Origin: Fibrobacter sp.
GTDB lineage: Bacteria > Fibrobacterota > Fibrobacteria > Fibrobacterales > Fibrobacteraceae
Reading direction: 5' to 3'
Length of the DNA stretch: 64,000 nucleotides
Assembly (NCBI GenBank): GCA_016285835.1
Contig: JAEERM010000003.1
Span: forward strand, 1-64,000
A model generated the notes under the pieces. It searched no databases, had not been told where the DNA came from, and saw nothing but the letters and a program-made list of their open reading frames with translations. The translations under genes were made by a program, and so were the position numbers. Of the stretch, positions 1-64,000 are shown in pieces (the stretch's first letter is position 1; every line of letters begins with the position of its first letter).

Positions 1-2
1 GT

Positions 3-311
<309 letters not shown>

Positions 312-339
312 TAGATTCTCGGAACCTTTAAAATCTTTA

Positions 340-373
340 AAAAATCCGCTGCAGATACCCTGTGGCGGTTTTT
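340..373 (+). terminator. Rho-independent terminator after guaB
   Basis: AAAAATCCGCTGCAGATACCCTGTGGCGGTTTTT stem-loop with T tract. Confidence 0.7.
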
Positions 374-468
374 CGTGTTTTCCGGTGTAACCAAAAAATG
401 TCCCAAAAATGGAACGTTTAGCCGTTTATGTTTCTATACTATATGTTGGAAATAAAAGGTGAGGTAAT

Positions 469-2595
469 ATGAATTATCTGAAAAGTATGGGAAAGGTGCT
501 CTTTTGCGGGGCTGTATTGGCTTTTGTCGCCTGTTCTGACGATTCGTCGTCTACGGACCCGGAGCCGGTTGATTCCAGTATCCCGGTTGTGGAATCTTCT
601 TCGGATATGCAGAATCCCAATCTTGACGGGTCCAGTTCTAGCGGAACTCCTGTGGTTGTCAATGTCGATCCGGGGCTTGCCAAGCGCATTGTGAGCACAA
701 TGGGACCGGGCATCAATCTGGGCAACGTGTTTGAGGCTCCGAATTCGAATTTTAAAGAGTTCGACGAAACTCAGTTCAAAAGCAATTGGGGCGAGACCGT
801 CGTTCCTGATGATTTCAAGGCTCTTGGTGATTCCGGATTCAAGAACATGCGCATCCCTGTAAGTTGGGAAGAGCACGTTGAAGAAAAGGATGGCAAGTGC
901 GTTGTTGATGAACCCTGGATGAAGCAGGTGTTTTGGGCGGTTAATCTTGCGATTAAAAATGGCATGGTTGTCGTCTTGAACGCTCACCATTGGGACGCCA
1001 TCTATGATTCGAATCCTGATACGCAAATTCCTTGTTTGTTGGATGTCTACCGCCAGATGATGACGGAAGTGGTGAAATACCCCGCAGACTCATTGATTGT
1101 GGAAACTTTGAACGAACCTCGAGGTAAACTGACTTCGGCCAAGTGGAATGTTCTCGTGGATTCCATTGTGAACGTCGTGCGTGCGGTTGATCCTCAACGA
1201 GTTGTGATGGTGGGTACGCATAACTACAATAATGCTTCGGCGGCATCGCTGCTCAAATTGCCGACTGACGCAACGAACCTGATTGTTACATTCCATTATT
1301 ACGACCCGTTCGCGTTCACGCACCAGGGGGCTACCTTTGTGAGTCCGCAATATCCCACTGGGAAGGAATGGAAGGCTACGTTTGGTGAAATGCGGACGAT
1401 AAAGAATGTATTTGCCTCTATCAAGGAATGGGCTGATTCCAAGGGTGTGCCTGTCTATCTCGGCGAATTCGGTGCATATGAGGCTGCGGACAGCGTTTCC
1501 CGCGAGACTTGGACTTCGTTCATGGTGAACCTTGCTGAAAAAATGGGATTCGGCTGGGCCTATTGGGAATTTTGTAGCGGTTTCGGCGTGTATAATGAAG
1601 TTACGGGAACGTGGAAGGATTACTTGATGCGAGCCCTGCTTCATCCTACAATGAAGTTCGATGAATTGGAATATCCGAGCCTCGATACGCTGAGCTATGT
1701 GCTCTTAGATGACTTTGACCAGAACGAAGGCGGAAATATCAACGTCACGGCCCTTTCTGCCAAGATGACGCTTGCTGCCGGCAATCCGGTGGACAGTGCG
1801 GCTGGCCGCTGGTACGCCTATTGTGACTTTACGAGCACTGTTACCATGGATGGCGGGGACACGCTTGTCACTTCCATTATGGTGGATGATACGACGAATG
1901 CTTATACCGAGACGAATTTCCAGAAACTGATAACGAATGGGGGCCATGAGGGGCGCGGTTTGTACTTCAAGCTGCACTTGGTGGGTGATTCCTATCCGTG
2001 GGCCGGTTTCGGTACTGCATTCTATCCCGAAGGTTTGCGGGCCAATTTCGCGAACCTCAAGGCTCTTACATTCTGGGCTAAGGGTACGGGCGATTTCAAG
2101 GTTTCTTGGGTATCCGACTTCGCCGAAACTTGCTGCCTTCAGAATTGGGGGGCGTTCGGTACGGAAATTTCGTTGACTCCGGAGTGGAAACAGTACACGA
2201 TCTGGTTTGACGAGTGGGCTCCTAGCCCGTGGTCCGAGTTGGAAAGTCTCGGTGCCGAATGGCTTGAACACAATGACGATGTTCGCAATCTCCAGTTCAG
2301 CAACGGGGCCGGATATGGCAAGGTTGTCGATGAAATGCTGGAAATTTGGTTGGATGATATCCGCTTCTATGGAATGAGCGATGCAGACTTTGAGAATCCG
2401 TCTACAGCTACTCCTGCGCCTGTAACGGATCCGGCTCCAACAACAGATCCTGCTCCGGCAACAGATTCGATTCCGGCTACAGATCCTGCACCTGCAACAG
2501 ATTCGACGTCAGCAACAAATCCTGTGCCTGCAGCGGATTCGATTCCAGCCACAGATTCGATTCCGGCCGCAAATCCGGCTCCGGTAACAGAATAG
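469..2595 (+). CDS. Secreted lipoprotein GH5 endoglucanase with CBM11/30-like C-terminal domain and Pro/Thr/Asp repeat tail
   Basis: Lipobox LAFVACSDD; GINLGN, HHW, ETLNEPRG, YLGEFGAY GH5 motifs; beta-sandwich module with WLDDIRFYG; C-terminal PAPATDS repeats. Confidence 0.88.
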   Translation: MNYLKSMGKVLFCGAVLAFVACSDDSSSTDPEPVDSSIPVVESSSDMQNPNLDGSSSSGTPVVVNVDPGLAKRIVSTMGPGINLGNVFEAPNSNFKEFDETQFKSNWGETVVPDDFKALGDSGFKNMRIPVSWEEHVEEKDGKCVVDEPWMKQVFWAVNLAIKNGMVVVLNAHHWDAIYDSNPDTQIPCLLDVYRQMMTEVVKYPADSLIVETLNEPRGKLTSAKWNVLVDSIVNVVRAVDPQRVVMVGTHNYNNASAASLLKLPTDATNLIVTFHYYDPFAFTHQGATFVSPQYPTGKEWKATFGEMRTIKNVFASIKEWADSKGVPVYLGEFGAYEAADSVSRETWTSFMVNLAEKMGFGWAYWEFCSGFGVYNEVTGTWKDYLMRALLHPTMKFDELEYPSLDTLSYVLLDDFDQNEGGNINVTALSAKMTLAAGNPVDSAAGRWYAYCDFTSTVTMDGGDTLVTSIMVDDTTNAYTETNFQKLITNGGHEGRGLYFKLHLVGDSYPWAGFGTAFYPEGLRANFANLKALTFWAKGTGDFKVSWVSDFAETCCLQNWGAFGTEISLTPEWKQYTIWFDEWAPSPWSELESLGAEWLEHNDDVRNLQFSNGAGYGKVVDEMLEIWLDDIRFYGMSDADFENPSTATPAPVTDPAPTTDPAPATDSIPATDPAPATDSTSATNPVPAADSIPATDSIPAANPAPVTE

Positions 2596-2596
2596 C

Positions 2597-4804
<2,208 letters not shown>

Positions 4805-4846
4805 TTATTACCTTTCCTTTTTGGTTGGATTGATTATGGGGATTGT

Positions 4847-5989
4847 ATGACTGAACCCTTATTTGTAGAGTTACTCGCTTTTTGTTCCATTATCTGCGTA
4901 ATTTTACTTATAAAGATAAAATCGGATGCCGACTATAACGTCAGTTCCACGTTGATGGCTAGCATCGTGGCTCATGCTGCGGTCCTTAATCTGGTCGACT
5001 GCCTTTGTTTTATTTTTTACGAATCCAGCTATCCTGTCTTAAACCTTTTCTTGAATTCGGTGTATTTCGTCGTAGGGCTTTTGCTCACGTTTTCGTGGTA
5101 TCAGTTTGCAATGAGTTCACTGTGCAAGAGTTTATGGGGAAAACAGTGGCTGAGGGTGCTCTCGGCCGTTCCGTTGCTGGTGACCTTGTCTACGATTGCC
5201 TGCTCCTTCTGGACAGGTTGGCTGTTTAGTCTTGACGAGAACGGCTTTTATTGCAGAGGGCCTTATTTCATATTCCAAATGCTTGTGTGTGGGCTTTACT
5301 TGTTTATTCCGAGTAGCATCTCGTTCATCAGAATTTTTATGAAGCGATTTTATTCTGATCGTTCCATTAATTTGGCTTTTTCTTCCATTGTTGTTTTACC
5401 GCTTGCGGCGATGTTCTTGCAAATGCGCGTCCTTCCCGGGACTCCTTCTATTTCCATCGGGCTTACAATATGCATTTTGCTAATCTTTCTCAACATACAG
5501 TCTGAACGTATTTCGGTTGATTCGCTTACAGGGCTCAATAACCGGAGTCATCTGAATCGATTCCTTGATTCAAAGGTTCAGCATATTCGCAAGGACCGGC
5601 AGTTGTTCCTGTTCATGCTCGATGTCGACAAGTTCAAGGACATTAACGAAAATTTCGGCCGCCTACAGGGTGATATTGTTTTGCAGATTGTCGGCGAAGC
5701 GCTGAAGAGTGTCTGTGGGCGCCTTGGGCATTTTATTGCTCGTTATGGTTCTGATGAGTTTGCTGTTGTTGCTGAATTGAACGATTTTTCCGATGCTCTC
5801 TATTTGCGGCGAAACATTCTCATGATTTTGACAAAGAACTGCGAACATTTGAAATTCCCTCTGCGCTTGAGTATCGGCTATACCTTGTGGAATCGTGGTC
5901 GCGATTCCATACCGGATTATATTTCGAGAGCGGAGAAACAGCTTATTGCCGACAAGCGTTCAAAATCTCTGGAAAGGGCCGTCCCTTAA
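4847..5989 (+). CDS. Multi-TM protein with C-terminal GGDEF (GSDEF variant) diguanylate cyclase domain
   Basis: DSLTGLNNRSHLNRFL...MLDVDKFKDINENFG...ARYGSDEFAVV; hydrophobic N-terminal half. Confidence 0.88.
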   Translation: MTEPLFVELLAFCSIICVILLIKIKSDADYNVSSTLMASIVAHAAVLNLVDCLCFIFYESSYPVLNLFLNSVYFVVGLLLTFSWYQFAMSSLCKSLWGKQWLRVLSAVPLLVTLSTIACSFWTGWLFSLDENGFYCRGPYFIFQMLVCGLYLFIPSSISFIRIFMKRFYSDRSINLAFSSIVVLPLAAMFLQMRVLPGTPSISIGLTICILLIFLNIQSERISVDSLTGLNNRSHLNRFLDSKVQHIRKDRQLFLFMLDVDKFKDINENFGRLQGDIVLQIVGEALKSVCGRLGHFIARYGSDEFAVVAELNDFSDALYLRRNILMILTKNCEHLKFPLRLSIGYTLWNRGRDSIPDYISRAEKQLIADKRSKSLERAVP

Positions 5990-6000
5990 ATCGATTTTGA

Positions 6001-7518
6001 ATGTATATTAAGGGCATGGGTATTAGGAGCTTTTTAAACTCTATTTTTTGTGCATGCACATTGATTGCCTTGGCGGGGTGCTCCGGCGACTCCAGTTCCG
6101 GCAACGATTCCTCGACAGGTCCTGGTAGCGAAACAGTAGGGGACGAACTTACTATTCCGTCCTCGTTCTCGACAGTAGACGGTTCTTCGCCTTCTCAGGG
6201 ATATTCAGATACGCAGCAGGATTCGGCGGGCTCGTCGGTTTCCGGTGAATCCGCATCTTCGGCAGGCGCGCAGCCGACGAGTTCTTCGTCTTCTTCGTTC
6301 GTTTTCCCTCCGTTTTCTTCTTCTTTGATTTTATGGGACCCGTATCCGAGTTCAAGCTCGCGCTATGCTCCCTGGCGTTCATTGGATTCTAACTCGGCGC
6401 TCTCTTCTTCCGCAGAATTGCTGCAGTCCTCGGGGTCGCAGCCGTCGTCCACGGCTTCCGAGCAGTTCTTCAATTTCGACTTCTATACGGGCGCCGACAT
6501 CTCGACTGTGCAGGAATACGAGCGTAGCAAGACCAAGTTTTACGACGTGGACGGAACGGCATCGGACATTTTTACGGTGCTCAAGAACCATGGTTTCAAC
6601 ACAATCCGCCTCAAGACTTTTGTTGACCCCAAGGCAAAGTACGGCTATGCGGCGTCAGGTTGCGGTCACGAGGCCGAGGCCTACGCCGACAAGGACCACA
6701 TCGTCGCTTACGCGCAAAAGATCAAGGCTGCCGGTATGGCGTTCCTGCTCGACATCCACTACAGCGACAACTGGGCCGATCCGGGTAAGCAAATTATTCC
6801 CGAGCGTTGGCGTAAGGTCAGCAGCTCCGATGCACTCGCCGATTCTGTCTATGCTTACACCCTTGATTTGATGAACGCACTCAAACAGGTGAACGCGGTT
6901 CCCGAGATGGTGCAGATTGGCAACGAGACAACGCCCGGGATTCTTGTCCATGTGCCGAACAACAGCACGGACTGCTGGGGCAATGGCGTGGACAAGGCTT
7001 CTACCGCAATCAACGGTGACATGGGTACTGCAAGCGGCAAGGCGAACGCTGCCAAGTATTTCAAAGCAGGTATTCGTGCCGTCAAGGAAGTCTCTCCCTC
7101 GACAAAGACCGTACTGCACATCGAACGCATCCGTCAGGCCAACACGGTCACTTGGTGGATGACGGAAATTTTCAAGAACCAGAAAGTCCCCGCCGATATA
7201 ATGGGATTCTCCGCCTACACGGCGTATGGAGACAAGGCTCCCGATGATTGGAAATCGCTCTTCCAGACAGTCACCTCAAGCTACCCGGACCTGGAATTTA
7301 TGGTCGTGGAATACAATGGCGGCGATTCGGACAACCACTACAATTACGACGGCTCGCGCAAGCGCACGAACGAGATGATAAAGGGAATGGACCGCTGGAT
7401 TGGCACATTCTTCTGGGAACCGACGCTCAGTGGCGCCTGGGGCCCCGCGCTCTTTGACTGGAATGGCAACGATCTCTACGCAAATTCAAAGGCGTTCGAG
7501 GAATTCCCTGCCAAGTAG
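6001..7518 (+). CDS. Lipoprotein GH53 arabinogalactan endo-beta-1,4-galactanase
   Basis: Lipobox LAGCSGDSSS; Ser-rich linker; GADISTVQEYE, LLDIHYSDNWADPGKQ, VQIGNETTPGILV, EYNGG (GH53 pattern). Confidence 0.88.
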   Translation: MYIKGMGIRSFLNSIFCACTLIALAGCSGDSSSGNDSSTGPGSETVGDELTIPSSFSTVDGSSPSQGYSDTQQDSAGSSVSGESASSAGAQPTSSSSSSFVFPPFSSSLILWDPYPSSSSRYAPWRSLDSNSALSSSAELLQSSGSQPSSTASEQFFNFDFYTGADISTVQEYERSKTKFYDVDGTASDIFTVLKNHGFNTIRLKTFVDPKAKYGYAASGCGHEAEAYADKDHIVAYAQKIKAAGMAFLLDIHYSDNWADPGKQIIPERWRKVSSSDALADSVYAYTLDLMNALKQVNAVPEMVQIGNETTPGILVHVPNNSTDCWGNGVDKASTAINGDMGTASGKANAAKYFKAGIRAVKEVSPSTKTVLHIERIRQANTVTWWMTEIFKNQKVPADIMGFSAYTAYGDKAPDDWKSLFQTVTSSYPDLEFMVVEYNGGDSDNHYNYDGSRKRTNEMIKGMDRWIGTFFWEPTLSGAWGPALFDWNGNDLYANSKAFEEFPAK

Positions 7519-7525
7519 TTTGAAA

Positions 7526-7957
7526 ATGCTAAAGTTGTTAATTCTTATCTTGCTTGTATTCTCTTTTACGAATTGCTTCGCTCAAGCGGGGAACAAGGTT
7601 TCTAATGATACCATCGTGGAAAAGAAACTCGATGAAGATTCCTTGATGAGCGAATGCAAGGTGGTGCGGAAGGTTGATGCGCTAGGGGAGTCGTATGAGG
7701 AACGGTTTTGCTCCTCTTTCAATGCGGCGGGTACCCTAATAAAAAAGGCCGTCTATATAAAAAAACAGAAATCCGAGTATGCCAAAATAAACCTTTTTGA
7801 CGAAAAAGGGAATTGGATTCATTTTTCGGAAAAGACGACCAGGGCAATTTCTCCGGATAATGAGAAAAAGTTTGCCGTTGCTTACGAAAATTGCGTTATC
7901 AAAAAAGATACTTTGTATAAATGTGAAAAAGATGTAGACTTTATCTCGGCAAAGTGA
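7526..7957 (+). CDS. Hypothetical secreted protein
   Basis: ATG at 7526 in frame with listed ORF; signal peptide MLKLLILILLVFSFTNCFAQ. Confidence 0.6.
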   Translation: MLKLLILILLVFSFTNCFAQAGNKVSNDTIVEKKLDEDSLMSECKVVRKVDALGESYEERFCSSFNAAGTLIKKAVYIKKQKSEYAKINLFDEKGNWIHFSEKTTRAISPDNEKKFAVAYENCVIKKDTLYKCEKDVDFISAK

Positions 7958-8027
7958 AATCTACGTAACATTCCTTTTTGGCTAAATTATATTTATCTTT
8001 TTGTATAAACTTTTGATGGAGGATGGA

Positions 8028-8732
8028 ATGCCTAATTCGATAAAAATAGTGCTTATTGCCGTGATGCTCTTGGCATTAACGTCTTTTGCACAAAGTGATG
8101 AAAAAAAGACGGAGCATTTTGTTTTCCATACATTTAGTATTGCACTTCCGATGGATTGGGGTGGAACGTGGACTCAGTACAGCAATCATAAATACGAAGA
8201 TAGATTTACTCGCGATCGTGATTTAAAAATGGATATGACCATGGGACTACAATTTAAGTGGACTCGTGATCTAGTTTTTCAAAGTGGTTTGTCTTTTGTG
8301 GTCGGTGCGGGAATGGGTTTTATTGATTTTCCTGTGAATGATTACGAAATAGATTCTCGTTTTGATTTGAATTCAAAAGTTGGATTGGGCTTTGCTCCAT
8401 TTGTAAATGATTTCATATTAGCGGTGCATGCTATTTTCGGTGGCGACATGAAATATTTTGGGCAATCTTATCAGAGGGAGGAATCCACTTATGAATTTTC
8501 AACGTTGCTGTTTAATTTTGTTGGAGGTGGCGATATTGTTTTGGGGTATCGAATTACAGAAAGGTTGGGAATTAATATGGGTGCAGATGTGACTGCGAAT
8601 TTATTCGGTCTTGGAAAGAGAGAATATCGTTTTGGCCATTCCGATGATCCAGAAACGATAGATTATAACCTCAGTCATATCTTTTCTGGATTTCAGGTTG
8701 TTCCGTACGTAGGGGTGTCGTTTAAGTTCTAA
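8028..8732 (+). CDS. Hypothetical outer-membrane beta-barrel-like protein
   Basis: Signal peptide MPNSIKIVLIAVMLLALTSFAQ, GGAGG-like RBS upstream; amphipathic strands; C-terminal VSFKF. Confidence 0.6.
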   Translation: MPNSIKIVLIAVMLLALTSFAQSDEKKTEHFVFHTFSIALPMDWGGTWTQYSNHKYEDRFTRDRDLKMDMTMGLQFKWTRDLVFQSGLSFVVGAGMGFIDFPVNDYEIDSRFDLNSKVGLGFAPFVNDFILAVHAIFGGDMKYFGQSYQREESTYEFSTLLFNFVGGGDIVLGYRITERLGINMGADVTANLFGLGKREYRFGHSDDPETIDYNLSHIFSGFQVVPYVGVSFKF

Positions 8733-8879
8733 TTGGAAGATTCTCTAATTTGCCATTAAAAACATCAAATAAGGTGATTGTTTCCCATAGAAAACACTTT
8801 CTGAGGAAAATTAGGAGCTCATTTTCGATTATTTTTCAATAAATTTATGTATGTGAGCCCCTTTTCAATGGAGTATATC

Positions 8880-10700
8880 ATGAATACCAAGATTCTGACA
8901 ACTTCGGCTATCCTTGCCTTGTCTGGCGCTTCTTTTGCTGCAACGGCCTATATCAACCAAGTTGGCTATCGAACGGGTGATTTCAAGGAACTTACGCTGT
9001 TCGAGGGTAGTGGTAATGTTGAGTTTGTTGACAAGTCCGGCCAGACAGTGCTTTCTGTGACACCTTCGACTGCCGCGAAATGGGACGGCAGTGGCCAAAG
9101 CGTTCAACTCGTCGATTTCTCCGAACTCAAGACTCCTGGAACTTATACTATTAAAGTGAACGGTCAAGAAGTTCGCAAGGACTTGAAAATTGCGGACAAG
9201 GTTTATGGCGATGTTTCGAAGGCGCTTTTGAAGTGGTTCTATTATCAGCGCGCTTCCATGGCTCTCGAAGAACAGTATGCGGGCAAGTGGAAACGCAGCG
9301 CCGGTCACCCCGATAAGGGTGTGGCTTTCCATAGCTCCGCGACGGGCGGCAGTGGTACTGTCGATAGCCCCAAGGGGTGGTACGATGCCGGAGACTACGG
9401 CAAGTACATCGTAAATTCGGGCATTTCCACCTACACGCTCTTGAGCCTCTACGAACATTTCCCAGCCTATTTTGACAATCTCAAATGGAACATCCCGGCC
9501 GACGGTAATCTGCCGGATTTGCTTGCCGAAATCAAGTACAACCTGGACTGGATGCTTACCATGCAGGCGGCTGACGGGGGAGTCTACCACAAGCTGACGA
9601 CGCTCCAGTTCTGCGGAACAATCATGCCGAACGAAGATGTGGACACTCGTTACATCATCGGAAAGAGCGTCACTGCAACGTTTGATTTTGCCGGAGTGAT
9701 GGCTGTTGCTGCCCGTGTGTACGAGAAGTTTGATGCCTCATTTGCCGCCAAGGCTCTCGAAGCCGCCAAGAAGGCGTATGCCTGGGGCGAAGCGAACCCG
9801 AACGAGTTCTACAAGCAGCCGCACGATGTGGCGACGGGTACTTACAGTGACAACAATGCCAAGGACGAGAAGAATTTTGCTGCTGCGGAACTTTATGTGA
9901 CGACTAAGGACGGATCGTACAAGAGCGAAGGCGCTTTCACGGCGATTCCGGGGTGGGCCGACATGAGCGGCTTGGTCACTTACAGCAAGGCGACCCACCC
10001 AGACGTATTTGACGACGCCGCTGCAGCAAAAGATAGCCTGCTTGCGGTCGCAAATCACTATGCGAAAATCGCCTCGACCGGCTTTGGTGTGCCCATGACG
10101 AAGGGCAACTTTTACTGGGGCTCGAATAGCGCGGCCGCTAACATAGGTGTCTGGTTGCTTCACGCTTACTATTTAACCGGTGACAAGAAGTATTATAACT
10201 CGGCAGTACGTACGCTTGATTACTTGCTGGGCAAAAATCCGATGGATATGTCCTATGTGACCGGTTTCGGTTCCAAGTCCCCGATGCACCCGCACCACCG
10301 CCCGAGCCAGGCCGATGGAATCCAGGACCCGGTACCAGGGATGCTTGTTGGCGGTCCGCAACCTGGTGGCGAGGATATCGGTTCTCAGGAATGGCAATGC
10401 AAAGATTACCGTGTGAACGGGGCCCCGGCTAAGTCTTACTTGGATGACGAATGCAGCTATGCGAGCAACGAGGTTGCAATTAACTGGAACTCTCCGATCG
10501 CCTACTTGGCGGGGGCCATAGAGGCGCTCAATTCAGGCTTTGCTCCGTCTTTTGCTGTCGATGGGCTCGATGCTCTCCCGAGGGGCCGCCCGGCGTTAAA
10601 GGCTGCCGATGGCTCCCTGAAACTGCGCTTTGACACTCACAAGGTGTTCGTCGAAAGTAACGGTATCCGCTACGACTTGAAGGGCAAGAAGCTCAAGTAA
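8880..10700 (+). CDS. GH9 endoglucanase with N-terminal Ig-like CelD_N domain
   Basis: YINQVGYR; GWYDAGDYGKYIVNSG; VTGFGSKSPMHPHHRPSQAD; NEVAINWNSPIAYLAG (GH9 catalytic motifs). Confidence 0.93.
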   Translation: MNTKILTTSAILALSGASFAATAYINQVGYRTGDFKELTLFEGSGNVEFVDKSGQTVLSVTPSTAAKWDGSGQSVQLVDFSELKTPGTYTIKVNGQEVRKDLKIADKVYGDVSKALLKWFYYQRASMALEEQYAGKWKRSAGHPDKGVAFHSSATGGSGTVDSPKGWYDAGDYGKYIVNSGISTYTLLSLYEHFPAYFDNLKWNIPADGNLPDLLAEIKYNLDWMLTMQAADGGVYHKLTTLQFCGTIMPNEDVDTRYIIGKSVTATFDFAGVMAVAARVYEKFDASFAAKALEAAKKAYAWGEANPNEFYKQPHDVATGTYSDNNAKDEKNFAAAELYVTTKDGSYKSEGAFTAIPGWADMSGLVTYSKATHPDVFDDAAAAKDSLLAVANHYAKIASTGFGVPMTKGNFYWGSNSAAANIGVWLLHAYYLTGDKKYYNSAVRTLDYLLGKNPMDMSYVTGFGSKSPMHPHHRPSQADGIQDPVPGMLVGGPQPGGEDIGSQEWQCKDYRVNGAPAKSYLDDECSYASNEVAINWNSPIAYLAGAIEALNSGFAPSFAVDGLDALPRGRPALKAADGSLKLRFDTHKVFVESNGIRYDLKGKKLK

Positions 10701-10715
10701 TTTGTTTCCTTAATC

Positions 10716-10747
10716 AAAAAGCGCGTCCTGTTCAGGATGCGCTTTTT
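10716..10747. terminator. Bidirectional Rho-independent terminator
   Basis: AAAAAGCGCGTCCTGTTCAGGATGCGCTTTTT between convergent genes. Confidence 0.9.
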
Positions 10748-10772
10748 CTATGCAAATAATTGCAGCGTGTGT

Positions 10773-11741
10773 TTATGAACAGCGCAAAACTTGACCTGGG
10801 CGGATGAGGTTGCCCTTGATGTTGTTTAGCTGCTTGAGGCGCTGGATGCTGATGCCATACTTGCGGGCGATTTTCCCGAGGCAGTCTCCGCTGCGCACTT
10901 TGTAGTAGCGGTGCTTGGACAGTTCCTTCTGGAATCCACCTTCGGCGGCGAGGAGCTTTTCCGGATCGAGTTCGACGCTCACGTTCCAGAATGTGCCTTG
11001 TTCAAAGTTGAAAATGGTGGCGGGGTCGATGTAGATGCCTTCATAGCGCATCTCGAAGTGCAGGTGCGCCCCGAACGAGCGGCCCGTGTTACCCCCGACG
11101 CCGATAGTGTCTCCGGCCTGGAGTTCGTCGCCGACGTTCACGTTCCAGCTGGCGAGGTGCGCATAAAGCGTCGTGAGGCCGTTCCCGTGGTCCAGGATGA
11201 CGTACTTGCCATAGCCCCTGCGGCGGCCTTGGTTGCGGACTTTTACGACTTTCCCGGCAAAGGCGGCCACAATGGTGCGGTTTTCGCCATGACAAAGGCC
11301 CAAGTCGATGCCGCGGTGCATGCGGTAGGTGCGGATTCCGTAAGGCCCTGCGATACGGCGGCTTTCGGTCGGGACGATGGCCGTGGTCATGTCCAGTTGG
11401 AGTTTTTTGAGCTCCTGGCCTGCGAATGCGGAATCGGTAAAGGCGGCGAGTTCAGCGTCGGCTTCTTCCTGGGTCATTTCGTTCGGGTTGTCCACTGTAT
11501 CGGCGCTTGCTTCGGCTGCGGCGCTTTCCTGGAGCTCGTTTTTGACCGTGGAACCGGGGTGCATGTGCAGGCCCGCATCGGAGTTGTCAGAAATTTCTTT
11601 CAGGGATTCAAGGGCGTCGTCGTCAAGAGTCAGCGCGGCATTCTCTTCGAGTCGTTGGATGGCGTCTTCGGCAATCTTGTCTTCTTTCGCGAGAACGGCA
11701 AACGGTAGGGCAAGCAATAATATATATATACGCATCTTCAT
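10773..11741 (-). CDS. M23 family metallopeptidase with C-terminal LysM domain
   Basis: HRGIDLG...GNTGRSFGAHLHFEMRYEG; YYKVRSGDCLGKIARKYGISIQRLKQLNNI LysM. Confidence 0.92.
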   Translation of the reverse strand: MKMRIYILLLALPFAVLAKEDKIAEDAIQRLEENAALTLDDDALESLKEISDNSDAGLHMHPGSTVKNELQESAAAEASADTVDNPNEMTQEEADAELAAFTDSAFAGQELKKLQLDMTTAIVPTESRRIAGPYGIRTYRMHRGIDLGLCHGENRTIVAAFAGKVVKVRNQGRRRGYGKYVILDHGNGLTTLYAHLASWNVNVGDELQAGDTIGVGGNTGRSFGAHLHFEMRYEGIYIDPATIFNFEQGTFWNVSVELDPEKLLAAEGGFQKELSKHRYYKVRSGDCLGKIARKYGISIQRLKQLNNIKGNLIRPGQVLRCS

Positions 11742-12033
11742 AATAATCGTTGGGGTAAAGATATATCATTTAGCGGGATTTGTCACTCCGGATAAAACTT
11801 ATTTATTTGTGAAATTCAGCCCGTTTTGGGCAAATTGTGCGGAGGGTCACACCCATATTTGGAAAACTTCGACTTATCGTGGAAAATGCATGAGAAAATT
11901 TGCTTGGTTTCTGTAATGTCTATTTGCGTAAGATAAAGTTGCCGGAATTGCATCATTTTTGTAACTTTATTATTCATTTTTCGAATGACCTAAACTTTTT
12001 AGTTCATTAATTTGCAAAATAAGGAATAAAACA

Positions 12034-15000
12034 ATGCTCCATGCCAAAAAATTGCAGATTACACAATGCATTTTAGCCGCAATTGTGGCTTTGTTCATGA
12101 CGACGACTGCATTTGCTCAGAGTGGCTTCAATATTGTAGAGCAAGTTGCGCCAATTACAGTTGTCCCTAAGGGGTTATGGGGAACCTTGATCTTTTCCGT
12201 AAATTATGGAGGTAACGAGGTTTCTTACCAGTGGTACCGCACTTACAGTGACCCTTCGAGGGTGGATGAGAAAATTGAAGGGGCTAACAGTAGTGCGTAT
12301 GGTACGAATGCGATGAATGAAGGGGACGTTCGCTTCTTTTACTGCATAGCGACGTATAAGGGAAATGTTCTAAAGTCTAACGTGGGTGCAGTGGTCAGTA
12401 CGGGGTTGCCCCAGTTGTATGTGAGTACCCCTGGTAACGTTGAAATTAATTCAAAGGATGTATGGATTGATAATGCTTCTATTTCGTTGTCTTACACCGA
12501 AAAAAAAGAATGGGAATTTACGAGTAAGAAAACGAGTATTCGCGCGCGCGGCAATTCTACTTTGCTCCAGCCAAAGAAACCGTTTGCGCTTAAATTAGAC
12601 AAGGCTATGAGTATTATGGGAATGCCCCAACATAAGCGTTGGGTTCTGATTGCCAATTATCTGGACAATAGTTTCTTGAAAAACCATATTGCCTTTTATA
12701 TGAGCAAAAAACTCGGAATGGATTATACCGTGCAAGGAAGATATGTTGACCTCTTCCTTAATGGTGAGTACAAGGGCCTTTATTGGTTGGGGGAGGCTAT
12801 CAAGGTAGATGTGAATCGTGTAAATATTTATGATGGCTATAAAGGAATGTCGGATAAAGAAGATAAGGATTTCCTTGTCGAAATGGATAAGAATTATGAC
12901 GAAAATCCGATATTCGAGACGTCGAGACGAGAAATGCCGTATAAGATCAAGAATGATGATTATATGGTTGACGGTAACGGTGCTTTGACAGCTGGCGGCA
13001 ATGCCCGATTGACCCGCTTCCAGAAAAAAATTGAAAACTTGGAGAAGCTGCTTTATCCTAACTATGTCAGCGGAATGAACACGAAAAATGCCGCGCCTCC
13101 TGACGAACGCTATTCAAAAATTATCGATGTCGATTCTTGGGCTAAATTCTGGCTGATTAACGACCTTATGGATAATATTGAACTGCAGCATCCTAAGAGT
13201 TGCTATTTCACCTATCAGAATGATATAGATCTCTTTAAGGCTGGCCCTGTTTGGGATTTTGACTGGAGTTCCTTAACTACAAGGACAACATATCTTCGTG
13301 AGTCTATCTATTACGACGCATTGTTCAAGTCCCCATTGTTCATTCTTGCAGTAAAGCGCATTTGGGATACTTATTCCAAAGATCTCAAAATAAGTGCCGA
13401 AATTGAAAAAATGCGAGAATACCTGAGAGCAGCTTCTGTGGCAGACAGTGTTGTATGGGTTTATCATCCACATGGCGAAGAAAAAGCCAGTTATGATGAA
13501 TATGTGGATTTCTTGAAAGATCTTTTGAATAAAAAGTTTAAACATGTAGGAAAGTTCATAACGGATACACTGCCGAAGGTTAAGGCCATATCCCCGAAAC
13601 TTGTGATGCTTTCTGATAAACTTGAATATGGTGGTACTGCCCAAAAGCCGGTTGTAACGGTGCTAGACGAAAATTATGCTTTGCTTAAGGAAGGTGTTGA
13701 TTACACGCTTTCGTATGCAAATAATATCAACATTGGAACGGCTTCGCTGCATTTCGCCGGAAAAGGAAATTATGCGGGCATGCTAGATACGACCTTCTCG
13801 ATTGTCCCGAAGTCGGTTGTTGTGACTGTAGATACCCTTTCCAAGTCCTATGGAGAGAAAGACCCAGAATGGAGTTATTCTGTTAAAGGCCTTTTGAGCT
13901 TCGGCGGTGTCAAAGAACGGCTTAATGGAGTCGAACTTACTCGTGAACCGGGTGAAAATGCGGGTGAATATGCTATTTCTGCAACTGTTAATCCTGCTGC
14001 CAATCCGTCGTATTATTCTGTGACCGTAAAAAAAGGTGTGTTGTCGATTAATCCGGATACCACGAAAATTGTGGTCTCGGTCAGGGGCACCACAGATACC
14101 GTGGAATATAATGGCAAGAAACGTTCCGTGCGGGGCTTTGAAATGACATCCGATAATGATGTCTACTCCTTGGATTTTGTGAACTACAAGGGCGACTCGC
14201 TTGTCTCGGGGACAGATGCGGAGACATATCCCATGGGCCTTGTGGCGAAGGACTTCGAGAATACTTCGGTTAACTATTCTAACGTGGTCTTTGATATCAC
14301 GGACGGAAACCTTGTGATTACTCCGAAGCCGGCTGTGCTGACGGTGGCTAACGCCTCCAAGACCTATGGTAAAAAGGATCCTAAGCTGAAGTATTCTGTC
14401 GAGGGCATTCTCAAGATTGACGGAACCAAGGATTCCCTGAAGGGTGTCGTTTTGACTCGTGAAGCGGGCGAGGATGCCGGTGAGTACGCTATCAACGCCA
14501 AGATTGATAGTGCTGCCAATTCGAATTACGCTCTGAGTGTTGAAAAAGGCCTGTTCACGATTAATCCGGATACCACAAAAATCGTTGTCACCGTCAAGGG
14601 ACATAAGGATACCGTGGTGTATGACGGCAAGAAACATTCTGTACGGGGCTTTGATATGAAATCGAGCCTTAAGGCGTATTCTCTGGATTTCGTAAGCTAT
14701 AAGGGTGATTCAATTGCGTCCGGAACCAAGCCCAAGACCTACGCTATGGGCCTTGCAACGAAGAACTTCAAGAATACATCTGCCAATTATACGAATGTGG
14801 TGTTTAAAGTCGAGGACGGAAGTCTTACGATTAAGAAGAAAGAAGTTGAGAAAAAGGATGCCCTGCTCGCATCCCGTGTAAGTGTGGGGCTCCTGAAAGT
14901 CTATGCAATGGACCGCCACATTCAGGTGAATACCTCCATGACGGGTGAACGCTTTGCCGTTTATGACATGCAGGGCGTTGTCGTCCAGAATGGCCTGGTA

Positions 15001-15090
15001 AATGCAGCCAGTTTCGAAATTCAGGTTCCGAAGGCTGGTGCCTACATGGTCCGCGTCGGTTCACAAGTACAGCGTGTGGACGTTAGGTAA
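12034..15090 (+). CDS. CotH kinase-family protein with MBG-type repeats and C-terminal sorting-like domain
   Basis: SIRARGNSTL...KKPFALKLD...WVLIANYLDNSFLKN...YVDLFLNGEYKGLYWLGE...PVWDFDWS; repeated SKSYGEKDPEWSYSVKG / SKTYGKKDPKLKYSVEG; C-terminal FAVYDMQGVVVQNG...GAYMVRVGSQVQRVDVR. Confidence 0.88.
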   Translation: MLHAKKLQITQCILAAIVALFMTTTAFAQSGFNIVEQVAPITVVPKGLWGTLIFSVNYGGNEVSYQWYRTYSDPSRVDEKIEGANSSAYGTNAMNEGDVRFFYCIATYKGNVLKSNVGAVVSTGLPQLYVSTPGNVEINSKDVWIDNASISLSYTEKKEWEFTSKKTSIRARGNSTLLQPKKPFALKLDKAMSIMGMPQHKRWVLIANYLDNSFLKNHIAFYMSKKLGMDYTVQGRYVDLFLNGEYKGLYWLGEAIKVDVNRVNIYDGYKGMSDKEDKDFLVEMDKNYDENPIFETSRREMPYKIKNDDYMVDGNGALTAGGNARLTRFQKKIENLEKLLYPNYVSGMNTKNAAPPDERYSKIIDVDSWAKFWLINDLMDNIELQHPKSCYFTYQNDIDLFKAGPVWDFDWSSLTTRTTYLRESIYYDALFKSPLFILAVKRIWDTYSKDLKISAEIEKMREYLRAASVADSVVWVYHPHGEEKASYDEYVDFLKDLLNKKFKHVGKFITDTLPKVKAISPKLVMLSDKLEYGGTAQKPVVTVLDENYALLKEGVDYTLSYANNINIGTASLHFAGKGNYAGMLDTTFSIVPKSVVVTVDTLSKSYGEKDPEWSYSVKGLLSFGGVKERLNGVELTREPGENAGEYAISATVNPAANPSYYSVTVKKGVLSINPDTTKIVVSVRGTTDTVEYNGKKRSVRGFEMTSDNDVYSLDFVNYKGDSLVSGTDAETYPMGLVAKDFENTSVNYSNVVFDITDGNLVITPKPAVLTVANASKTYGKKDPKLKYSVEGILKIDGTKDSLKGVVLTREAGEDAGEYAINAKIDSAANSNYALSVEKGLFTINPDTTKIVVTVKGHKDTVVYDGKKHSVRGFDMKSSLKAYSLDFVSYKGDSIASGTKPKTYAMGLATKNFKNTSANYTNVVFKVEDGSLTIKKKEVEKKDALLASRVSVGLLKVYAMDRHIQVNTSMTGERFAVYDMQGVVVQNGLVNAASFEIQVPKAGAYMVRVGSQVQRVDVR
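13813..14840 (+). repeat. Two ~0.5 kb imperfect tandem repeats encoding MBG-like domain pairs
   Basis: VTVDTLSKSYGEKDPEWSY...INPDTTKIVVSVRGTTDTVEYNGKKRSVRGFEM repeated as LTVANASKTYGKKDPKLKY...INPDTTKIVVTVKGHKDTVVYDGKKHSVRGFDM. Confidence 0.85.
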
Positions 15091-15104
15091 GCGTAGATAG
15101 ACAA

Positions 15105-15725
15105 TTAGAAACTCAACGAAACGACGGCGCCTTTGGTGTCGTCGTAAAATAGCGGGGCTATAGCGACTCTTGACGGTTCGGATTTTTCACCGACTTTGTC
15201 CTTGTAGAATACGCTGCCGATGTACCAGCCGATAGATGCCCCCATGAGCGTTCCTGCGACGGCGTCAGAAAACCAGTGAGCTTCGCCTTTTGCGCCAAGT
15301 ACCATGCTTGTGGCGATGTAGCCTGCGTAAAGCCCGCAACCGGCAACGACCAGCGGTTTGTCGCGGTTGTAGCTTGCGATACTCATGGCAAGCGAAGCGT
15401 TTGTCATGGAGTGCCCCGAGGGCCAGCCGTAAAATACGCCACGCCTGCCGAATCCCCACTTGAAATCGCGTGAAAGTTCTCCGTTGTTGTTTTCGGCATC
15501 GGGGTGTGCTCGCCCCGAAATGGCCTTGAGGATGTTGTTGTAAAGGAATGCGACTGCGGTTGCTTGCGCTGCAACGGCTCCGGTATTGTTTAGAGCCTTG
15601 TTGCTACTGATAAAGTACATGTATCCGGGAACGAGAAAGGGGAAAAATGTACCCATTGCCATCCCTGGCGTGAATGCGATGCCAAAGGCGACTTCGTTTT
15701 GACGCGCGGCAAAACGTGCCACCAT
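15105..15725 (-). CDS. PAP2-superfamily phosphatase
   Basis: SGRAHPD...GWPSGHSMTNAS...GEAHWFSDAVAGTLMG (three PAP2 motifs). Confidence 0.85.
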   Translation of the reverse strand: MVARFAARQNEVAFGIAFTPGMAMGTFFPFLVPGYMYFISSNKALNNTGAVAAQATAVAFLYNNILKAISGRAHPDAENNNGELSRDFKWGFGRRGVFYGWPSGHSMTNASLAMSIASYNRDKPLVVAGCGLYAGYIATSMVLGAKGEAHWFSDAVAGTLMGASIGWYIGSVFYKDKVGEKSEPSRVAIAPLFYDDTKGAVVSLSF

Positions 15726-15761
15726 CAGGTCTTTGTCTTGAAAGTATATATATTTGATTTG

Positions 15762-16844
15762 ATGTCCCCAAAGAGAAAGCGAATTATGATTACTGCAATT
15801 ATCCTTTCCATTCTATTTATTCTAGGAGATGCTGGCGTGCTGTTCTTGAGTCAGGAAAAATTCGGGCGTATTCCACAGGGTAAACGACTTGAACAGATTA
15901 AACAGTCTCCGAATTACGACGGTAAACAGTTCGTCAACGAGGTTGAAACTGTCACCATGACTGGGGACAAGGGGGCTCTTGCGATATGGAAGGATTTTAT
16001 GTTCGGCGACAAGTCGCAAAGAATTCCCGACACGGCGCTGAATGTAATCAAGACGGACTTGAAGTCTCTTCCTGCCGATCGTGACTGGATTGTATGGTTT
16101 GGTCATTCGTCGTACTTGATGAATTTATCTGGGAAAAAAGTTCTTGTGGACCCAGTTTTTTATCAAGGTTCGCCGGTGAGTTTCGTGAACAAGATGTTTA
16201 AAGGCACCGACGTTTACAAGCCTGCCGATATGCCCGATATTGATTTTCTCGTGATTTCGCACGACCACTGGGATCATCTGGATTATCAGGTGGTAAAAGA
16301 ACTTGAACCTCGCGTAAAGCATGTGGTGACGGGCCTCGGTGTGGGCGAGCATTTTGAATATTGGGGTTATGCGACTGAAAAACTTGTGGAACTTGACTGG
16401 TGGGAATCTTCGGATTTAGGAGCTGGTTTCAAGGTAACGGCGACTCCGGCGAGGCATTTTTCGGGTCGTGACTTGCGCCAGAATAAGACTCTGTGGGCAT
16501 CTTTTGCCATTGTTTCTCCCAAACGCACGGTATGGATTGGTGGCGATACGGGTTACGGGCCGCATTTTGCCAAAGTGGGCGAAAAGTTCCCGGAGATTGA
16601 CCTTGCAATTCTCGAAAATGGACAGTACAATAAAGATTGGGCTCTTATCCACACGATGCCGGAATTTCTCGCGAAAGAAATGCAGGAACTTGGTGCTGCC
16701 CGTTACATGACTGTCCATCATTCCCGTTTCTGCTTGAGCAAGCATAGCTATTTGGAGCCGCTTGAAAATGCTCGCCGCGCTGCTCAAGAATCGGGTAAAC
16801 CTGTTCTTATGCCGCAAATGGGCGAAGTGACATATCTGGAGTAA
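15762..16844 (+). CDS. MBL-fold metallohydrolase (NAPE-PLD/UlaG-like)
   Basis: WFGHSSYLMNLSGKKVLVDPVF; ISHDHWDHLDY; PARHFSGRD; IGGDTGYG. Confidence 0.9.
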   Translation: MSPKRKRIMITAIILSILFILGDAGVLFLSQEKFGRIPQGKRLEQIKQSPNYDGKQFVNEVETVTMTGDKGALAIWKDFMFGDKSQRIPDTALNVIKTDLKSLPADRDWIVWFGHSSYLMNLSGKKVLVDPVFYQGSPVSFVNKMFKGTDVYKPADMPDIDFLVISHDHWDHLDYQVVKELEPRVKHVVTGLGVGEHFEYWGYATEKLVELDWWESSDLGAGFKVTATPARHFSGRDLRQNKTLWASFAIVSPKRTVWIGGDTGYGPHFAKVGEKFPEIDLAILENGQYNKDWALIHTMPEFLAKEMQELGAARYMTVHHSRFCLSKHSYLEPLENARRAAQESGKPVLMPQMGEVTYLE

Positions 16845-16909
16845 TTTTAAGCGGACATTTCTTCATATTTATTATATTAGAATCTGCGGAAATTTTGTGT
16901 TGGTGCTCT

Positions 16910-17923
16910 ATGAGAAAGTCTATTGTATTTTTGCTTGTCCTTTTGATTGTGGTGGCTGCTTCGGCGGCTGTCAAGAAAAAGCGTTTTGATGTTGGCGGGG
17001 CGGGGGATGTTCCTGCCGCGACTGAGGTCGTGGCGCCTGTGGAAGGTGCTGCAATGGATGGAACGCCTGTAAATGAATCTGCTGTATCGGTGACGCCGGC
17101 TGTTGCAGAACCTGAAAAGCCTGTACAAAAATCGAAATCCTTCTATATGTTCATTGCACGTGAGCAAAAGGTTCTCCGTGAAAAATTGACGGCCGCGATT
17201 TCTGCAATGAAGAGCGGTGACTGGGGTGCCATTTGGAAATTCCTTGTTATTTGCCTTTTGTACGGCATGCTGCATGCGCTTGGCCCGGGGCACGGAAAAT
17301 CGATTGTCGTGGGGTATTTTATTGCGCGTCGTGGTCGCTGGCGGCAAGGCGTTGCTCTTGGCGCGGGCATTACCGTGACGCATACGATGAGTGCTGTCCT
17401 CTTGTTGCTTGTTTTATATGCAATTTTCAAGGCGACTGTGTTTAATGCGTTCGAGACGGGGCGTATTGGCATTGAAAGGGCGAGCTACGCATTGATTATG
17501 CTCACGGGTGTTTTGCTGGTGGTGCTTGGAATCAAGGACTTTTTCACGCAGCGTAAGCATTGTGGGGAAGTTGAAAAAGAGGAATCGCTCCCGCCTACTG
17601 CGCGTTGGCGTGAAATTATCGGTGTTGCTGCTGTTACCGGTGTTGTACCCTGCCCGGCTGTCGCATTGATTGTGCTGTTCTGCCTGCTGAATTCAATGGT
17701 CGCGCTTTCACTTTTAGGAGCGTTAGTCATCTGCATTGGCATGACTATTACAAATGTGGCTTTCGGTATTGCCGCTGTAGCCTTCCGCAAGGGTATTGAC
17801 AAGGGGAGTGCCCACACGCATGTCGCTACGAAGATTTACACTGTAGCAACCCTTGTGGGCGGACTCTTGATCTTTGTTTCGGGGCTCTTGTTGTTTGCCA
17901 ATCAGTTTGCCGGAAGAGTGTAA
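16910..17923 (+). CDS. NicO/RcnA-like nickel/cobalt transporter family protein
   Basis: LHALGPGHGKSIVVGYFIARRGRWRQGVALGAGITVTHT; VTGVVPCPAVALIVL. Confidence 0.85.
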   Translation: MRKSIVFLLVLLIVVAASAAVKKKRFDVGGAGDVPAATEVVAPVEGAAMDGTPVNESAVSVTPAVAEPEKPVQKSKSFYMFIAREQKVLREKLTAAISAMKSGDWGAIWKFLVICLLYGMLHALGPGHGKSIVVGYFIARRGRWRQGVALGAGITVTHTMSAVLLLLVLYAIFKATVFNAFETGRIGIERASYALIMLTGVLLVVLGIKDFFTQRKHCGEVEKEESLPPTARWREIIGVAAVTGVVPCPAVALIVLFCLLNSMVALSLLGALVICIGMTITNVAFGIAAVAFRKGIDKGSAHTHVATKIYTVATLVGGLLIFVSGLLLFANQFAGRV

Positions 17924-17952
17924 TCCCTTGCGGCTAAATGCCACAAAAGGTC

Positions 17953-18348
17953 TTATTCCGCGCTTTCCATCTCGTTAATTAGCTGGATGTTGTACAGTTT
18001 TTGCACCTGTAAAATATCGAGGATGACAGCGATGCGTTCGTAAGTGGTGCCCTTGTCGATTTTGATTGCGACAGGGGATTTCTTATTCTGTACCGTAGCG
18101 GCTTTTTCGCGGAGCTCGTCGGGAGTGCCACGCTGGCCGTTAAAGGCGAGTTCTGTTTCGGAAAGCTCGATGTACAGGCCCTCGGGCGTGTCGCGCTTGA
18201 CTTCGCTCTGCGTTTCGGGCAAAATCAGCTTGAGCACGGATTCGTCTTGCTTGAAGACGGAAGTTACTAGGAAAAATACGAGCAGCAAGAAAACGCAGTC
18301 AATCAGCGGCGTCATGTCGGGGCGGATTCGGCGGGTTCGCTTTGCCAT
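17953..18348 (-). CDS. exbD: ExbD/TolR biopolymer transport protein
   Basis: RRIRPDMTPLIDCVFLLLVFFLVTSVF. Confidence 0.93.
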   Translation of the reverse strand: MAKRTRRIRPDMTPLIDCVFLLLVFFLVTSVFKQDESVLKLILPETQSEVKRDTPEGLYIELSETELAFNGQRGTPDELREKAATVQNKKSPVAIKIDKGTTYERIAVILDILQVQKLYNIQLINEMESAE

Positions 18349-18957
18349 TTATGCATCCTCATCAATAATGTCATTGCGAGGAGCCGAAGGCGACGCGGCA
18401 ACCCCCTGAGAGCGTCTGTGGTCCTTTTCCTTCAGAATGCGGCCCAGTTGCAAAAGAACATCGTTTTCCACATTGTCCTGCTCCGATTCCATGCGGGCAT
18501 TCAGGTAGTTGAACGAAATGACATGCGGAATGGCAACTACAAGGCCAATCACGGTCGTGATGAGGGCAAGTTTGATGCCGGTGGCAAAAGCACCTGCGTC
18601 AGAAAGGCCAGAAACGGCAATGACGCTGAATGCGTTGAAGATGCCGAAAACAGTGCCCAAGAGGCCGAGCAGTGGAGAAATGCTTGCGATGTTTTCAATC
18701 GTTGTCATGCCTTTCTGTAATGGAGAAAATGCGAGCGCGATTTCGGTGCGGATGCTTTCGATAATGATGTGGTGATCGGTATTGTGCGTCACCACACGAT
18801 GTAGAATTTTGGATGGGAGACGTTTGCGAATGCTCCTGTTAAAAAGAATCAGCGAAATGATTTTCCACACGATGATGGAGTAGCCTACGAAATTCATGGC
18901 TACGAGAACGTAGGCGATGACGCCGCCCTGTTGGATAAAGTCTAAGATGTAGTTCAT
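18349..18957 (-). CDS. exbB: ExbB/TolQ/MotA proton channel protein
   Basis: IENIASISPLLGLLGTVFGIFNAF...GIKLALITTVIGLVVAIPHVISFNYL. Confidence 0.92.
   Translation of the reverse strand: MNYILDFIQQGGVIAYVLVAMNFVGYSIIVWKIISLILFNRSIRKRLPSKILHRVVTHNTDHHIIIESIRTEIALAFSPLQKGMTTIENIASISPLLGLLGTVFGIFNAFSVIAVSGLSDAGAFATGIKLALITTVIGLVVAIPHVISFNYLNARMESEQDNVENDVLLQLGRILKEKDHRRSQGVAASPSAPRNDIIDEDA
18370..18412. repeat. TCATTGCGAG-family dispersed repeat, half copy inside exbB 3' end
   Basis: GTCATTGCGAGGAGCCGAAGGCGACGCGGCAACCCCCTGAGAG; translated as SQGVAASPSAPRND in ExbB. Confidence 0.85.
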
Positions 18958-18989
18958 GTTTATCTTTCCTTTTTTTTAGTCTTTACTTT

Positions 18990-19070
18990 GTCATTGCGAG
19001 GTCACTTAGTGACCGTGGCAATCTCTTACCAAATTTTGGATTGAGATTGCTTCGCTACGCTCGCAATGAC
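18990..19070. repeat. Composite inverted TCATTGCGAG repeat between tonB and exbB
   Basis: GTCATTGCGAG...GGCAATCTC-spacer-GAGATTGCTTCGCTACGCTCGCAATGAC. Confidence 0.88.
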
Positions 19071-19115
19071 ATGGGTGCCGAGTGCTGCAGAAAAGCTTGC
19101 ACAATGAAAATAGTG

Positions 19116-19832
19116 TTAATGCAGGTTGTATTTTATAGGTATCTCCATTTTCCAGGTGTCCTTGCCAAGCACTGCTGGAATGGGGTCAAATTTGGGGACG
19201 GCTTGTACGGCGGCAAGCGCACTCTCGTTCAGCGAAGAATACGGGCATGGTTTTGCAACGACTGCACCGCTGATGCTCCCGTCTTTTGCGACGGTGAACT
19301 GTACGCGTACAGTGCCCTCTTGCTTGAGGCGACGGGCTGTAGCGGGGTAGTCCTTCTGCTTTTCGAATGCCTTGGAAAGCCCGATGAGGTATGCCTTTGT
19401 CACCTTCATCAGCGAATCCTTCGAGGGCTTCGGCGGCGGAGGAGGTGGCGGCGGCGGTGGCGGTACCACAGGCTCTGCGGGGGGCTCTACAACGGGTTCT
19501 GCGTCCGTAACCACAATCGGTTCTGGCTCCGGTTCGGGTTCAGGTTCCGGTACAGTGTCTTGCACAATATTGGGGATAATCTTCGCACGAACCACCTTCT
19601 GCACGATTTTTTTGACTTCAGGCGGGGGCGGAGGTGGCTGGAGCAGCAAGCGCTCCACATGAATCACCTCGGCATCTTCGCGGGTTGTAACCACCTGTGT
19701 TCGCTTTAAGAACCCCCAGGCATAAAAGCCCACATGCAGTAAGACTGCGATAACAATGCCTACGCAAAATACTCGCCGCATCGTAAACGCAGAATAGGGA
19801 TTGCGGGGTTTTGATTCAAATTCAGGATACAT
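19116..19832 (-). CDS. tonB: TonB energy transducer
   Basis: Single TM, proline-rich PEPEPEPEP...PPPPPPPPPP spacer, C-terminal QEGTVRVQFTVAKDGSISGAVV. Confidence 0.92.
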   Translation of the reverse strand: MYPEFESKPRNPYSAFTMRRVFCVGIVIAVLLHVGFYAWGFLKRTQVVTTREDAEVIHVERLLLQPPPPPPEVKKIVQKVVRAKIIPNIVQDTVPEPEPEPEPEPIVVTDAEPVVEPPAEPVVPPPPPPPPPPPKPSKDSLMKVTKAYLIGLSKAFEKQKDYPATARRLKQEGTVRVQFTVAKDGSISGAVVAKPCPYSSLNESALAAVQAVPKFDPIPAVLGKDTWKMEIPIKYNLH

Positions 19833-19841
19833 TAGATTTTA

Positions 19842-21086
19842 TTAGAAGTAATACTTCGCTTTCGCCCAAACTTCGCGGTTCTTCTTGTAACCTGCGAGTT
19901 GTCCACGCTTGCCTCCAAAGTGGTCATAGCCGAGCGAGAGCATCACTTGATCGGTAAGCGAGTAATCGCCCGAGGCACGGCCATAGTAGCCGAGGTTATC
20001 AATGTCAAACATGCCGTAGAGCGAGAGCTTTAGCGTGTTGTTCAGCAATTCCTTTGAAATGCGGAAAGTCATTTCGGAGGAATTCTTTTCATTTGCAAGT
20101 TCATCTGAATAGTCGGCGATGTACTTGTGCAAATACTGTACCATGAAGGTCCAGTTGTTGCCTGCGTACCAGTCAATTCCACCGAGCGCGTTGAACGTAT
20201 TCTTGCGGGCGTAATCGAGGTTGTTGGCGTAACCGAGTGCTTCTCTGAAATATTCCGCAACTTCGGCTCGAATCACAAATTCGCCAATGGGCATTGACAT
20301 GTCTCCACCGAACATCGTCATGGTCTCATGAATCCCGTGAATTACGACGGAATCCTTGCTGACGGGCTCTACGACAGAGACCGGCGACTGGTTGTGCGTA
20401 TGGAGCGCCGAGATGGAGAAATCCAGATTCGAGAGGAAGAAAGATAGTCGCGTTCCGAAGTCGCCATTCTTGAATTTTGCATCGGGGCCTTCAGGGAAAT
20501 CAAGCCCCGCTTTCTCGGGCAAGTTCGGGCGCCAGGGATTGTCCTCGCTGAGGGGCATCTGGAAGTATCGTGGTACAGGCACATAGACGATTTCGGCGTT
20601 TACCCGCTCGCCGGGGTACTTGACGCGGAAACCGTCAACGGCCATGCGCATGTCGTCGTAATCGCTCGACATGAATTCGGTGTAATCTACAGGCGAAATC
20701 AGATCGGTGACGCGCAACCCATCGGCAACGCCCCACACTACAATCTGGCGACCCGCTTTGAACTCCACGAGGTCATTCTGGTAGTTGAAATATGCCTCTT
20801 GCAGTTGCACGCCGGTGCGGTCATCGAGAATGCTGTTGTGTACGCCATTTAGGCTAGTGAACAAATAGGCGTTCTCGTAATCTACGCGAAGTTCTGCGCG
20901 CAGGCGCGTCCGCGACGTGGTAAAATCGTGCGGATGCTGCGTCTGCACCGCATGATACGTGTCCACGAATCCATTGAATTGAAACGGGGACTCTTGAGCA
21001 AAGGCAGATGCCGACGCTAACAACAATGCTACTAGAGATTGCTTCGCTACACTTCGTTTCGCTCGCAGTGACATTTTCATTAACAC
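19842..21086 (-). CDS. Outer-membrane beta-barrel protein (DUF1302/alginate-export-like)
   Basis: Signal peptide ...LLLASASAFAQ; FNGFVDTYHAV; RTRLRAELRVDYEN; KAGRQIVVWGVADGLRVTDLISP; C-terminal KAKYYF. Confidence 0.75.
   Translation of the reverse strand: MLMKMSLRAKRSVAKQSLVALLLASASAFAQESPFQFNGFVDTYHAVQTQHPHDFTTSRTRLRAELRVDYENAYLFTSLNGVHNSILDDRTGVQLQEAYFNYQNDLVEFKAGRQIVVWGVADGLRVTDLISPVDYTEFMSSDYDDMRMAVDGFRVKYPGERVNAEIVYVPVPRYFQMPLSEDNPWRPNLPEKAGLDFPEGPDAKFKNGDFGTRLSFFLSNLDFSISALHTHNQSPVSVVEPVSKDSVVIHGIHETMTMFGGDMSMPIGEFVIRAEVAEYFREALGYANNLDYARKNTFNALGGIDWYAGNNWTFMVQYLHKYIADYSDELANEKNSSEMTFRISKELLNNTLKLSLYGMFDIDNLGYYGRASGDYSLTDQVMLSLGYDHFGGKRGQLAGYKKNREVWAKAKYYF
21034..21073. repeat. TCATTGCGAG-family repeat within the signal-peptide codons of the OM protein
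   Basis: AGAGATTGCTTCGCTACACTTCGTTTCGCTCGCAGTGACA; translated as MSLRAKRSVAKQS. Confidence 0.85.
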
Positions 21087-21118
21087 TTCCTACTGTCTAC
21101 TTCCTACTGCCTACTATT
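21087..21118 (-). repeat. 7-bp periodic TAG heptad repeat
   Basis: Minus strand TAGTAGGCAGTAGGAAGTAGACAGTAGGAAGTG directly after the preceding CDS stop. Confidence 0.85.
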
Positions 21119-21901
21119 TTAAAGTCCTCTTTCCAGGCGCGGGACGGTGAACGTCTTCGCGTCAAGCGGAATGTTGAACTTGATGTCGCCGAATTCAAGG
21201 AGCGTCTTGTGGTTGGTCTGCACGTTTTCCATGCTCATCTTGGCGATAGACCAGAATCCGTCCACTTGAACCACATTTTCGACCTTCAGCAAACGGTGCA
21301 GTTTGCCGAGCTTGTCGTAGTATTCCACCTTGGCGGCAATCAGGCAGTCCTTGCGAATCCAGGAAATTTTTTTCGAGAAGATTTCGTCGCTCTTCTTGGG
21401 TACGGATTCAACGACCCAGCAGTCTACGCCATCGACTTTTTCTTCGCGCACGAATGTATGCGTGTCTTCGTCGATATTGCGCTGGCCCACATCGTCGTAA
21501 GTGAAGTCGGAACCCATGAAGTAATCCGTCTTGGAGCTTTTTCCGCTAATGCGGCGCGTTTTTTTCATGGCGGGCAAGTAGAGCCACTTGTCGTCATCCT
21601 TGTTGATGTCGTCGTAATCGACCGTCAGGAATCCCGTGCCCTTCACGTCGTTGGGGTAGCGGAAGAACATAATCTGCTTGGTGTCCTTGCCCACGTCCAT
21701 CGCAAACGAGGTAATCTTGCGTTCGCGTTTGCTGCCGCTCTTGTTGATGAGAGTCATCGAAAGTTCGGAACTGCGGGTGTCGCCATCGGGGCGGTCATGT
21801 ACCTTCTGCACGATGTCACGGCCGGTTAAAGTTTCTGCGCTCACCATGGCGCTCAAGGCGATAATAATTGTCGCGGCTGTTTTTGTGAATTTCATATTCA
21901 T
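21119..21901 (-). CDS. Outer membrane lipoprotein-sorting protein (LolA-like)
   Basis: Signal peptide; [39 protein letters not shown]...[32 protein letters not shown] typical of MMPL-associated LolA-like proteins. Confidence 0.85.
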
Positions 21902-21910
21902 AAATTTCTC

Positions 21911-24286
21911 CTATTTTCCAAAAATCTTGAATTTCTTGATTAAAAGCGGTGTCACGAACAGGTCGGCGAGCAATGCCGAGACAAGGCCCACGAACACCAC
22001 GAAGCCGAAGTTGAACATCTGCGTTGCGGCCGAGGTGGTAAAGCCCGCAAATGTCGCCACCATGATAATCGTCGTCATCACGAGGGCCGGGCCTGCCGTG
22101 CGGAATACGTTGAGAATCGATTCGCGGTAATCGTGGGTGCGGTCAAATTCCACATGCCCATGGTTGATAAAGTGAATCGTGTCGTCAACGGAAAGGCCGA
22201 TAATCATCGGAATGAGCGTCGCCGTCATCATGTCAAGCGGAATGTCCGTGAGCCCGAGGTAGCCGCCCACGAAAATACCCGGCGCAATGTTCGGAATCAT
22301 GCCGATAAGGCCCGTGCGGATGCTGCCGAAAACAATCATCAAAAGGACAGCCACGATGACCACAGAAATCAGGAACGAAGTCATTTGGCCTACTTCTAGG
22401 TACTGCTGCATGGCGGTGAATTGCGGCAAGTTACCCACGGCAGTCACCTTCGCGTCCGGATAAAGTTTGCGTGCGAAATTCTGCAAGTCCTCGATTTCCT
22501 TCTGGAGTTCGTTGGAGTTGTAGCTTGAAATTTCAATCATCAGGCGGAGCTTCCTGTAATCGTAATCCATCCAGTAGCTTGCTTCGCTGCCGCCCGCGTT
22601 TTCGTAGAGCAAAAGCAGCTGAGCGACTTCTTCTTCCGTTTCGGGAATTGCGTATTTTTCCTGACGGTTTTCGTTCAGCGTGCGGTCCAAATCCTTGACG
22701 ATGTCAAGAATCGAGGTGGAGCGCTTGGTGAGCGGGTACTTGCCGGCATGATCCTGCAACTGTTCCAACTTTTTCAGGTTCTCAACTTCCTTGGCCTTGT
22801 CGTTTGTACCAAAGTCAATCACCAAGTCGTAAGAGTAGAAGCTTCCGATTTCGGATTCTGCCACGTAGAGCATCTTGTTCACGTATTCGACCTTGCGGCC
22901 CATGGTGCGTTCTACGTCAAAGGCGGGTTCTATCTTGGTGAGCCCGAAAGCAGAAATTGCTGTCACGACGGCGAATACAATCGCAATCGGCTTGCCGTGC
23001 CCGAGAACGAACTTGCCGATAGAATCGAGAATGAGTCCCATGCGCGTGTCGCCGCGTTCAAGCACCTTGGCGTTCGGCTTCTTGTCTTTGCCGAAACTCA
23101 GGAGAATCGGCGAAACCGTCAGCGCCACGAGAAGGATGAACGTAATCGCAATCGACGAGAGAATGCCCACGGAACGAATCGGCTTGAGCATCACCGACAA
23201 GAAGCTGAGCAGCGCCACGATGGTGGTAAGGCCCGAGAACAGCACCGACCAGCCTGTTTCACGCATGGCGTAAAGTACCGATTCCTTGCGCTTTCCCGTA
23301 AGCATCATGTTCTTGCGGAAGAAAGAATTGATGTGAATGTTGTACGCAATCGAAACGGCGAAGGCCAAAATTACCGGAACCATGATGTTGGTCGCATCCA
23401 TGTAAAGCCCGAGATAACCCACCAAGCCGAAGGTCATAATGACGCCCGCAAAAGTCGTAATCAATGGCGAAACGATTCCGCGGAGCGAACGCGTTACCAG
23501 GAACATCACGACGATGGCGCAGAGAATGGTGATGATGAAAATGCGGCCCATTTCTTCGCCGATGTATTTCAGCTTCTGGAAACTCAGGTAGGGCATGCCC
23601 GTCGCGCGCGGGTGCAGCGGCGCATACTTTTCCTTCGCGATGATTTCAGCCGTTTCGCGGCCCGTCTGCATGTCGGGCGCTTCTGCCTTCACGCCCTTCG
23701 CTTCGCCTTCGGCCTTCCACACGGAATCTTCGGGGAAGGGGCGCAGCTTGATGTTGATGAAGGCCTGCTTGCGGTCGCTCGAAATCAGCTTCTTCGCCAG
23801 TTCCGGCTTGTCGGCCAGGCGCTTCTCGATTTCGGCAATGCCCGCCTCGTCTGTCGGAATTTCTTCGGGCACAATCTGCGTGATTTCCATGCCCTCTTCG
23901 GTGCCGAGCATGTATTCCAAATCGACAATCGAAGTTGCCTTGCCGTCGGAATACGAAAGACTATCGCGCAGTTCATTTGAGAGTTCGCGCAAAAGCTTCA
24001 GGTTGTCCGGCGTCAAGATGGAATGGTCGCTCTCGACCAGTACGCCCACGAAATAGTCGTTACCGAAAGTTTCCTTGAACTTGTCCGTTTCGACAAGCAT
24101 CGGGTCTCCCTCGATAAAGTAGCTGTCCCAAGACGCCTCGACGTAGATTTTTTTCATGCCCACAATCGAAACCGCGAGCAAAACGATAAACGCCACCAGC
24201 ATAATGGCGCGGTGATTGAGCAAAAATTCGCCAAAACGGCCGAACCGCTCGTTGATTCTTTCAATGTTAATCTTTGGAAGGCTCAT
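21911..24286 (-). CDS. MMPL/RND-family transporter
   Basis: 12-TM RND architecture; NIAPGIFVGGYLGLTDIPLDMMTATLIPMIIGLSVDDTIHFINH. Confidence 0.92.
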   Translation of the reverse strand: MSLPKINIERINERFGRFGEFLLNHRAIMLVAFIVLLAVSIVGMKKIYVEASWDSYFIEGDPMLVETDKFKETFGNDYFVGVLVESDHSILTPDNLKLLRELSNELRDSLSYSDGKATSIVDLEYMLGTEEGMEITQIVPEEIPTDEAGIAEIEKRLADKPELAKKLISSDRKQAFINIKLRPFPEDSVWKAEGEAKGVKAEAPDMQTGRETAEIIAKEKYAPLHPRATGMPYLSFQKLKYIGEEMGRIFIITILCAIVVMFLVTRSLRGIVSPLITTFAGVIMTFGLVGYLGLYMDATNIMVPVILAFAVSIAYNIHINSFFRKNMMLTGKRKESVLYAMRETGWSVLFSGLTTIVALLSFLSVMLKPIRSVGILSSIAITFILLVALTVSPILLSFGKDKKPNAKVLERGDTRMGLILDSIGKFVLGHGKPIAIVFAVVTAISAFGLTKIEPAFDVERTMGRKVEYVNKMLYVAESEIGSFYSYDLVIDFGTNDKAKEVENLKKLEQLQDHAGKYPLTKRSTSILDIVKDLDRTLNENRQEKYAIPETEEEVAQLLLLYENAGGSEASYWMDYDYRKLRLMIEISSYNSNELQKEIEDLQNFARKLYPDAKVTAVGNLPQFTAMQQYLEVGQMTSFLISVVIVAVLLMIVFGSIRTGLIGMIPNIAPGIFVGGYLGLTDIPLDMMTATLIPMIIGLSVDDTIHFINHGHVEFDRTHDYRESILNVFRTAGPALVMTTIIMVATFAGFTTSAATQMFNFGFVVFVGLVSALLADLFVTPLLIKKFKIFGK

Positions 24287-24447
24287 TGTATCCTCTCTTT
24301 TTTTGCAGAGCAAAAAGTAGAGATATGAGCCTAAAAAATCTACTCCAAATGGTTTTGTGCAAAACCGAACAGTTTTTAAATCCTTTCCAGATTATTTGCT
24401 GTCCATTTGGAGCGGTTTTTTGAGCGATTTTCGGCTACTTTTGGCGC

Positions 24448-24699
24448 ATGAAAAACGCTGATTTTGTTGACCATTTGAGCCTCGCCGAAATGGGCGAAAA
24501 TCGTTGCGGAACGGTTGCCCAAATTGAGGGCGATTCCCGCTTTATTTCAAGAATTGTTTCCATCGGGCTTACGCCGGGTTCCGCCTTTACGCTCCTCAAG
24601 AATGATGGGCGCTCGCCGGTGCTCGTTTTTTGTCGCGATACAGTTATCGCTGTCAATCATAAGGAAAGTTCACAGATTTTTGTCAAGGTGGAATCGTAA
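24448..24699 (+). CDS. feoA: FeoA-domain ferrous iron transport protein
   Basis: RFISRIVSIGLTPGSAFTLLKNDGRSPVLVFCRDTVIAV; directly upstream of feoB. Confidence 0.85.
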   Translation: MKNADFVDHLSLAEMGENRCGTVAQIEGDSRFISRIVSIGLTPGSAFTLLKNDGRSPVLVFCRDTVIAVNHKESSQIFVKVES

Positions 24700-24701
24700 A
24701 A

Positions 24702-26735
24702 ATGAGCGAAATCAAGACTATTGCTTTGCTCGGACAGCCTAATTCTGGTAAATCGACGCTTTTTAACAACCTTACAGGGCTTCATCAGCGCGTGGGCAAC
24801 TGGCCCGGAAAAACGGTGGAACAGGCCGAAGGTTCTTTCGTTTTCGATGGTGTTACATACAAGGTTGTTGACCTTCCGGGGAGTTACGGGCTTTCGGCAA
24901 ACTCCGAAGAAGAAGTTGTCACCCGCGACTATATTCAAAGCGGCAAGGCGGACCTTGTGTGCATTCTGGTGGACGCTTCGCAGTTGGAACGCAGCCTTTA
25001 CATGTTGGCTGATTTTGTCGGCATTCGCATGCCTGTGATGCTAGTGCTCAACATGATGGATGTAGCCGAAGCGGCGGGCAAGAAGATAGATGCTGCTGCT
25101 ATTGAAAAGCTCCTCGGCATTCCTGTTATCGGCTTCAGCGCCGCAGAAACAAAGCGTTATCCTGAATTTTTCAAGAAAATGGTTTCGGCCATCAAGACTC
25201 CTGTTTGCCTTGATAGTGGGAGTTTACGTGATGAACTCGTTGGCGATAAAACAGAAGATCTTATAAGCCGCATTGAAGTGGCCTTGGGTGACTTTGAATA
25301 CGGCGTATGCGAAAAAATCTGGATTGCGGAAAAACTTCTCGAAAAAGACAAGCTCGTTTGCGGCATCGTGAATGAAATGCTTCCGTTCGCCCGTAAAAAT
25401 GCGATTGACGCGATTCTCGATAGCGAAGAAGGGCGTGACGGCGGTATTCTCACCGGCGAAGCTAAGTACCGCTGGGTCTCAAAAATTGTACGCGAATCGG
25501 CGACGCCCAAGTCCATCGAGAAGGTCTTTAGCAAGTGGGACCGCATCGCGACGCACCATATCAAGGGCAAGTTCTTTGCATTCGGAATCATGGTTGTCTC
25601 GCTGATTGCGTGCATGATACTTGCGTTCCCTGGCATGGGAATCGGTTTTGGAATGCAGCCTGTATTGCAGTCGCTCGTAGAACGTGTTGGCGGCGCACTT
25701 GGCGTCTGGCCCGTGGTGATTTCGTTCATCAATCTGGTGCTCGTCGGTGGAACTTGCATCACGATTTGTATGACGAGCTTTATTTTCTCCATTATTTTCG
25801 TGTTCCGCATCCTCGAAGAAATCGGCTATATGGCGCGTTTTTCGTATGCGTTCGATAGTTGGCTTTCGCGCCTCGGTTTGCAGGGCAAGGCGATTATGCC
25901 GCTGTTCTCTGGAATTGGTTGTACGGCGGGGGCAGTTTGCGGTACGCGCGTGCTCGATACTCGCGGGCAACGCTTGCTTGCGCTTGTTTTGTTGTGGGCC
26001 ATTCCGTGCGGGAGCAAGGTGGCTGTGGTGCTGTTCCTTGCATCAACTTTCTTCGGGTCGGCGGCTCCGCTGTTCGGCATCGGTTACGTGGCATTGATTT
26101 TTGCGAGTTTCTACCTGTCTTCACGTCTGTTCGGCAAAAAACTTGTCCCGCAGAATGAACGCGTGGGCATGATTATGGAACTTCCGCCGTATCACAAGCC
26201 GCATTGGAAGATGATTGCCGCGATGGTCGGGCGCAGCACCTGGGGCATTTTCAAGAAGGCCTTGAAGATGATCCTGATGGTGGCCGCACTTTTCTGGGCG
26301 CTCTCTTACGCGGGCGATGGGAATGTAGAAAATACGCTCCTGTACAAAATTGGCAATGCGATTGAGCCTGTCACGATGTTCTTCGGAATGCGCTGGGAGC
26401 TGTTCGTCTCTTATCTGGGTGGCATGTTCAGCAAGGAAGCATCGCTCGGTATCATGAGTACGCTCTTCAACCACACCGGCGAGGCTTTCTCGCTTGTGAC
26501 CCGCGTGGCGGCAAGTGAAAACCTGGGCGAGGCTCTTGCGAATACCATCACCAAGCCCGAAGCGCTCGCGTTCCTGTTTGCATCGATGTTCAACGTACCT
26601 TGCGTACTTGCGATGGGCACTACCTACCGCGAGGCTGGTTCAATCAAGTGGCTCTGCACGATTATGGGCTATTATGTGGCACTTTCGCTCGGGCTCGCCT
26701 TTATCGGCTACCACATCGGATTGCTGATTTTCTAA
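24702..26735 (+). CDS. feoB: FeoB ferrous iron transporter
   Basis: LLGQPNSGKSTLFNNLTG, VDLPGSYGL, NMMDVAE; GIGCTAGAVCGTR; SKEASLGIM. Confidence 0.95.
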   Translation: MSEIKTIALLGQPNSGKSTLFNNLTGLHQRVGNWPGKTVEQAEGSFVFDGVTYKVVDLPGSYGLSANSEEEVVTRDYIQSGKADLVCILVDASQLERSLYMLADFVGIRMPVMLVLNMMDVAEAAGKKIDAAAIEKLLGIPVIGFSAAETKRYPEFFKKMVSAIKTPVCLDSGSLRDELVGDKTEDLISRIEVALGDFEYGVCEKIWIAEKLLEKDKLVCGIVNEMLPFARKNAIDAILDSEEGRDGGILTGEAKYRWVSKIVRESATPKSIEKVFSKWDRIATHHIKGKFFAFGIMVVSLIACMILAFPGMGIGFGMQPVLQSLVERVGGALGVWPVVISFINLVLVGGTCITICMTSFIFSIIFVFRILEEIGYMARFSYAFDSWLSRLGLQGKAIMPLFSGIGCTAGAVCGTRVLDTRGQRLLALVLLWAIPCGSKVAVVLFLASTFFGSAAPLFGIGYVALIFASFYLSSRLFGKKLVPQNERVGMIMELPPYHKPHWKMIAAMVGRSTWGIFKKALKMILMVAALFWALSYAGDGNVENTLLYKIGNAIEPVTMFFGMRWELFVSYLGGMFSKEASLGIMSTLFNHTGEAFSLVTRVAASENLGEALANTITKPEALAFLFASMFNVPCVLAMGTTYREAGSIKWLCTIMGYYVALSLGLAFIGYHIGLLIF

Positions 26736-26743
26736 GTGAAATT

Positions 26744-27532
26744 TTATAGCGCGCTGTCGAGCACCATCATGAGCGTGAAGCCCACGGCGAAAAGGATGGT
26801 GCCGGCATCAAAGTGCTCGCCTTCGCTGACTTCGGGGAGCATTTCTTCCACAACCACGTAAATCATGGCGCCCGCCGCAAGCGAGAGCAGGTAGGGCATG
26901 AACGGTGAAAGCGCTTCGGCGGCAAGCAGCGTGATCAAAGCACCTACGGGTTCTACAGCTCCGGAGAGCGCTCCCAAGGCGAAAGCCTTTTTGCGGGAAG
27001 CTCCTTCGGCCCGGAGCGGGAGCGAAACAACGGCTCCTTCGGGGAAGTTCTGAATGGCAATACCTATCGCAAGAGCAAACGCGCCTGACAGCGTGATGGC
27101 GACATTCCCCGAAAGCCAGCCTGCGAAAACGATACCGACAGCCATGCCCTCGGGCAAGTTGTGCAAAGTTACCGCCAGCGTGAGCATGGTCGTGCGCTTG
27201 AGTTTCGCCTTGGGGCCTTCTGGCGTGGCGCTACCCAAATGCAAGTGCGGTGTTATTTTGTCTAAAATGTACAGGAACAGGATGCCGGCCCAGAATCCGA
27301 CCGTCGCCGGGATGAATGCCAATTTCCCCATCGATTCACTGGCGCTTATCGCAGGCAAAAGCAAGCTCCAAACGGAGGCTGCCACCATGACGCCTGCCGC
27401 AAACGACAATAGGCCGCGTTTGAGGTTTTGCCCCATCTGCTTCTTCATAAAGAAGACGCAGGCGGCCCCGAGAACCGTCCCTAAGAACGGAATGGCAAGA
27501 CCTTGGGCAATTTGTACAATTGGCTCGTTCAT
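26744..27532 (-). CDS. ZIP-family metal transporter
   Basis: LAVTLHNLPEGMAVGIVFAG; AIGIAIQNFPEGAVVSLPLR; VVEEMLPE. Confidence 0.92.
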   Translation of the reverse strand: MNEPIVQIAQGLAIPFLGTVLGAACVFFMKKQMGQNLKRGLLSFAAGVMVAASVWSLLLPAISASESMGKLAFIPATVGFWAGILFLYILDKITPHLHLGSATPEGPKAKLKRTTMLTLAVTLHNLPEGMAVGIVFAGWLSGNVAITLSGAFALAIGIAIQNFPEGAVVSLPLRAEGASRKKAFALGALSGAVEPVGALITLLAAEALSPFMPYLLSLAAGAMIYVVVEEMLPEVSEGEHFDAGTILFAVGFTLMMVLDSAL

Positions 27533-27604
27533 ACTTAAATTATAGTATTAAAACGCAGTTGAAACAAAAAGTATAAATCGAAAATTGTCACACATAAAAA
27601 AATT

Positions 27605-28129
27605 CTACATCTTTCGATATTTCAAAGAAGATATAATTTTTTTGCAAACGGTTTCATCTACCCGAGTTGAATCGTATGTAAACCAAAATTTTGTTGAATG
27701 GCAATCTACAACTTTTTCTTGACATTCAGAAGATAGTTTTATATTATACATAAAGACTTTTTCTTTTTTAAAGGAATCTCCACTAAAAAAGCCTCTATTT
27801 CTTATTCCAACCAAATAAAAAGAATCAAGTTTACTCATTTGCCTGTTGATATTTTCAAAAAGATCATAATTTGAATGAAACCCGTATCCTAGACGCAAAA
27901 TTTTATTATTCAAAGAATCATAAAAAGAATAAGCGACCATTTCATCCATAAAAGAGCCATCTTTTCTTACAGAAATGCTTTGGGGAACTTGAATTTCAAA
28001 CAAATCCCCATCATTATTTAATGAATCTATAAAAACATGTTCATAAGATGACCGGTTGTCCGACAAATCATTTCCACAACACGCTAAAAACAAAAGGTTA
28101 ACCACCATTATACGGGTCAGAATTTTCAT
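27605..28129 (-). CDS. Hypothetical lipoprotein
   Basis: Start MKILTRIMVVNLLFLACCGND at 28129 (lipobox). Confidence 0.6.
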   Translation of the reverse strand: MKILTRIMVVNLLFLACCGNDLSDNRSSYEHVFIDSLNNDGDLFEIQVPQSISVRKDGSFMDEMVAYSFYDSLNNKILRLGYGFHSNYDLFENINRQMSKLDSFYLVGIRNRGFFSGDSFKKEKVFMYNIKLSSECQEKVVDCHSTKFWFTYDSTRVDETVCKKIISSLKYRKM

Positions 28130-28283
28130 ATGTATTCCTTTTTTTGTGTAAATCAGACCGCTAACGGAGTAAAGTAGTTTTTTTAGACAACTACGACCAG
28201 CGTTAATTATATGAACATACTTTTTTGCATCTTCGACTGAAATATAATTTTTTAACAGAATCAGCATTTGTATGAAGACGTTT

Positions 28284-28373
28284 TGCGTTAGGGATAGTGA
28301 CCCGTAAGGGCCGAGACTACAGGCTCGGTGAGCGAAGCGAGTGTAGCCCGACCCACGTCAGTGGGAAACGCCC
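28284..28373. repeat. Modular hairpin intergenic repeat, copy 1
   Basis: TGCGTTAGGGATAGTGACCCGTAAGGGCCGAGACTACAGGCTCGGTGAGCGAAGCGAGTGTAGCCCGACCCACGTCAGTGGGAAACGCCC, aligns to minus strand of 49546-49703. Confidence 0.85.
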
Positions 28374-28377
28374 TGCT

Positions 28378-30729
28378 TTATCGTCCTTTTCCGTATGGTT
28401 TTGTGAGGTACACAAGTGCCGTGGTGAGCGTGTAGTCGGCGATGAGGGCGGCACCAAGGCCCACGATGGAAAGCAGGCCCACGTTGTGGAGCGCGCCCAT
28501 GGGGCTGAAGATGAACACGAAGAACATCGCGCAAAGAATGAAGGTGGTCATGCCCATGGTCTTCCCGATTTCGCGGTAAGAGAGCAGTAGCGCGTGCCTG
28601 TAGCTGCCCGTGCGCTCGAATCCGTATTTGATGTGGTTGTTCATGTGGATGGTGTCGTCGACGGCGATGCCCAAAATCATAGGCATCACGAGCATGGTGA
28701 TCATGTCGAGCGGCATGCCCGAATAGCCCATGACGCCACCAATTAGGAGTACTGGCGCGACGTTCGGAATCATCCCGATAAGGCCAGCCTTGATGCTCCC
28801 GAACGCAAGAATCATCATGATGGCGATAATTACGAATGAGCCGCCGAACGAACGCAATAGCCCGCCAACGAGTTTGCCGTTCATCTCGGCGTAGTTCACG
28901 ACTTCGCCTACGACGGAAACTTTCGCGTCGGGGAAAATCTGTGCACCGTAGCTTTTTGCCGAATCCAGGTCTTCTACGATTTTGTTCGCGTCATAGCCCG
29001 CAAGTTCTATGTGGATGTAAGTCATCTTGTAATTTTCGTCCATGCGTTCAAAGAGTGCGTCCGGGTCCGAAATCTCGTACAGGAACAGCAGCTGTGTGAG
29101 CATGTCCTGCGCGTCGGGAATCTTGTAATACTCGATATTGTCGGCGTTCAGCGTGCGGTTCATCTCTTTCACGAGGCGAGTCACCGATTGTACGCGTGGC
29201 TTGTCGCCCGAAATCTTGGTGAGCTGGAGCGTGCCGAGTTTTTGTTCCAGTTGCTCGATGCGCTTCATGTTGGCAGGGTCCTTGAGCGCATCGTCGTTCT
29301 CGAATTCCACCATCACGTTGAAATCGTAGAGGCTCCCGATTTTGCCGCTGAGCATGTCTTTAAGCCGCACCACAAAAGGAATCTTTTCACCCATGGTCTC
29401 GGTGTAATCCATGTTCACGTCAATATGCATCATGCCCGGAACTTGCAACAGCATGATTGCTGCCGAAACGGCCGCGACAATACCGCTGTGCCTGCAAACT
29501 TTGCGCCCGAAAAATTCAAAGAGAATGTCTGCCTTGGTGGCTCCTGCCGATTTTATCTGCGTCGGGTCCGGTTTCGCATTCTTGCCGAAGCTCATGAGAA
29601 TCGGAATCAGGATGATGACGTACAAATAAACCATCGTGACAATGCCCGCCGAAATCCCGCCAATCCAGCGAATAGGGCGAATGCCCGCGAACAGGAACGA
29701 AATCAGCGATGCAACCGTGGTGATGACCGTAAAGAGAATGGGCCAGCCCGTTTCTTCGACGGCGCAAATCACGGATTCGCGGCGGTTGCCCGTGCGCCTA
29801 AAATGCATGCGGAACGAATTGATGTAGTGGATGGAATAGCCCACCGAAAGTGCCATGCCCAAAAGCACCGGAAGCGCGACCATGCTCTCGTCGCCGATAA
29901 TGCCGAGCCAGGCGTTAATGCCGAGTACCGAAGCGATGCCTCCGACCGTTGCAATCGCGGGCACCACCACGCCACGGAACGAACGCACAAATAAAATGAG
30001 GCATACGAGCATCACCATGAATCCGATGCCGATGCGTATGGCGCATTCACGCGAAATGACTTCGTTTTCTTCCATCTCGGTGTAGCTCATGCCCGTCGGG
30101 AGCATCTCGAACTTGTCGCTTTTGAATTCGTCGGAATAGATGACTTCGCGGGCGAAAGGCGCAATGCTGTCTTTGCCGAAATCAACTCCTCCCTCGTAGG
30201 ATTTTAGCGAGAGGATAACCCAAGTTTCCTTCGCGTCGTCCGAGACAATATTGTTCACGAGCGATTCGCGGGAAAGAATCAGCCGTTTTTTCGTTTCAAG
30301 TTCCTGCGGGTTCTCGGGAATACCGCTCTCGAACGGATCGATGACTTCAAAACCTTCGTCATTGGCGACTGGAATCGACAAATTGTGCGTCAGCGAAACC
30401 ACGCGGTCAGCGTAAGGTACTTCGTTTTCGAGTCTGCGCGAAAGTTTGTCAATCGCCTGCAAAACCTCCGGCGCAAACACGTCGTCGGCACGCACCATCA
30501 CCATATAGCCATCGTCGCTGCCGAATTTTTCGTTAAAGTGCGCCTGGTCAATCTTTACCTTGTCCCAGTCGTCAAACCATTCCTCTTCGCTGCTCGTCAT
30601 CTGCAGATGCGGCAAACCGAGACACGCCAAAACCGTCACAACAACTGTCGCCAGCAATATCAGCCAGCGAAACTTGACCTGAAAATGCCCCAACCGGGCA
30701 AAAACCTTGTTGACACGAGAAACTTGCAT
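28378..30729 (-). CDS. MMPL/RND-family transporter (second copy)
   Basis: NVAPVLLIGGVMGYSGMPLDMITMLVMPMILGIAVDDTIHMNNH; same architecture as 21911-24286. Confidence 0.92.
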   Translation of the reverse strand: MQVSRVNKVFARLGHFQVKFRWLILLATVVVTVLACLGLPHLQMTSSEEEWFDDWDKVKIDQAHFNEKFGSDDGYMVMVRADDVFAPEVLQAIDKLSRRLENEVPYADRVVSLTHNLSIPVANDEGFEVIDPFESGIPENPQELETKKRLILSRESLVNNIVSDDAKETWVILSLKSYEGGVDFGKDSIAPFAREVIYSDEFKSDKFEMLPTGMSYTEMEENEVISRECAIRIGIGFMVMLVCLILFVRSFRGVVVPAIATVGGIASVLGINAWLGIIGDESMVALPVLLGMALSVGYSIHYINSFRMHFRRTGNRRESVICAVEETGWPILFTVITTVASLISFLFAGIRPIRWIGGISAGIVTMVYLYVIILIPILMSFGKNAKPDPTQIKSAGATKADILFEFFGRKVCRHSGIVAAVSAAIMLLQVPGMMHIDVNMDYTETMGEKIPFVVRLKDMLSGKIGSLYDFNVMVEFENDDALKDPANMKRIEQLEQKLGTLQLTKISGDKPRVQSVTRLVKEMNRTLNADNIEYYKIPDAQDMLTQLLFLYEISDPDALFERMDENYKMTYIHIELAGYDANKIVEDLDSAKSYGAQIFPDAKVSVVGEVVNYAEMNGKLVGGLLRSFGGSFVIIAIMMILAFGSIKAGLIGMIPNVAPVLLIGGVMGYSGMPLDMITMLVMPMILGIAVDDTIHMNNHIKYGFERTGSYRHALLLSYREIGKTMGMTTFILCAMFFVFIFSPMGALHNVGLLSIVGLGAALIADYTLTTALVYLTKPYGKGR

Positions 30730-30840
30730 AAAACATCCCATTAATAATTTCTCGCGAAAAATAGCGTTTCAATGCCTTTTTTTCTACTCCAAATGGACGG
30801 AGATAGAAAAGGGGAGCGAAAATTCTTGCAGCGTAATTAA

Positions 30841-30872
30841 AAGCCCCAACGGGGTTGATTCCGTCGGGGCTT
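30841..30872 (-). terminator. Rho-independent terminator after flavodoxin
   Basis: Minus strand AAGCCCCGACGGAATCAACCCCGTTGGGGCTTTTAATT. Confidence 0.8.
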
Positions 30873-30910
30873 GATTCAAAACAACAACACAATAAAAGAG
30901 GACAGATGTT

Positions 30911-31339
30911 TTAGGCGGTGGCGAGCGTTTTGCCGAGTTCCTGGCAGGAGGCTTTGCCTGCGTCATCGGGGGTGTTCTCGATGGCGAGCGGTTCTGCTAC
31001 AAGTACGAGACCGGCGGCTTCGGCATCGGCCTTCCACGGATTCATCCATTCGCCGCCACCCCAGCCGTAAGAGCCGAACAGGGCGACTTTCTTGCCGGCA
31101 AGGGACGGCTTGACTGCATCGTAAAACGGCTGGAATTCGGAATCTTCGAGCTCTTCGGCGCCCATGGCGGGGCAACCCAGCGCGTAGCGACCGTATTCGC
31201 TCAGTTTTTCCTGCGAAAAATTAGAAACGTCAAAAACATCGGCTTCGGCGCCGGCTGCCTTGGCTCCTTCAGCGACGTATTTTGCCATCATTTCGGTGTT
31301 TCCTGTTCCGCTCCAATAAATGACTGCGATTTTTTCCAT
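30911..31339 (-). CDS. Flavodoxin
   Basis: KIAVIYWSGTGNTEMMAKYVAEGAKAAGAEADVFDVSNF...VALFGSYGWGGGEWM. Confidence 0.95.
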   Translation of the reverse strand: MEKIAVIYWSGTGNTEMMAKYVAEGAKAAGAEADVFDVSNFSQEKLSEYGRYALGCPAMGAEELEDSEFQPFYDAVKPSLAGKKVALFGSYGWGGGEWMNPWKADAEAAGLVLVAEPLAIENTPDDAGKASCQELGKTLATA

Positions 31340-31371
31340 TATGATTCTCCTATGTTATTACGTTAAATTTC

Positions 31372-31408
31372 TGAGATTGCTTCGCTATGCAGCGTTCCGC
31401 TCGGGCTG
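31372..31408. repeat. TCATTGCGAG-family repeat overlapping DUF3793 gene 3' end
   Basis: GAGATTGCTTCGCTATGCAGCGTTCCGCTCGGGCTGACG; contributes C-terminal residues QPERNAA. Confidence 0.7.
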
Positions 31409-31999
31409 ACGTATTGAGCAATTTTTTGTACTTGCTACAGCGAGCATCGGTAGCGAGTAACCACGTTCGAAAAGTGAACTCATGACCGAAAAGCATTTTC
31501 GGAAGCATTCGAATTTCTTTTCCGATTCGGCAACGTTGCCATACACTTTCCAGTAGCCCGTACTTTTGCAATTTTGCCCGCCATTGGCGATGAAACCTTT
31601 GACGTCTTCGAGTGGGTACCCTAGGAAAAGTCCGATTTCATGTGGAAAGCAATGGCATTTTGCGATACGGTGGGTGAGTTTTGCGATAAGCGTTTCTTCG
31701 TCAAAATGCTGGTAGCCGTAAACTCCCAGGAATTGACGGATTTCAGTTTTGTTGAACAACTGGCTTAACACATTGCGGCGGTAGACGTACACAAAGCTGC
31801 GTCCGCAACGTTCCGCGACGATGCGCACGAATATGCCCGACGGATTCAGTTCGCGGTTCCAGCGGGCAAGAATGGCGCAAAGCGGTTCGTGTTCTGCGGG
31901 CGCTTGTTCCATGCAGAAGAGGCTGCCGACCTTGCGGGCGGCAAGTGTTGGCGCGCATTGGCGAACCAGTTTGTAATCCATCAATCGTTGTGCCGTCAT
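31385..31999 (-). CDS. DUF3793 family protein
   Basis: CAPTLAARKVGSLFCM...FPHEIGLFLGYPLEDVKGFIANGG...GYWKVYGN; flavodoxin-adjacent. Confidence 0.8.
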   Translation of the reverse strand: MTAQRLMDYKLVRQCAPTLAARKVGSLFCMEQAPAEHEPLCAILARWNRELNPSGIFVRIVAERCGRSFVYVYRRNVLSQLFNKTEIRQFLGVYGYQHFDEETLIAKLTHRIAKCHCFPHEIGLFLGYPLEDVKGFIANGGQNCKSTGYWKVYGNVAESEKKFECFRKCFSVMSSLFERGYSLPMLAVASTKNCSIRQPERNAA

Positions 32000-32068
32000 C
32001 GTTATTCCTCTAAGGATTGCATTGCCCCCTTACAGGAACAATGCAATGATTTTTTTTCTACCTTCTTA

Positions 32069-32107
32069 CTCTTTACCAACCACTGCCTACTGTCTACTTC
32101 CTACTTC
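32069..32107 (-). repeat. 7-bp periodic TAG heptad repeat
   Basis: Minus strand TAGGAAGTAGGAAGTAGACAGTAGGCAGTGGTTGG beginning at the ABC transporter stop codon. Confidence 0.85.
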
Positions 32108-33841
32108 CTACTGCCCACTCTTCATCTGCAATTCCAGCATCTTGCTGAACAGGCCGCCTTTCGCCTTGAGTTCAGCGGGGGAGCCTGTTTCGGCGATATG
32201 ACCATCCTGTAGCACCACGACTTTGTCGGCATTTGCGATGGTACGCATACGGTGTGCAATGATGATGACGGTTTTGCCCTTCACCAACTGCGAAATGCCG
32301 CGCTGGATCTTGGATTCGTTTTCTACGTCAAGGCTTGCTGTCGCTTCGTCAAGCAGGATGATGGGAGCGTCCTTTAACAATGCACGCGCAATCGAGATTC
32401 TCTGACGTTCACCACCCGAGAGAGTGTCACCGTTTTCACCGATGACGGTATCGTAACCCTGCGGCATCTTCTGCACGAATTCGTCGCAGCCGGCAAGTTT
32501 TGCTACCTTCAGGATTTCTTCGTCGCTGGCATCGCGCTTGCCGATACGGATGTTGTCCTTGATGCTCGTGTTAAACAGAACCACGTCCTGGAACACGATA
32601 GAGAAATTCTTGAGGAGCGTTTCGGGATCAATCTTGCTGATATCTTGACCGCCGAGCGTTACCGTACCGCCCTGGATGTCCCAGAATCGTGCTGCGAGCT
32701 TTGCTGCGGTCGTCTTTCCGCTACCGCTCGGGCCTACAAGTGCCGTAATTTCGCCCTGCTTTGCCGTGAACGAAACTTTTTTCAGGACTTGCTTGTTCTC
32801 GTTATAGTTAAAGTCGACATCCTTGAATTCGATGTCATAATTGCTAGGCGTGAATTCCGTTTCGCCTTCCTGAGGTTTCATCTGGTCCATTTCGCGGAAT
32901 CGGCGCAGGCGCACATTCACAAAGAACAGTTCAGCGAGGTTGTTGAATACGAGGAAAACCGGATTGTAGACAGTCGCCGCGCACACGATGAACACCAAGT
33001 AAGTAAACACGTCGATTTCGCCCTTGGTCCAGAGTCGTGCGCCCGTAATCAGCACCGTGGCAAGGCCCATCTTGAGAATGCCTTGCGCCGAATTCAGGAA
33101 CGAACCTACCTTCACGTCGGAATCCATCTGCGATTTTTCGTAGTTGATGCAATCCTTATCGAAGTGATTAAGGTAGGCGGTTTCACCCGAATACGAGCGG
33201 ATTTCCTGCACGTTTTCGAGACCTTCCTGGATATCTTCCATAATCACGCGGCGGGCGTTATATGAATTTTCGAACCAACGGTCCTGAATTTTCTTGGAAA
33301 GTGCAATGAGCAATGCCGCTGCGGGTACCACCCAGAAAAGCGCAATAGACATTTTCCAGTTGTAGCAGAACAGCATGATGCCAATTATGGTGACGCTTCC
33401 GATGGCGGCGAAAAGTTCCGGCACCGCATGCGAGAAAATCATTTCGAGCGCATTGCAGTCGTCCATGATGGTCGAAGTCAAGTCCGAAAGATTCTTCTTG
33501 CCAAAGAACGAGAGCGGCAACTTGCGGAGTTTTTCGGCAATCGAGACGCGGCGGCGCATACTTTCGTCGTACACGCTGCTGTAAGTCGCACTGTACGAGA
33601 ACCTGTAAATGACAAGCATCACGATAAACAGGACTGCTGCAATTCCCACATAGAACAAGGTTCCGTGCGGAGTTTTGCCTGCAAATTCACCAATGCCCAT
33701 CTGCTCCATCAAAAAATAAAAGAGCATCATCATCGGGAACATGAGCGAAACAAAGTGCAAAAATGTCCAGACAACGCCACGGACAAACGTGCGGGAGCCT
33801 TCTTCAGAAAGAGCAAAAGTATTCTGAACCCACTTATACAT
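32108..33841 (-). CDS. ABC exporter-fold transporter with fused permease/ATPase (IrtB/YbtQ-like)
   Basis: GPSGSGKTTAAKLA, LSGGERQRISIARALL, ILLDEATASLD; AAGGAGG RBS before ATG at 33841. Confidence 0.92.
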   Translation of the reverse strand: MYKWVQNTFALSEEGSRTFVRGVVWTFLHFVSLMFPMMMLFYFLMEQMGIGEFAGKTPHGTLFYVGIAAVLFIVMLVIYRFSYSATYSSVYDESMRRRVSIAEKLRKLPLSFFGKKNLSDLTSTIMDDCNALEMIFSHAVPELFAAIGSVTIIGIMLFCYNWKMSIALFWVVPAAALLIALSKKIQDRWFENSYNARRVIMEDIQEGLENVQEIRSYSGETAYLNHFDKDCINYEKSQMDSDVKVGSFLNSAQGILKMGLATVLITGARLWTKGEIDVFTYLVFIVCAATVYNPVFLVFNNLAELFFVNVRLRRFREMDQMKPQEGETEFTPSNYDIEFKDVDFNYNENKQVLKKVSFTAKQGEITALVGPSGSGKTTAAKLAARFWDIQGGTVTLGGQDISKIDPETLLKNFSIVFQDVVLFNTSIKDNIRIGKRDASDEEILKVAKLAGCDEFVQKMPQGYDTVIGENGDTLSGGERQRISIARALLKDAPIILLDEATASLDVENESKIQRGISQLVKGKTVIIIAHRMRTIANADKVVVLQDGHIAETGSPAELKAKGGLFSKMLELQMKSGQ

Positions 33842-35618
33842 TTTCGCCTCCTTCATTATCCTTGGAATTGTCGAGGGTCCATGTGACAGACTGCTGGTAT
33901 TCGGCCCACATCTTAGCGTAAATGCCGTTCTTTTCAAGTAATTCGCCGTGCGTTCCGCGTTCAGCGATTTCGCCATCTTCGACAACGATAATCTGGTCGG
34001 CGTTCACCACGCTTGTAAGCCTGTGGGCGATTATCAGAACGGTCTTGCCTGCGGCCAGTTTGTGCAAAGCTTCTTGAATCAAGCGTTCGTTTTCTGGGTC
34101 AGCAAAGGCGGTCGCCTCGTCTAGCACCACGATGGGAGCGTTCTTCAAGATAGCGCGCGCAAGCACAACTCGCTGCTGCTCGCCGCCCGAAAGGTAAGTG
34201 CCCTTGCTCCCGATAACGGTGTCGATACCGCCCGGCAGTTTGTCAATGATTTCACGGCACTGCGCAAGGTCAAGAGCCTTGTTTACCTGCTCGAGAGTCG
34301 CGTCGGGCATGCCGTAGCGAACGTTATCCAAAATGCTCATCTTGAAAAGGCGCGTATTCTGGAACACGAACGAAACGTTCTTCATCAGTTCCTTCGGGTC
34401 AATCTGCTTTACGGAAACCCCGCCAATGGTAATCTCACCGCTATCAACATCAAAAAATCGTGGCAGAAGCTTTGCAATTGTGCTCTTGCCTCCGCCAGAT
34501 GGTCCGACAAGCGCAACGGTGTGGCCTGCCGGCACCGAGAGAGAAATATCGTTCAGTACCTGTTTGTCGGTATCGGGGTAGGTGAAATTCACGTTCCAGA
34601 ATTCCACGTCAAATCTTTGCATCGGAACAGGATTTGCGCAAACTTCCAAATCCTTGGTGCGTGCGATGTCGTTGATGCGGTCAATTGCAATGCCCGCCTG
34701 GTTCGTGGCGTTGCTCAGGTACATGCTGCGCATCACGCACTGCGAGAACAACGGCGTCACCAACACGTAAATCATCATGTTCACGATGGTGAGCTTTACA
34801 TCGCCGTCGTTACCGATGATGAACGCTGCCGTTGGCACCAGGAACAGTACGAATCCGTTCACGAGAATCGTGTAGATGCAGTAAGGGACTTTCCAGTTGT
34901 CGGAATAGGCTGTGACCATCTTGTGGTAAGTCGCGATGCTGTTGTAGAAACTCTTGAACGAAAAAATGGTCTGCTGGAAAACTTTGACTACGGGAATTCC
35001 GCGTACATATTCCACCGCTTCGGAGTTCATCTCTTCAAGTGCCTGCATGTAGCGTTCCATGAACTTGGTTCCCCTGCGGCCAAGGGTACCCAAAATGAAC
35101 AAGGCGTATGCGATAGGCACCAAAGAGGCAAGGCCGAGTCGCCAATCGAAAACGAACATCATCACAAGCGCCACGATGGGAATCAGGATGGTGCCCGAAA
35201 TATCGGGCATTTCGTGCGCGACGAAGGTGTGCGTAATTGCAGCATTGTCGTCGATAATCTTGCGGAGTTTGCCCGTCGGGTTCTTGTCGAAAAATCCAAG
35301 CGGAGCTGACATCAGTTTTTTCATGGCGAATCGACGCAGGTCGCCTTCGAGCCTGAATGCTACCATGTGCGAGCAGGCGAGGGCCGCAAAGTAGAGCAAT
35401 ACGCTTGTGACCGAGGCGAGAACCGCTCCGATGGAGTAGTCAAAAATCTTGATGTTCGTCATGTCACCGCCAGAGATAACCTCGCGGACAATCAGCCACA
35501 TCAGTAAAAACGGCACGAGCCCCGCGATGGCGCTCAATGCCGAGAGAATCAAAGCTAGCGGGAACAGCGGTTTTCGTGATCCCATGTATGCATAAAGTTT
35601 TTTGAAAGTGTTTTTCAT
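33834..35618 (-). CDS. ABC exporter-fold transporter with fused permease/ATPase (IrtA/YbtP-like)
   Basis: GPSGGGKSTIAKLL, LSGGEQQRVVLARAIL, VVLDEATAFAD; 8-nt overlap with downstream ABC gene. Confidence 0.92.
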   Translation of the reverse strand: MKNTFKKLYAYMGSRKPLFPLALILSALSAIAGLVPFLLMWLIVREVISGGDMTNIKIFDYSIGAVLASVTSVLLYFAALACSHMVAFRLEGDLRRFAMKKLMSAPLGFFDKNPTGKLRKIIDDNAAITHTFVAHEMPDISGTILIPIVALVMMFVFDWRLGLASLVPIAYALFILGTLGRRGTKFMERYMQALEEMNSEAVEYVRGIPVVKVFQQTIFSFKSFYNSIATYHKMVTAYSDNWKVPYCIYTILVNGFVLFLVPTAAFIIGNDGDVKLTIVNMMIYVLVTPLFSQCVMRSMYLSNATNQAGIAIDRINDIARTKDLEVCANPVPMQRFDVEFWNVNFTYPDTDKQVLNDISLSVPAGHTVALVGPSGGGKSTIAKLLPRFFDVDSGEITIGGVSVKQIDPKELMKNVSFVFQNTRLFKMSILDNVRYGMPDATLEQVNKALDLAQCREIIDKLPGGIDTVIGSKGTYLSGGEQQRVVLARAILKNAPIVVLDEATAFADPENERLIQEALHKLAAGKTVLIIAHRLTSVVNADQIIVVEDGEIAERGTHGELLEKNGIYAKMWAEYQQSVTWTLDNSKDNEGGENV

Positions 35619-35703
35619 AGTTGTTTTAAAGGTTATATTCCTCAAAGCCTTGCTCTGCAAGGCGACCTCAGAGTGCGAAGCACGACCTCATAGCTCATAC
35701 CTG

Positions 35704-36540
35704 TCATGCTACATTTGTAAGTCTGTATCGTTTCCTGTATTCCTTCGGGGTCATGCCCATTACATCTTGGAAAGCGTGGGCGAACTTGCTCCCGTTATTG
35801 TACCCGACCGTGCCTGCGATTTGCAGAATTCCATGGTCACTTTCACGGAGCTCCTTGGCTGCAATTTTCATGCGCTCGCGACGTGCATAAGTAAATACGG
35901 GCAGCCCGAATACGTTCTTGAAACAGAGCTTCATTGCGGTGGGGGGCATGTCGAACTTGTCGGAAAGCTCTTCAATGGTGAAATGGCTATCCATGTTTTC
36001 GCAAATGAACGTGCGGATTCCGTAAATTTTTTCAATCTGTAACGACGACAGGTTACATTCACGGCAGGCGTATTCCCTTTGTGTATCTAGATTTTTCAAG
36101 GTGAGTAGCAGTTCCAAAATTGCGAGCCTGCCGTATTCCGTCAAAGAATTCTTCGTCTTGTTTTCGACCATTTCGAAAGCGCGGGCGACTTCTTCTTTGG
36201 TGTGAACGATGAACGGACGTCCTGGACGGCAGATTTTTTGAGCGAGCATCTTGATATCAAGTTGGAAACCTGCAAAATGTTCTTGTATGTATTTTGTGGA
36301 TTCCTCGTAGAACAGGATGCGGTCGCCGCAATAATCTGCGGAACGGGTCAACGCTCCCGAAGTCCATGCGTCGTAAACCAGCAATTCTCCGGCTTTCAGC
36401 TGATTACAGGGGAGTGCGCCCCCGGCCCAACTGATACGTCCCTTCCGGCAAAATTCAAGGACCAAAAGCGGTTCCCTTGTGAGTGTCGTATGGTAGCACC
36501 CAATCTTGTGCAGCCATTCAATTCCGTTGATACTTAACAT
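35704..36540 (-). CDS. AraC-family transcriptional regulator (PchR/YbtA-like)
   Basis: C-terminal double HTH: FTIEELSDKFDMPPTAMKLCFKNVFGLPVFTYARRERMKIAAKEL...GYNNGSKFAHAFQDVMGMTPKEYRKRY. Confidence 0.92.
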   Translation of the reverse strand: MLSINGIEWLHKIGCYHTTLTREPLLVLEFCRKGRISWAGGALPCNQLKAGELLVYDAWTSGALTRSADYCGDRILFYEESTKYIQEHFAGFQLDIKMLAQKICRPGRPFIVHTKEEVARAFEMVENKTKNSLTEYGRLAILELLLTLKNLDTQREYACRECNLSSLQIEKIYGIRTFICENMDSHFTIEELSDKFDMPPTAMKLCFKNVFGLPVFTYARRERMKIAAKELRESDHGILQIAGTVGYNNGSKFAHAFQDVMGMTPKEYRKRYRLTNVA

Positions 36541-36572
36541 GTTTTCCTCATAAAAACGATTTAGACTGGCTT

Positions 36573-36610
36573 TGTTAGTCTTGTCTTAAAAAGTAAGACA
36601 AATCTAACAA
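36573..36610. promoter_or_regulatory. Inverted repeat with two DtxR-type half boxes upstream of the araC-like gene
   Basis: TGTTAGTCTTGTCTTAAAAAGTAAGACAAATCTAACA; compare boxes at 56763-56937. Confidence 0.65.
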
Positions 36611-36703
36611 GTTGAGAAAACTTTGTCAAGGCTAATTTTGTTTTGCTTATATGACTTTTTTAATACGATTTTGTCTAAATGGAGTCAAATTAGGCTTAAT
36701 GGG

Positions 36704-38401
36704 CTATGTTTGCCATAATTTTGCATAATATCCATTTTTTCCCAATAATTCCTTATGTTTCCCTCTTTCGAGTAAACATCCTTTTCTCAATGTTAGTATC
36801 TGGTCTGCATTTTGGATTGTTTTCAAATGGTGCGCGACGACAATCATGGTTCTGTTTTTTGCCAAATCAGCAATAGCTTCCTGTATAAGAGACTCGTTGA
36901 CGGGATCGACGTTGCTCGTCATTTCATCTAGAATCAGGATAGGAGCATCCTTCAAGAACGCCCTTGCAATAGAAATTCTTTGCCTTTGTCCTCCGGACAA
37001 TGTGCAGCCGTTTTCTCCAATATTTGTATCGTAACCCTTAGGCAAGGTCATAATGAAATCGTGGATACGTGCTTTCTTTGCCGCTTCAACAATTTCTTCC
37101 CTTGTCGCATGTTTTTTTCCCACTCTGATGTTTTCTTCAATAGTGTTGTCAAACAGCTGAACGTTCTGCATGACAACACTTATACGATTCAGCAGTTCGT
37201 CGTAGGGAATATCCCTAATGTCAACGCCTCCGAGTGTGATTTTTCCTTGTTGAACATCGTAGAATCTCAGAAGTAAGTTGGTTATCGTCGTTTTGCCGCT
37301 TCCCGATTCTCCTACTAGCGCAACCATTGTTTTCTCGCCAATGTCAAAGTTCAGATTTTCTATCTTGAATTCGTCTTTAGCATACGAAAATCCGATATTT
37401 TCAAAAGTGATATTGTTTTGTTTTGGAATGGCTCCATCGATCTTATCAGGAATTTCGTCTGCATGCAGAATTTTTCCCAATCGTCCATATGAATCTGCAG
37501 CCGAAATATAATACATATAGTATTGTTCCATCAAAGAAAACGGCTTGTAGAATTCTCTAGAGACTATGGCGAAAATGATGAAATTCAAAACACCTATTTC
37601 GCCATTCACAACAAATAATGAACCAGAAGCGAGTAATATCAGGTATCCCGCATCTAGCAAAAAGCTGAAAACGCAAAGTTGTCTAGCCTTGTACTTTGAT
37701 GCCGTCTTACTAGTCTCGCCAAATTTTTCTGTTTTGCTCTTTAAATCTTCATCGAGACTTGTATTATTTGAAAAACTTTTTAGAACCGTAATCCCCCTGA
37801 TATATCCCACGAAAAGGCTTACCATGTCCAGGAGTGCTACATTATTTCTGTTTTCCACTTTTTTTGATGCTTTGATTGTCTTGACCAAGAATGCGATTGC
37901 AATTGGAACCGATGCCGCCATTATAAAAGCGAGTTTAAAATCAATATAGGTGAGCCATACAAATACAATAATCGAAACCATGAAATCGCCAAACATTCTA
38001 GGCCACATGTGCCCTACGACCAGCGACATGTTATCTACGTCTTTGCGTAGTACTGTATTGATTTCTCCTATTCTTTCGTTTGTGTAAAATCCAAGACTGA
38101 ATTTTTTTAGCTTTAAAATCATGCGTTCTCTGATTTGCTGGACAATGTCAAAACCGGCACCATGTTTTTTCAAGTCCGCAACCATGTTACAAATGCCCTT
38201 GAAAACCACAAATAGCCCTATAGCGATAAAATGCACATAAAGATTTTTCAAATCGGTTCCTGCAAATATTTGGAACAATGCCGAGAAGACAATCACAATC
38301 ATCGCAACAGAACTCAAACCATATAGTGCAAAGAATACACTAGATGTGATTAAATCCTTCTTTCCTGTTTTTGTGAGCAGGTTTAACATATCCCTAAACA
38401 T
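36704..38401 (-). CDS. ABC exporter-fold transporter with fused permease/ATPase
   Basis: GESGSGKTTITNLLLRFYDV, LSGGQRQRISIARAFL, LILDEMTSNVD. Confidence 0.92.
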   Translation of the reverse strand: MFRDMLNLLTKTGKKDLITSSVFFALYGLSSVAMIVIVFSALFQIFAGTDLKNLYVHFIAIGLFVVFKGICNMVADLKKHGAGFDIVQQIRERMILKLKKFSLGFYTNERIGEINTVLRKDVDNMSLVVGHMWPRMFGDFMVSIIVFVWLTYIDFKLAFIMAASVPIAIAFLVKTIKASKKVENRNNVALLDMVSLFVGYIRGITVLKSFSNNTSLDEDLKSKTEKFGETSKTASKYKARQLCVFSFLLDAGYLILLASGSLFVVNGEIGVLNFIIFAIVSREFYKPFSLMEQYYMYYISAADSYGRLGKILHADEIPDKIDGAIPKQNNITFENIGFSYAKDEFKIENLNFDIGEKTMVALVGESGSGKTTITNLLLRFYDVQQGKITLGGVDIRDIPYDELLNRISVVMQNVQLFDNTIEENIRVGKKHATREEIVEAAKKARIHDFIMTLPKGYDTNIGENGCTLSGGQRQRISIARAFLKDAPILILDEMTSNVDPVNESLIQEAIADLAKNRTMIVVAHHLKTIQNADQILTLRKGCLLERGKHKELLGKNGYYAKLWQT

Positions 38402-40133
38402 TTTCCGTTTCCTCCTCTTTCAGGTTCCATTGATCCACTTTATTTTGCGCATCGATCATGTTTTTATAATGACTGCATCTTCGCATCAATTCTTCGTGAG
38501 TTCCGGAATCAAGTACAACTCCTTGATCCATCACAACGATTTGGTCCGATTCCTTGATTGTATTTAAATGATGGGCGATCGTAATGACCGTTTTGCCTTT
38601 GCGCAAATCGTCAATCGCTTCGCTGATTAGCCGCTCATTTTCACTATCAACGGCTGCCATGGCTTCGTCAAGAATTAGTATAGGCGTATTTTTCAGAATC
38701 GTTCTCGCAATAGAAATTCTCTGTTTTTCGCCTCCAGATAACTTGATTCCCATTTCTCCGACTCTTGTTTTGTACCCATTGGGTAGGGATTCGATAAAGT
38801 CATGGCATCTTGCTTTTTTTGCCGCATTGATAATTTCTTCGTATGTCGCATCGGGGTTCCCCAAAGCGATATTTTCATAGATGCTTAAATCAAAAAGTAT
38901 GGCATCTTGTTGTACACTCCCGATAAGTCGAGAGATACATTCTTGACTGTAATCTCGGATATCTTTATCACCTATTGTTATTTTTCCGCTTTCAACATCC
39001 CAAAAGCCCATCAGCAAATTTGATATCGTACTCTTTCCACAACCGCTTGCGCCGACAAGCGCATTCAAAGTATTTTGTTTAAAAATGAGATTCACATTTT
39101 TTAACTGGAAACTATCTTTCTTGTAGCTAAAATTCACATTTTTGAATTCGATATCCCCAAATTCTAATCCTTGCTCCTCTTTTTCTCTTGGGAGCGGAAC
39201 GGTTAAAATTTTGCCGACCGCTTTTAGAGCTTCTTTAAAGACTATGGAAAAATGTTGCAAAGTTGCGGTCTTGCTGATAGACGATGTGAACGCAGAGGAT
39301 AAAATAACTGCCAGTATGAATTTCGGAGTCGTAATATATCCATAATAAAGGAAAATACATCCAAGAATCATGACGGCGACCACGCCCGTTTCCATGAATA
39401 CATCAATTAACCCCATGGGAACCGTGATTGCTCCCATGCTTTTTTTTACCCAATAGACATACTCCCTTGCCGTCTTCAACGTTCTTTCGCTGATTTCCTC
39501 TTCTTTTGCAAATGCCTTGATAACAGGAATGTTCTTCACGTATTCCATCATTTCTTTACTCATTTGATTTTCATGACTGAAATAGATGGCGAAGTTCTTG
39601 TTCATCACTTTTTGTGAAAGTTTTTTCACCAGGTACATTAGGGGTAGCCCCACAATCATCCCAAGCGCAAGGCGCCAATCAACAAAAAACATCGCCACAA
39701 GAATCAATGCCGGTAAAAGCGTTACAGACATTATCTCAGGAAGCCCATGTGCAAGGTAAACTTCAATCTGTTCGACATCATGTTCAACGATATTCGTGAG
39801 CTCGCCGGTATGGTGCTCCTTGAAAAATCCAAGATTCAATTTTTTTAAATGTTCAATGATATCTAGCCTGAGCTCCGTCAGTTTGCCATAAGCCTTGTCA
39901 TGCGCCCCCTTTGTTGCGAGATAATAAAACACCGCTTTCAACAAGAACGATGCAAATATTCCAAGAATGATGAACTTTATTTTTTCGGAATCAATGTTTT
40001 TTCCGATTAACTCGCTCACTAGGTATACGAGCAGTATTTGCGGAATCAGATCACAAACAATTTTCAATGCAAGTAGGGTGTTAGAAAGAGCATTTTTCCC
40101 CACCACTTTTTTTTGCAATTCCATTTCGTTCAT
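38394..40133 (-). CDS. ABC exporter-fold transporter with fused permease/ATPase
   Basis: GASGCGKSTISNLLMGFWDV, LSGGEKQRISIARTIL, LILDEAMAAVD; 8-nt overlap with 36704-38401. Confidence 0.92.
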   Translation of the reverse strand: MNEMELQKKVVGKNALSNTLLALKIVCDLIPQILLVYLVSELIGKNIDSEKIKFIILGIFASFLLKAVFYYLATKGAHDKAYGKLTELRLDIIEHLKKLNLGFFKEHHTGELTNIVEHDVEQIEVYLAHGLPEIMSVTLLPALILVAMFFVDWRLALGMIVGLPLMYLVKKLSQKVMNKNFAIYFSHENQMSKEMMEYVKNIPVIKAFAKEEEISERTLKTAREYVYWVKKSMGAITVPMGLIDVFMETGVVAVMILGCIFLYYGYITTPKFILAVILSSAFTSSISKTATLQHFSIVFKEALKAVGKILTVPLPREKEEQGLEFGDIEFKNVNFSYKKDSFQLKNVNLIFKQNTLNALVGASGCGKSTISNLLMGFWDVESGKITIGDKDIRDYSQECISRLIGSVQQDAILFDLSIYENIALGNPDATYEEIINAAKKARCHDFIESLPNGYKTRVGEMGIKLSGGEKQRISIARTILKNTPILILDEAMAAVDSENERLISEAIDDLRKGKTVITIAHHLNTIKESDQIVVMDQGVVLDSGTHEELMRRCSHYKNMIDAQNKVDQWNLKEEETENV

Positions 40134-40175
40134 AGGTTTTCCTCCTTTCTATTCTTTCTTTCATAATTGAATAAA

Positions 40176-40193
40176 ATTGAATCTTGATTCAAT
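40176..40193. promoter_or_regulatory. Candidate TetR operator upstream of ABC pair
   Basis: Palindrome ATTGAATCTTGATTCAAT; related half-site ATAAATCTCGATTCAAT at 40861-40877 before the tetR gene. Confidence 0.6.
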
Positions 40194-40238
40194 ATTAAAA
40201 TCAAAGACCGGATTTCCCACTTTCTCCATCTTTATTAT

Positions 40239-40811
40239 TTAAAGTGATTCTACGCCATTATAATAGCACTGGGCGACTAACTTCAGCATATTTTCGGCCC
40301 ATTCCCTGCTTTGATAATGCCTCGCAATTTCGAGGAGGCTTTCCGTGAAATTACTGGCCAGGATATGGGCGAGCATTGGGTCGTATTTTTTCTTCGTCTG
40401 TCGTTTGAGTCCAATTTCTATATGCTTCTGCATCTGCAATATAAAATCAAATTTCGCCTTTTCGTGCCTTGTGCCTGAGCTCCTGTCCATTAGAACTATG
40501 AGTTTTTTTCGATCTTTCAATAATTCTCGAATATAACTTTGCCCAACCTTATCAAACCTTTCAAGTGGGGAGCCTTTTTCCAGGGCTTCCTCTTCTTGGA
40601 GCGCCGAACAGAAATTTGAATATACTGAGCCTACGGTCGCATCAAATAAGTTTTCCTTGTTATCAAAATAGGTATAAATAAGTGCAACAGGAACATTTGC
40701 CAACTTGGCAATCTCAGAAAGCTTGGCGCTTCTGTAGTCTTTTTCAAAAAAAACATTTTCAGCCGCATCAAGAATCCGGTTCCGGACTTCTTCCTTCAAT
40801 ACCTGTGCCAT
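40239..40811 (-). CDS. TetR-family transcriptional regulator
   Basis: RNRILDAAENVFFEKDYRSAKLSEIAKLANVPVALIYTYFDNKENLFDA. Confidence 0.93.
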   Translation of the reverse strand: MAQVLKEEVRNRILDAAENVFFEKDYRSAKLSEIAKLANVPVALIYTYFDNKENLFDATVGSVYSNFCSALQEEEALEKGSPLERFDKVGQSYIRELLKDRKKLIVLMDRSSGTRHEKAKFDFILQMQKHIEIGLKRQTKKKYDPMLAHILASNFTESLLEIARHYQSREWAENMLKLVAQCYYNGVESL

Positions 40812-40904
40812 AATTTTCCTTCTTTGAAAAATGCGAAAAAAAACAAATCTCCGTTCAATAATAAATCTCGATTCAATATTTGTCAAGTGCGAAACAGGAG
40901 AAAT

Positions 40905-40939
40905 CCATTTGGGTTTTTCTTGCACCATTTGGAGTAGAA
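40905..40939 (+). promoter_or_regulatory. CCATTTGG direct repeat, 20-bp spacing
   Basis: CCATTTGGGTTTTTCTTGCACCATTTGGAGTAGAA upstream of 41019 gene; same layout at 42442-42476. Confidence 0.65.
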
Positions 40940-41018
40940 CCACTTAGAAGACATTTCTAAAATGCTCCTGCAAATTGAATATCGCGGTTTATTTCCGCAT
41001 AATCTTACAGGAGCTAAT

Positions 41019-42347
41019 ATGAAAAAAAGTTTTTTGATGGCACTTGCAGTGTCTTTCGGCATGCTTGTTGCTTGTGGTGACGATTCCTCCTCTTCTGCAA
41101 GCGGAGACGATGAAAAGGAGCTTTCCTCTTCTTCGGTTGAAAAGTCCGGTAATAAAGACAAAAAGTCCAGCAGCAGTAAAGGCAAATCTAGCGACAGTAA
41201 GGGCAAATCTAGCAGTTCCAAGAAGGAAGAAAAGGGCGAATATAAGCGCGAATTCGCAACTGCTATCGCTTCGGGCGAAACAATGTTCATCGGCACGATG
41301 TCCCTGGGCCACACGGACGATTTGGGCAAGGACTTCATTGAAGTCGGCACCCGCGCTGGCGTTGTCTATTACGACAATTCTCTGTTCATTGCTGACCTTA
41401 GTGTGGGCTCCATTGCACGCTACAGCCTTGACAAAAACAATAAGATTGGCAAAAAAACTGCGGAGCTTTCGCTCCCTGGCGTCTGGGTAAACCACATTTT
41501 CTTTGTGAACGAAGAAAAGGCTTACTTGGCTGGTGCTTTTGATTCCCTGCTCATTATCAACCCGAAAACCATGAAGCGCACGGGCGCAATTGACCTTTCC
41601 GAGTATAAAAACGATGATGCTATTGCCGTGTCTCCGGGCACGGGACTCATTGTTGATGGGCGCCTTTATGTGGGCCTGCTGCAGAGCATTAGTGACTATG
41701 TGACCGGTTATACGGCCCAGGTCGCTATCATTGACATCGAGAAGGATTCCGTGATTGCTGTGGCCGAAGATGATCGCGTTGCGGCCGTGGGTTCGCTGGA
41801 TGACTCGCAGAATCAGGCTTTTATTCTTGCTGATGGCTACATTTATTGCTACTGCAACGCCTCCTGGGGCTATTCTCCGGATGGCCAGACCGACGGTTTC
41901 CTGCGTATCAAGGTGGGCGAAACCAAATTTGATAAGGACTATGCATGGCTCGTGACCAAGGAAGTTGCCATTGATGGCATCACCAAGAAGGATAACTTCA
42001 AATATCTGAGTCCGGCCACATACGCTGTCGGCACCAAGGTCTATGCCTTCCTGAACGTGATGGTGGATTTGCAACAGGTCTGGACCGATATGGATAGCTA
42101 CCACAACAATACCTGCAAGCCGGTAGAAATCGATCTTGCCAAAAAGAAAATGAAGGCGCTCCCGATTGATTACACTTCTAGTTGGGCTAGCTACGGCAAG
42201 TACATCGATGACGACGGCACCGTAATTTTTGCAGTTTCGACCGAAAAAGATGGCAACGCCTACTTCCGCTATGACCCGAATACCAAAAAGGCCGAAAAGA
42301 TTGCAACGGTTGAACCGATCCCGATGTGGATTGTGCCGCTGAAGTAA
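41019..42347 (+). CDS. Lipoprotein, predicted beta-propeller (DUF4374/XusB-like siderophore-binding candidate)
   Basis: MKKSFLMALAVSFGMLVACGDDSSSS lipobox; repeated propeller-like strands (VVYYDNSLFIADLSVGSIARYSLDKNNKI...); next to TonB-dependent receptor. Confidence 0.6.
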   Translation: MKKSFLMALAVSFGMLVACGDDSSSSASGDDEKELSSSSVEKSGNKDKKSSSSKGKSSDSKGKSSSSKKEEKGEYKREFATAIASGETMFIGTMSLGHTDDLGKDFIEVGTRAGVVYYDNSLFIADLSVGSIARYSLDKNNKIGKKTAELSLPGVWVNHIFFVNEEKAYLAGAFDSLLIINPKTMKRTGAIDLSEYKNDDAIAVSPGTGLIVDGRLYVGLLQSISDYVTGYTAQVAIIDIEKDSVIAVAEDDRVAAVGSLDDSQNQAFILADGYIYCYCNASWGYSPDGQTDGFLRIKVGETKFDKDYAWLVTKEVAIDGITKKDNFKYLSPATYAVGTKVYAFLNVMVDLQQVWTDMDSYHNNTCKPVEIDLAKKKMKALPIDYTSSWASYGKYIDDDGTVIFAVSTEKDGNAYFRYDPNTKKAEKIATVEPIPMWIVPLK

Positions 42348-42392
42348 GCGAAAAATTCTTCATAAAACACAGTATCCTCATAAACACAAACC

Positions 42393-42429
42393 TCCGTTCT
42401 TGCCTATGGCAAGGACGGAATTTTTTTTG
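42393..42429 (+). terminator. Rho-independent terminator
   Basis: TCCGTTCTTGCCTATGGCAAGGACGGAATTTTTTTT. Confidence 0.88.
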
Positions 42430-42441
42430 TGCGTACGGAAT

Positions 42442-42476
42442 CCATTTGGATTTTTTAGGGCCCATTTGGAGTAGAA
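42442..42476 (+). promoter_or_regulatory. CCATTTGG direct repeat, 20-bp spacing
   Basis: CCATTTGGATTTTTTAGGGCCCATTTGGAGTAGAA immediately upstream of TBDR. Confidence 0.65.
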
Positions 42477-42490
42477 TTTTGGAGTAAAAA

Positions 42491-44767
42491 ATGCTCTATT
42501 GCGCTGCGATGAAAAAGATGTTTATTTACAAGGCGATTGCGTTTGCCGCTATATTTGCAACGCTTGGCGTGGTGCCGGCTCGCGCCCAAGATGACGAAGT
42601 GACCTCAATAGACGATTTCTTGGAGGAATCAGCTCCGGAAAGTGCCACAGTAGATGGAAATACGAATAGCGCTGTGGCTCAATCGGGTACGTCTGTAGAC
42701 AATGCATCGGGAATCACTCAACTGGACGAACTCTCGGTGGAATCTGAAGTTGAAGCGGAACGGGCAAAACAAGCCAAAAAGGCAGAAGCTGTCGTGACAA
42801 TCGATGCTGTCGAGATGCAGAATACAAGTAAGACCGTTTCGAAAGCGATAAATTCTGCCTCGGGCGTAAAGGTGCGCAAGTCTGGTGGCATGGGCAGCGA
42901 AGGCAAGGTCAACATTCGCGGCATGGAAGGCAAGAATATCAAGGTGCTCGTGAACGGAGTCCCGGTCGAAACGCAGGGCAACTTGGGCCTAGACGATATT
43001 CCCATCGATCAGATTGCAGATATCGAAGTTTACAAGGGCTATGTTCCTGCGCGTTTTGCAACAGATGGTGCAGGTGGTGCAATAAACATCATTACCAAGA
43101 AGCGTCCCGCCAATTCGGTAGATGCGTCCTATAGTTTTTCGAGTTTTAATTCGCACAAGGCGTCTGTTACTGCAAGCCATTTGATTGATAGCATTGTTGG
43201 TCACGCTGGTTTAGAAGTGGGTGTGTCGGGGTATTTCAATCATTCTGATAACGATTATGAGTTTACGTCGCCCTACATGAAAAGTTCTACAGGCAAAGAT
43301 ACTACCATCGTTCGCGATCACGACCATTATACCTCTTATAACGTGCAGGCTTTTGCAAACTTGATGAATGCTTGGTTTGACCAGGTTTCGTTGGGCGCAA
43401 GTTATGGTGCCTTCGATAAGGAAATTCAGGGAGATGCGAACCGCATTGTCGAAACGAAAAATGAGGGGTACAATTTCGGTGCCACATTCGGGCTCGACAA
43501 AAAAAATATTTTCGTGAACGACCTGAATTTCGGTAATCATTTTTCGTTTGGGTATAGCGAAAATAAGGTCATTGATACGAGCCGAGTGCATTGTCGCAAC
43601 TGGTTCACCTGTGATACCGCCAAAAAAAATGTGGGCGAACTATCTACGATGGGACTCCCGAAACTGAGAACAGTGCAGGCGTATGATTTCAATAATTTGC
43701 TGAATTTAGATTATCAGTTCATCAGGAACCAATTTATTTACTGGAATACTCTTTTCAGGTATCATAAAGAAGACCCCGAAGATGATTTTGGCACCAAAAT
43801 GTTAGGCTTCAATACGGCTGGGTACCCGGGGAAAACAGTTTCTGTGACAACGGGCCTTTCGCTCGAAGATAATTTCTTTGATTCTCGGTTGCAGAACTTG
43901 CTGGGCTTCAAGTTCCATTACCTGAAAGCGGATATCTCTAACACGTCCACAAGTAGGTTGCAGAAAGCGACGGTTGAATCAAATGATTATACTGATTTTG
44001 GTTACGATGAAAGTTTGATGTTCCGGATTGTAAAACCGCTTGCGGTCAAGGGGTCTTACCAGCATGCGGTGCGCTTGCCCACTCCCGATGAACTCTTTGG
44101 CGATGGGGTGCGCGTGAGTGCTGCAACAAATCTCAAGCCCGAAGAAGCAGATAATTTTAACGTTGGCCTGTCTCTTGATTTGCAAGAAATCCCGCTGGTG
44201 GCACGGTTCCGATTTGATGGTGACGTTTTCTATTCTTACTACAAGAATCGCATTCATTATATGGGCTCATCACAGATGTCTGTGCCATACTTTAATATGG
44301 ACCCGATTCGCGGATGGGGCTACGAAGGCGACGTGAAACTCGATGTGAATGAATGGATATTGTTCGGAACGAACTGGACTTTCCAGGATTTGCGCAATAT
44401 AGATTATAATGCCAAGCAGGGCATTCTTGAAGATGCGATTATCCCGAACATTCCGCGATTCTTCATGAATTACCTTGCCGAATTCCACATGGGCGATGTA
44501 ATCAACAAAAATGATTTTCTCAAGTTCTGGTGGTCGGCAAACTATACTGACGAATACTATTATGGTTGGAAAATCAGTTCCCGTCAGAGCCGGAAAATTG
44601 AGGCTTCGTTTACACAGGATTTGGGCATAGAATACTCCGTATGGGATAATAAACTTGCCTGGAGTTTTGAGGTTGATAACTTTATGGATGAAATTGTTTA
44701 CGATAAATATGGCGAAAGTAAGCCTGGTCGCACTTTCGCTACAAAAATCAGGTATAGCTTCAGGTAG
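42491..44767 (+). CDS. TonB-dependent outer-membrane receptor
   Basis: Plug domain VRKSGGMGSEGKVNIRGMEGKNIKVLVNGVPVETQGNLGLDDIPIDQIADIEVYKGYVPARFATDGAGGAINIITKK; C-terminal TKIRYSFR. Confidence 0.93.
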   Translation: MLYCAAMKKMFIYKAIAFAAIFATLGVVPARAQDDEVTSIDDFLEESAPESATVDGNTNSAVAQSGTSVDNASGITQLDELSVESEVEAERAKQAKKAEAVVTIDAVEMQNTSKTVSKAINSASGVKVRKSGGMGSEGKVNIRGMEGKNIKVLVNGVPVETQGNLGLDDIPIDQIADIEVYKGYVPARFATDGAGGAINIITKKRPANSVDASYSFSSFNSHKASVTASHLIDSIVGHAGLEVGVSGYFNHSDNDYEFTSPYMKSSTGKDTTIVRDHDHYTSYNVQAFANLMNAWFDQVSLGASYGAFDKEIQGDANRIVETKNEGYNFGATFGLDKKNIFVNDLNFGNHFSFGYSENKVIDTSRVHCRNWFTCDTAKKNVGELSTMGLPKLRTVQAYDFNNLLNLDYQFIRNQFIYWNTLFRYHKEDPEDDFGTKMLGFNTAGYPGKTVSVTTGLSLEDNFFDSRLQNLLGFKFHYLKADISNTSTSRLQKATVESNDYTDFGYDESLMFRIVKPLAVKGSYQHAVRLPTPDELFGDGVRVSAATNLKPEEADNFNVGLSLDLQEIPLVARFRFDGDVFYSYYKNRIHYMGSSQMSVPYFNMDPIRGWGYEGDVKLDVNEWILFGTNWTFQDLRNIDYNAKQGILEDAIIPNIPRFFMNYLAEFHMGDVINKNDFLKFWWSANYTDEYYYGWKISSRQSRKIEASFTQDLGIEYSVWDNKLAWSFEVDNFMDEIVYDKYGESKPGRTFATKIRYSFR

Positions 44768-44775
44768 CGTTCGCT

Positions 44776-44862
44776 AACTTTGGATAGTTCAATCTAACTA
44801 AGTTATTTGAATGGAAACTAAGTTGTATAGCCTGAACTAAATTGGGAATTTGCAACATTGTT
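44776..44862. promoter_or_regulatory. Phased AACTnAGTT-type repeat array
   Basis: AACT/AACA cores start at 44776, 44796, 44816, 44835, 44854 (19-20 bp steps): AACTTTGGA, AACTAAGTT, AACTAAGTT, AACTAAATT, AACATTGTT. Confidence 0.6.
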
Positions 44863-44981
44863 AGTTGCTCGGAATGCTTATGGGACTTGGGTTTGAAGTC
44901 TGTTTGTTAGTTTGTATGTAAATTGCTTTTTAATGAAGTTTTAGGTAGATTTTTAGCAAACAATCAACAAAGGAGTAAGCT

Positions 44982-45203
44982 ATGTCCGTATGGAAAAATG
45001 AAAAGTTCTGGTGCGTGGTGGCGGGTGTCGTGGGCCCGGCCATTATCAAGAAGATTGTCAAGGCTCCGAAGACGCGTGAATATGCAGTCAAGGGACTTGC
45101 CGAAGGCATGAAACTCACCGCCGATGCCAAGGCCGCCTTCCAGGATATGAAGGACGAAGCCGCCGACATCTGCAACGACGCAAAGAAAGAAGCAGGTAAG
45201 TAA
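44982..45203 (+). CDS. Small P-type-ATPase-associated protein (DUF6110-like)
   Basis: 73 aa, N-terminal hydrophobic segment then Ala/Lys/Asp-rich helix; precedes P-type ATPase. Confidence 0.6.
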   Translation: MSVWKNEKFWCVVAGVVGPAIIKKIVKAPKTREYAVKGLAEGMKLTADAKAAFQDMKDEAADICNDAKKEAGK

Positions 45204-45226
45204 ATAGTGGCTAGTGGTTAGTAAAC
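45204..45226 (+). repeat. 7-bp periodic TAG heptad repeat
   Basis: TAGTGGCTAGTGGTTAGTAA immediately after the stop at 45203; inverted related copy CTAACCACTAATCACCAACCACCAACCACTT at 45259-45290. Confidence 0.8.
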
Positions 45227-45294
45227 AGGAATGAAGAAAGAATATTCTAATAGTAATCCTAACCACTAATCACCAACCACCAACCACTTGAGTT

Positions 45295-47376
45295 ATGAAG
45301 TCTAGAATCGTTTACGATCAGCCGGGGCGAATCCGCTTTCGGGCGGGGGCCTATGCATTTGAACGTGTGCATGAACCGCGCATCCACAAGGCATGCGTGA
45401 GTGAACCTTATGTCCAGAAAGCGGTAGTCCATTCGGAAAACGGTGGCATTCTGCTGGAATACGAAAACGGCTATCGTGAACAGGTGATTGATTTTGTCCG
45501 GAATCTGGATATCGCAAATCTCCCTGAGAGCGAGCCCGATACTGAATACCAACTGCAGGAACTCGATACGCGTTTCAAGAACCGGCTTGCGTTCATGATT
45601 GCGCGGCGTTACCTGGCCAAGTTGCTGATTCCGGCCCCCATTCGCACGGCGCACCTGATTTACAGGGGCCTCAAGTTTGTGGCGAAGGGCTTGAACTGCC
45701 TTGGCGAAGGCAAACTCTCCGTCGAAGTGTTGGACGGTGCTGCCATCGGGGCGAGCATCTTGCAGCGCAATTACGAATCGGCAGGGACCATCATGTTCCT
45801 GCTGAACGTGAGCAGCCTTCTGGAAGATTATACCAAAGCGCGCACGCGCACGGCCCTTACAGCAAGCCTTGCTGTGAAGGTAGACCGTGTGTGGGTCGTT
45901 CGCGACGGCGTCGATGTCCAGGTGCGTATGCAGGATGTTCAGGTGGGCGACCTCGTGCGTGTGCGTTCCGGTAGCATGATTCCGGTGGACGGAACCGTTG
46001 CCGAAGGCGATGCATTCGTGAACGAAGCGACTATGACGGGCGAATCGCAGGCAGTCCATAAGACGGTCGGAAAGTCCGTTTTTGCAGGCACTGTCGTGGA
46101 CGAAGGCTCGATAGTTGTTTCTGTGCGGGCCGTGAGCGGCAACACCAAGATTCAAAAAATCATCGAACTCATCGACCGCTCCGAAGACCTGAAGGCTTCT
46201 ATCCAGAGCCGCGCCGAACGCCTTGCCGATGGTATCGTGCCGTTCAGCTTTATCGGATTCGGGCTCACGCTCCTGTTTACGCGCAACATCACCAAGGCCG
46301 TCTCGATTCTGATGGTGGACTATTCTTGCGCCATCAAGCTTTCAACCCCGATTTCGGTTATCTCGGCGCTCCGCGAAGCGGCCGACCGCAACATGACCGT
46401 GAAGGGCGGCAAGTATCTGGAAGAATTTGCGCTTGCCGACACCATCATTTTTGACAAGACGGGGACTCTCACCAAAGCAGAACCTAAGCTCGAACGTGTC
46501 ATTCCCTTTGAAGGCCGAAGCGAAGAGGAGGTGCTTCGCATCGCGGCCTGTATCGAGGAACATTTCCCGCACAGTATGGCTCGTGCCATTGTGCGCGGGG
46601 CTCTCGACAGGGAAATCGATCACGAAGAAGAGCACGCCGACGTTCAGTACATCGTGGCGCATGGAATTGCGACCACACTGAACGGGGAACGTGCCGTCAT
46701 CGGTAGCAAGCATTTTGTTATCGAGGACGAGCACGTTTCCGTCGGCGACACGGAACAACAGCGTATTGACGAACTCGCCGGAGCCGCATCCGTGATTTAC
46801 CTTGCCATTGGCGGGAACCTTGCGGGTGTGCTTTGCATTAGCGATCCTCCGCGAGACGAAGCAGCAGAAGCTATCCGCATGCTCCGTGAACGTGGAATCA
46901 AGCATGTGGCGATGATTACCGGCGACAGCCAGAAGGCGGCGGAACGTACCGCTCAACTTTTAGGCATCGATACCTTCTTTGCTCAGGTGCTGCCCGAAGA
47001 CAAGCATCGCTATGTGGAAAAGATGAAGGCTGAAGGCCGCCGAGTAATCATGGTGGGGGATGGTATCAATGACGCTCCTGCTCTTGCCGCCGCGAACGTG
47101 TCGGTTGCCATGAGCGATGCGAGCGACATTGCCCGCGAAACCGCCGACGTGACGCTCCGCAGCGAGGACCTGCGCGACCTCGCCGAACTCCGTACATTGA
47201 GCGTCCAGCTTATGGAACGTATCCAGGCGAATTACCGCTTTATCGTCGCCTTCAACACGTCGCTTCTGGCCGCAGGTTTCTTCGGAATACTTGCCCCCTC
47301 GACCTCGGCCCTGTTGCACAACCTCTCGACCATGGCGATTTGCGCCAAGAGCATGACGCCGTTGAAGCGGAAATAG
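45295..47376 (+). CDS. P1B-like metal-translocating P-type ATPase
   Basis: TGES, DKTGTLTKAEP, HP-loop equivalent EEHFPHSMARAI, MVGDGINDAPALAAANVSVAM; TM motif YSCAIKLSTP in place of canonical CPx. Confidence 0.92.
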   Translation: MKSRIVYDQPGRIRFRAGAYAFERVHEPRIHKACVSEPYVQKAVVHSENGGILLEYENGYREQVIDFVRNLDIANLPESEPDTEYQLQELDTRFKNRLAFMIARRYLAKLLIPAPIRTAHLIYRGLKFVAKGLNCLGEGKLSVEVLDGAAIGASILQRNYESAGTIMFLLNVSSLLEDYTKARTRTALTASLAVKVDRVWVVRDGVDVQVRMQDVQVGDLVRVRSGSMIPVDGTVAEGDAFVNEATMTGESQAVHKTVGKSVFAGTVVDEGSIVVSVRAVSGNTKIQKIIELIDRSEDLKASIQSRAERLADGIVPFSFIGFGLTLLFTRNITKAVSILMVDYSCAIKLSTPISVISALREAADRNMTVKGGKYLEEFALADTIIFDKTGTLTKAEPKLERVIPFEGRSEEEVLRIAACIEEHFPHSMARAIVRGALDREIDHEEEHADVQYIVAHGIATTLNGERAVIGSKHFVIEDEHVSVGDTEQQRIDELAGAASVIYLAIGGNLAGVLCISDPPRDEAAEAIRMLRERGIKHVAMITGDSQKAAERTAQLLGIDTFFAQVLPEDKHRYVEKMKAEGRRVIMVGDGINDAPALAAANVSVAMSDASDIARETADVTLRSEDLRDLAELRTLSVQLMERIQANYRFIVAFNTSLLAAGFFGILAPSTSALLHNLSTMAICAKSMTPLKRK

Positions 47377-47400
47377 CCTCGAAATCTATAAAATCTCGTC

Positions 47401-47428
47401 AAAAAGGTGGTGTTAATACCACCTTTTT
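47401..47428 (+). terminator. Rho-independent terminator after ATPase
   Basis: AAAAAGGTGGTGTTAATACCACCTTTTTT. Confidence 0.88.
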
Positions 47429-47522
47429 TGCGTTTTTCTCTGATGTTTTGTTTGCGACATTATTTGTCGCAGTAATAATCTATTTTTCAAAGAACGCAGA
47501 AATGAGCAAATCGAGGTGTTAT

Positions 47523-48182
47523 ATGAGCAATCGATACGTATACCAGTTGACAGAGACCTTAATCTTAAACAGCCCAAAGCGAGAAACTGTAGAACACGAT
47601 TTAGGTGTTTTTCGCTCCCTGAGCGTCGCTGAAAATTTTTTGCGAGATTACCTTAAAAACGGAAAATTTTTCTATCCACTTTATTGCTTCGCCGTCAAAT
47701 GTTTACCTATAAGTGAAGAATTAGATTATGATTCAATGCTACAAATCAACATCTATTCGCCCGATGGCAGATTGCAGATTTCAGAATTCAATTTGTTACG
47801 TTGCGGTGGAGCCATAAACAAGCGATTGAATCTTTGCGCCCGCATCTCCATTGACATCAGCTCGAATAAAAAATCCTACTTCACGCTGTATAACAACTGG
47901 CGACGCAGACTTGCGACCAAGTGCGCCCGCATCTCTTTTCTGGAACCCGAATACGAATTAAGCTCCTCGTACAGTAAATCCGTTTGGTTCCTTAACGAAA
48001 GTGAGAAGAAAAAGCTTATGGAGTTTCTGAATATAAAAAGGCCCTTTGCTTCTGATGATGAACCTTCAAATAACTGGCAAAGTGTTATTAGGACCTTCAA
48101 CAACATAATTCGAGGTGACGAAACCGACCGAATTTTACCTTATGACACCCCCATCCCTGACTATACCAAATTGGAGCCATAA
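47523..48182 (+). CDS. Uncharacterised protein, paralogue of 48870-49529
   Basis: MSNRYVYQLTETLIL...TKCARISFLEPEYELSSSYSKSVWFLNESEKKKLMEFL...DTPIPDYTKLEP. Confidence 0.7.
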   Translation: MSNRYVYQLTETLILNSPKRETVEHDLGVFRSLSVAENFLRDYLKNGKFFYPLYCFAVKCLPISEELDYDSMLQINIYSPDGRLQISEFNLLRCGGAINKRLNLCARISIDISSNKKSYFTLYNNWRRRLATKCARISFLEPEYELSSSYSKSVWFLNESEKKKLMEFLNIKRPFASDDEPSNNWQSVIRTFNNIIRGDETDRILPYDTPIPDYTKLEP

Positions 48183-48853
48183 TGACAAAGGACCTTTCAC
48201 GTGTACCTCGGTGGGATATTCTCCGGAATTTCTACCGCGACTTTGACAACGGTCGCAAGCGTGGCTGTGTTGAGAAGTGGAAAAAAGAAATGCCCAAAAA
48301 AAGGCTTGAGCGGGAACTCTTCGAAACCAGAATCCACATTGAATTCTTGAACGATCGTCACGAAAAAATGAATAAAGAATTCCGCTGGACCTACACGAAC
48401 ATGAAAAAGCTCATCGCGCTTGACCAGCGTTTCAGGGAACTGCACCGGAGTATTGCCCGCACCTACGAGGCGACCAAGAAGGACCTCGCTGCACTCATCG
48501 CACAAAAGCACAAGTGGTACAGGGAATATGAACTTGAATCGGAAATCTGTCCTGCGAACGACTGGGACATACCTGGCGAACACGAATACATCAGCGATTT
48601 GCTCTTCTGGTACGCGAACTGGGAATCCATCAACATTTGCTTGAGCACGAACGAGGATCAACACGAACGCCACAAGGCCTACAACGTTCCTGCCTGGAAA
48701 GAAATGCAACTCATTGATCGATTCGTAAACAGCGGTGTCACCTGGGAACTCGATGCGTTGCTATACGACAGCGATGCGAGCCTCTATACCTTCCGCGACG
48801 TTGTCCGCATGAAACCGGAACAATTTGAAGTATGCTATACGTTGAGATTTTAA
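48182..48853 (+). CDS. Uncharacterised protein between two paralogues
   Basis: ATG overlaps preceding TAA (TAATG); 223 aa, charged, mostly helical appearance. Confidence 0.65.
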   Translation: MTKDLSRVPRWDILRNFYRDFDNGRKRGCVEKWKKEMPKKRLERELFETRIHIEFLNDRHEKMNKEFRWTYTNMKKLIALDQRFRELHRSIARTYEATKKDLAALIAQKHKWYREYELESEICPANDWDIPGEHEYISDLLFWYANWESINICLSTNEDQHERHKAYNVPAWKEMQLIDRFVNSGVTWELDALLYDSDASLYTFRDVVRMKPEQFEVCYTLRF

Positions 48854-48869
48854 ACAAAAGCGAGGTACT

Positions 48870-49529
48870 ATGAGAAGACGATACATTTATCAGCTGGCGG
48901 CAACGATACTGCCGAATGGGCTGGGCTATGACACCGTCAACCACGACCTTGGGATTTTCACGTCGCTACGCACCGCCAAAAAAGTTCTGCGAGATTATGT
49001 CGAGAGTGGAAATTTCTATTGCCCGGTCTATAGTTTTTCCATCATGTTCCTGCCCGTCAATGACGATTTGGAATATGAATCTGAACGGCAAATCAATGTC
49101 TATTTGCCCGATGGCAAATTGCAGCTTTCTGAATTCAACATGATGTCCTGTAACGGGGCGTGGAGCAAAACGCTGAATATAGACCTTCGCGCCGTCATCG
49201 ACATCGGCCCCGGCAAAAAGCCTTATTTCACGCTGTACAACCATTGGAACCGAGGACTCGCGACCAAGTGCGCGCGCATCTCCTTTCTAGAACCCAAATA
49301 CGAACTGAGCTCCTCGTACAACAAATCCGTCTGGTTCCTGGACGATAACGAGAAAAAGATGCTCATGAAGTTCCTGAGAACAAAATGCAGGAGCATATTT
49401 AGCGACAAGTGCACGAACAACTGGATGAGCGTCATCGGGGCATTCAACAACGAAGTCCAAGGCGATGACGACAGCCGCATCCTGCCCTACGATTTGCCCA
49501 TCCCTAATTACAACAAACTAGAACCGTAG
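48870..49529 (+). CDS. Uncharacterised protein, paralogue of 47523-48182
   Basis: MRRRYIYQLAATILP...TKCARISFLEPKYELSSSYNKSVWFLDDNEKKMLMKFL...DLPIPNYNKLEP. Confidence 0.7.
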   Translation: MRRRYIYQLAATILPNGLGYDTVNHDLGIFTSLRTAKKVLRDYVESGNFYCPVYSFSIMFLPVNDDLEYESERQINVYLPDGKLQLSEFNMMSCNGAWSKTLNIDLRAVIDIGPGKKPYFTLYNHWNRGLATKCARISFLEPKYELSSSYNKSVWFLDDNEKKMLMKFLRTKCRSIFSDKCTNNWMSVIGAFNNEVQGDDDSRILPYDLPIPNYNKLEP

Positions 49530-49545
49530 TGAAAACTGTCCTTAT

Positions 49546-49703
49546 GGGCGTTCCCCGGCCAAACCGATGTGTCATCCTGAGCGAAGTGCAACGAAGTCGA
49601 AGGATCTGGCCGGGTCGGGCCATACTCGCACGCCGCTAACGGCGCACTCACCGAGCCTTGCTAACGCAAGTCTCGTCCCTTCGGGTAACTGTCCCTAACG
49701 CAG
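49546..49703. repeat. Modular hairpin intergenic repeat, copy 2, with a nested second repeat
   Basis: Minus strand GCGTTAGGGACAGTTACCCGAAGGGACGAGACTTGCGTTAGCAAGGCTCGGTGAGTGCGCCGTTAGCGGCGTGCGAGTATGGCCCGACCCGGCC...GGCCGGGGAACGCCC; loop holds GTCATCCTGAGCGAAGTGCAACGAAGTCGAAGGATCT. Confidence 0.85.
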
Positions 49704-49818
49704 AATGTGCATCTATTTCTTGAAAAAAAGAGGTAATTAAGTTTTTTTAAACCAAAACGGAGTTTTTCTAAAAAAGGATATATATTTATATTGTTCTTGA
49801 AAAATAAAGGGAGAGCAC

Positions 49819-52161
49819 ATGAATGTCAATTTAGAAGAAGAAATAATAGCCTTCCTAAACGGTTATCTAGAAGAGGCTAAAAAGAAATTTTCCTTTCTCA
49901 AAGGTGATAAGATTGCTGGTAAAACACAGGGATATTTCTTTAATTCCAACAAAAATGGATTATTAACAGGCACATATGTCGGTGTGAGTGTTGACTATGA
50001 GAGCAACAAGTTAAATGTCTTTCTGCGTTTTTGGGAAGAAGAGGAAAAGGAAAAAAATTACGAAAATATAGAAAAAAAACTCAATATCCTAGAAGGGCAT
50101 TCAAGGGAATTTCAAAATTTTTTGGGGGTGGATGTTTGGTATCACCACTATGAAAAACAAGTGCGCGGTTTCATGAGTGACAATGACGACGGAATCCGTG
50201 GTTTCTCCGTAACTTTTCCTGCTTATAAAAAATTAGGCAAAGAAATAAAAAATGATTTAGACACGGCGCTTTCAGCCATTAAATTGATGAAAGACTATAT
50301 GGAGGAACCTTTGACAGATGATTCTGATGTCAACGACAAAACCCTTTTAAAAAGGATTCAAGTAGCGATGGACGCTCAAAGTGAGGGACATCTTGAGTGT
50401 ATCAAATTAAAGGATGGATTCTTGCAATATAAACCTGTGAACGCCAATTCGAATGATTGGCGTGATTCAGCATGTCATTATGAATTCCGAGAAGATGGTA
50501 AAGGAAATATGCAAATTTGTTTTCACTGTGAGAGCAAATTTTCGAATCAAATTGAGTTTAAAAATTTAGTTGAAAAAGAGAAGTCTTTTAAGTCATCTTT
50601 TTTTGGAAACAAAACAACTATTGATTACAAAAGAATCCCTCTTTCAAGTGAAAAACTTGTTGATGATGCCGTTGATGGAATGCTTGAGTTTGAAAAACTG
50701 CATGGGTCAAAAATTTTAGAATTAATTCAAAAGAGTAAAGGTGAGATTCTTTCGGAGAACAGTAACAATGCGGAGGAAAACATGAGTGCGTCAGAAATAA
50801 ACGAAAAAGAAATTGCATTGAATACCATTCTTTATGGCCCTCCAGGAACAGGCAAAACATTCAACACCATGGCTTATGCCGTTGCTATTTGCGAGGATAA
50901 AAATGTTGAAGATATAAAAAGAGAAATGCAGGAAGAAACGGGGTATAAATTCGTAAAGCAACGATATGAAGCTCTTAAAGATAAAGGATGTATAGAATTT
51001 GTGACTTTCCATCAGTCATATGGTTATGAGGATTTTATTGAAGGGATTAGGCCTCGGGTTGCTAATGATAATGCAAATGAAGAAACTACAGGTCTTGACT
51101 ACTATCTGCGGCCAGGAATCTTTAAGGATTTTTGTGATAGGGCGAAAAGCAAATTTATTAACAGTGTCAAAGATTCAGAAAGTCAGGATGATTTTGATAA
51201 AAGCTGGAAATCTTTGTTAGATAAGATTGATCAATCTGATACGGAAAAAATACAAGTTAAATTAAAAAATGGAAAATTTTTTTCTGTTGGTCATAATGAA
51301 ACTAAAACTGGTCTTTATGGCGGCTCTCATCGATATTTTAATAAAAAACAAATACGCAATGTTTATGAAGGGCAACTTGGCGTCCCAAGTGGAACACTAG
51401 ATTCGTATCGGAGACGTATTGTCGAATATATGATAGAACATTGTAATTTGCCTAAAATTACTAGGAAAAAGGAAATCAGAACCAATGAAAACCAAAAGTA
51501 TGTTTTTATCATAGATGAAATCAACCGTGGTAATATCAGCAAAATTTTTGGTGAGCTAATAACGCTTATCGAGCCTTCTAAACGTTTGGGAGAAAAGGAA
51601 AGCATGAAAGTCACGCTTCCTTGTTCTGGAGACGAATTCGGAGTTCCAAATAATGTTTATATTCTAGGAACAATGAATACTGCGGATCGTTCCATTGCAA
51701 TGATGGATTCAGCTCTTCGTCGTAGGTTTAATTTTGTTGAAATGATGCCGGATACGAGTGTCCTAAAAAATTATAAAGGGAATGATATTGGTGTTGACAT
51801 TTGCAAAATGTTAGAAACCATAAATGAGCGTATTGAATATCTCTATGACAGAGAACATACTATTGGACATGCATTCTTTATCGGGGTGGATTCGCTTAAA
51901 AAACTGTCTTCGGTCTTTAAAAACAAGGTTATCCCTCTACTACAAGAATATTTCTATGACGATTACGAAAAGATTCGCATTGTGTTAGGCGATGACGAAA
52001 AAGAAGAAAAATATCAATTTATAACAAGGGCTCGTCCACGAGAGGGACTTTTCAAGAAGAGTAATGATGCTGAGTATTTGAATACAGAAAAATATATATA
52101 TCGGATAAATCAAGAAGCAGAAGATTTTGATGAACCGGATTACTATAAAGGTATCATTTGA
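49819..52161 (+). CDS. mcrB: McrB-like AAA+ restriction GTPase subunit
   Basis: LYGPPGTGKTFNTM; FHQSYGYEDFIEGIRP; FIIDEINRGNISKIFGELITLIE; TMNTADRSIAMMDSALRRRFNFVEM. Confidence 0.9.
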   Translation: MNVNLEEEIIAFLNGYLEEAKKKFSFLKGDKIAGKTQGYFFNSNKNGLLTGTYVGVSVDYESNKLNVFLRFWEEEEKEKNYENIEKKLNILEGHSREFQNFLGVDVWYHHYEKQVRGFMSDNDDGIRGFSVTFPAYKKLGKEIKNDLDTALSAIKLMKDYMEEPLTDDSDVNDKTLLKRIQVAMDAQSEGHLECIKLKDGFLQYKPVNANSNDWRDSACHYEFREDGKGNMQICFHCESKFSNQIEFKNLVEKEKSFKSSFFGNKTTIDYKRIPLSSEKLVDDAVDGMLEFEKLHGSKILELIQKSKGEILSENSNNAEENMSASEINEKEIALNTILYGPPGTGKTFNTMAYAVAICEDKNVEDIKREMQEETGYKFVKQRYEALKDKGCIEFVTFHQSYGYEDFIEGIRPRVANDNANEETTGLDYYLRPGIFKDFCDRAKSKFINSVKDSESQDDFDKSWKSLLDKIDQSDTEKIQVKLKNGKFFSVGHNETKTGLYGGSHRYFNKKQIRNVYEGQLGVPSGTLDSYRRRIVEYMIEHCNLPKITRKKEIRTNENQKYVFIIDEINRGNISKIFGELITLIEPSKRLGEKESMKVTLPCSGDEFGVPNNVYILGTMNTADRSIAMMDSALRRRFNFVEMMPDTSVLKNYKGNDIGVDICKMLETINERIEYLYDREHTIGHAFFIGVDSLKKLSSVFKNKVIPLLQEYFYDDYEKIRIVLGDDEKEEKYQFITRARPREGLFKKSNDAEYLNTEKYIYRINQEAEDFDEPDYYKGII

Positions 52162-53519
52162 TGAAAACTCTGATAAAAAAAGAGTTTGAAATCATTGAGC
52201 AGGGAGATGCTGAAGGGCAAATCTCTAATAGTCAATTTAAATTGCTTCGAGATTTTGTTTTAAAGGCTAGTGATGATTCAAAAAAAGAATGTGCTCCAGA
52301 TTTTTTCAAACTTATACCCAAAAATGGCAAAGAAGCCATCAAGGTTCAAAATTATGTTGGAGTTATTGAACTGCCAGATGGTTTTCGTATAGAAATTTTG
52401 CCTAAAGTTGAGTTGGGACAAAGTGATTCTGGTTATGATTTAACTCGAAAAATTTTTCTGAAGATGCTTCAATGCATGGATGAAAATCAGTTCAAAATTT
52501 CAGAATTTGCGAATTTGAATACATCTAAGATGTCATTGTTTGAAATTTTTATCCAAATGTTTTTGAACGATGTACAGAAGTTAACTCGTGTTGGCTTAAA
52601 ATCAGGTTATGTCCATGTAGAAGAAAATTCTAAAACGTTTAAAGGAAAACTACTTGTTTCGCAGAATATAAGAGAAAATCTTGTTCACCAAGAGCGTTTT
52701 TACGTAGAATATGATGAATTTCAATTAAATCGTCCGGAAAACAGGCTTGTCAAATCAACTTTACTATATCTCAATAAAAAATCAAATAGTGATTCCAATC
52801 TTGCAGTAATTCGAAGGCAACTGATGTTCTTTGAACAGGTTGATGCATCTGTCAATTATGAAGCAGATTTTTCAAAAGTGATAAAGAATCGAAATACGAC
52901 TGAATATGAAAACCTAATGGCATGGGCACGAGTCTTTCTTCAAAATAAAAGTTTCTCCACATTCTCTGGCAACACTTCTGTAAGGTCAATTCTTTTTCCG
53001 ATGGAAAAAGTCTTTGAAGCGTATGTCGCAAAAATGTTGCGTAAAGCGGTCATCAAAGAGACAACTGATGATTATTGGAGCGAATGGAGTGTTCATTCAC
53101 AATATGGTGCAAAATATTTATTTGAATCACCATCAAATAAATTTCGGATGCGCCCAGACATCGTAATGAAAAAGAAAGACGATGTTAATATCATTTTAGA
53201 TACAAAATGGAAGCGGCTAGTAAATGACTATTCTCTAAATTACGGTATTTCTCAGCAAGATATGTATCAGATGTTTGCCTATGGCCATAAATACGATTGT
53301 TCAAATATTTGGCTTGTATATCCAAAAAATAAAGATATGAATGGGGAGAAGATAGAAGAATTTAAAAGCAAGTGTAATAACTTGAATATCTCAGTAAAAA
53401 TATATTGTTTAGATTTAGATGATAAAGGGGCTTTTTCTTCACTTCTAGCACAATTGGAAACTTCAACGCTCCAACACTTCCCAATGTCCATTCTTGCGGG
53501 CGCCAAGTCTGCGGATTAG
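52161..53519 (+). CDS. mcrC: McrC-like PD-(D/E)xK nuclease subunit
   Basis: Translationally coupled to mcrB; RMRPDIVMKKKDDVNIILDTKWKRL nuclease core. Confidence 0.88.
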   Translation: MKTLIKKEFEIIEQGDAEGQISNSQFKLLRDFVLKASDDSKKECAPDFFKLIPKNGKEAIKVQNYVGVIELPDGFRIEILPKVELGQSDSGYDLTRKIFLKMLQCMDENQFKISEFANLNTSKMSLFEIFIQMFLNDVQKLTRVGLKSGYVHVEENSKTFKGKLLVSQNIRENLVHQERFYVEYDEFQLNRPENRLVKSTLLYLNKKSNSDSNLAVIRRQLMFFEQVDASVNYEADFSKVIKNRNTTEYENLMAWARVFLQNKSFSTFSGNTSVRSILFPMEKVFEAYVAKMLRKAVIKETTDDYWSEWSVHSQYGAKYLFESPSNKFRMRPDIVMKKKDDVNIILDTKWKRLVNDYSLNYGISQQDMYQMFAYGHKYDCSNIWLVYPKNKDMNGEKIEEFKSKCNNLNISVKIYCLDLDDKGAFSSLLAQLETSTLQHFPMSILAGAKSAD

Positions 53520-53780
53520 GCCGAGTTCTTGAAGTTTTTTGAGATTCTCACGAACGGTTTCTCTTGTTTTCTTGGTTTTTGAAGCCAACTCATCGTAGGT
53601 GCAGGAATTTTTTGCTCGCAATAATTTCAGTAATGTTTTTTGAGTGCCATTTATAGGCAGGTTTATAGGCAGATTTATAGGCAGGTTTATAGACGGATTT
53701 ATAGGCGGATTTATAGGCGGATTCGGCCCGTCTATATTCCATTTTTCTGTGAGTCCTTTATATTGCTCACTTGCTAATCA
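53463..53780 (-). pseudogene. 3' remnant of an ATP-binding (AlbA_2/AAA_4-type) protein: NLPI linker plus winged-helix domain
   Basis: Minus-strand frame reads EQYKGLTEKWNIDGPNPPINPPINPSINLPINLPINLPINGTQKTLLKLLRAKNSCTYDELASKTKKTRETVRENLKKLQELGLIRRLGARKNGHWEVLER*; no start codon or N-terminal domain. Confidence 0.65.
53650..53721. repeat. 12-bp tandem repeat, about 6 units
   Basis: TTTATAGGCAGG x6 with A/G substitutions. Confidence 0.9.
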
Positions 53781-54174
53781 CTTTGTTTGGCTTCTCCATT
53801 TCCGTTATTCTTCGAATATTTTCAGCGGTGCCTTTGCTTTTACCATCCCAGATCATAAGCGCCTGGTCGCAGTCTTGCGCCATCTGGATATCTTTGACGT
53901 AATGGAACGCGCTGCCTGTAGGGCCTTTGGCGGCTTCTGCGCAAGAACGTACTTTTGCTCCCGTAACAAAATTGTTCCTTGGCGTTTCACCGCTGCAATA
54001 AATGGTCACGTTGTGGTATCCTTTTAACTCCAAATACTTTTGCACTGCTGCGTCAACGCCGTAGCAGTCACCCACGAGAATTTCCGCTCCAGTGACAATG
54101 TAACTGTCAAGTAGCGACTTGACTTCTTCGGGTAACGCTGAAATCGATTTTGAACCTGATATAAAAAGTTTCAT
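53767..54174 (-). CDS. SLOG-fold (DUF2493/YspA-like) protein
   Basis: MKLFISGSKSISALPEEVKSLLDSYIVTGAEILVGDCYGVDAAVQKYL...CDQALMIWDGKSKGTAENI. Confidence 0.8.
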   Translation of the reverse strand: MKLFISGSKSISALPEEVKSLLDSYIVTGAEILVGDCYGVDAAVQKYLELKGYHNVTIYCSGETPRNNFVTGAKVRSCAEAAKGPTGSAFHYVKDIQMAQDCDQALMIWDGKSKGTAENIRRITEMEKPNKVISK

Positions 54175-54248
54175 TTAGCTCTCCGTTTTCATATAGAAGA
54201 ATCGTGTTCATTTTGGAGTTCCTTGTTTTTTATCGAGTATGGTTCTCG

Positions 54249-55370
54249 TTAGAATATGACCTCGCTCCATTTTATGAAACATGTTTTCTTGAGTGAATCG
54301 GCAAACATAGCATCCGTCTGAAATTTCTTGCATAGCGCATTTTCGATTTTCTTGGTATTGTTGTCAAAATGGAAATCGAATACCTCCATGGTCATATAGA
54401 TATTCTTGCTGTAGTAGCGTTTGGGGCGAGGGTAGGTGTCCACTGCGGATGAATCATCGTCCCACCCTTGAACAATGGAAAAGCCTCGCTCCGGGTAATA
54501 GTAATCAAGGGTTTCGTCTGTTTCGCGGATGGGATTGTTTCCGAAAACTCGGAAGGTTTGGTCGTACTTGATGCGATTCGTTTCTTCGTCTATGTGGCAG
54601 ATGACGATTTGTTCTGCATCTTTGGGAATCTTGATGCCCATGATGTAGGCGAGGCAATAGGAGCCAAACCCACCACTCTCTATTTCGCCACTGAAGGCGC
54701 TGCGGCTTATCGCGTTTTTGTTCCGTTCCTCCCGTAGTTCATAATCATTCTTTTTTCCTTCTGGAAAAAGGAAATAGGTGTGTTGCAGGAGTTCCTTGTC
54801 GGAATCTTCTCTCTCGTCGCTCCTAAGCTCGTTAAAATGTTCGATTTTTTCACTCGTAATCGGTTCGGCATCTTCCCAAAGTTCATCGAACAGATTCTGG
54901 AAAGTCTTGTAATCCGTAGTTTCTATTGCAATAGATTTGTCCTCGAAATCATCGTATGAACCGTTGCAACGCGTTGAGCTGACGATGCTGAAAGCCCGCT
55001 TTTCTCCAAGGTGGACGAACAGGAGCATATCTAGGTTTTGGACATGGCGAATTTCGATTTCGGGATACTGCAGAAAGTCCCAAAGTGTGCGCCAATCTGG
55101 CTTGTTGAGGACATCCGTCAAAATTCGGATTTTAGAGCCTTCCTCGATTCGGCTCATTTCTAACGAATCGGGATCGTCGGGGTCATCGTCATCTTCGTCT
55201 TCAATGAACGGCCTATAATTGTCAAAAAGTCCCGGGACGTTATCGTTCAGCGATGGAAGCGCTACAAGGTGTTCCCCGTTTCCGCTTTCCCAAAAGTCAT
55301 GAAGCAGGTTCATTAGGGAGTTGCCTTCGTAAACCTGGCTGCCTATGTTTTTTGCTTTTTTGTTGGTCAT
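54249..55370 (-). CDS. Uncharacterised 373-aa protein
   Basis: Single long ORF, acidic; no family recognised. Confidence 0.65.
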   Translation of the reverse strand: MTNKKAKNIGSQVYEGNSLMNLLHDFWESGNGEHLVALPSLNDNVPGLFDNYRPFIEDEDDDDPDDPDSLEMSRIEEGSKIRILTDVLNKPDWRTLWDFLQYPEIEIRHVQNLDMLLFVHLGEKRAFSIVSSTRCNGSYDDFEDKSIAIETTDYKTFQNLFDELWEDAEPITSEKIEHFNELRSDEREDSDKELLQHTYFLFPEGKKNDYELREERNKNAISRSAFSGEIESGGFGSYCLAYIMGIKIPKDAEQIVICHIDEETNRIKYDQTFRVFGNNPIRETDETLDYYYPERGFSIVQGWDDDSSAVDTYPRPKRYYSKNIYMTMEVFDFHFDNNTKKIENALCKKFQTDAMFADSLKKTCFIKWSEVIF

Positions 55371-55454
55371 GATGACTCCTTATTTTGATTTATCATCAAA
55401 ATAGATTTTTACTGCGACAATTAATGACGTAAATGAATCTAATTTTTATAAAAA

Positions 55455-55476
55455 AAAGTGGCTGGAAAGCCACTTT
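55455..55476 (-). terminator. Rho-independent terminator after WYL regulator
   Basis: Minus strand AAAGTGGCTTTCCAGCCACTTTTTTTATAAAAATT. Confidence 0.85.
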
Positions 55477-55502
55477 ACTCATTTTTTTGCGATTGTAATC
55501 GT

Positions 55503-56531
55503 TTACTGCCAGGGGCTTTTGCGGTATGTGCTTTCTAGGAAATACGAGAATTCGCGAAGCTTGTTGCGGAGTGAAATTGGCTTGATCACTTCGGCGCTGT
55601 CGGCATAGCCAAGTACCCAGCGGAACAGAAGCTCGTCGTTGAGTGCTTTCATGGTGACGAGTAACTGTCCGTTTTGCATTTTTTTCACTTTCATGGAACG
55701 TTGGAAGGGCTTTTCTTCAAGATAATACTGTGCGTCACCTCGGAATACGATTTCGATATCTTCGGCTTTCGGGTCCTGCGGACCAAAAATTGCGGAACCG
55801 AGTTGAATGCGTTTGCGTAATTTTTCAAGGGTCTTTGGGTTGTCTTGGAATGTTTCCTTGGTGAGCTCAACACTTTTAATGCGGCGGAACTTGAGTGTGT
55901 AGGTGTCGCCGGGGTGTGTTTGGGACTCGCATCCGATATAGATTTCGTTCTGGTAAATAATGACCATCAACGGAATGCGCATATGCGGTTTATTTCCGGT
56001 ATCACTGACAGAGGAAACGCTGATTTTGCGACGTTCGTGAATTGCCCGCAGGATGGTTTTGAGTTTTTCGCTGGAATCTTCCTCGAATGTGGGCGGAGTT
56101 CCCGCAAAAAGGATTCGGGTGTTCAGATCATCAGCAAGTTGTTCAACAGACTTCTTTTCACTAGCCGGTAGGCTTTTTTGGATTTTTTCAAGCAGGTCCG
56201 TAACCGTTTCGCTTGCCGCTGGATACATGTTCGCGATGCGCTGCAGGAACACGAAATGCAGCATGGTGTTTTCAAAATTCGGGAACAACAGGTTGTCTGC
56301 CGATTTAATTGCGGATTTATAAAGGAAGGCGCGTCGGTCGCCACTCACGCGGATATAGGCCCCTCCATTAATGGAAGCAAGGAAGTTCATGTCTCGCTGT
56401 ACGTTACGGCGTTCTTTTTCGGGTATCTCCAATGCGGCCATCAAATCGTTGATGGTGTAGCTTTTGCTTGGATTGGATATCAGTAGTGCAAAAAGTTGAA
56501 CGGTGCGTTCTCCGCGGGTAATGTTTGCCAT
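55503..56531 (-). CDS. WYL-domain transcriptional regulator (YafY-like)
   Basis: N-terminal HTH RTVQLFALLISNPSKSYTINDLMAAL...; WYL region IYQNEIYIGCESQTHPGDTYTLKFRRIKSVELT. Confidence 0.82.
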   Translation of the reverse strand: MANITRGERTVQLFALLISNPSKSYTINDLMAALEIPEKERRNVQRDMNFLASINGGAYIRVSGDRRAFLYKSAIKSADNLLFPNFENTMLHFVFLQRIANMYPAASETVTDLLEKIQKSLPASEKKSVEQLADDLNTRILFAGTPPTFEEDSSEKLKTILRAIHERRKISVSSVSDTGNKPHMRIPLMVIIYQNEIYIGCESQTHPGDTYTLKFRRIKSVELTKETFQDNPKTLEKLRKRIQLGSAIFGPQDPKAEDIEIVFRGDAQYYLEEKPFQRSMKVKKMQNGQLLVTMKALNDELLFRWVLGYADSAEVIKPISLRNKLREFSYFLESTYRKSPWQ

Positions 56532-56762
56532 ATTAAACCTCTAGAAGATAAAATATATTATTACCACGACAAATAACGTCGTGTTGTTCGTGTTCGCTTC
56601 ATTTTTATGCAACAATGGTAGTGTGACAACCGTGGTCGTCAAAAAACGCCCCTACTCAGAGCTACTTGAGCGGGGGCGCGATTTATTCCCAAAGAGACAC
56701 AAGAGGGAATGGATCTTTATTCAACCAAACAAGTCGGCGTCTGAAACTATGGCTACTTTCTG

Positions 56763-56937
56763 AGTTAGACTTGTCTAACTGAAAGTTAGATAAATCTAAC
56801 TAGAAAAACAAGGGAAAATTTACGTAAATTTCGTAAATTTTTGGTTATAATGTTAGATTTCTCTAAATAAATATGCTTTCTATAATAATTTTAGCCTTGC
56901 CTAATTAGTTTTGTTAAACTATATTAGTTGTGTCTAA
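56763..56937. promoter_or_regulatory. Array of five DtxR/IdeR-type palindromes
   Basis: AGTTAGACTTGTCTAACT (56763-56780), AGTTAGATAAATCTAACT (56784-56801), TTAGATTTCTCTAA (56853-56866), TTAGCCTTGCCTAA (56891-56904), TTAGTTGTGTCTAA (56924-56937). Confidence 0.8.
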
Positions 56938-56952
56938 TAAAGGCTGGTTAAA

Positions 56953-57375
56953 ATGGACCATACAAAACTGACTCAGAGTCTGGAAGACTATTTGGAAATG
57001 GTGCACATGCTGCGCCTCGCGAATGGACTTGCCCGCGTTAAGGACATTGCTGCGGCCCTTTCGGTGAAGATGCCGTCGGTTGCAAAGGCCATGGTCGAAC
57101 TCAAGAAAATGGGCCTTGTAAGGCAGGAACCTTACAGCGGCGTGGAACTCACCGAAGAAGGGCAGCGCGTTGCGGCCATGATTCTGAACCGTCACATTCT
57201 CCTGAAGGGGTTCCTGATCAAGCTTGGCGTGTCCGAGGCGATTGCCGACAAGGACGCCTGCTGCATGGAACATATCTTATCGGCGGAAACGCTCGGAAAA
57301 ATTGAAGATTTTATGAAGCCGGCAGATGCGATTTCTCCGGCGAAAAAAACGAAGGTTGTCAAAAACACAAAGTAA
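56953..57375 (+). CDS. DtxR/MntR-family metal-dependent repressor
   Basis: SLEDYLEMVHMLRLANGLARVKDIAAALSVKMPSVAKAMVELKKMGLVRQEPYSGVELTEEGQRVAAMILNRHILLKGFLIKLGV. Confidence 0.93.
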   Translation: MDHTKLTQSLEDYLEMVHMLRLANGLARVKDIAAALSVKMPSVAKAMVELKKMGLVRQEPYSGVELTEEGQRVAAMILNRHILLKGFLIKLGVSEAIADKDACCMEHILSAETLGKIEDFMKPADAISPAKKTKVVKNTK

Positions 57376-57420
57376 ACTGGAAAGCGCTGCTCAGGCGCTG
57401 TCTTGTTATATGAGGATAAT

Positions 57421-57705
57421 ATGAGCTGTAATTGTGGTTGCGGCGGTAAGTCGCATACAAAAAAGTGGAGTACCGAGCCCAAGTTCTCGGAACTCAAGAA
57501 GGGCGACAAGGTGGAAATCGTCGGCTATAACGAAGGCGATTCCGCCTACAAGTCCAAGCTCCTTTCGATGGGGCTTGTGCGTGGCGTCCAGATCGAAGTC
57601 TTGCAGGCGGCCCCTCTCGGCGACCCGATCGAGGTGGCAGTACTTTCGTACAGGCTTTCGCTGCGCAAGGAAGAAGCAAACGTTCTTAAGCTGAGGAGGG
57701 TATAA
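57421..57705 (+). CDS. feoA: FeoA-domain protein with Cys-rich N-terminus
   Basis: MSCNCGCGGKSH...FSELKKGDKVEIVGYNEGDSAYKSKLLSMGLVRGVQIEVLQAAPLGDPIEVAVLSYRLSLRKEEA. Confidence 0.88.
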   Translation: MSCNCGCGGKSHTKKWSTEPKFSELKKGDKVEIVGYNEGDSAYKSKLLSMGLVRGVQIEVLQAAPLGDPIEVAVLSYRLSLRKEEANVLKLRRV

Positions 57706-60668
57706 TGGCCGCAAGAAAACTTTTGACGATTGCAATTGCCGGTAACCCGAACTGCGGTAAGACTGCTCTCTTTAACGCGCTTACGGGTGCCCGCCAGCAT
57801 GTGGGTAACTGGCCCGGCGTGACTGTCGAAAAGAAGGAAGGCTACTTTGAACTGGGCGACCGCCAGATCCGCCTGGTGGACCTGCCGGGTACTTACGCCC
57901 TGTTTGCAAATGCCGAAGACGAACGCGCCGCTGTCGACTACCTGCTCAGCCGCGAAGCAAGCCTGATCATCAACATTGTCGATGCAACGAACCTCGAACG
58001 TAACCTGTTCCTCACGAGCCAGCTGGCCGACATGAAGATTCCGATGGTGATTGCCGTCAACATGATGGACATCGCCGAAAATCGCGGAATCCAGCTGGAT
58101 CTCGACGAACTTTCTGATTTCTACGGCGTACCGTGTATTCCGCTTTCTGCCGTGAGCGAAAAGAGCGTCACCAACTTTATCAGCCAGATGGGCCATGTGC
58201 TAGCAAGCCCGATGCCGGTCCCGAAGCAGATTGCCTATGCCGATAAGGTTGAAGAGGCTGTGAAGGTCTTGGAGCCGAAGGTGGCTCCGGTTGCAGAACT
58301 CTTGGCGACGGATGCCCGTTGGGTTTCGCTCATGTACTTGGGCAACCAGAAGAGTTATGCGGACAAGTTTGCCGAAGCGGGCGTAACGCTTCATAAGGCC
58401 GATGTCGTGAAGATCCTGGGCGAAGAGCCGGAGTTCGCGATGGCCGAAAACCGCTATTCCATTGCGCACGAAGTGGCGGGGAAGGCTGTTGTGGAGAAGC
58501 GTGCCAAGAAAACTTTCTCGGACAAGCTTGACGCCGTACTTTTGAACCGTTGGGCCGCTCTCCCGATTTTCCTGGTCATCATGTATCTGGTGTTCTGGAT
58601 TGCGGTCACCATCGGTTCTGCATTCATTGATTTCTTTGATGTGTTGTTCGGTGCGATTTTCGTGGATGGCCTCGGCTACGTGCTTACGGATGTCCTCCAT
58701 GCGCCGGGCTTTGTGTCTGCTATTCTCGCTGACGGTATCGGTGCCGGTATCCAGACGGTTTCGACCTTTATCCCGGTCATCTTCTTCATGTTCCTGTGCC
58801 TTTCGTTCCTCGAAGACTCGGGTTACATGGCCCGCGCGGCCTTCGTTGCTGACCGTTTCATGAGATTCCTCGGGCTCCCGGGTCGCGCCTTCGTGCCGAT
58901 GATGGTGGGCTTCGGTTGCGGCGTGCCGGGCATTATGGGTTCCCGCGTGCTGGAATCCAAGCGTGAACGCTTCCTCACCATCTTCCTGGTGCCGTTCATG
59001 AGCTGCGGCGCTCGCCTCCCGGTGTATGCGCTGTTCGCGGCGGCATTCTTTGGCAAGATGGCGGGCACGGTCGTGTTCCTACTTTACCTCGCCGGCGTGC
59101 TGTTCGCCGTTGCCTACGGCCTCTTCTTGAAGAAGTCCCTGTTCCAGGGCCAGGCCTCTAACTTTGTGATGGAACTTCCGCCGTATCATTTGCCCAAGGT
59201 CAAGTCCCTGATGATCCACTGCTGGCAGCGTCTGCGTGACTACATCTGGCGTGCCGGTAAGGTGATTACGCTTGCGGTTGCTGTTCTCGGCTTCCTCAAC
59301 AGTTTCGGCATCGTGGAAAAGATGTATGTCGATGTGAACGGTACCGAGACTGAAATCGTCAAGTCTGAAGATGGCTACCAGATGGTCAAGGAAAATGAGG
59401 AAGGCGAAGCTGAAAATGTCGCTCTCCCCGAAGGATTCGCGGTTGATGAATCCAAGATTTCCACTGCTAATGAATTCACTGCCGGTAACGGGGATTCCGA
59501 AAACAGCTTGCTCTCTGTAATCGGTAAGGCCATTACGCCGGTGTTCGAACCGTTCGGTGTCGAAAAGGAAAACTGGCCGGCCTCTGTGTCTCTGTTCACG
59601 GGCCTTTTGGCCAAGGAAGCCGTTATCGGTACCATGAACTCGCTGTATTCGATGGTGGGGGAGAACGAAGACGAGAGAACGCTCGCAAGCTCGCTGCAGA
59701 CGAGAGACGAGAGAGATGTTGCGAAACCGGAAGGGGAACGCCTTCCCCTCGCTCCTGCCACTGACGCGGCATCCGCTACCCCTTCTAGCGGGGACACCCT
59801 GCAACGCCCCGAAGCTAGCGAAGGATCCAGTGAAGTTGCCGCTACCACAGATTCTGCTGTTGCTGCTCCTGACTCTGCTGCTACTGACACGAACAAGGTC
59901 ACTGAGCCTGCCGAAGTGACCGTTCCAGAAGAAAAGCCGCTTATCGTAGGCATCGACGAATGCCCCGCCGAAGAAGAGGAAGAAGGCGGCGCTCCCGACA
60001 TCAAGGGTGCCGTGCTCGAAGCCCTCGGTTCGATTCCCGCTAACCTCGCCGAAGTCTTTGGCTCGCTCACCGACCCGCTCGGAACCACCGGCGAATTGGA
60101 AGGCCAGGAAGCCGCCGAACTCAAGAAGGAAACTCTTGACAAGATTACCGACGCCAAGGTGCTGACCTGCGAAGAATATGCAGCCATCGAAACCTTTGGC
60201 GAAGAAGAAGAGGATGAAAAGACCCGCGAAGCCGTGTTCGCAAAGCTCGCTGCCGCAGGGCTGGAACTCTCCGAAGACGAAATGGGCGCTCTCGAAGAAG
60301 GCGACCTTTCTGAAACTGCCGACATCTACGCGAACCTCCGCTCTTACTTCCACAATCCGGATAAGAACGGGAACCCGGTGGACGGCTTTAATTGGCAGGT
60401 GTTTGCATTCCTCATCTTTATCTTGCTTTACGTGCCGTGCCTTGCCGCGATGGGTGTTGTCGCCCGTGAAATCGGCCTCGGCCTCGCTGTCCTCATGGCA
60501 ACCGTGCAGACACTGCTTGCTTGGGCCATTGCAGTGCTCCTTTACCAAGTGCCTGTTGGCGGAAACGTGACGTGGATTGTCGCCGCCATCATCGTTCTTG
60601 TGGGCACGGGAATCTTCCTCAAGCTCTTCGGCATGAAGGCTAACAAGGAGAAACGCTTCGAAGACTAA
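57705..60668 (+). CDS. feoB: FeoB ferrous iron transporter with large C-terminal-region insertion
   Basis: AGNPNCGKTALFNALTGARQHVGNWPGVTVEKKEG; VDLPGTYAL; GFGCGVPGIMGSR; GLLAKEAVIGTMNSLY. Confidence 0.95.
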   Translation: MAARKLLTIAIAGNPNCGKTALFNALTGARQHVGNWPGVTVEKKEGYFELGDRQIRLVDLPGTYALFANAEDERAAVDYLLSREASLIINIVDATNLERNLFLTSQLADMKIPMVIAVNMMDIAENRGIQLDLDELSDFYGVPCIPLSAVSEKSVTNFISQMGHVLASPMPVPKQIAYADKVEEAVKVLEPKVAPVAELLATDARWVSLMYLGNQKSYADKFAEAGVTLHKADVVKILGEEPEFAMAENRYSIAHEVAGKAVVEKRAKKTFSDKLDAVLLNRWAALPIFLVIMYLVFWIAVTIGSAFIDFFDVLFGAIFVDGLGYVLTDVLHAPGFVSAILADGIGAGIQTVSTFIPVIFFMFLCLSFLEDSGYMARAAFVADRFMRFLGLPGRAFVPMMVGFGCGVPGIMGSRVLESKRERFLTIFLVPFMSCGARLPVYALFAAAFFGKMAGTVVFLLYLAGVLFAVAYGLFLKKSLFQGQASNFVMELPPYHLPKVKSLMIHCWQRLRDYIWRAGKVITLAVAVLGFLNSFGIVEKMYVDVNGTETEIVKSEDGYQMVKENEEGEAENVALPEGFAVDESKISTANEFTAGNGDSENSLLSVIGKAITPVFEPFGVEKENWPASVSLFTGLLAKEAVIGTMNSLYSMVGENEDERTLASSLQTRDERDVAKPEGERLPLAPATDAASATPSSGDTLQRPEASEGSSEVAATTDSAVAAPDSAATDTNKVTEPAEVTVPEEKPLIVGIDECPAEEEEEGGAPDIKGAVLEALGSIPANLAEVFGSLTDPLGTTGELEGQEAAELKKETLDKITDAKVLTCEEYAAIETFGEEEEDEKTREAVFAKLAAAGLELSEDEMGALEEGDLSETADIYANLRSYFHNPDKNGNPVDGFNWQVFAFLIFILLYVPCLAAMGVVAREIGLGLAVLMATVQTLLAWAIAVLLYQVPVGGNVTWIVAAIIVLVGTGIFLKLFGMKANKEKRFED

Positions 60669-60683
60669 GCTTTAGAATCAAGA

Positions 60684-60716
60684 ATAGGGCTGGTGGGCCC
60701 GAAACCTGCCAGCCCT
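60684..60716 (+). terminator. Stem-loop after feoB
   Basis: AGGGCTGGTGGGCCCGAAACCTGCCAGCCCTTAATT; weak T tract. Confidence 0.55.
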
Positions 60717-60733
60717 TAATTAAAAAGTTTAAG

Positions 60734-60747
60734 TTAGACAAGACTAA
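60734..60747. promoter_or_regulatory. DtxR-type box upstream of porin-like gene
   Basis: TTAGACAAGACTAA. Confidence 0.65.
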
Positions 60748-60895
60748 TAAATGTAATGAACAAAAATTGGCATGCATTTTGCATCATCATGAGTGAAAAA
60801 GTGAATGCCGACCGTTTTTGTGACATGAACTGTAAAACAGTAGACGGAGTGTTACAAAAACGACAAAAAACAGAAATCCGTCAAAGGAGTAAATC

Positions 60896-62023
60896 ATGAA
60901 AAACCGTTTGTCGTCTAATCTTTTGTTCGGCCTTGCTGCCGCTGCAATCCTCGCAATGCCCGCGCTTGCTCAGGAATCTGCTGCTGCGGAATCTAAGGGC
61001 CCCGAAGTCAAATTCTCTGGCGAAGTAGAATTTGATGCCTATACAGGTGATGTGTTGAACGACGATAAACAGAGCCATAGTTACGCATCGACCTTTGACT
61101 TTAATGTAGATGTCCAGTTTAATGAAAAGTGGTCTGCATCGGTGCAGCTCGAAGCCGATGGCGAGACGACTGACCCCACTGCCATTTACAATGGAGCATT
61201 TATCCAGTATACGCATGGCGAAAATGCTGCGGTGAAGTTCGGCGATTTGACCTTCTCGGAAGGCGCTTTCCTGAACTATTATGGTTATGACGATCCGGCT
61301 GACAATGCGGCTGGCATGACAGAACACGATATCCGCGGCGTTGAAGTCGATTACAATGGCTTGATTGTCGGCCTCGGCTTTGGTCGTGGTGATAACGACA
61401 ACCAGGTTTGCACCGGAGAAGAAGATGAAGAGGAATGTGTAGGCGTTGCTTACGATGCCCACCTTGCTTACGAACTCGGTCTCGGCGAACATGTGCTGCG
61501 CCCCTATGTGGACTACAAGTCCTATCAGGAAGCGAAACACAATGAGCTGCACGCCGGTCTCGATGCGAATCTGAAGTTCGGTGCTTTCGGCCTGCATGCC
61601 GTCTATGGCCTGCATTCGGATTACCTCGGTGAAGATTCTCCGAAGGCGACGCACGCTTTCTTGGCTGAACCCTCGCTCGAAATAGGCAAGGTGAACGTGA
61701 AAGGTGCGGCCTTCTACGCTTACTTTGACGAAGACGAACCGACTGTTCATGGCGAAGAAATTCCGGAATACTTCTTTGCCTACGCAGAACCGGGTGTAAG
61801 TGTCATGGATGCGCTTGCCTTGGGAATCCCGCTGGAATACCACACGAATACCGTTGACAAGAATGACGATGTTTCGACGTTCGATGTCGGTGTCCGTGCT
61901 TACTTCACTCCGGTGGAAGGTCTTGAAGTCACAGGCTTTGCCATGGTGGATATCCCTGTCGGGGATGACGCTGGCGACGATACAGGGCTTACCTTTGGAC
62001 TTGAATCCGTTTTCAGCTTCTAG
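60896..62023 (+). CDS. Porin-like outer-membrane beta-barrel protein
   Basis: Signal peptide ...ILAMPALAQ; VKFSGEVEFDAYTG; many amphipathic strands; C-terminal LTFGLESVFSF. Confidence 0.75.
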   Translation: MKNRLSSNLLFGLAAAAILAMPALAQESAAAESKGPEVKFSGEVEFDAYTGDVLNDDKQSHSYASTFDFNVDVQFNEKWSASVQLEADGETTDPTAIYNGAFIQYTHGENAAVKFGDLTFSEGAFLNYYGYDDPADNAAGMTEHDIRGVEVDYNGLIVGLGFGRGDNDNQVCTGEEDEEECVGVAYDAHLAYELGLGEHVLRPYVDYKSYQEAKHNELHAGLDANLKFGAFGLHAVYGLHSDYLGEDSPKATHAFLAEPSLEIGKVNVKGAAFYAYFDEDEPTVHGEEIPEYFFAYAEPGVSVMDALALGIPLEYHTNTVDKNDDVSTFDVGVRAYFTPVEGLEVTGFAMVDIPVGDDAGDDTGLTFGLESVFSF

Positions 62024-62145
62024 TTAAAAACTAATACTTTTTGCCATAAAATCTCCTCTTTCGTTTTTTTGGCTGTGTCTCCTTTAAGGCGAAAGATGGG
62101 TTGATCTCCCGCCCGGCGAATGCCGCGGCGGGTTTTCTGTCTATA

Positions 62146-62181
62146 CAAAAAGCCGCAAAGATTTCTCTTTACGGCTTTTTG
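62146..62181. terminator. Bidirectional Rho-independent terminator
   Basis: CAAAAAGCCGCAAAGATTTCTCTTTACGGCTTTTTG between convergent genes. Confidence 0.88.
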
Positions 62182-62198
62182 TAGGTGGAGTTTAGAAG

Positions 62199-64000
62199 TT
62201 ATTCATCAGAAGATGCTGGCTTGACAGCTACTGTTACCGATGTCCCAGAGAGGATTCCGGAGGCGTCAGTAAAGTTGAACTTGCAAGAGGTTTCTTCGGT
62301 GACTGTCAACACGGAGGTGTCGAATTTAATGCTCTTTGCCCTAGAACTGAACGTGCCCCCATTTTCGATAGCAGTTGTTTTTGCATTTCTACCGGAGCCC
62401 ACGGTGTAGCTCACCAACTTGAGCTTGGCGCTTGTGTAGTTGGCAATCGCGTCATCGACCGTAAAGGTGATTTCACCGCCCACGGAAACGGATTCGGCGT
62501 TTGCGCTTACGCCAAGGCGAACCGGTACATAAATACTAGTTGAAAGTTCTATGTCGTTAGCATCCTTCAGCATGTAAAGGATTTTGACGATGCGTTTGCC
62601 CTCGATATCTTCAGTCGACAAGTATGGGACATGGTTGCCGTGAGGCTCCGTCATGGCGGCTACGCTGAATGCGAACTCACCAGCGTTGTTAAAGATGTTG
62701 CCCAAGTGAATAAGGCCGTATTTTACTCCATCTTCGGTTTCAAGGATAATGGATTGCAGATTTTTCATGTTGGCTTCGACAATGTCGATTCCATTCACCT
62801 GAACCAGGTAATTACCCCAGTTGGATGAGGTGGATATGGTGGGTTCAGTGGATGCTTTTCTGCTATAGGTTACTCCCTGGGTTTTGCTGACGGATCCGTC
62901 AGGGTTGATGACCTTGTATTCTGTGGGCTTTTCTGTTCCCCATGTGCCTGCCTTGACCAAAGCGATGAGATCGTTTCCATCGGTTTCTTGGGCGTCTGCT
63001 GCAATTTTCTTCTGCACATCGGCATAAAGAGCCTTGCTGATGGCGACATTCACGGCCTTTACGCCTTTCAACTGAGATGTGTTTTCTCCGACTTCTGCAT
63101 CAACCTGACCGTAGAAGGTGTACTTGCTCTTTGTCGCACTGGTGAATGCGTCGTAATCTTCTTCGACCCAAGCGGCAACACTTGTGGCATTGTAGTTTCC
63201 GGCTGTCGCGGTTTCGTTTGCGGCAATATCGTTGATTTCGCCATTGAAGAACTGGGCGTATGTCAGGTTGACCGTACCATAGAGCATGCCGGACAAGTCT
63301 TCAACTGGTGCACCGTCCTGTTCGAGTGTTACCTTGACCTTGCATGTAGCGGCAATTCCGTTGACATCTTCGAATGTGAATGTATAACTGCCAGCCTTGA
63401 GACCGTCTGTCGGGAATTTAATGCTAGTTGAGCGAGTGCTTAAGGCACTACCATTAGCGATGTTTGTTGTCACGGCGTTCCTGCCAGAACCAACGGAGTA
63501 GCTGACCAGCTTCAGGCTGGCAGAACGGTAATTGCCGATAGCAGCGTCGGCCGTGAAGGTGATGCTGCCGTTATCTTCGGTGACGGCTGCCGTAACGGGA
63601 ACCTGTACGGGGATATAGAGACTCGTAGACAAGACAACGTCGGGAGTGTCCTTGAGCAAGTAGTGGATTGTGGAAATGCGTTTACCTGCGATATCTGTGG
63701 TCGCTTTGTATGGCTGCGCACCATGTCCGCCCATGAATTCGGTGACGCTGAATGCGAATTCTCGGACGTCCATCCAAATATTTCCGAGGTGGATAAGCCC
63801 GTATTTTTCACCATCTTCAGTTTCCAATACGATACCTTGTAAATTGTTCGTGTTGGCTTCTGTAATGTCTATACCGGGAATGACAACCATGTAATTACCC
63901 CAGTTAGAATTGGATGTAATTGTAGGCGAGGCTGCTCGCGTGACAGTCTTTCCGATGGTTTTGCTCAATACGCCGTTGGAGTTGAGAACCTTGTATTCGG
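62199..64000 (-). CDS. Repeat-containing surface protein, 5'-truncated by window end (possible Tp47-like domain)
   Basis: Open through window edge (EYKVLNSNGVLSKTIGK...); two ~200-aa repeats sharing SNWGNY, NLQ(S/G)I(I/V)LETEDG, KYGLIHLGNI, KLKLVSY(T/S)VGSGRNA; YGTVNLTYAQFFNGEI. Confidence 0.7.
   Translation of the reverse strand, partial: EYKVLNSNGVLSKTIGKTVTRAASPTITSNSNWGNYMVVIPGIDITEANTNNLQGIVLETEDGEKYGLIHLGNIWMDVREFAFSVTEFMGGHGAQPYKATTDIAGKRISTIHYLLKDTPDVVLSTSLYIPVQVPVTAAVTEDNGSITFTADAAIGNYRSASLKLVSYSVGSGRNAVTTNIANGSALSTRSTSIKFPTDGLKAGSYTFTFEDVNGIAATCKVKVTLEQDGAPVEDLSGMLYGTVNLTYAQFFNGEINDIAANETATAGNYNATSVAAWVEEDYDAFTSATKSKYTFYGQVDAEVGENTSQLKGVKAVNVAISKALYADVQKKIAADAQETDGNDLIALVKAGTWGTEKPTEYKVINPDGSVSKTQGVTYSRKASTEPTISTSSNWGNYLVQVNGIDIVEANMKNLQSIILETEDGVKYGLIHLGNIFNNAGEFAFSVAAMTEPHGNHVPYLSTEDIEGKRIVKILYMLKDANDIELSTSIYVPVRLGVSANAESVSVGGEITFTVDDAIANYTSAKLKLVSYTVGSGRNAKTTAIENGGTFSSRAKSIKFDTSVLTVTEETSCKFNFTDASGILSGTSVTVAVKPASSDE

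Follow-up and report, generated by a model that had tools for sequence, protein, structure and literature searches.

A conserved direct-repeat operator laid out like a class II AraC activator site in front of probable iron-uptake genes of Fibrobacter

Fibrobacter species are main cellulose degraders of the rumen, and a literature search found no earlier description of an iron regulon or of iron regulation in the genus. A 64,000-nucleotide stretch of Fibrobacter DNA (termed here the window) raises the question of such regulation: within it the same direct repeat stands upstream of genes for a XusB-like surface lipoprotein and for a TonB-dependent siderophore receptor. What is this repeat, which protein reads it, and which genes does it govern? 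The initial annotation had proposed an iron or siderophore regulon read by an AraC-family protein encoded nearby. The comparisons described here indicate that the repeat is a genuine operator, conserved in the genus and laid out like the site of a class II activator of the AraC family. It is, moreover, considered probable that this operator serves to activate an iron and xenosiderophore regulon, the AraC-family protein encoded at 35704..36540 (-) being its most likely reader and acting in class II fashion. The putative iron-uptake regulon is new, and its mechanism is of a known kind.

Copies of the repeat in the window and the draft genome

At both places the repeat has the form CCATTTGG-N12-CCATTTGGAGTAGAA. 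Upstream of the XusB-like gene, a distal half-site CCATTTGG at 40905..40912 (+) is followed by a proximal half-site CCATTTGGAGTAGAA at 40925..40939 (+), which is conserved in relatives; upstream of the receptor gene (receptor 1), the half-sites CCATTTGG and CCATTTGGAGTAGAA lie at 42442..42449 (+) and 42462..42476 (+). The pairs are as initially described, the half-sites being 20 bp apart and each pair ending in AGTAGAA. Genome-wide scans were pattern searches of the contigs of the 3.5-Mb draft genome, in which the window lies on contig C205 (76,848 bases). In these searches the perfect pair CCATTTGG-N12-CCATTTGG was found at 40905 and 42442 only, and the exact 15-mer CCATTTGGAGTAGAA three times, always inside the window, which also holds the one copy with a single mismatch (at 24338). 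The octamer CCATTTGG by itself is weak evidence, being mildly enriched in the window (8 copies versus 3 expected by chance). A scan of the draft and of related genomes, which had been suggested as a check, thus found exact copies restricted to a few iron-type loci and the layout upstream of orthologous genes. The motif is plainly a different sequence from the Fur-type iron box (a 19-bp inverted repeat, GATAATGATAATCATTATC-like).

Single or degenerate copies had also been noted elsewhere in the window. In front of the MMPL1 operon, the minus-strand site is present as a proximal half-site CCATTTGGAGTAGAT at 24338..24352 (-), but it is not single: 20 bp upstream, at 24365..24372 (-), stands a degenerate distal half-site that reads CTGTTCGG in the window genome and CCATTCGG in several relatives. 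The plus-strand site in front of feoA, at 24403..24417 (+), is likewise present, but reads CCATTTGGAGCGGTT, a feoA-specific variant that is retained in relatives; its distal half is weak in the window genome. The site upstream of MMPL2, CCATTTGGAGTAGAA at 30782..30796 (-), is indeed single, no recognizable distal half being found in the window genome. Four further sites beyond the window, at C205:67349, C15:27, C69:2890 and C69:12690, had been missed. In all, at least nine promoters of the window genome carry the motif, and the majority belong to iron-uptake genes. Seven other low-mismatch matches (2 mismatches; C3, C17, C26, C31, C48, C182 and C205:76695) were rejected as chance: the -10-like hexamer described below is at its fixed offset in 1/7 and absent from it in 6/7. 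A candidate autoregulatory site ahead of the AraC gene (36675-36702) was rejected as well: it has 3 mismatches, controls score alike, and TAAGCA stands at its -10 position.

At the second receptor the half-sites stand head to head, TCTACTCC...GGAGTAGA (L036 1-60, L212 9377-9428, L160); there they apparently serve divergent promoters, and the distal half can apparently take either orientation.

Promoter layout and its conservation in the genus

The first reading overlooked a third fixed element, namely a -10 hexamer downstream of the repeat. The promoter order is distal half-site, 20 bp, proximal half-site and, 33 bp past the first base of the latter, a -10-like hexamer. If the first proximal C is numbered 1, a T....T hexamer occurs at position 34 in 9/9 motif promoters of the window genome, whereas the next best hexamer offset fits 3/9. 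Within the window the hexamers are TAAAAT for the XusB-like gene (40958..40963 (+), placed by the 33-bp offset from the proximal half), TCTATT for receptor 1 (42495..42500 (+)), TACTTT for MMPL1 (24314..24319 (-)) and again for feoA (24436..24441 (+)), and TATTTT for MMPL2 (30758..30763 (-)); beyond it they are TCAATT for TonB receptor 2 (C15), TATTGT for two alpha/beta hydrolases (C205:67349 and C69) and TCTATT before a gene for a Trep_Strep-family membrane protein (C69). If the hexamer is the -10 element (-12 to -7), then the proximal half-site, which ends 18 bp short of it, spans -45 to -31 and places its AGTAGAA tail on the -35 position, and the distal half-site spans about -65 to -52 (the CCATTTGG of the XusB-like promoter lying at about -65 to -58).

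The layout of class II AraC/XylS activators is a pair of direct half-sites at a spacing of two helical turns, of which the proximal one covers -35; in the araI1-I2 operator of AraC, for instance, two direct half-sites lie about two turns apart, the proximal one at -35. The Fibrobacter promoters have this layout: their direct half-sites, YCATTYGGATTTT and CCRTTTGGAGTAGAA (such half-sites being typically about 15-17 bp), recur with a 20-bp period, and the proximal half covers -35 at a fixed distance from the -10 in 9/9 promoters. The AraC-type geometry that had been read from the two-turn repeat thereby gains strong computational support, both from the -10 spacing and from the position of the proximal half at -35. 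The half-sites of SphR are direct repeats of 15 bp, spaced by 6-8 bp (PMC3900636). The Fibrobacter sites differ in sequence from the araI1-I2 and SphR operators, and their -10 spacing is fixed across a multi-promoter regulon. Counting against this explanation, the -10 hexamers of the receptor genes (TCAATT and TCTATT) are without the usual -11A; relatives have TCAATT or TTAATT in this place. Upstream of the AraC gene itself is the sequence TTGACA-N17-TAGATT, which suggests that ordinary sigma-70 promoters exist in the host and hence that the missing -35 box at the targets is not a habit of the genus. A Bacteroidetes-type TTTG/TANNTTTG promoter was also considered and set aside, since the 20-bp TTTG-to-TTTG spacing is unsuited to the spacing expected of such promoters.

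In other Fibrobacter genomes the layout recurs upstream of orthologous MMPL1, receptor, XusB-like, feoA and MMPL2 genes. Among 30 non-redundant sites from the genus, information resides in the distal half, CYnTnYGGaTTTT (-19 to -6 in proximal-half numbering), in the proximal half (1-15) and in a third peak corresponding to the -10, TTTC-TANNNT (30-39), the spacer between the latter two having near-zero information; T34 occurs in 26/30 of these sites and T39 in 29/30. The motif of the MMPL1 promoter persists in genomes G008, G078 and G033 despite poorly aligning flanks, and in G033 and G078 about half of the MMPL1 four-fold sites differ. A second clade has a XusB-like promoter with the proximal B-box variant AGTTGAG, as well as a site upstream of a DUF3793 homolog; strict covariation between AraC type and B-box was not upheld, as some second-clade promoters retain AGTAGAA. 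In G005, where other genes part the TonB gene from the MMPL1 cluster, that gene has a site and -10 of its own (L218 about 19098; G005:C3:119098, minus).

Could the repeat be functionless, a product of chance or of promoter duplication, as the mild enrichment of CCATTTGG in the window might be taken to mean? The comparative data refute this, for the motif is kept in orthologous promoters through diverged flanks; its whole-genome rarity and the fixed -10 offset point the same way, leaving a probability that is practically nil. Nor is the motif likely to be an RNA-polymerase recognition element (i.e., the promoter of an alternative or lineage-specific sigma factor) instead of an activator site. 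Such an element would account for a -10-like hexamer at a fixed distance in every promoter, but the conserved region from -65 to -31, with its repeated half-site, is too long and too far upstream; together with the TTGACA-17-TAGATT sequence in front of the AraC gene and the confinement of exact copies to a few iron-type loci, this makes it very improbable.

The AraC-family protein as the likely reader

The protein encoded at 35704..36540 (-) has a C-terminal tandem HTH (HTH_18/PF12833, E 2.5e-18; PF00165, E 6.9e-8). Its AlphaFold model (pLDDT 81), in which an N-terminal jelly roll and a tandem HTH fold are predicted, matches full-length Rns/ToxT and the N-terminal domain of AraC with prob 1.00, the whole-chain rmsd being high; the predicted jelly roll would be a ligand-binding and dimerization domain. 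The gene heads a same-strand row that includes an ABC pair, a DUF3793 gene and a flavodoxin gene, and a contig search found close relatives of the protein in rumen MAGs of the Fibrobacter succinogenes group. In 13/13 close-ortholog loci that include the flank (AraC orthologs 62-88% identical), the site of the XusB gene lies 188-232 bp from the start of the AraC gene, and the two genes are divergent. In the window, a stretch of about 4 kb encoding ABC-ABC-TetR (36704..40811 (-)) separates the AraC gene from the XusB-like promoter. Across 60 other genomes of the genus, no protein closely related to its TetR (40239-40811) was found (one match, E 1.5e-6, 29% identity), so the stretch appears to have been inserted recently, parting the AraC gene from its divergent target. 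The AraC gene does lie between the ABC pairs, as had been observed, but this is incidental: the TetR gene and the second of those pairs appear to be newcomers. The second clade has an AraC homolog, 28-32% identical, near MMPL1; the 28%-identical homolog keeps many tandem-HTH residues (MK..FK, SKFA.AF) and accompanies the motif.

Among 61 genomes, the full promoter pattern with zero mismatches is present in 27/27 with either AraC versus 4/34 without (Fisher p 2e-13, a statistic that ignores shared ancestry and linkage). Two of the four exceptions, G028 and G067, are contaminated or incomplete genomes. The other two, G030 and G032, are complete and without an AraC ortholog, yet have intact sites at feoA, at MMPL1 and at MMPL2 or receptor 2; in G032 no PF12833 protein was detected in the complete genome. 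Both have lost the whole AraC-XusB-receptor 1 cluster, and their nearest AraC-bearing relatives differ from them at 18% and 6% of MMPL1 four-fold sites. The loss may therefore be recent, preceding decay of the sites, or another protein may read them; among seven candidates scanned in the remaining MMPL/feo cluster there was no shared regulator, but only a Fic/winged-HTH protein in G032. The proposal that the AraC protein is the reader is thus favored by the fixed -10 spacing, by conservation throughout the genus, by the divergent AraC/XusB-like layout and by co-occurrence, and is weakened by these AraC-less sites. Judging from co-occurrence and gene order, it is likely, rather than proven in view of the two complete genomes, that this protein binds the operator and activates from it.

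The operator might instead be read mainly by a regulator encoded elsewhere, with AraC as a mere neighbor or as a second, local reader; this would fit both the persistence of sites in G030 and G032 and the spread of regulon members over several separate clusters. It is considered unlikely, given that AraC coincides with the motif in every AraC-bearing genome (27/27), that the site sits between the divergent AraC gene and its target, that two-turn direct half-sites over -35 are the geometry of AraC/XylS proteins (SphR being an example) and that G030 and G032 have lost the entire AraC-XusB-receptor cluster, maybe recently. As for the TetR-family protein, its gene adjoins the 40905 site, divergent from the XusB-like gene in the window, and CCATTTGG is nearly palindromic (CCA-TT-TGG). 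However, the sites are widely conserved whereas a close TetR is absent from the 60 other genomes, and in relatives it is AraC, not TetR, that holds the flank of the XusB-like gene; TetR was accordingly rejected as the reader, its candidacy being extremely improbable.

With AraC as the preferred reader, and with activation, reader identity and signal all presumed from sequence patterns, the promoter might work as follows. An AraC dimer would bind the half-site pair, whose members repeat directly at an interval of 20 bp (two helical turns). With the proximal half-site CCRTTTGGAGTAGAA standing where a -35 box would be expected but is missing, the activator could recruit sigma-70 RNA polymerase there as class II activators do. 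What its N-terminal domain senses would probably be a ferri-siderophore or the iron state of the cell.

The putative regulon and its short leaders

The regulon would turn on capture (the XusB-like lipoprotein) and outer-membrane uptake (the TonB-dependent receptors), along with energy coupling (TonB-ExbB-ExbD), Fe(II) import (FeoAB) and a second MMPL gene. The XusB-like gene (41019..42347 (+)), which has a Shine-Dalgarno sequence and a leader, encodes a protein with a profile match to XusB (9hqe, E 2.9e-5) and a conserved Cys-19 that follows a signal-like start and precedes a Ser-rich linker. The best PDB folds for its model are those of XusB bound to ferrichrome (9hqk/9hqe, TM(target) 0.70-0.76). 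It thus combines a lipoprotein signal with a predicted beta-propeller fold, as XusB does, and is putatively located at the surface; lying next to a TonB receptor, it is a candidate ferri-siderophore binder that would hand its ligand on to that receptor. The receptor (42491..44767 (+), likely start 42509) has a Pfam Plug and a beta-barrel, its best NCBIfam match being the myxochelin receptor MxcH (E 4.5e-104, under that model's cut-off). The MMPL1 cluster (17953..24286 (-)) consists of same-strand genes for MMPL1, a LolA-like protein, DUF1302, TonB, ExbB and ExbD and presumably forms one operon, the last three products of which would provide the receptors with energy coupling. The feo genes (24448..26735 (+)) are feoA (24448-24699, a small ORF named by place and length) and feoB (24702-26735, Pfam FeoB); a second, longer FeoB (987 aa) is encoded at 57705-60668, and is not preceded by any recognized copy of the motif in the window genome. 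The MMPL2 transporter gene (28378..30741 (-), likely start 30729) lies upstream of 27605-28267 and of a ZupT-like gene (26744-27532). Together these target genes probably constitute a regulon for iron and xenosiderophore uptake, the iron response being deduced from gene content; the initial proposal of an iron or siderophore regulon gains strong computational support from the promoter layout, its conservation and its co-occurrence with AraC.

Comparable systems are known. YbtA (yersiniabactin) and PchR (pyochelin) are AraC activators encoded in siderophore-uptake clusters that include a TonB receptor and, in the case of YbtA, ABC transporters as well, and they respond to the cell's own siderophore; likened to them here in protein family and gene context, the Fibrobacter system differs in that its lipoprotein points to foreign siderophores. 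IutR of Synechocystis is reported to activate iron uptake globally, the iron-induced genes including feoB and flavodoxin (PMC11221513). As in Fibrobacter, the AraC-family genes of these IutR/PchR-type activators lie beside genes for TonB-dependent transporters (PMC11221513), but they are cyanobacterial and, motifs aside, are recognizably related to the Fibrobacter protein in the AraC HTH alone. The Xus xenosiderophore system of Bacteroides likewise has a XusB-like lipoprotein next to a TonB-dependent receptor; unlike the Fibrobacter locus, it includes a PepSY reductase, XusC, which is absent among the Fibrobacter genes examined, whereas MMPL clusters and ABC pairs lie near the Fibrobacter genes. 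A search of the text that describes it found neither AraC nor regulation mentioned (PMC13142918). The site thus gives a testable list of regulon members and suggests how the organism is supplied with iron, probably by foreign siderophores plus FeoAB; the operator plus -10 is also a candidate inducible promoter architecture for the genus.

Several targets have short distances between hexamer and start codon. The gap to the ATG is 6 nt for feoA (ATG at 24448) and the hydrolases and 8 nt for both receptors (ATG at 42509 for receptor 1), as seen in the window at 24436-24448 and 42495-42509 and around the site in L044 and L041; for feoA and the receptors it is conserved in relatives. Such gaps leave no room for a Shine-Dalgarno sequence, and feoA, both receptors and the two hydrolases would have leaderless or near-leaderless mRNAs; the XusB-like, MMPL1 and MMPL2 genes have leaders. 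If true, this would add a little-studied mode of translation. It is quite doubtful that one AraC-type activator sets both the transcription start and leaderless translation, with a second protein reading the operator in AraC-less lineages. Among about 250 ORFs from seven sampled regions, targets included, TANNNT is weakly over-represented at 6-7 nt upstream of the ATG.
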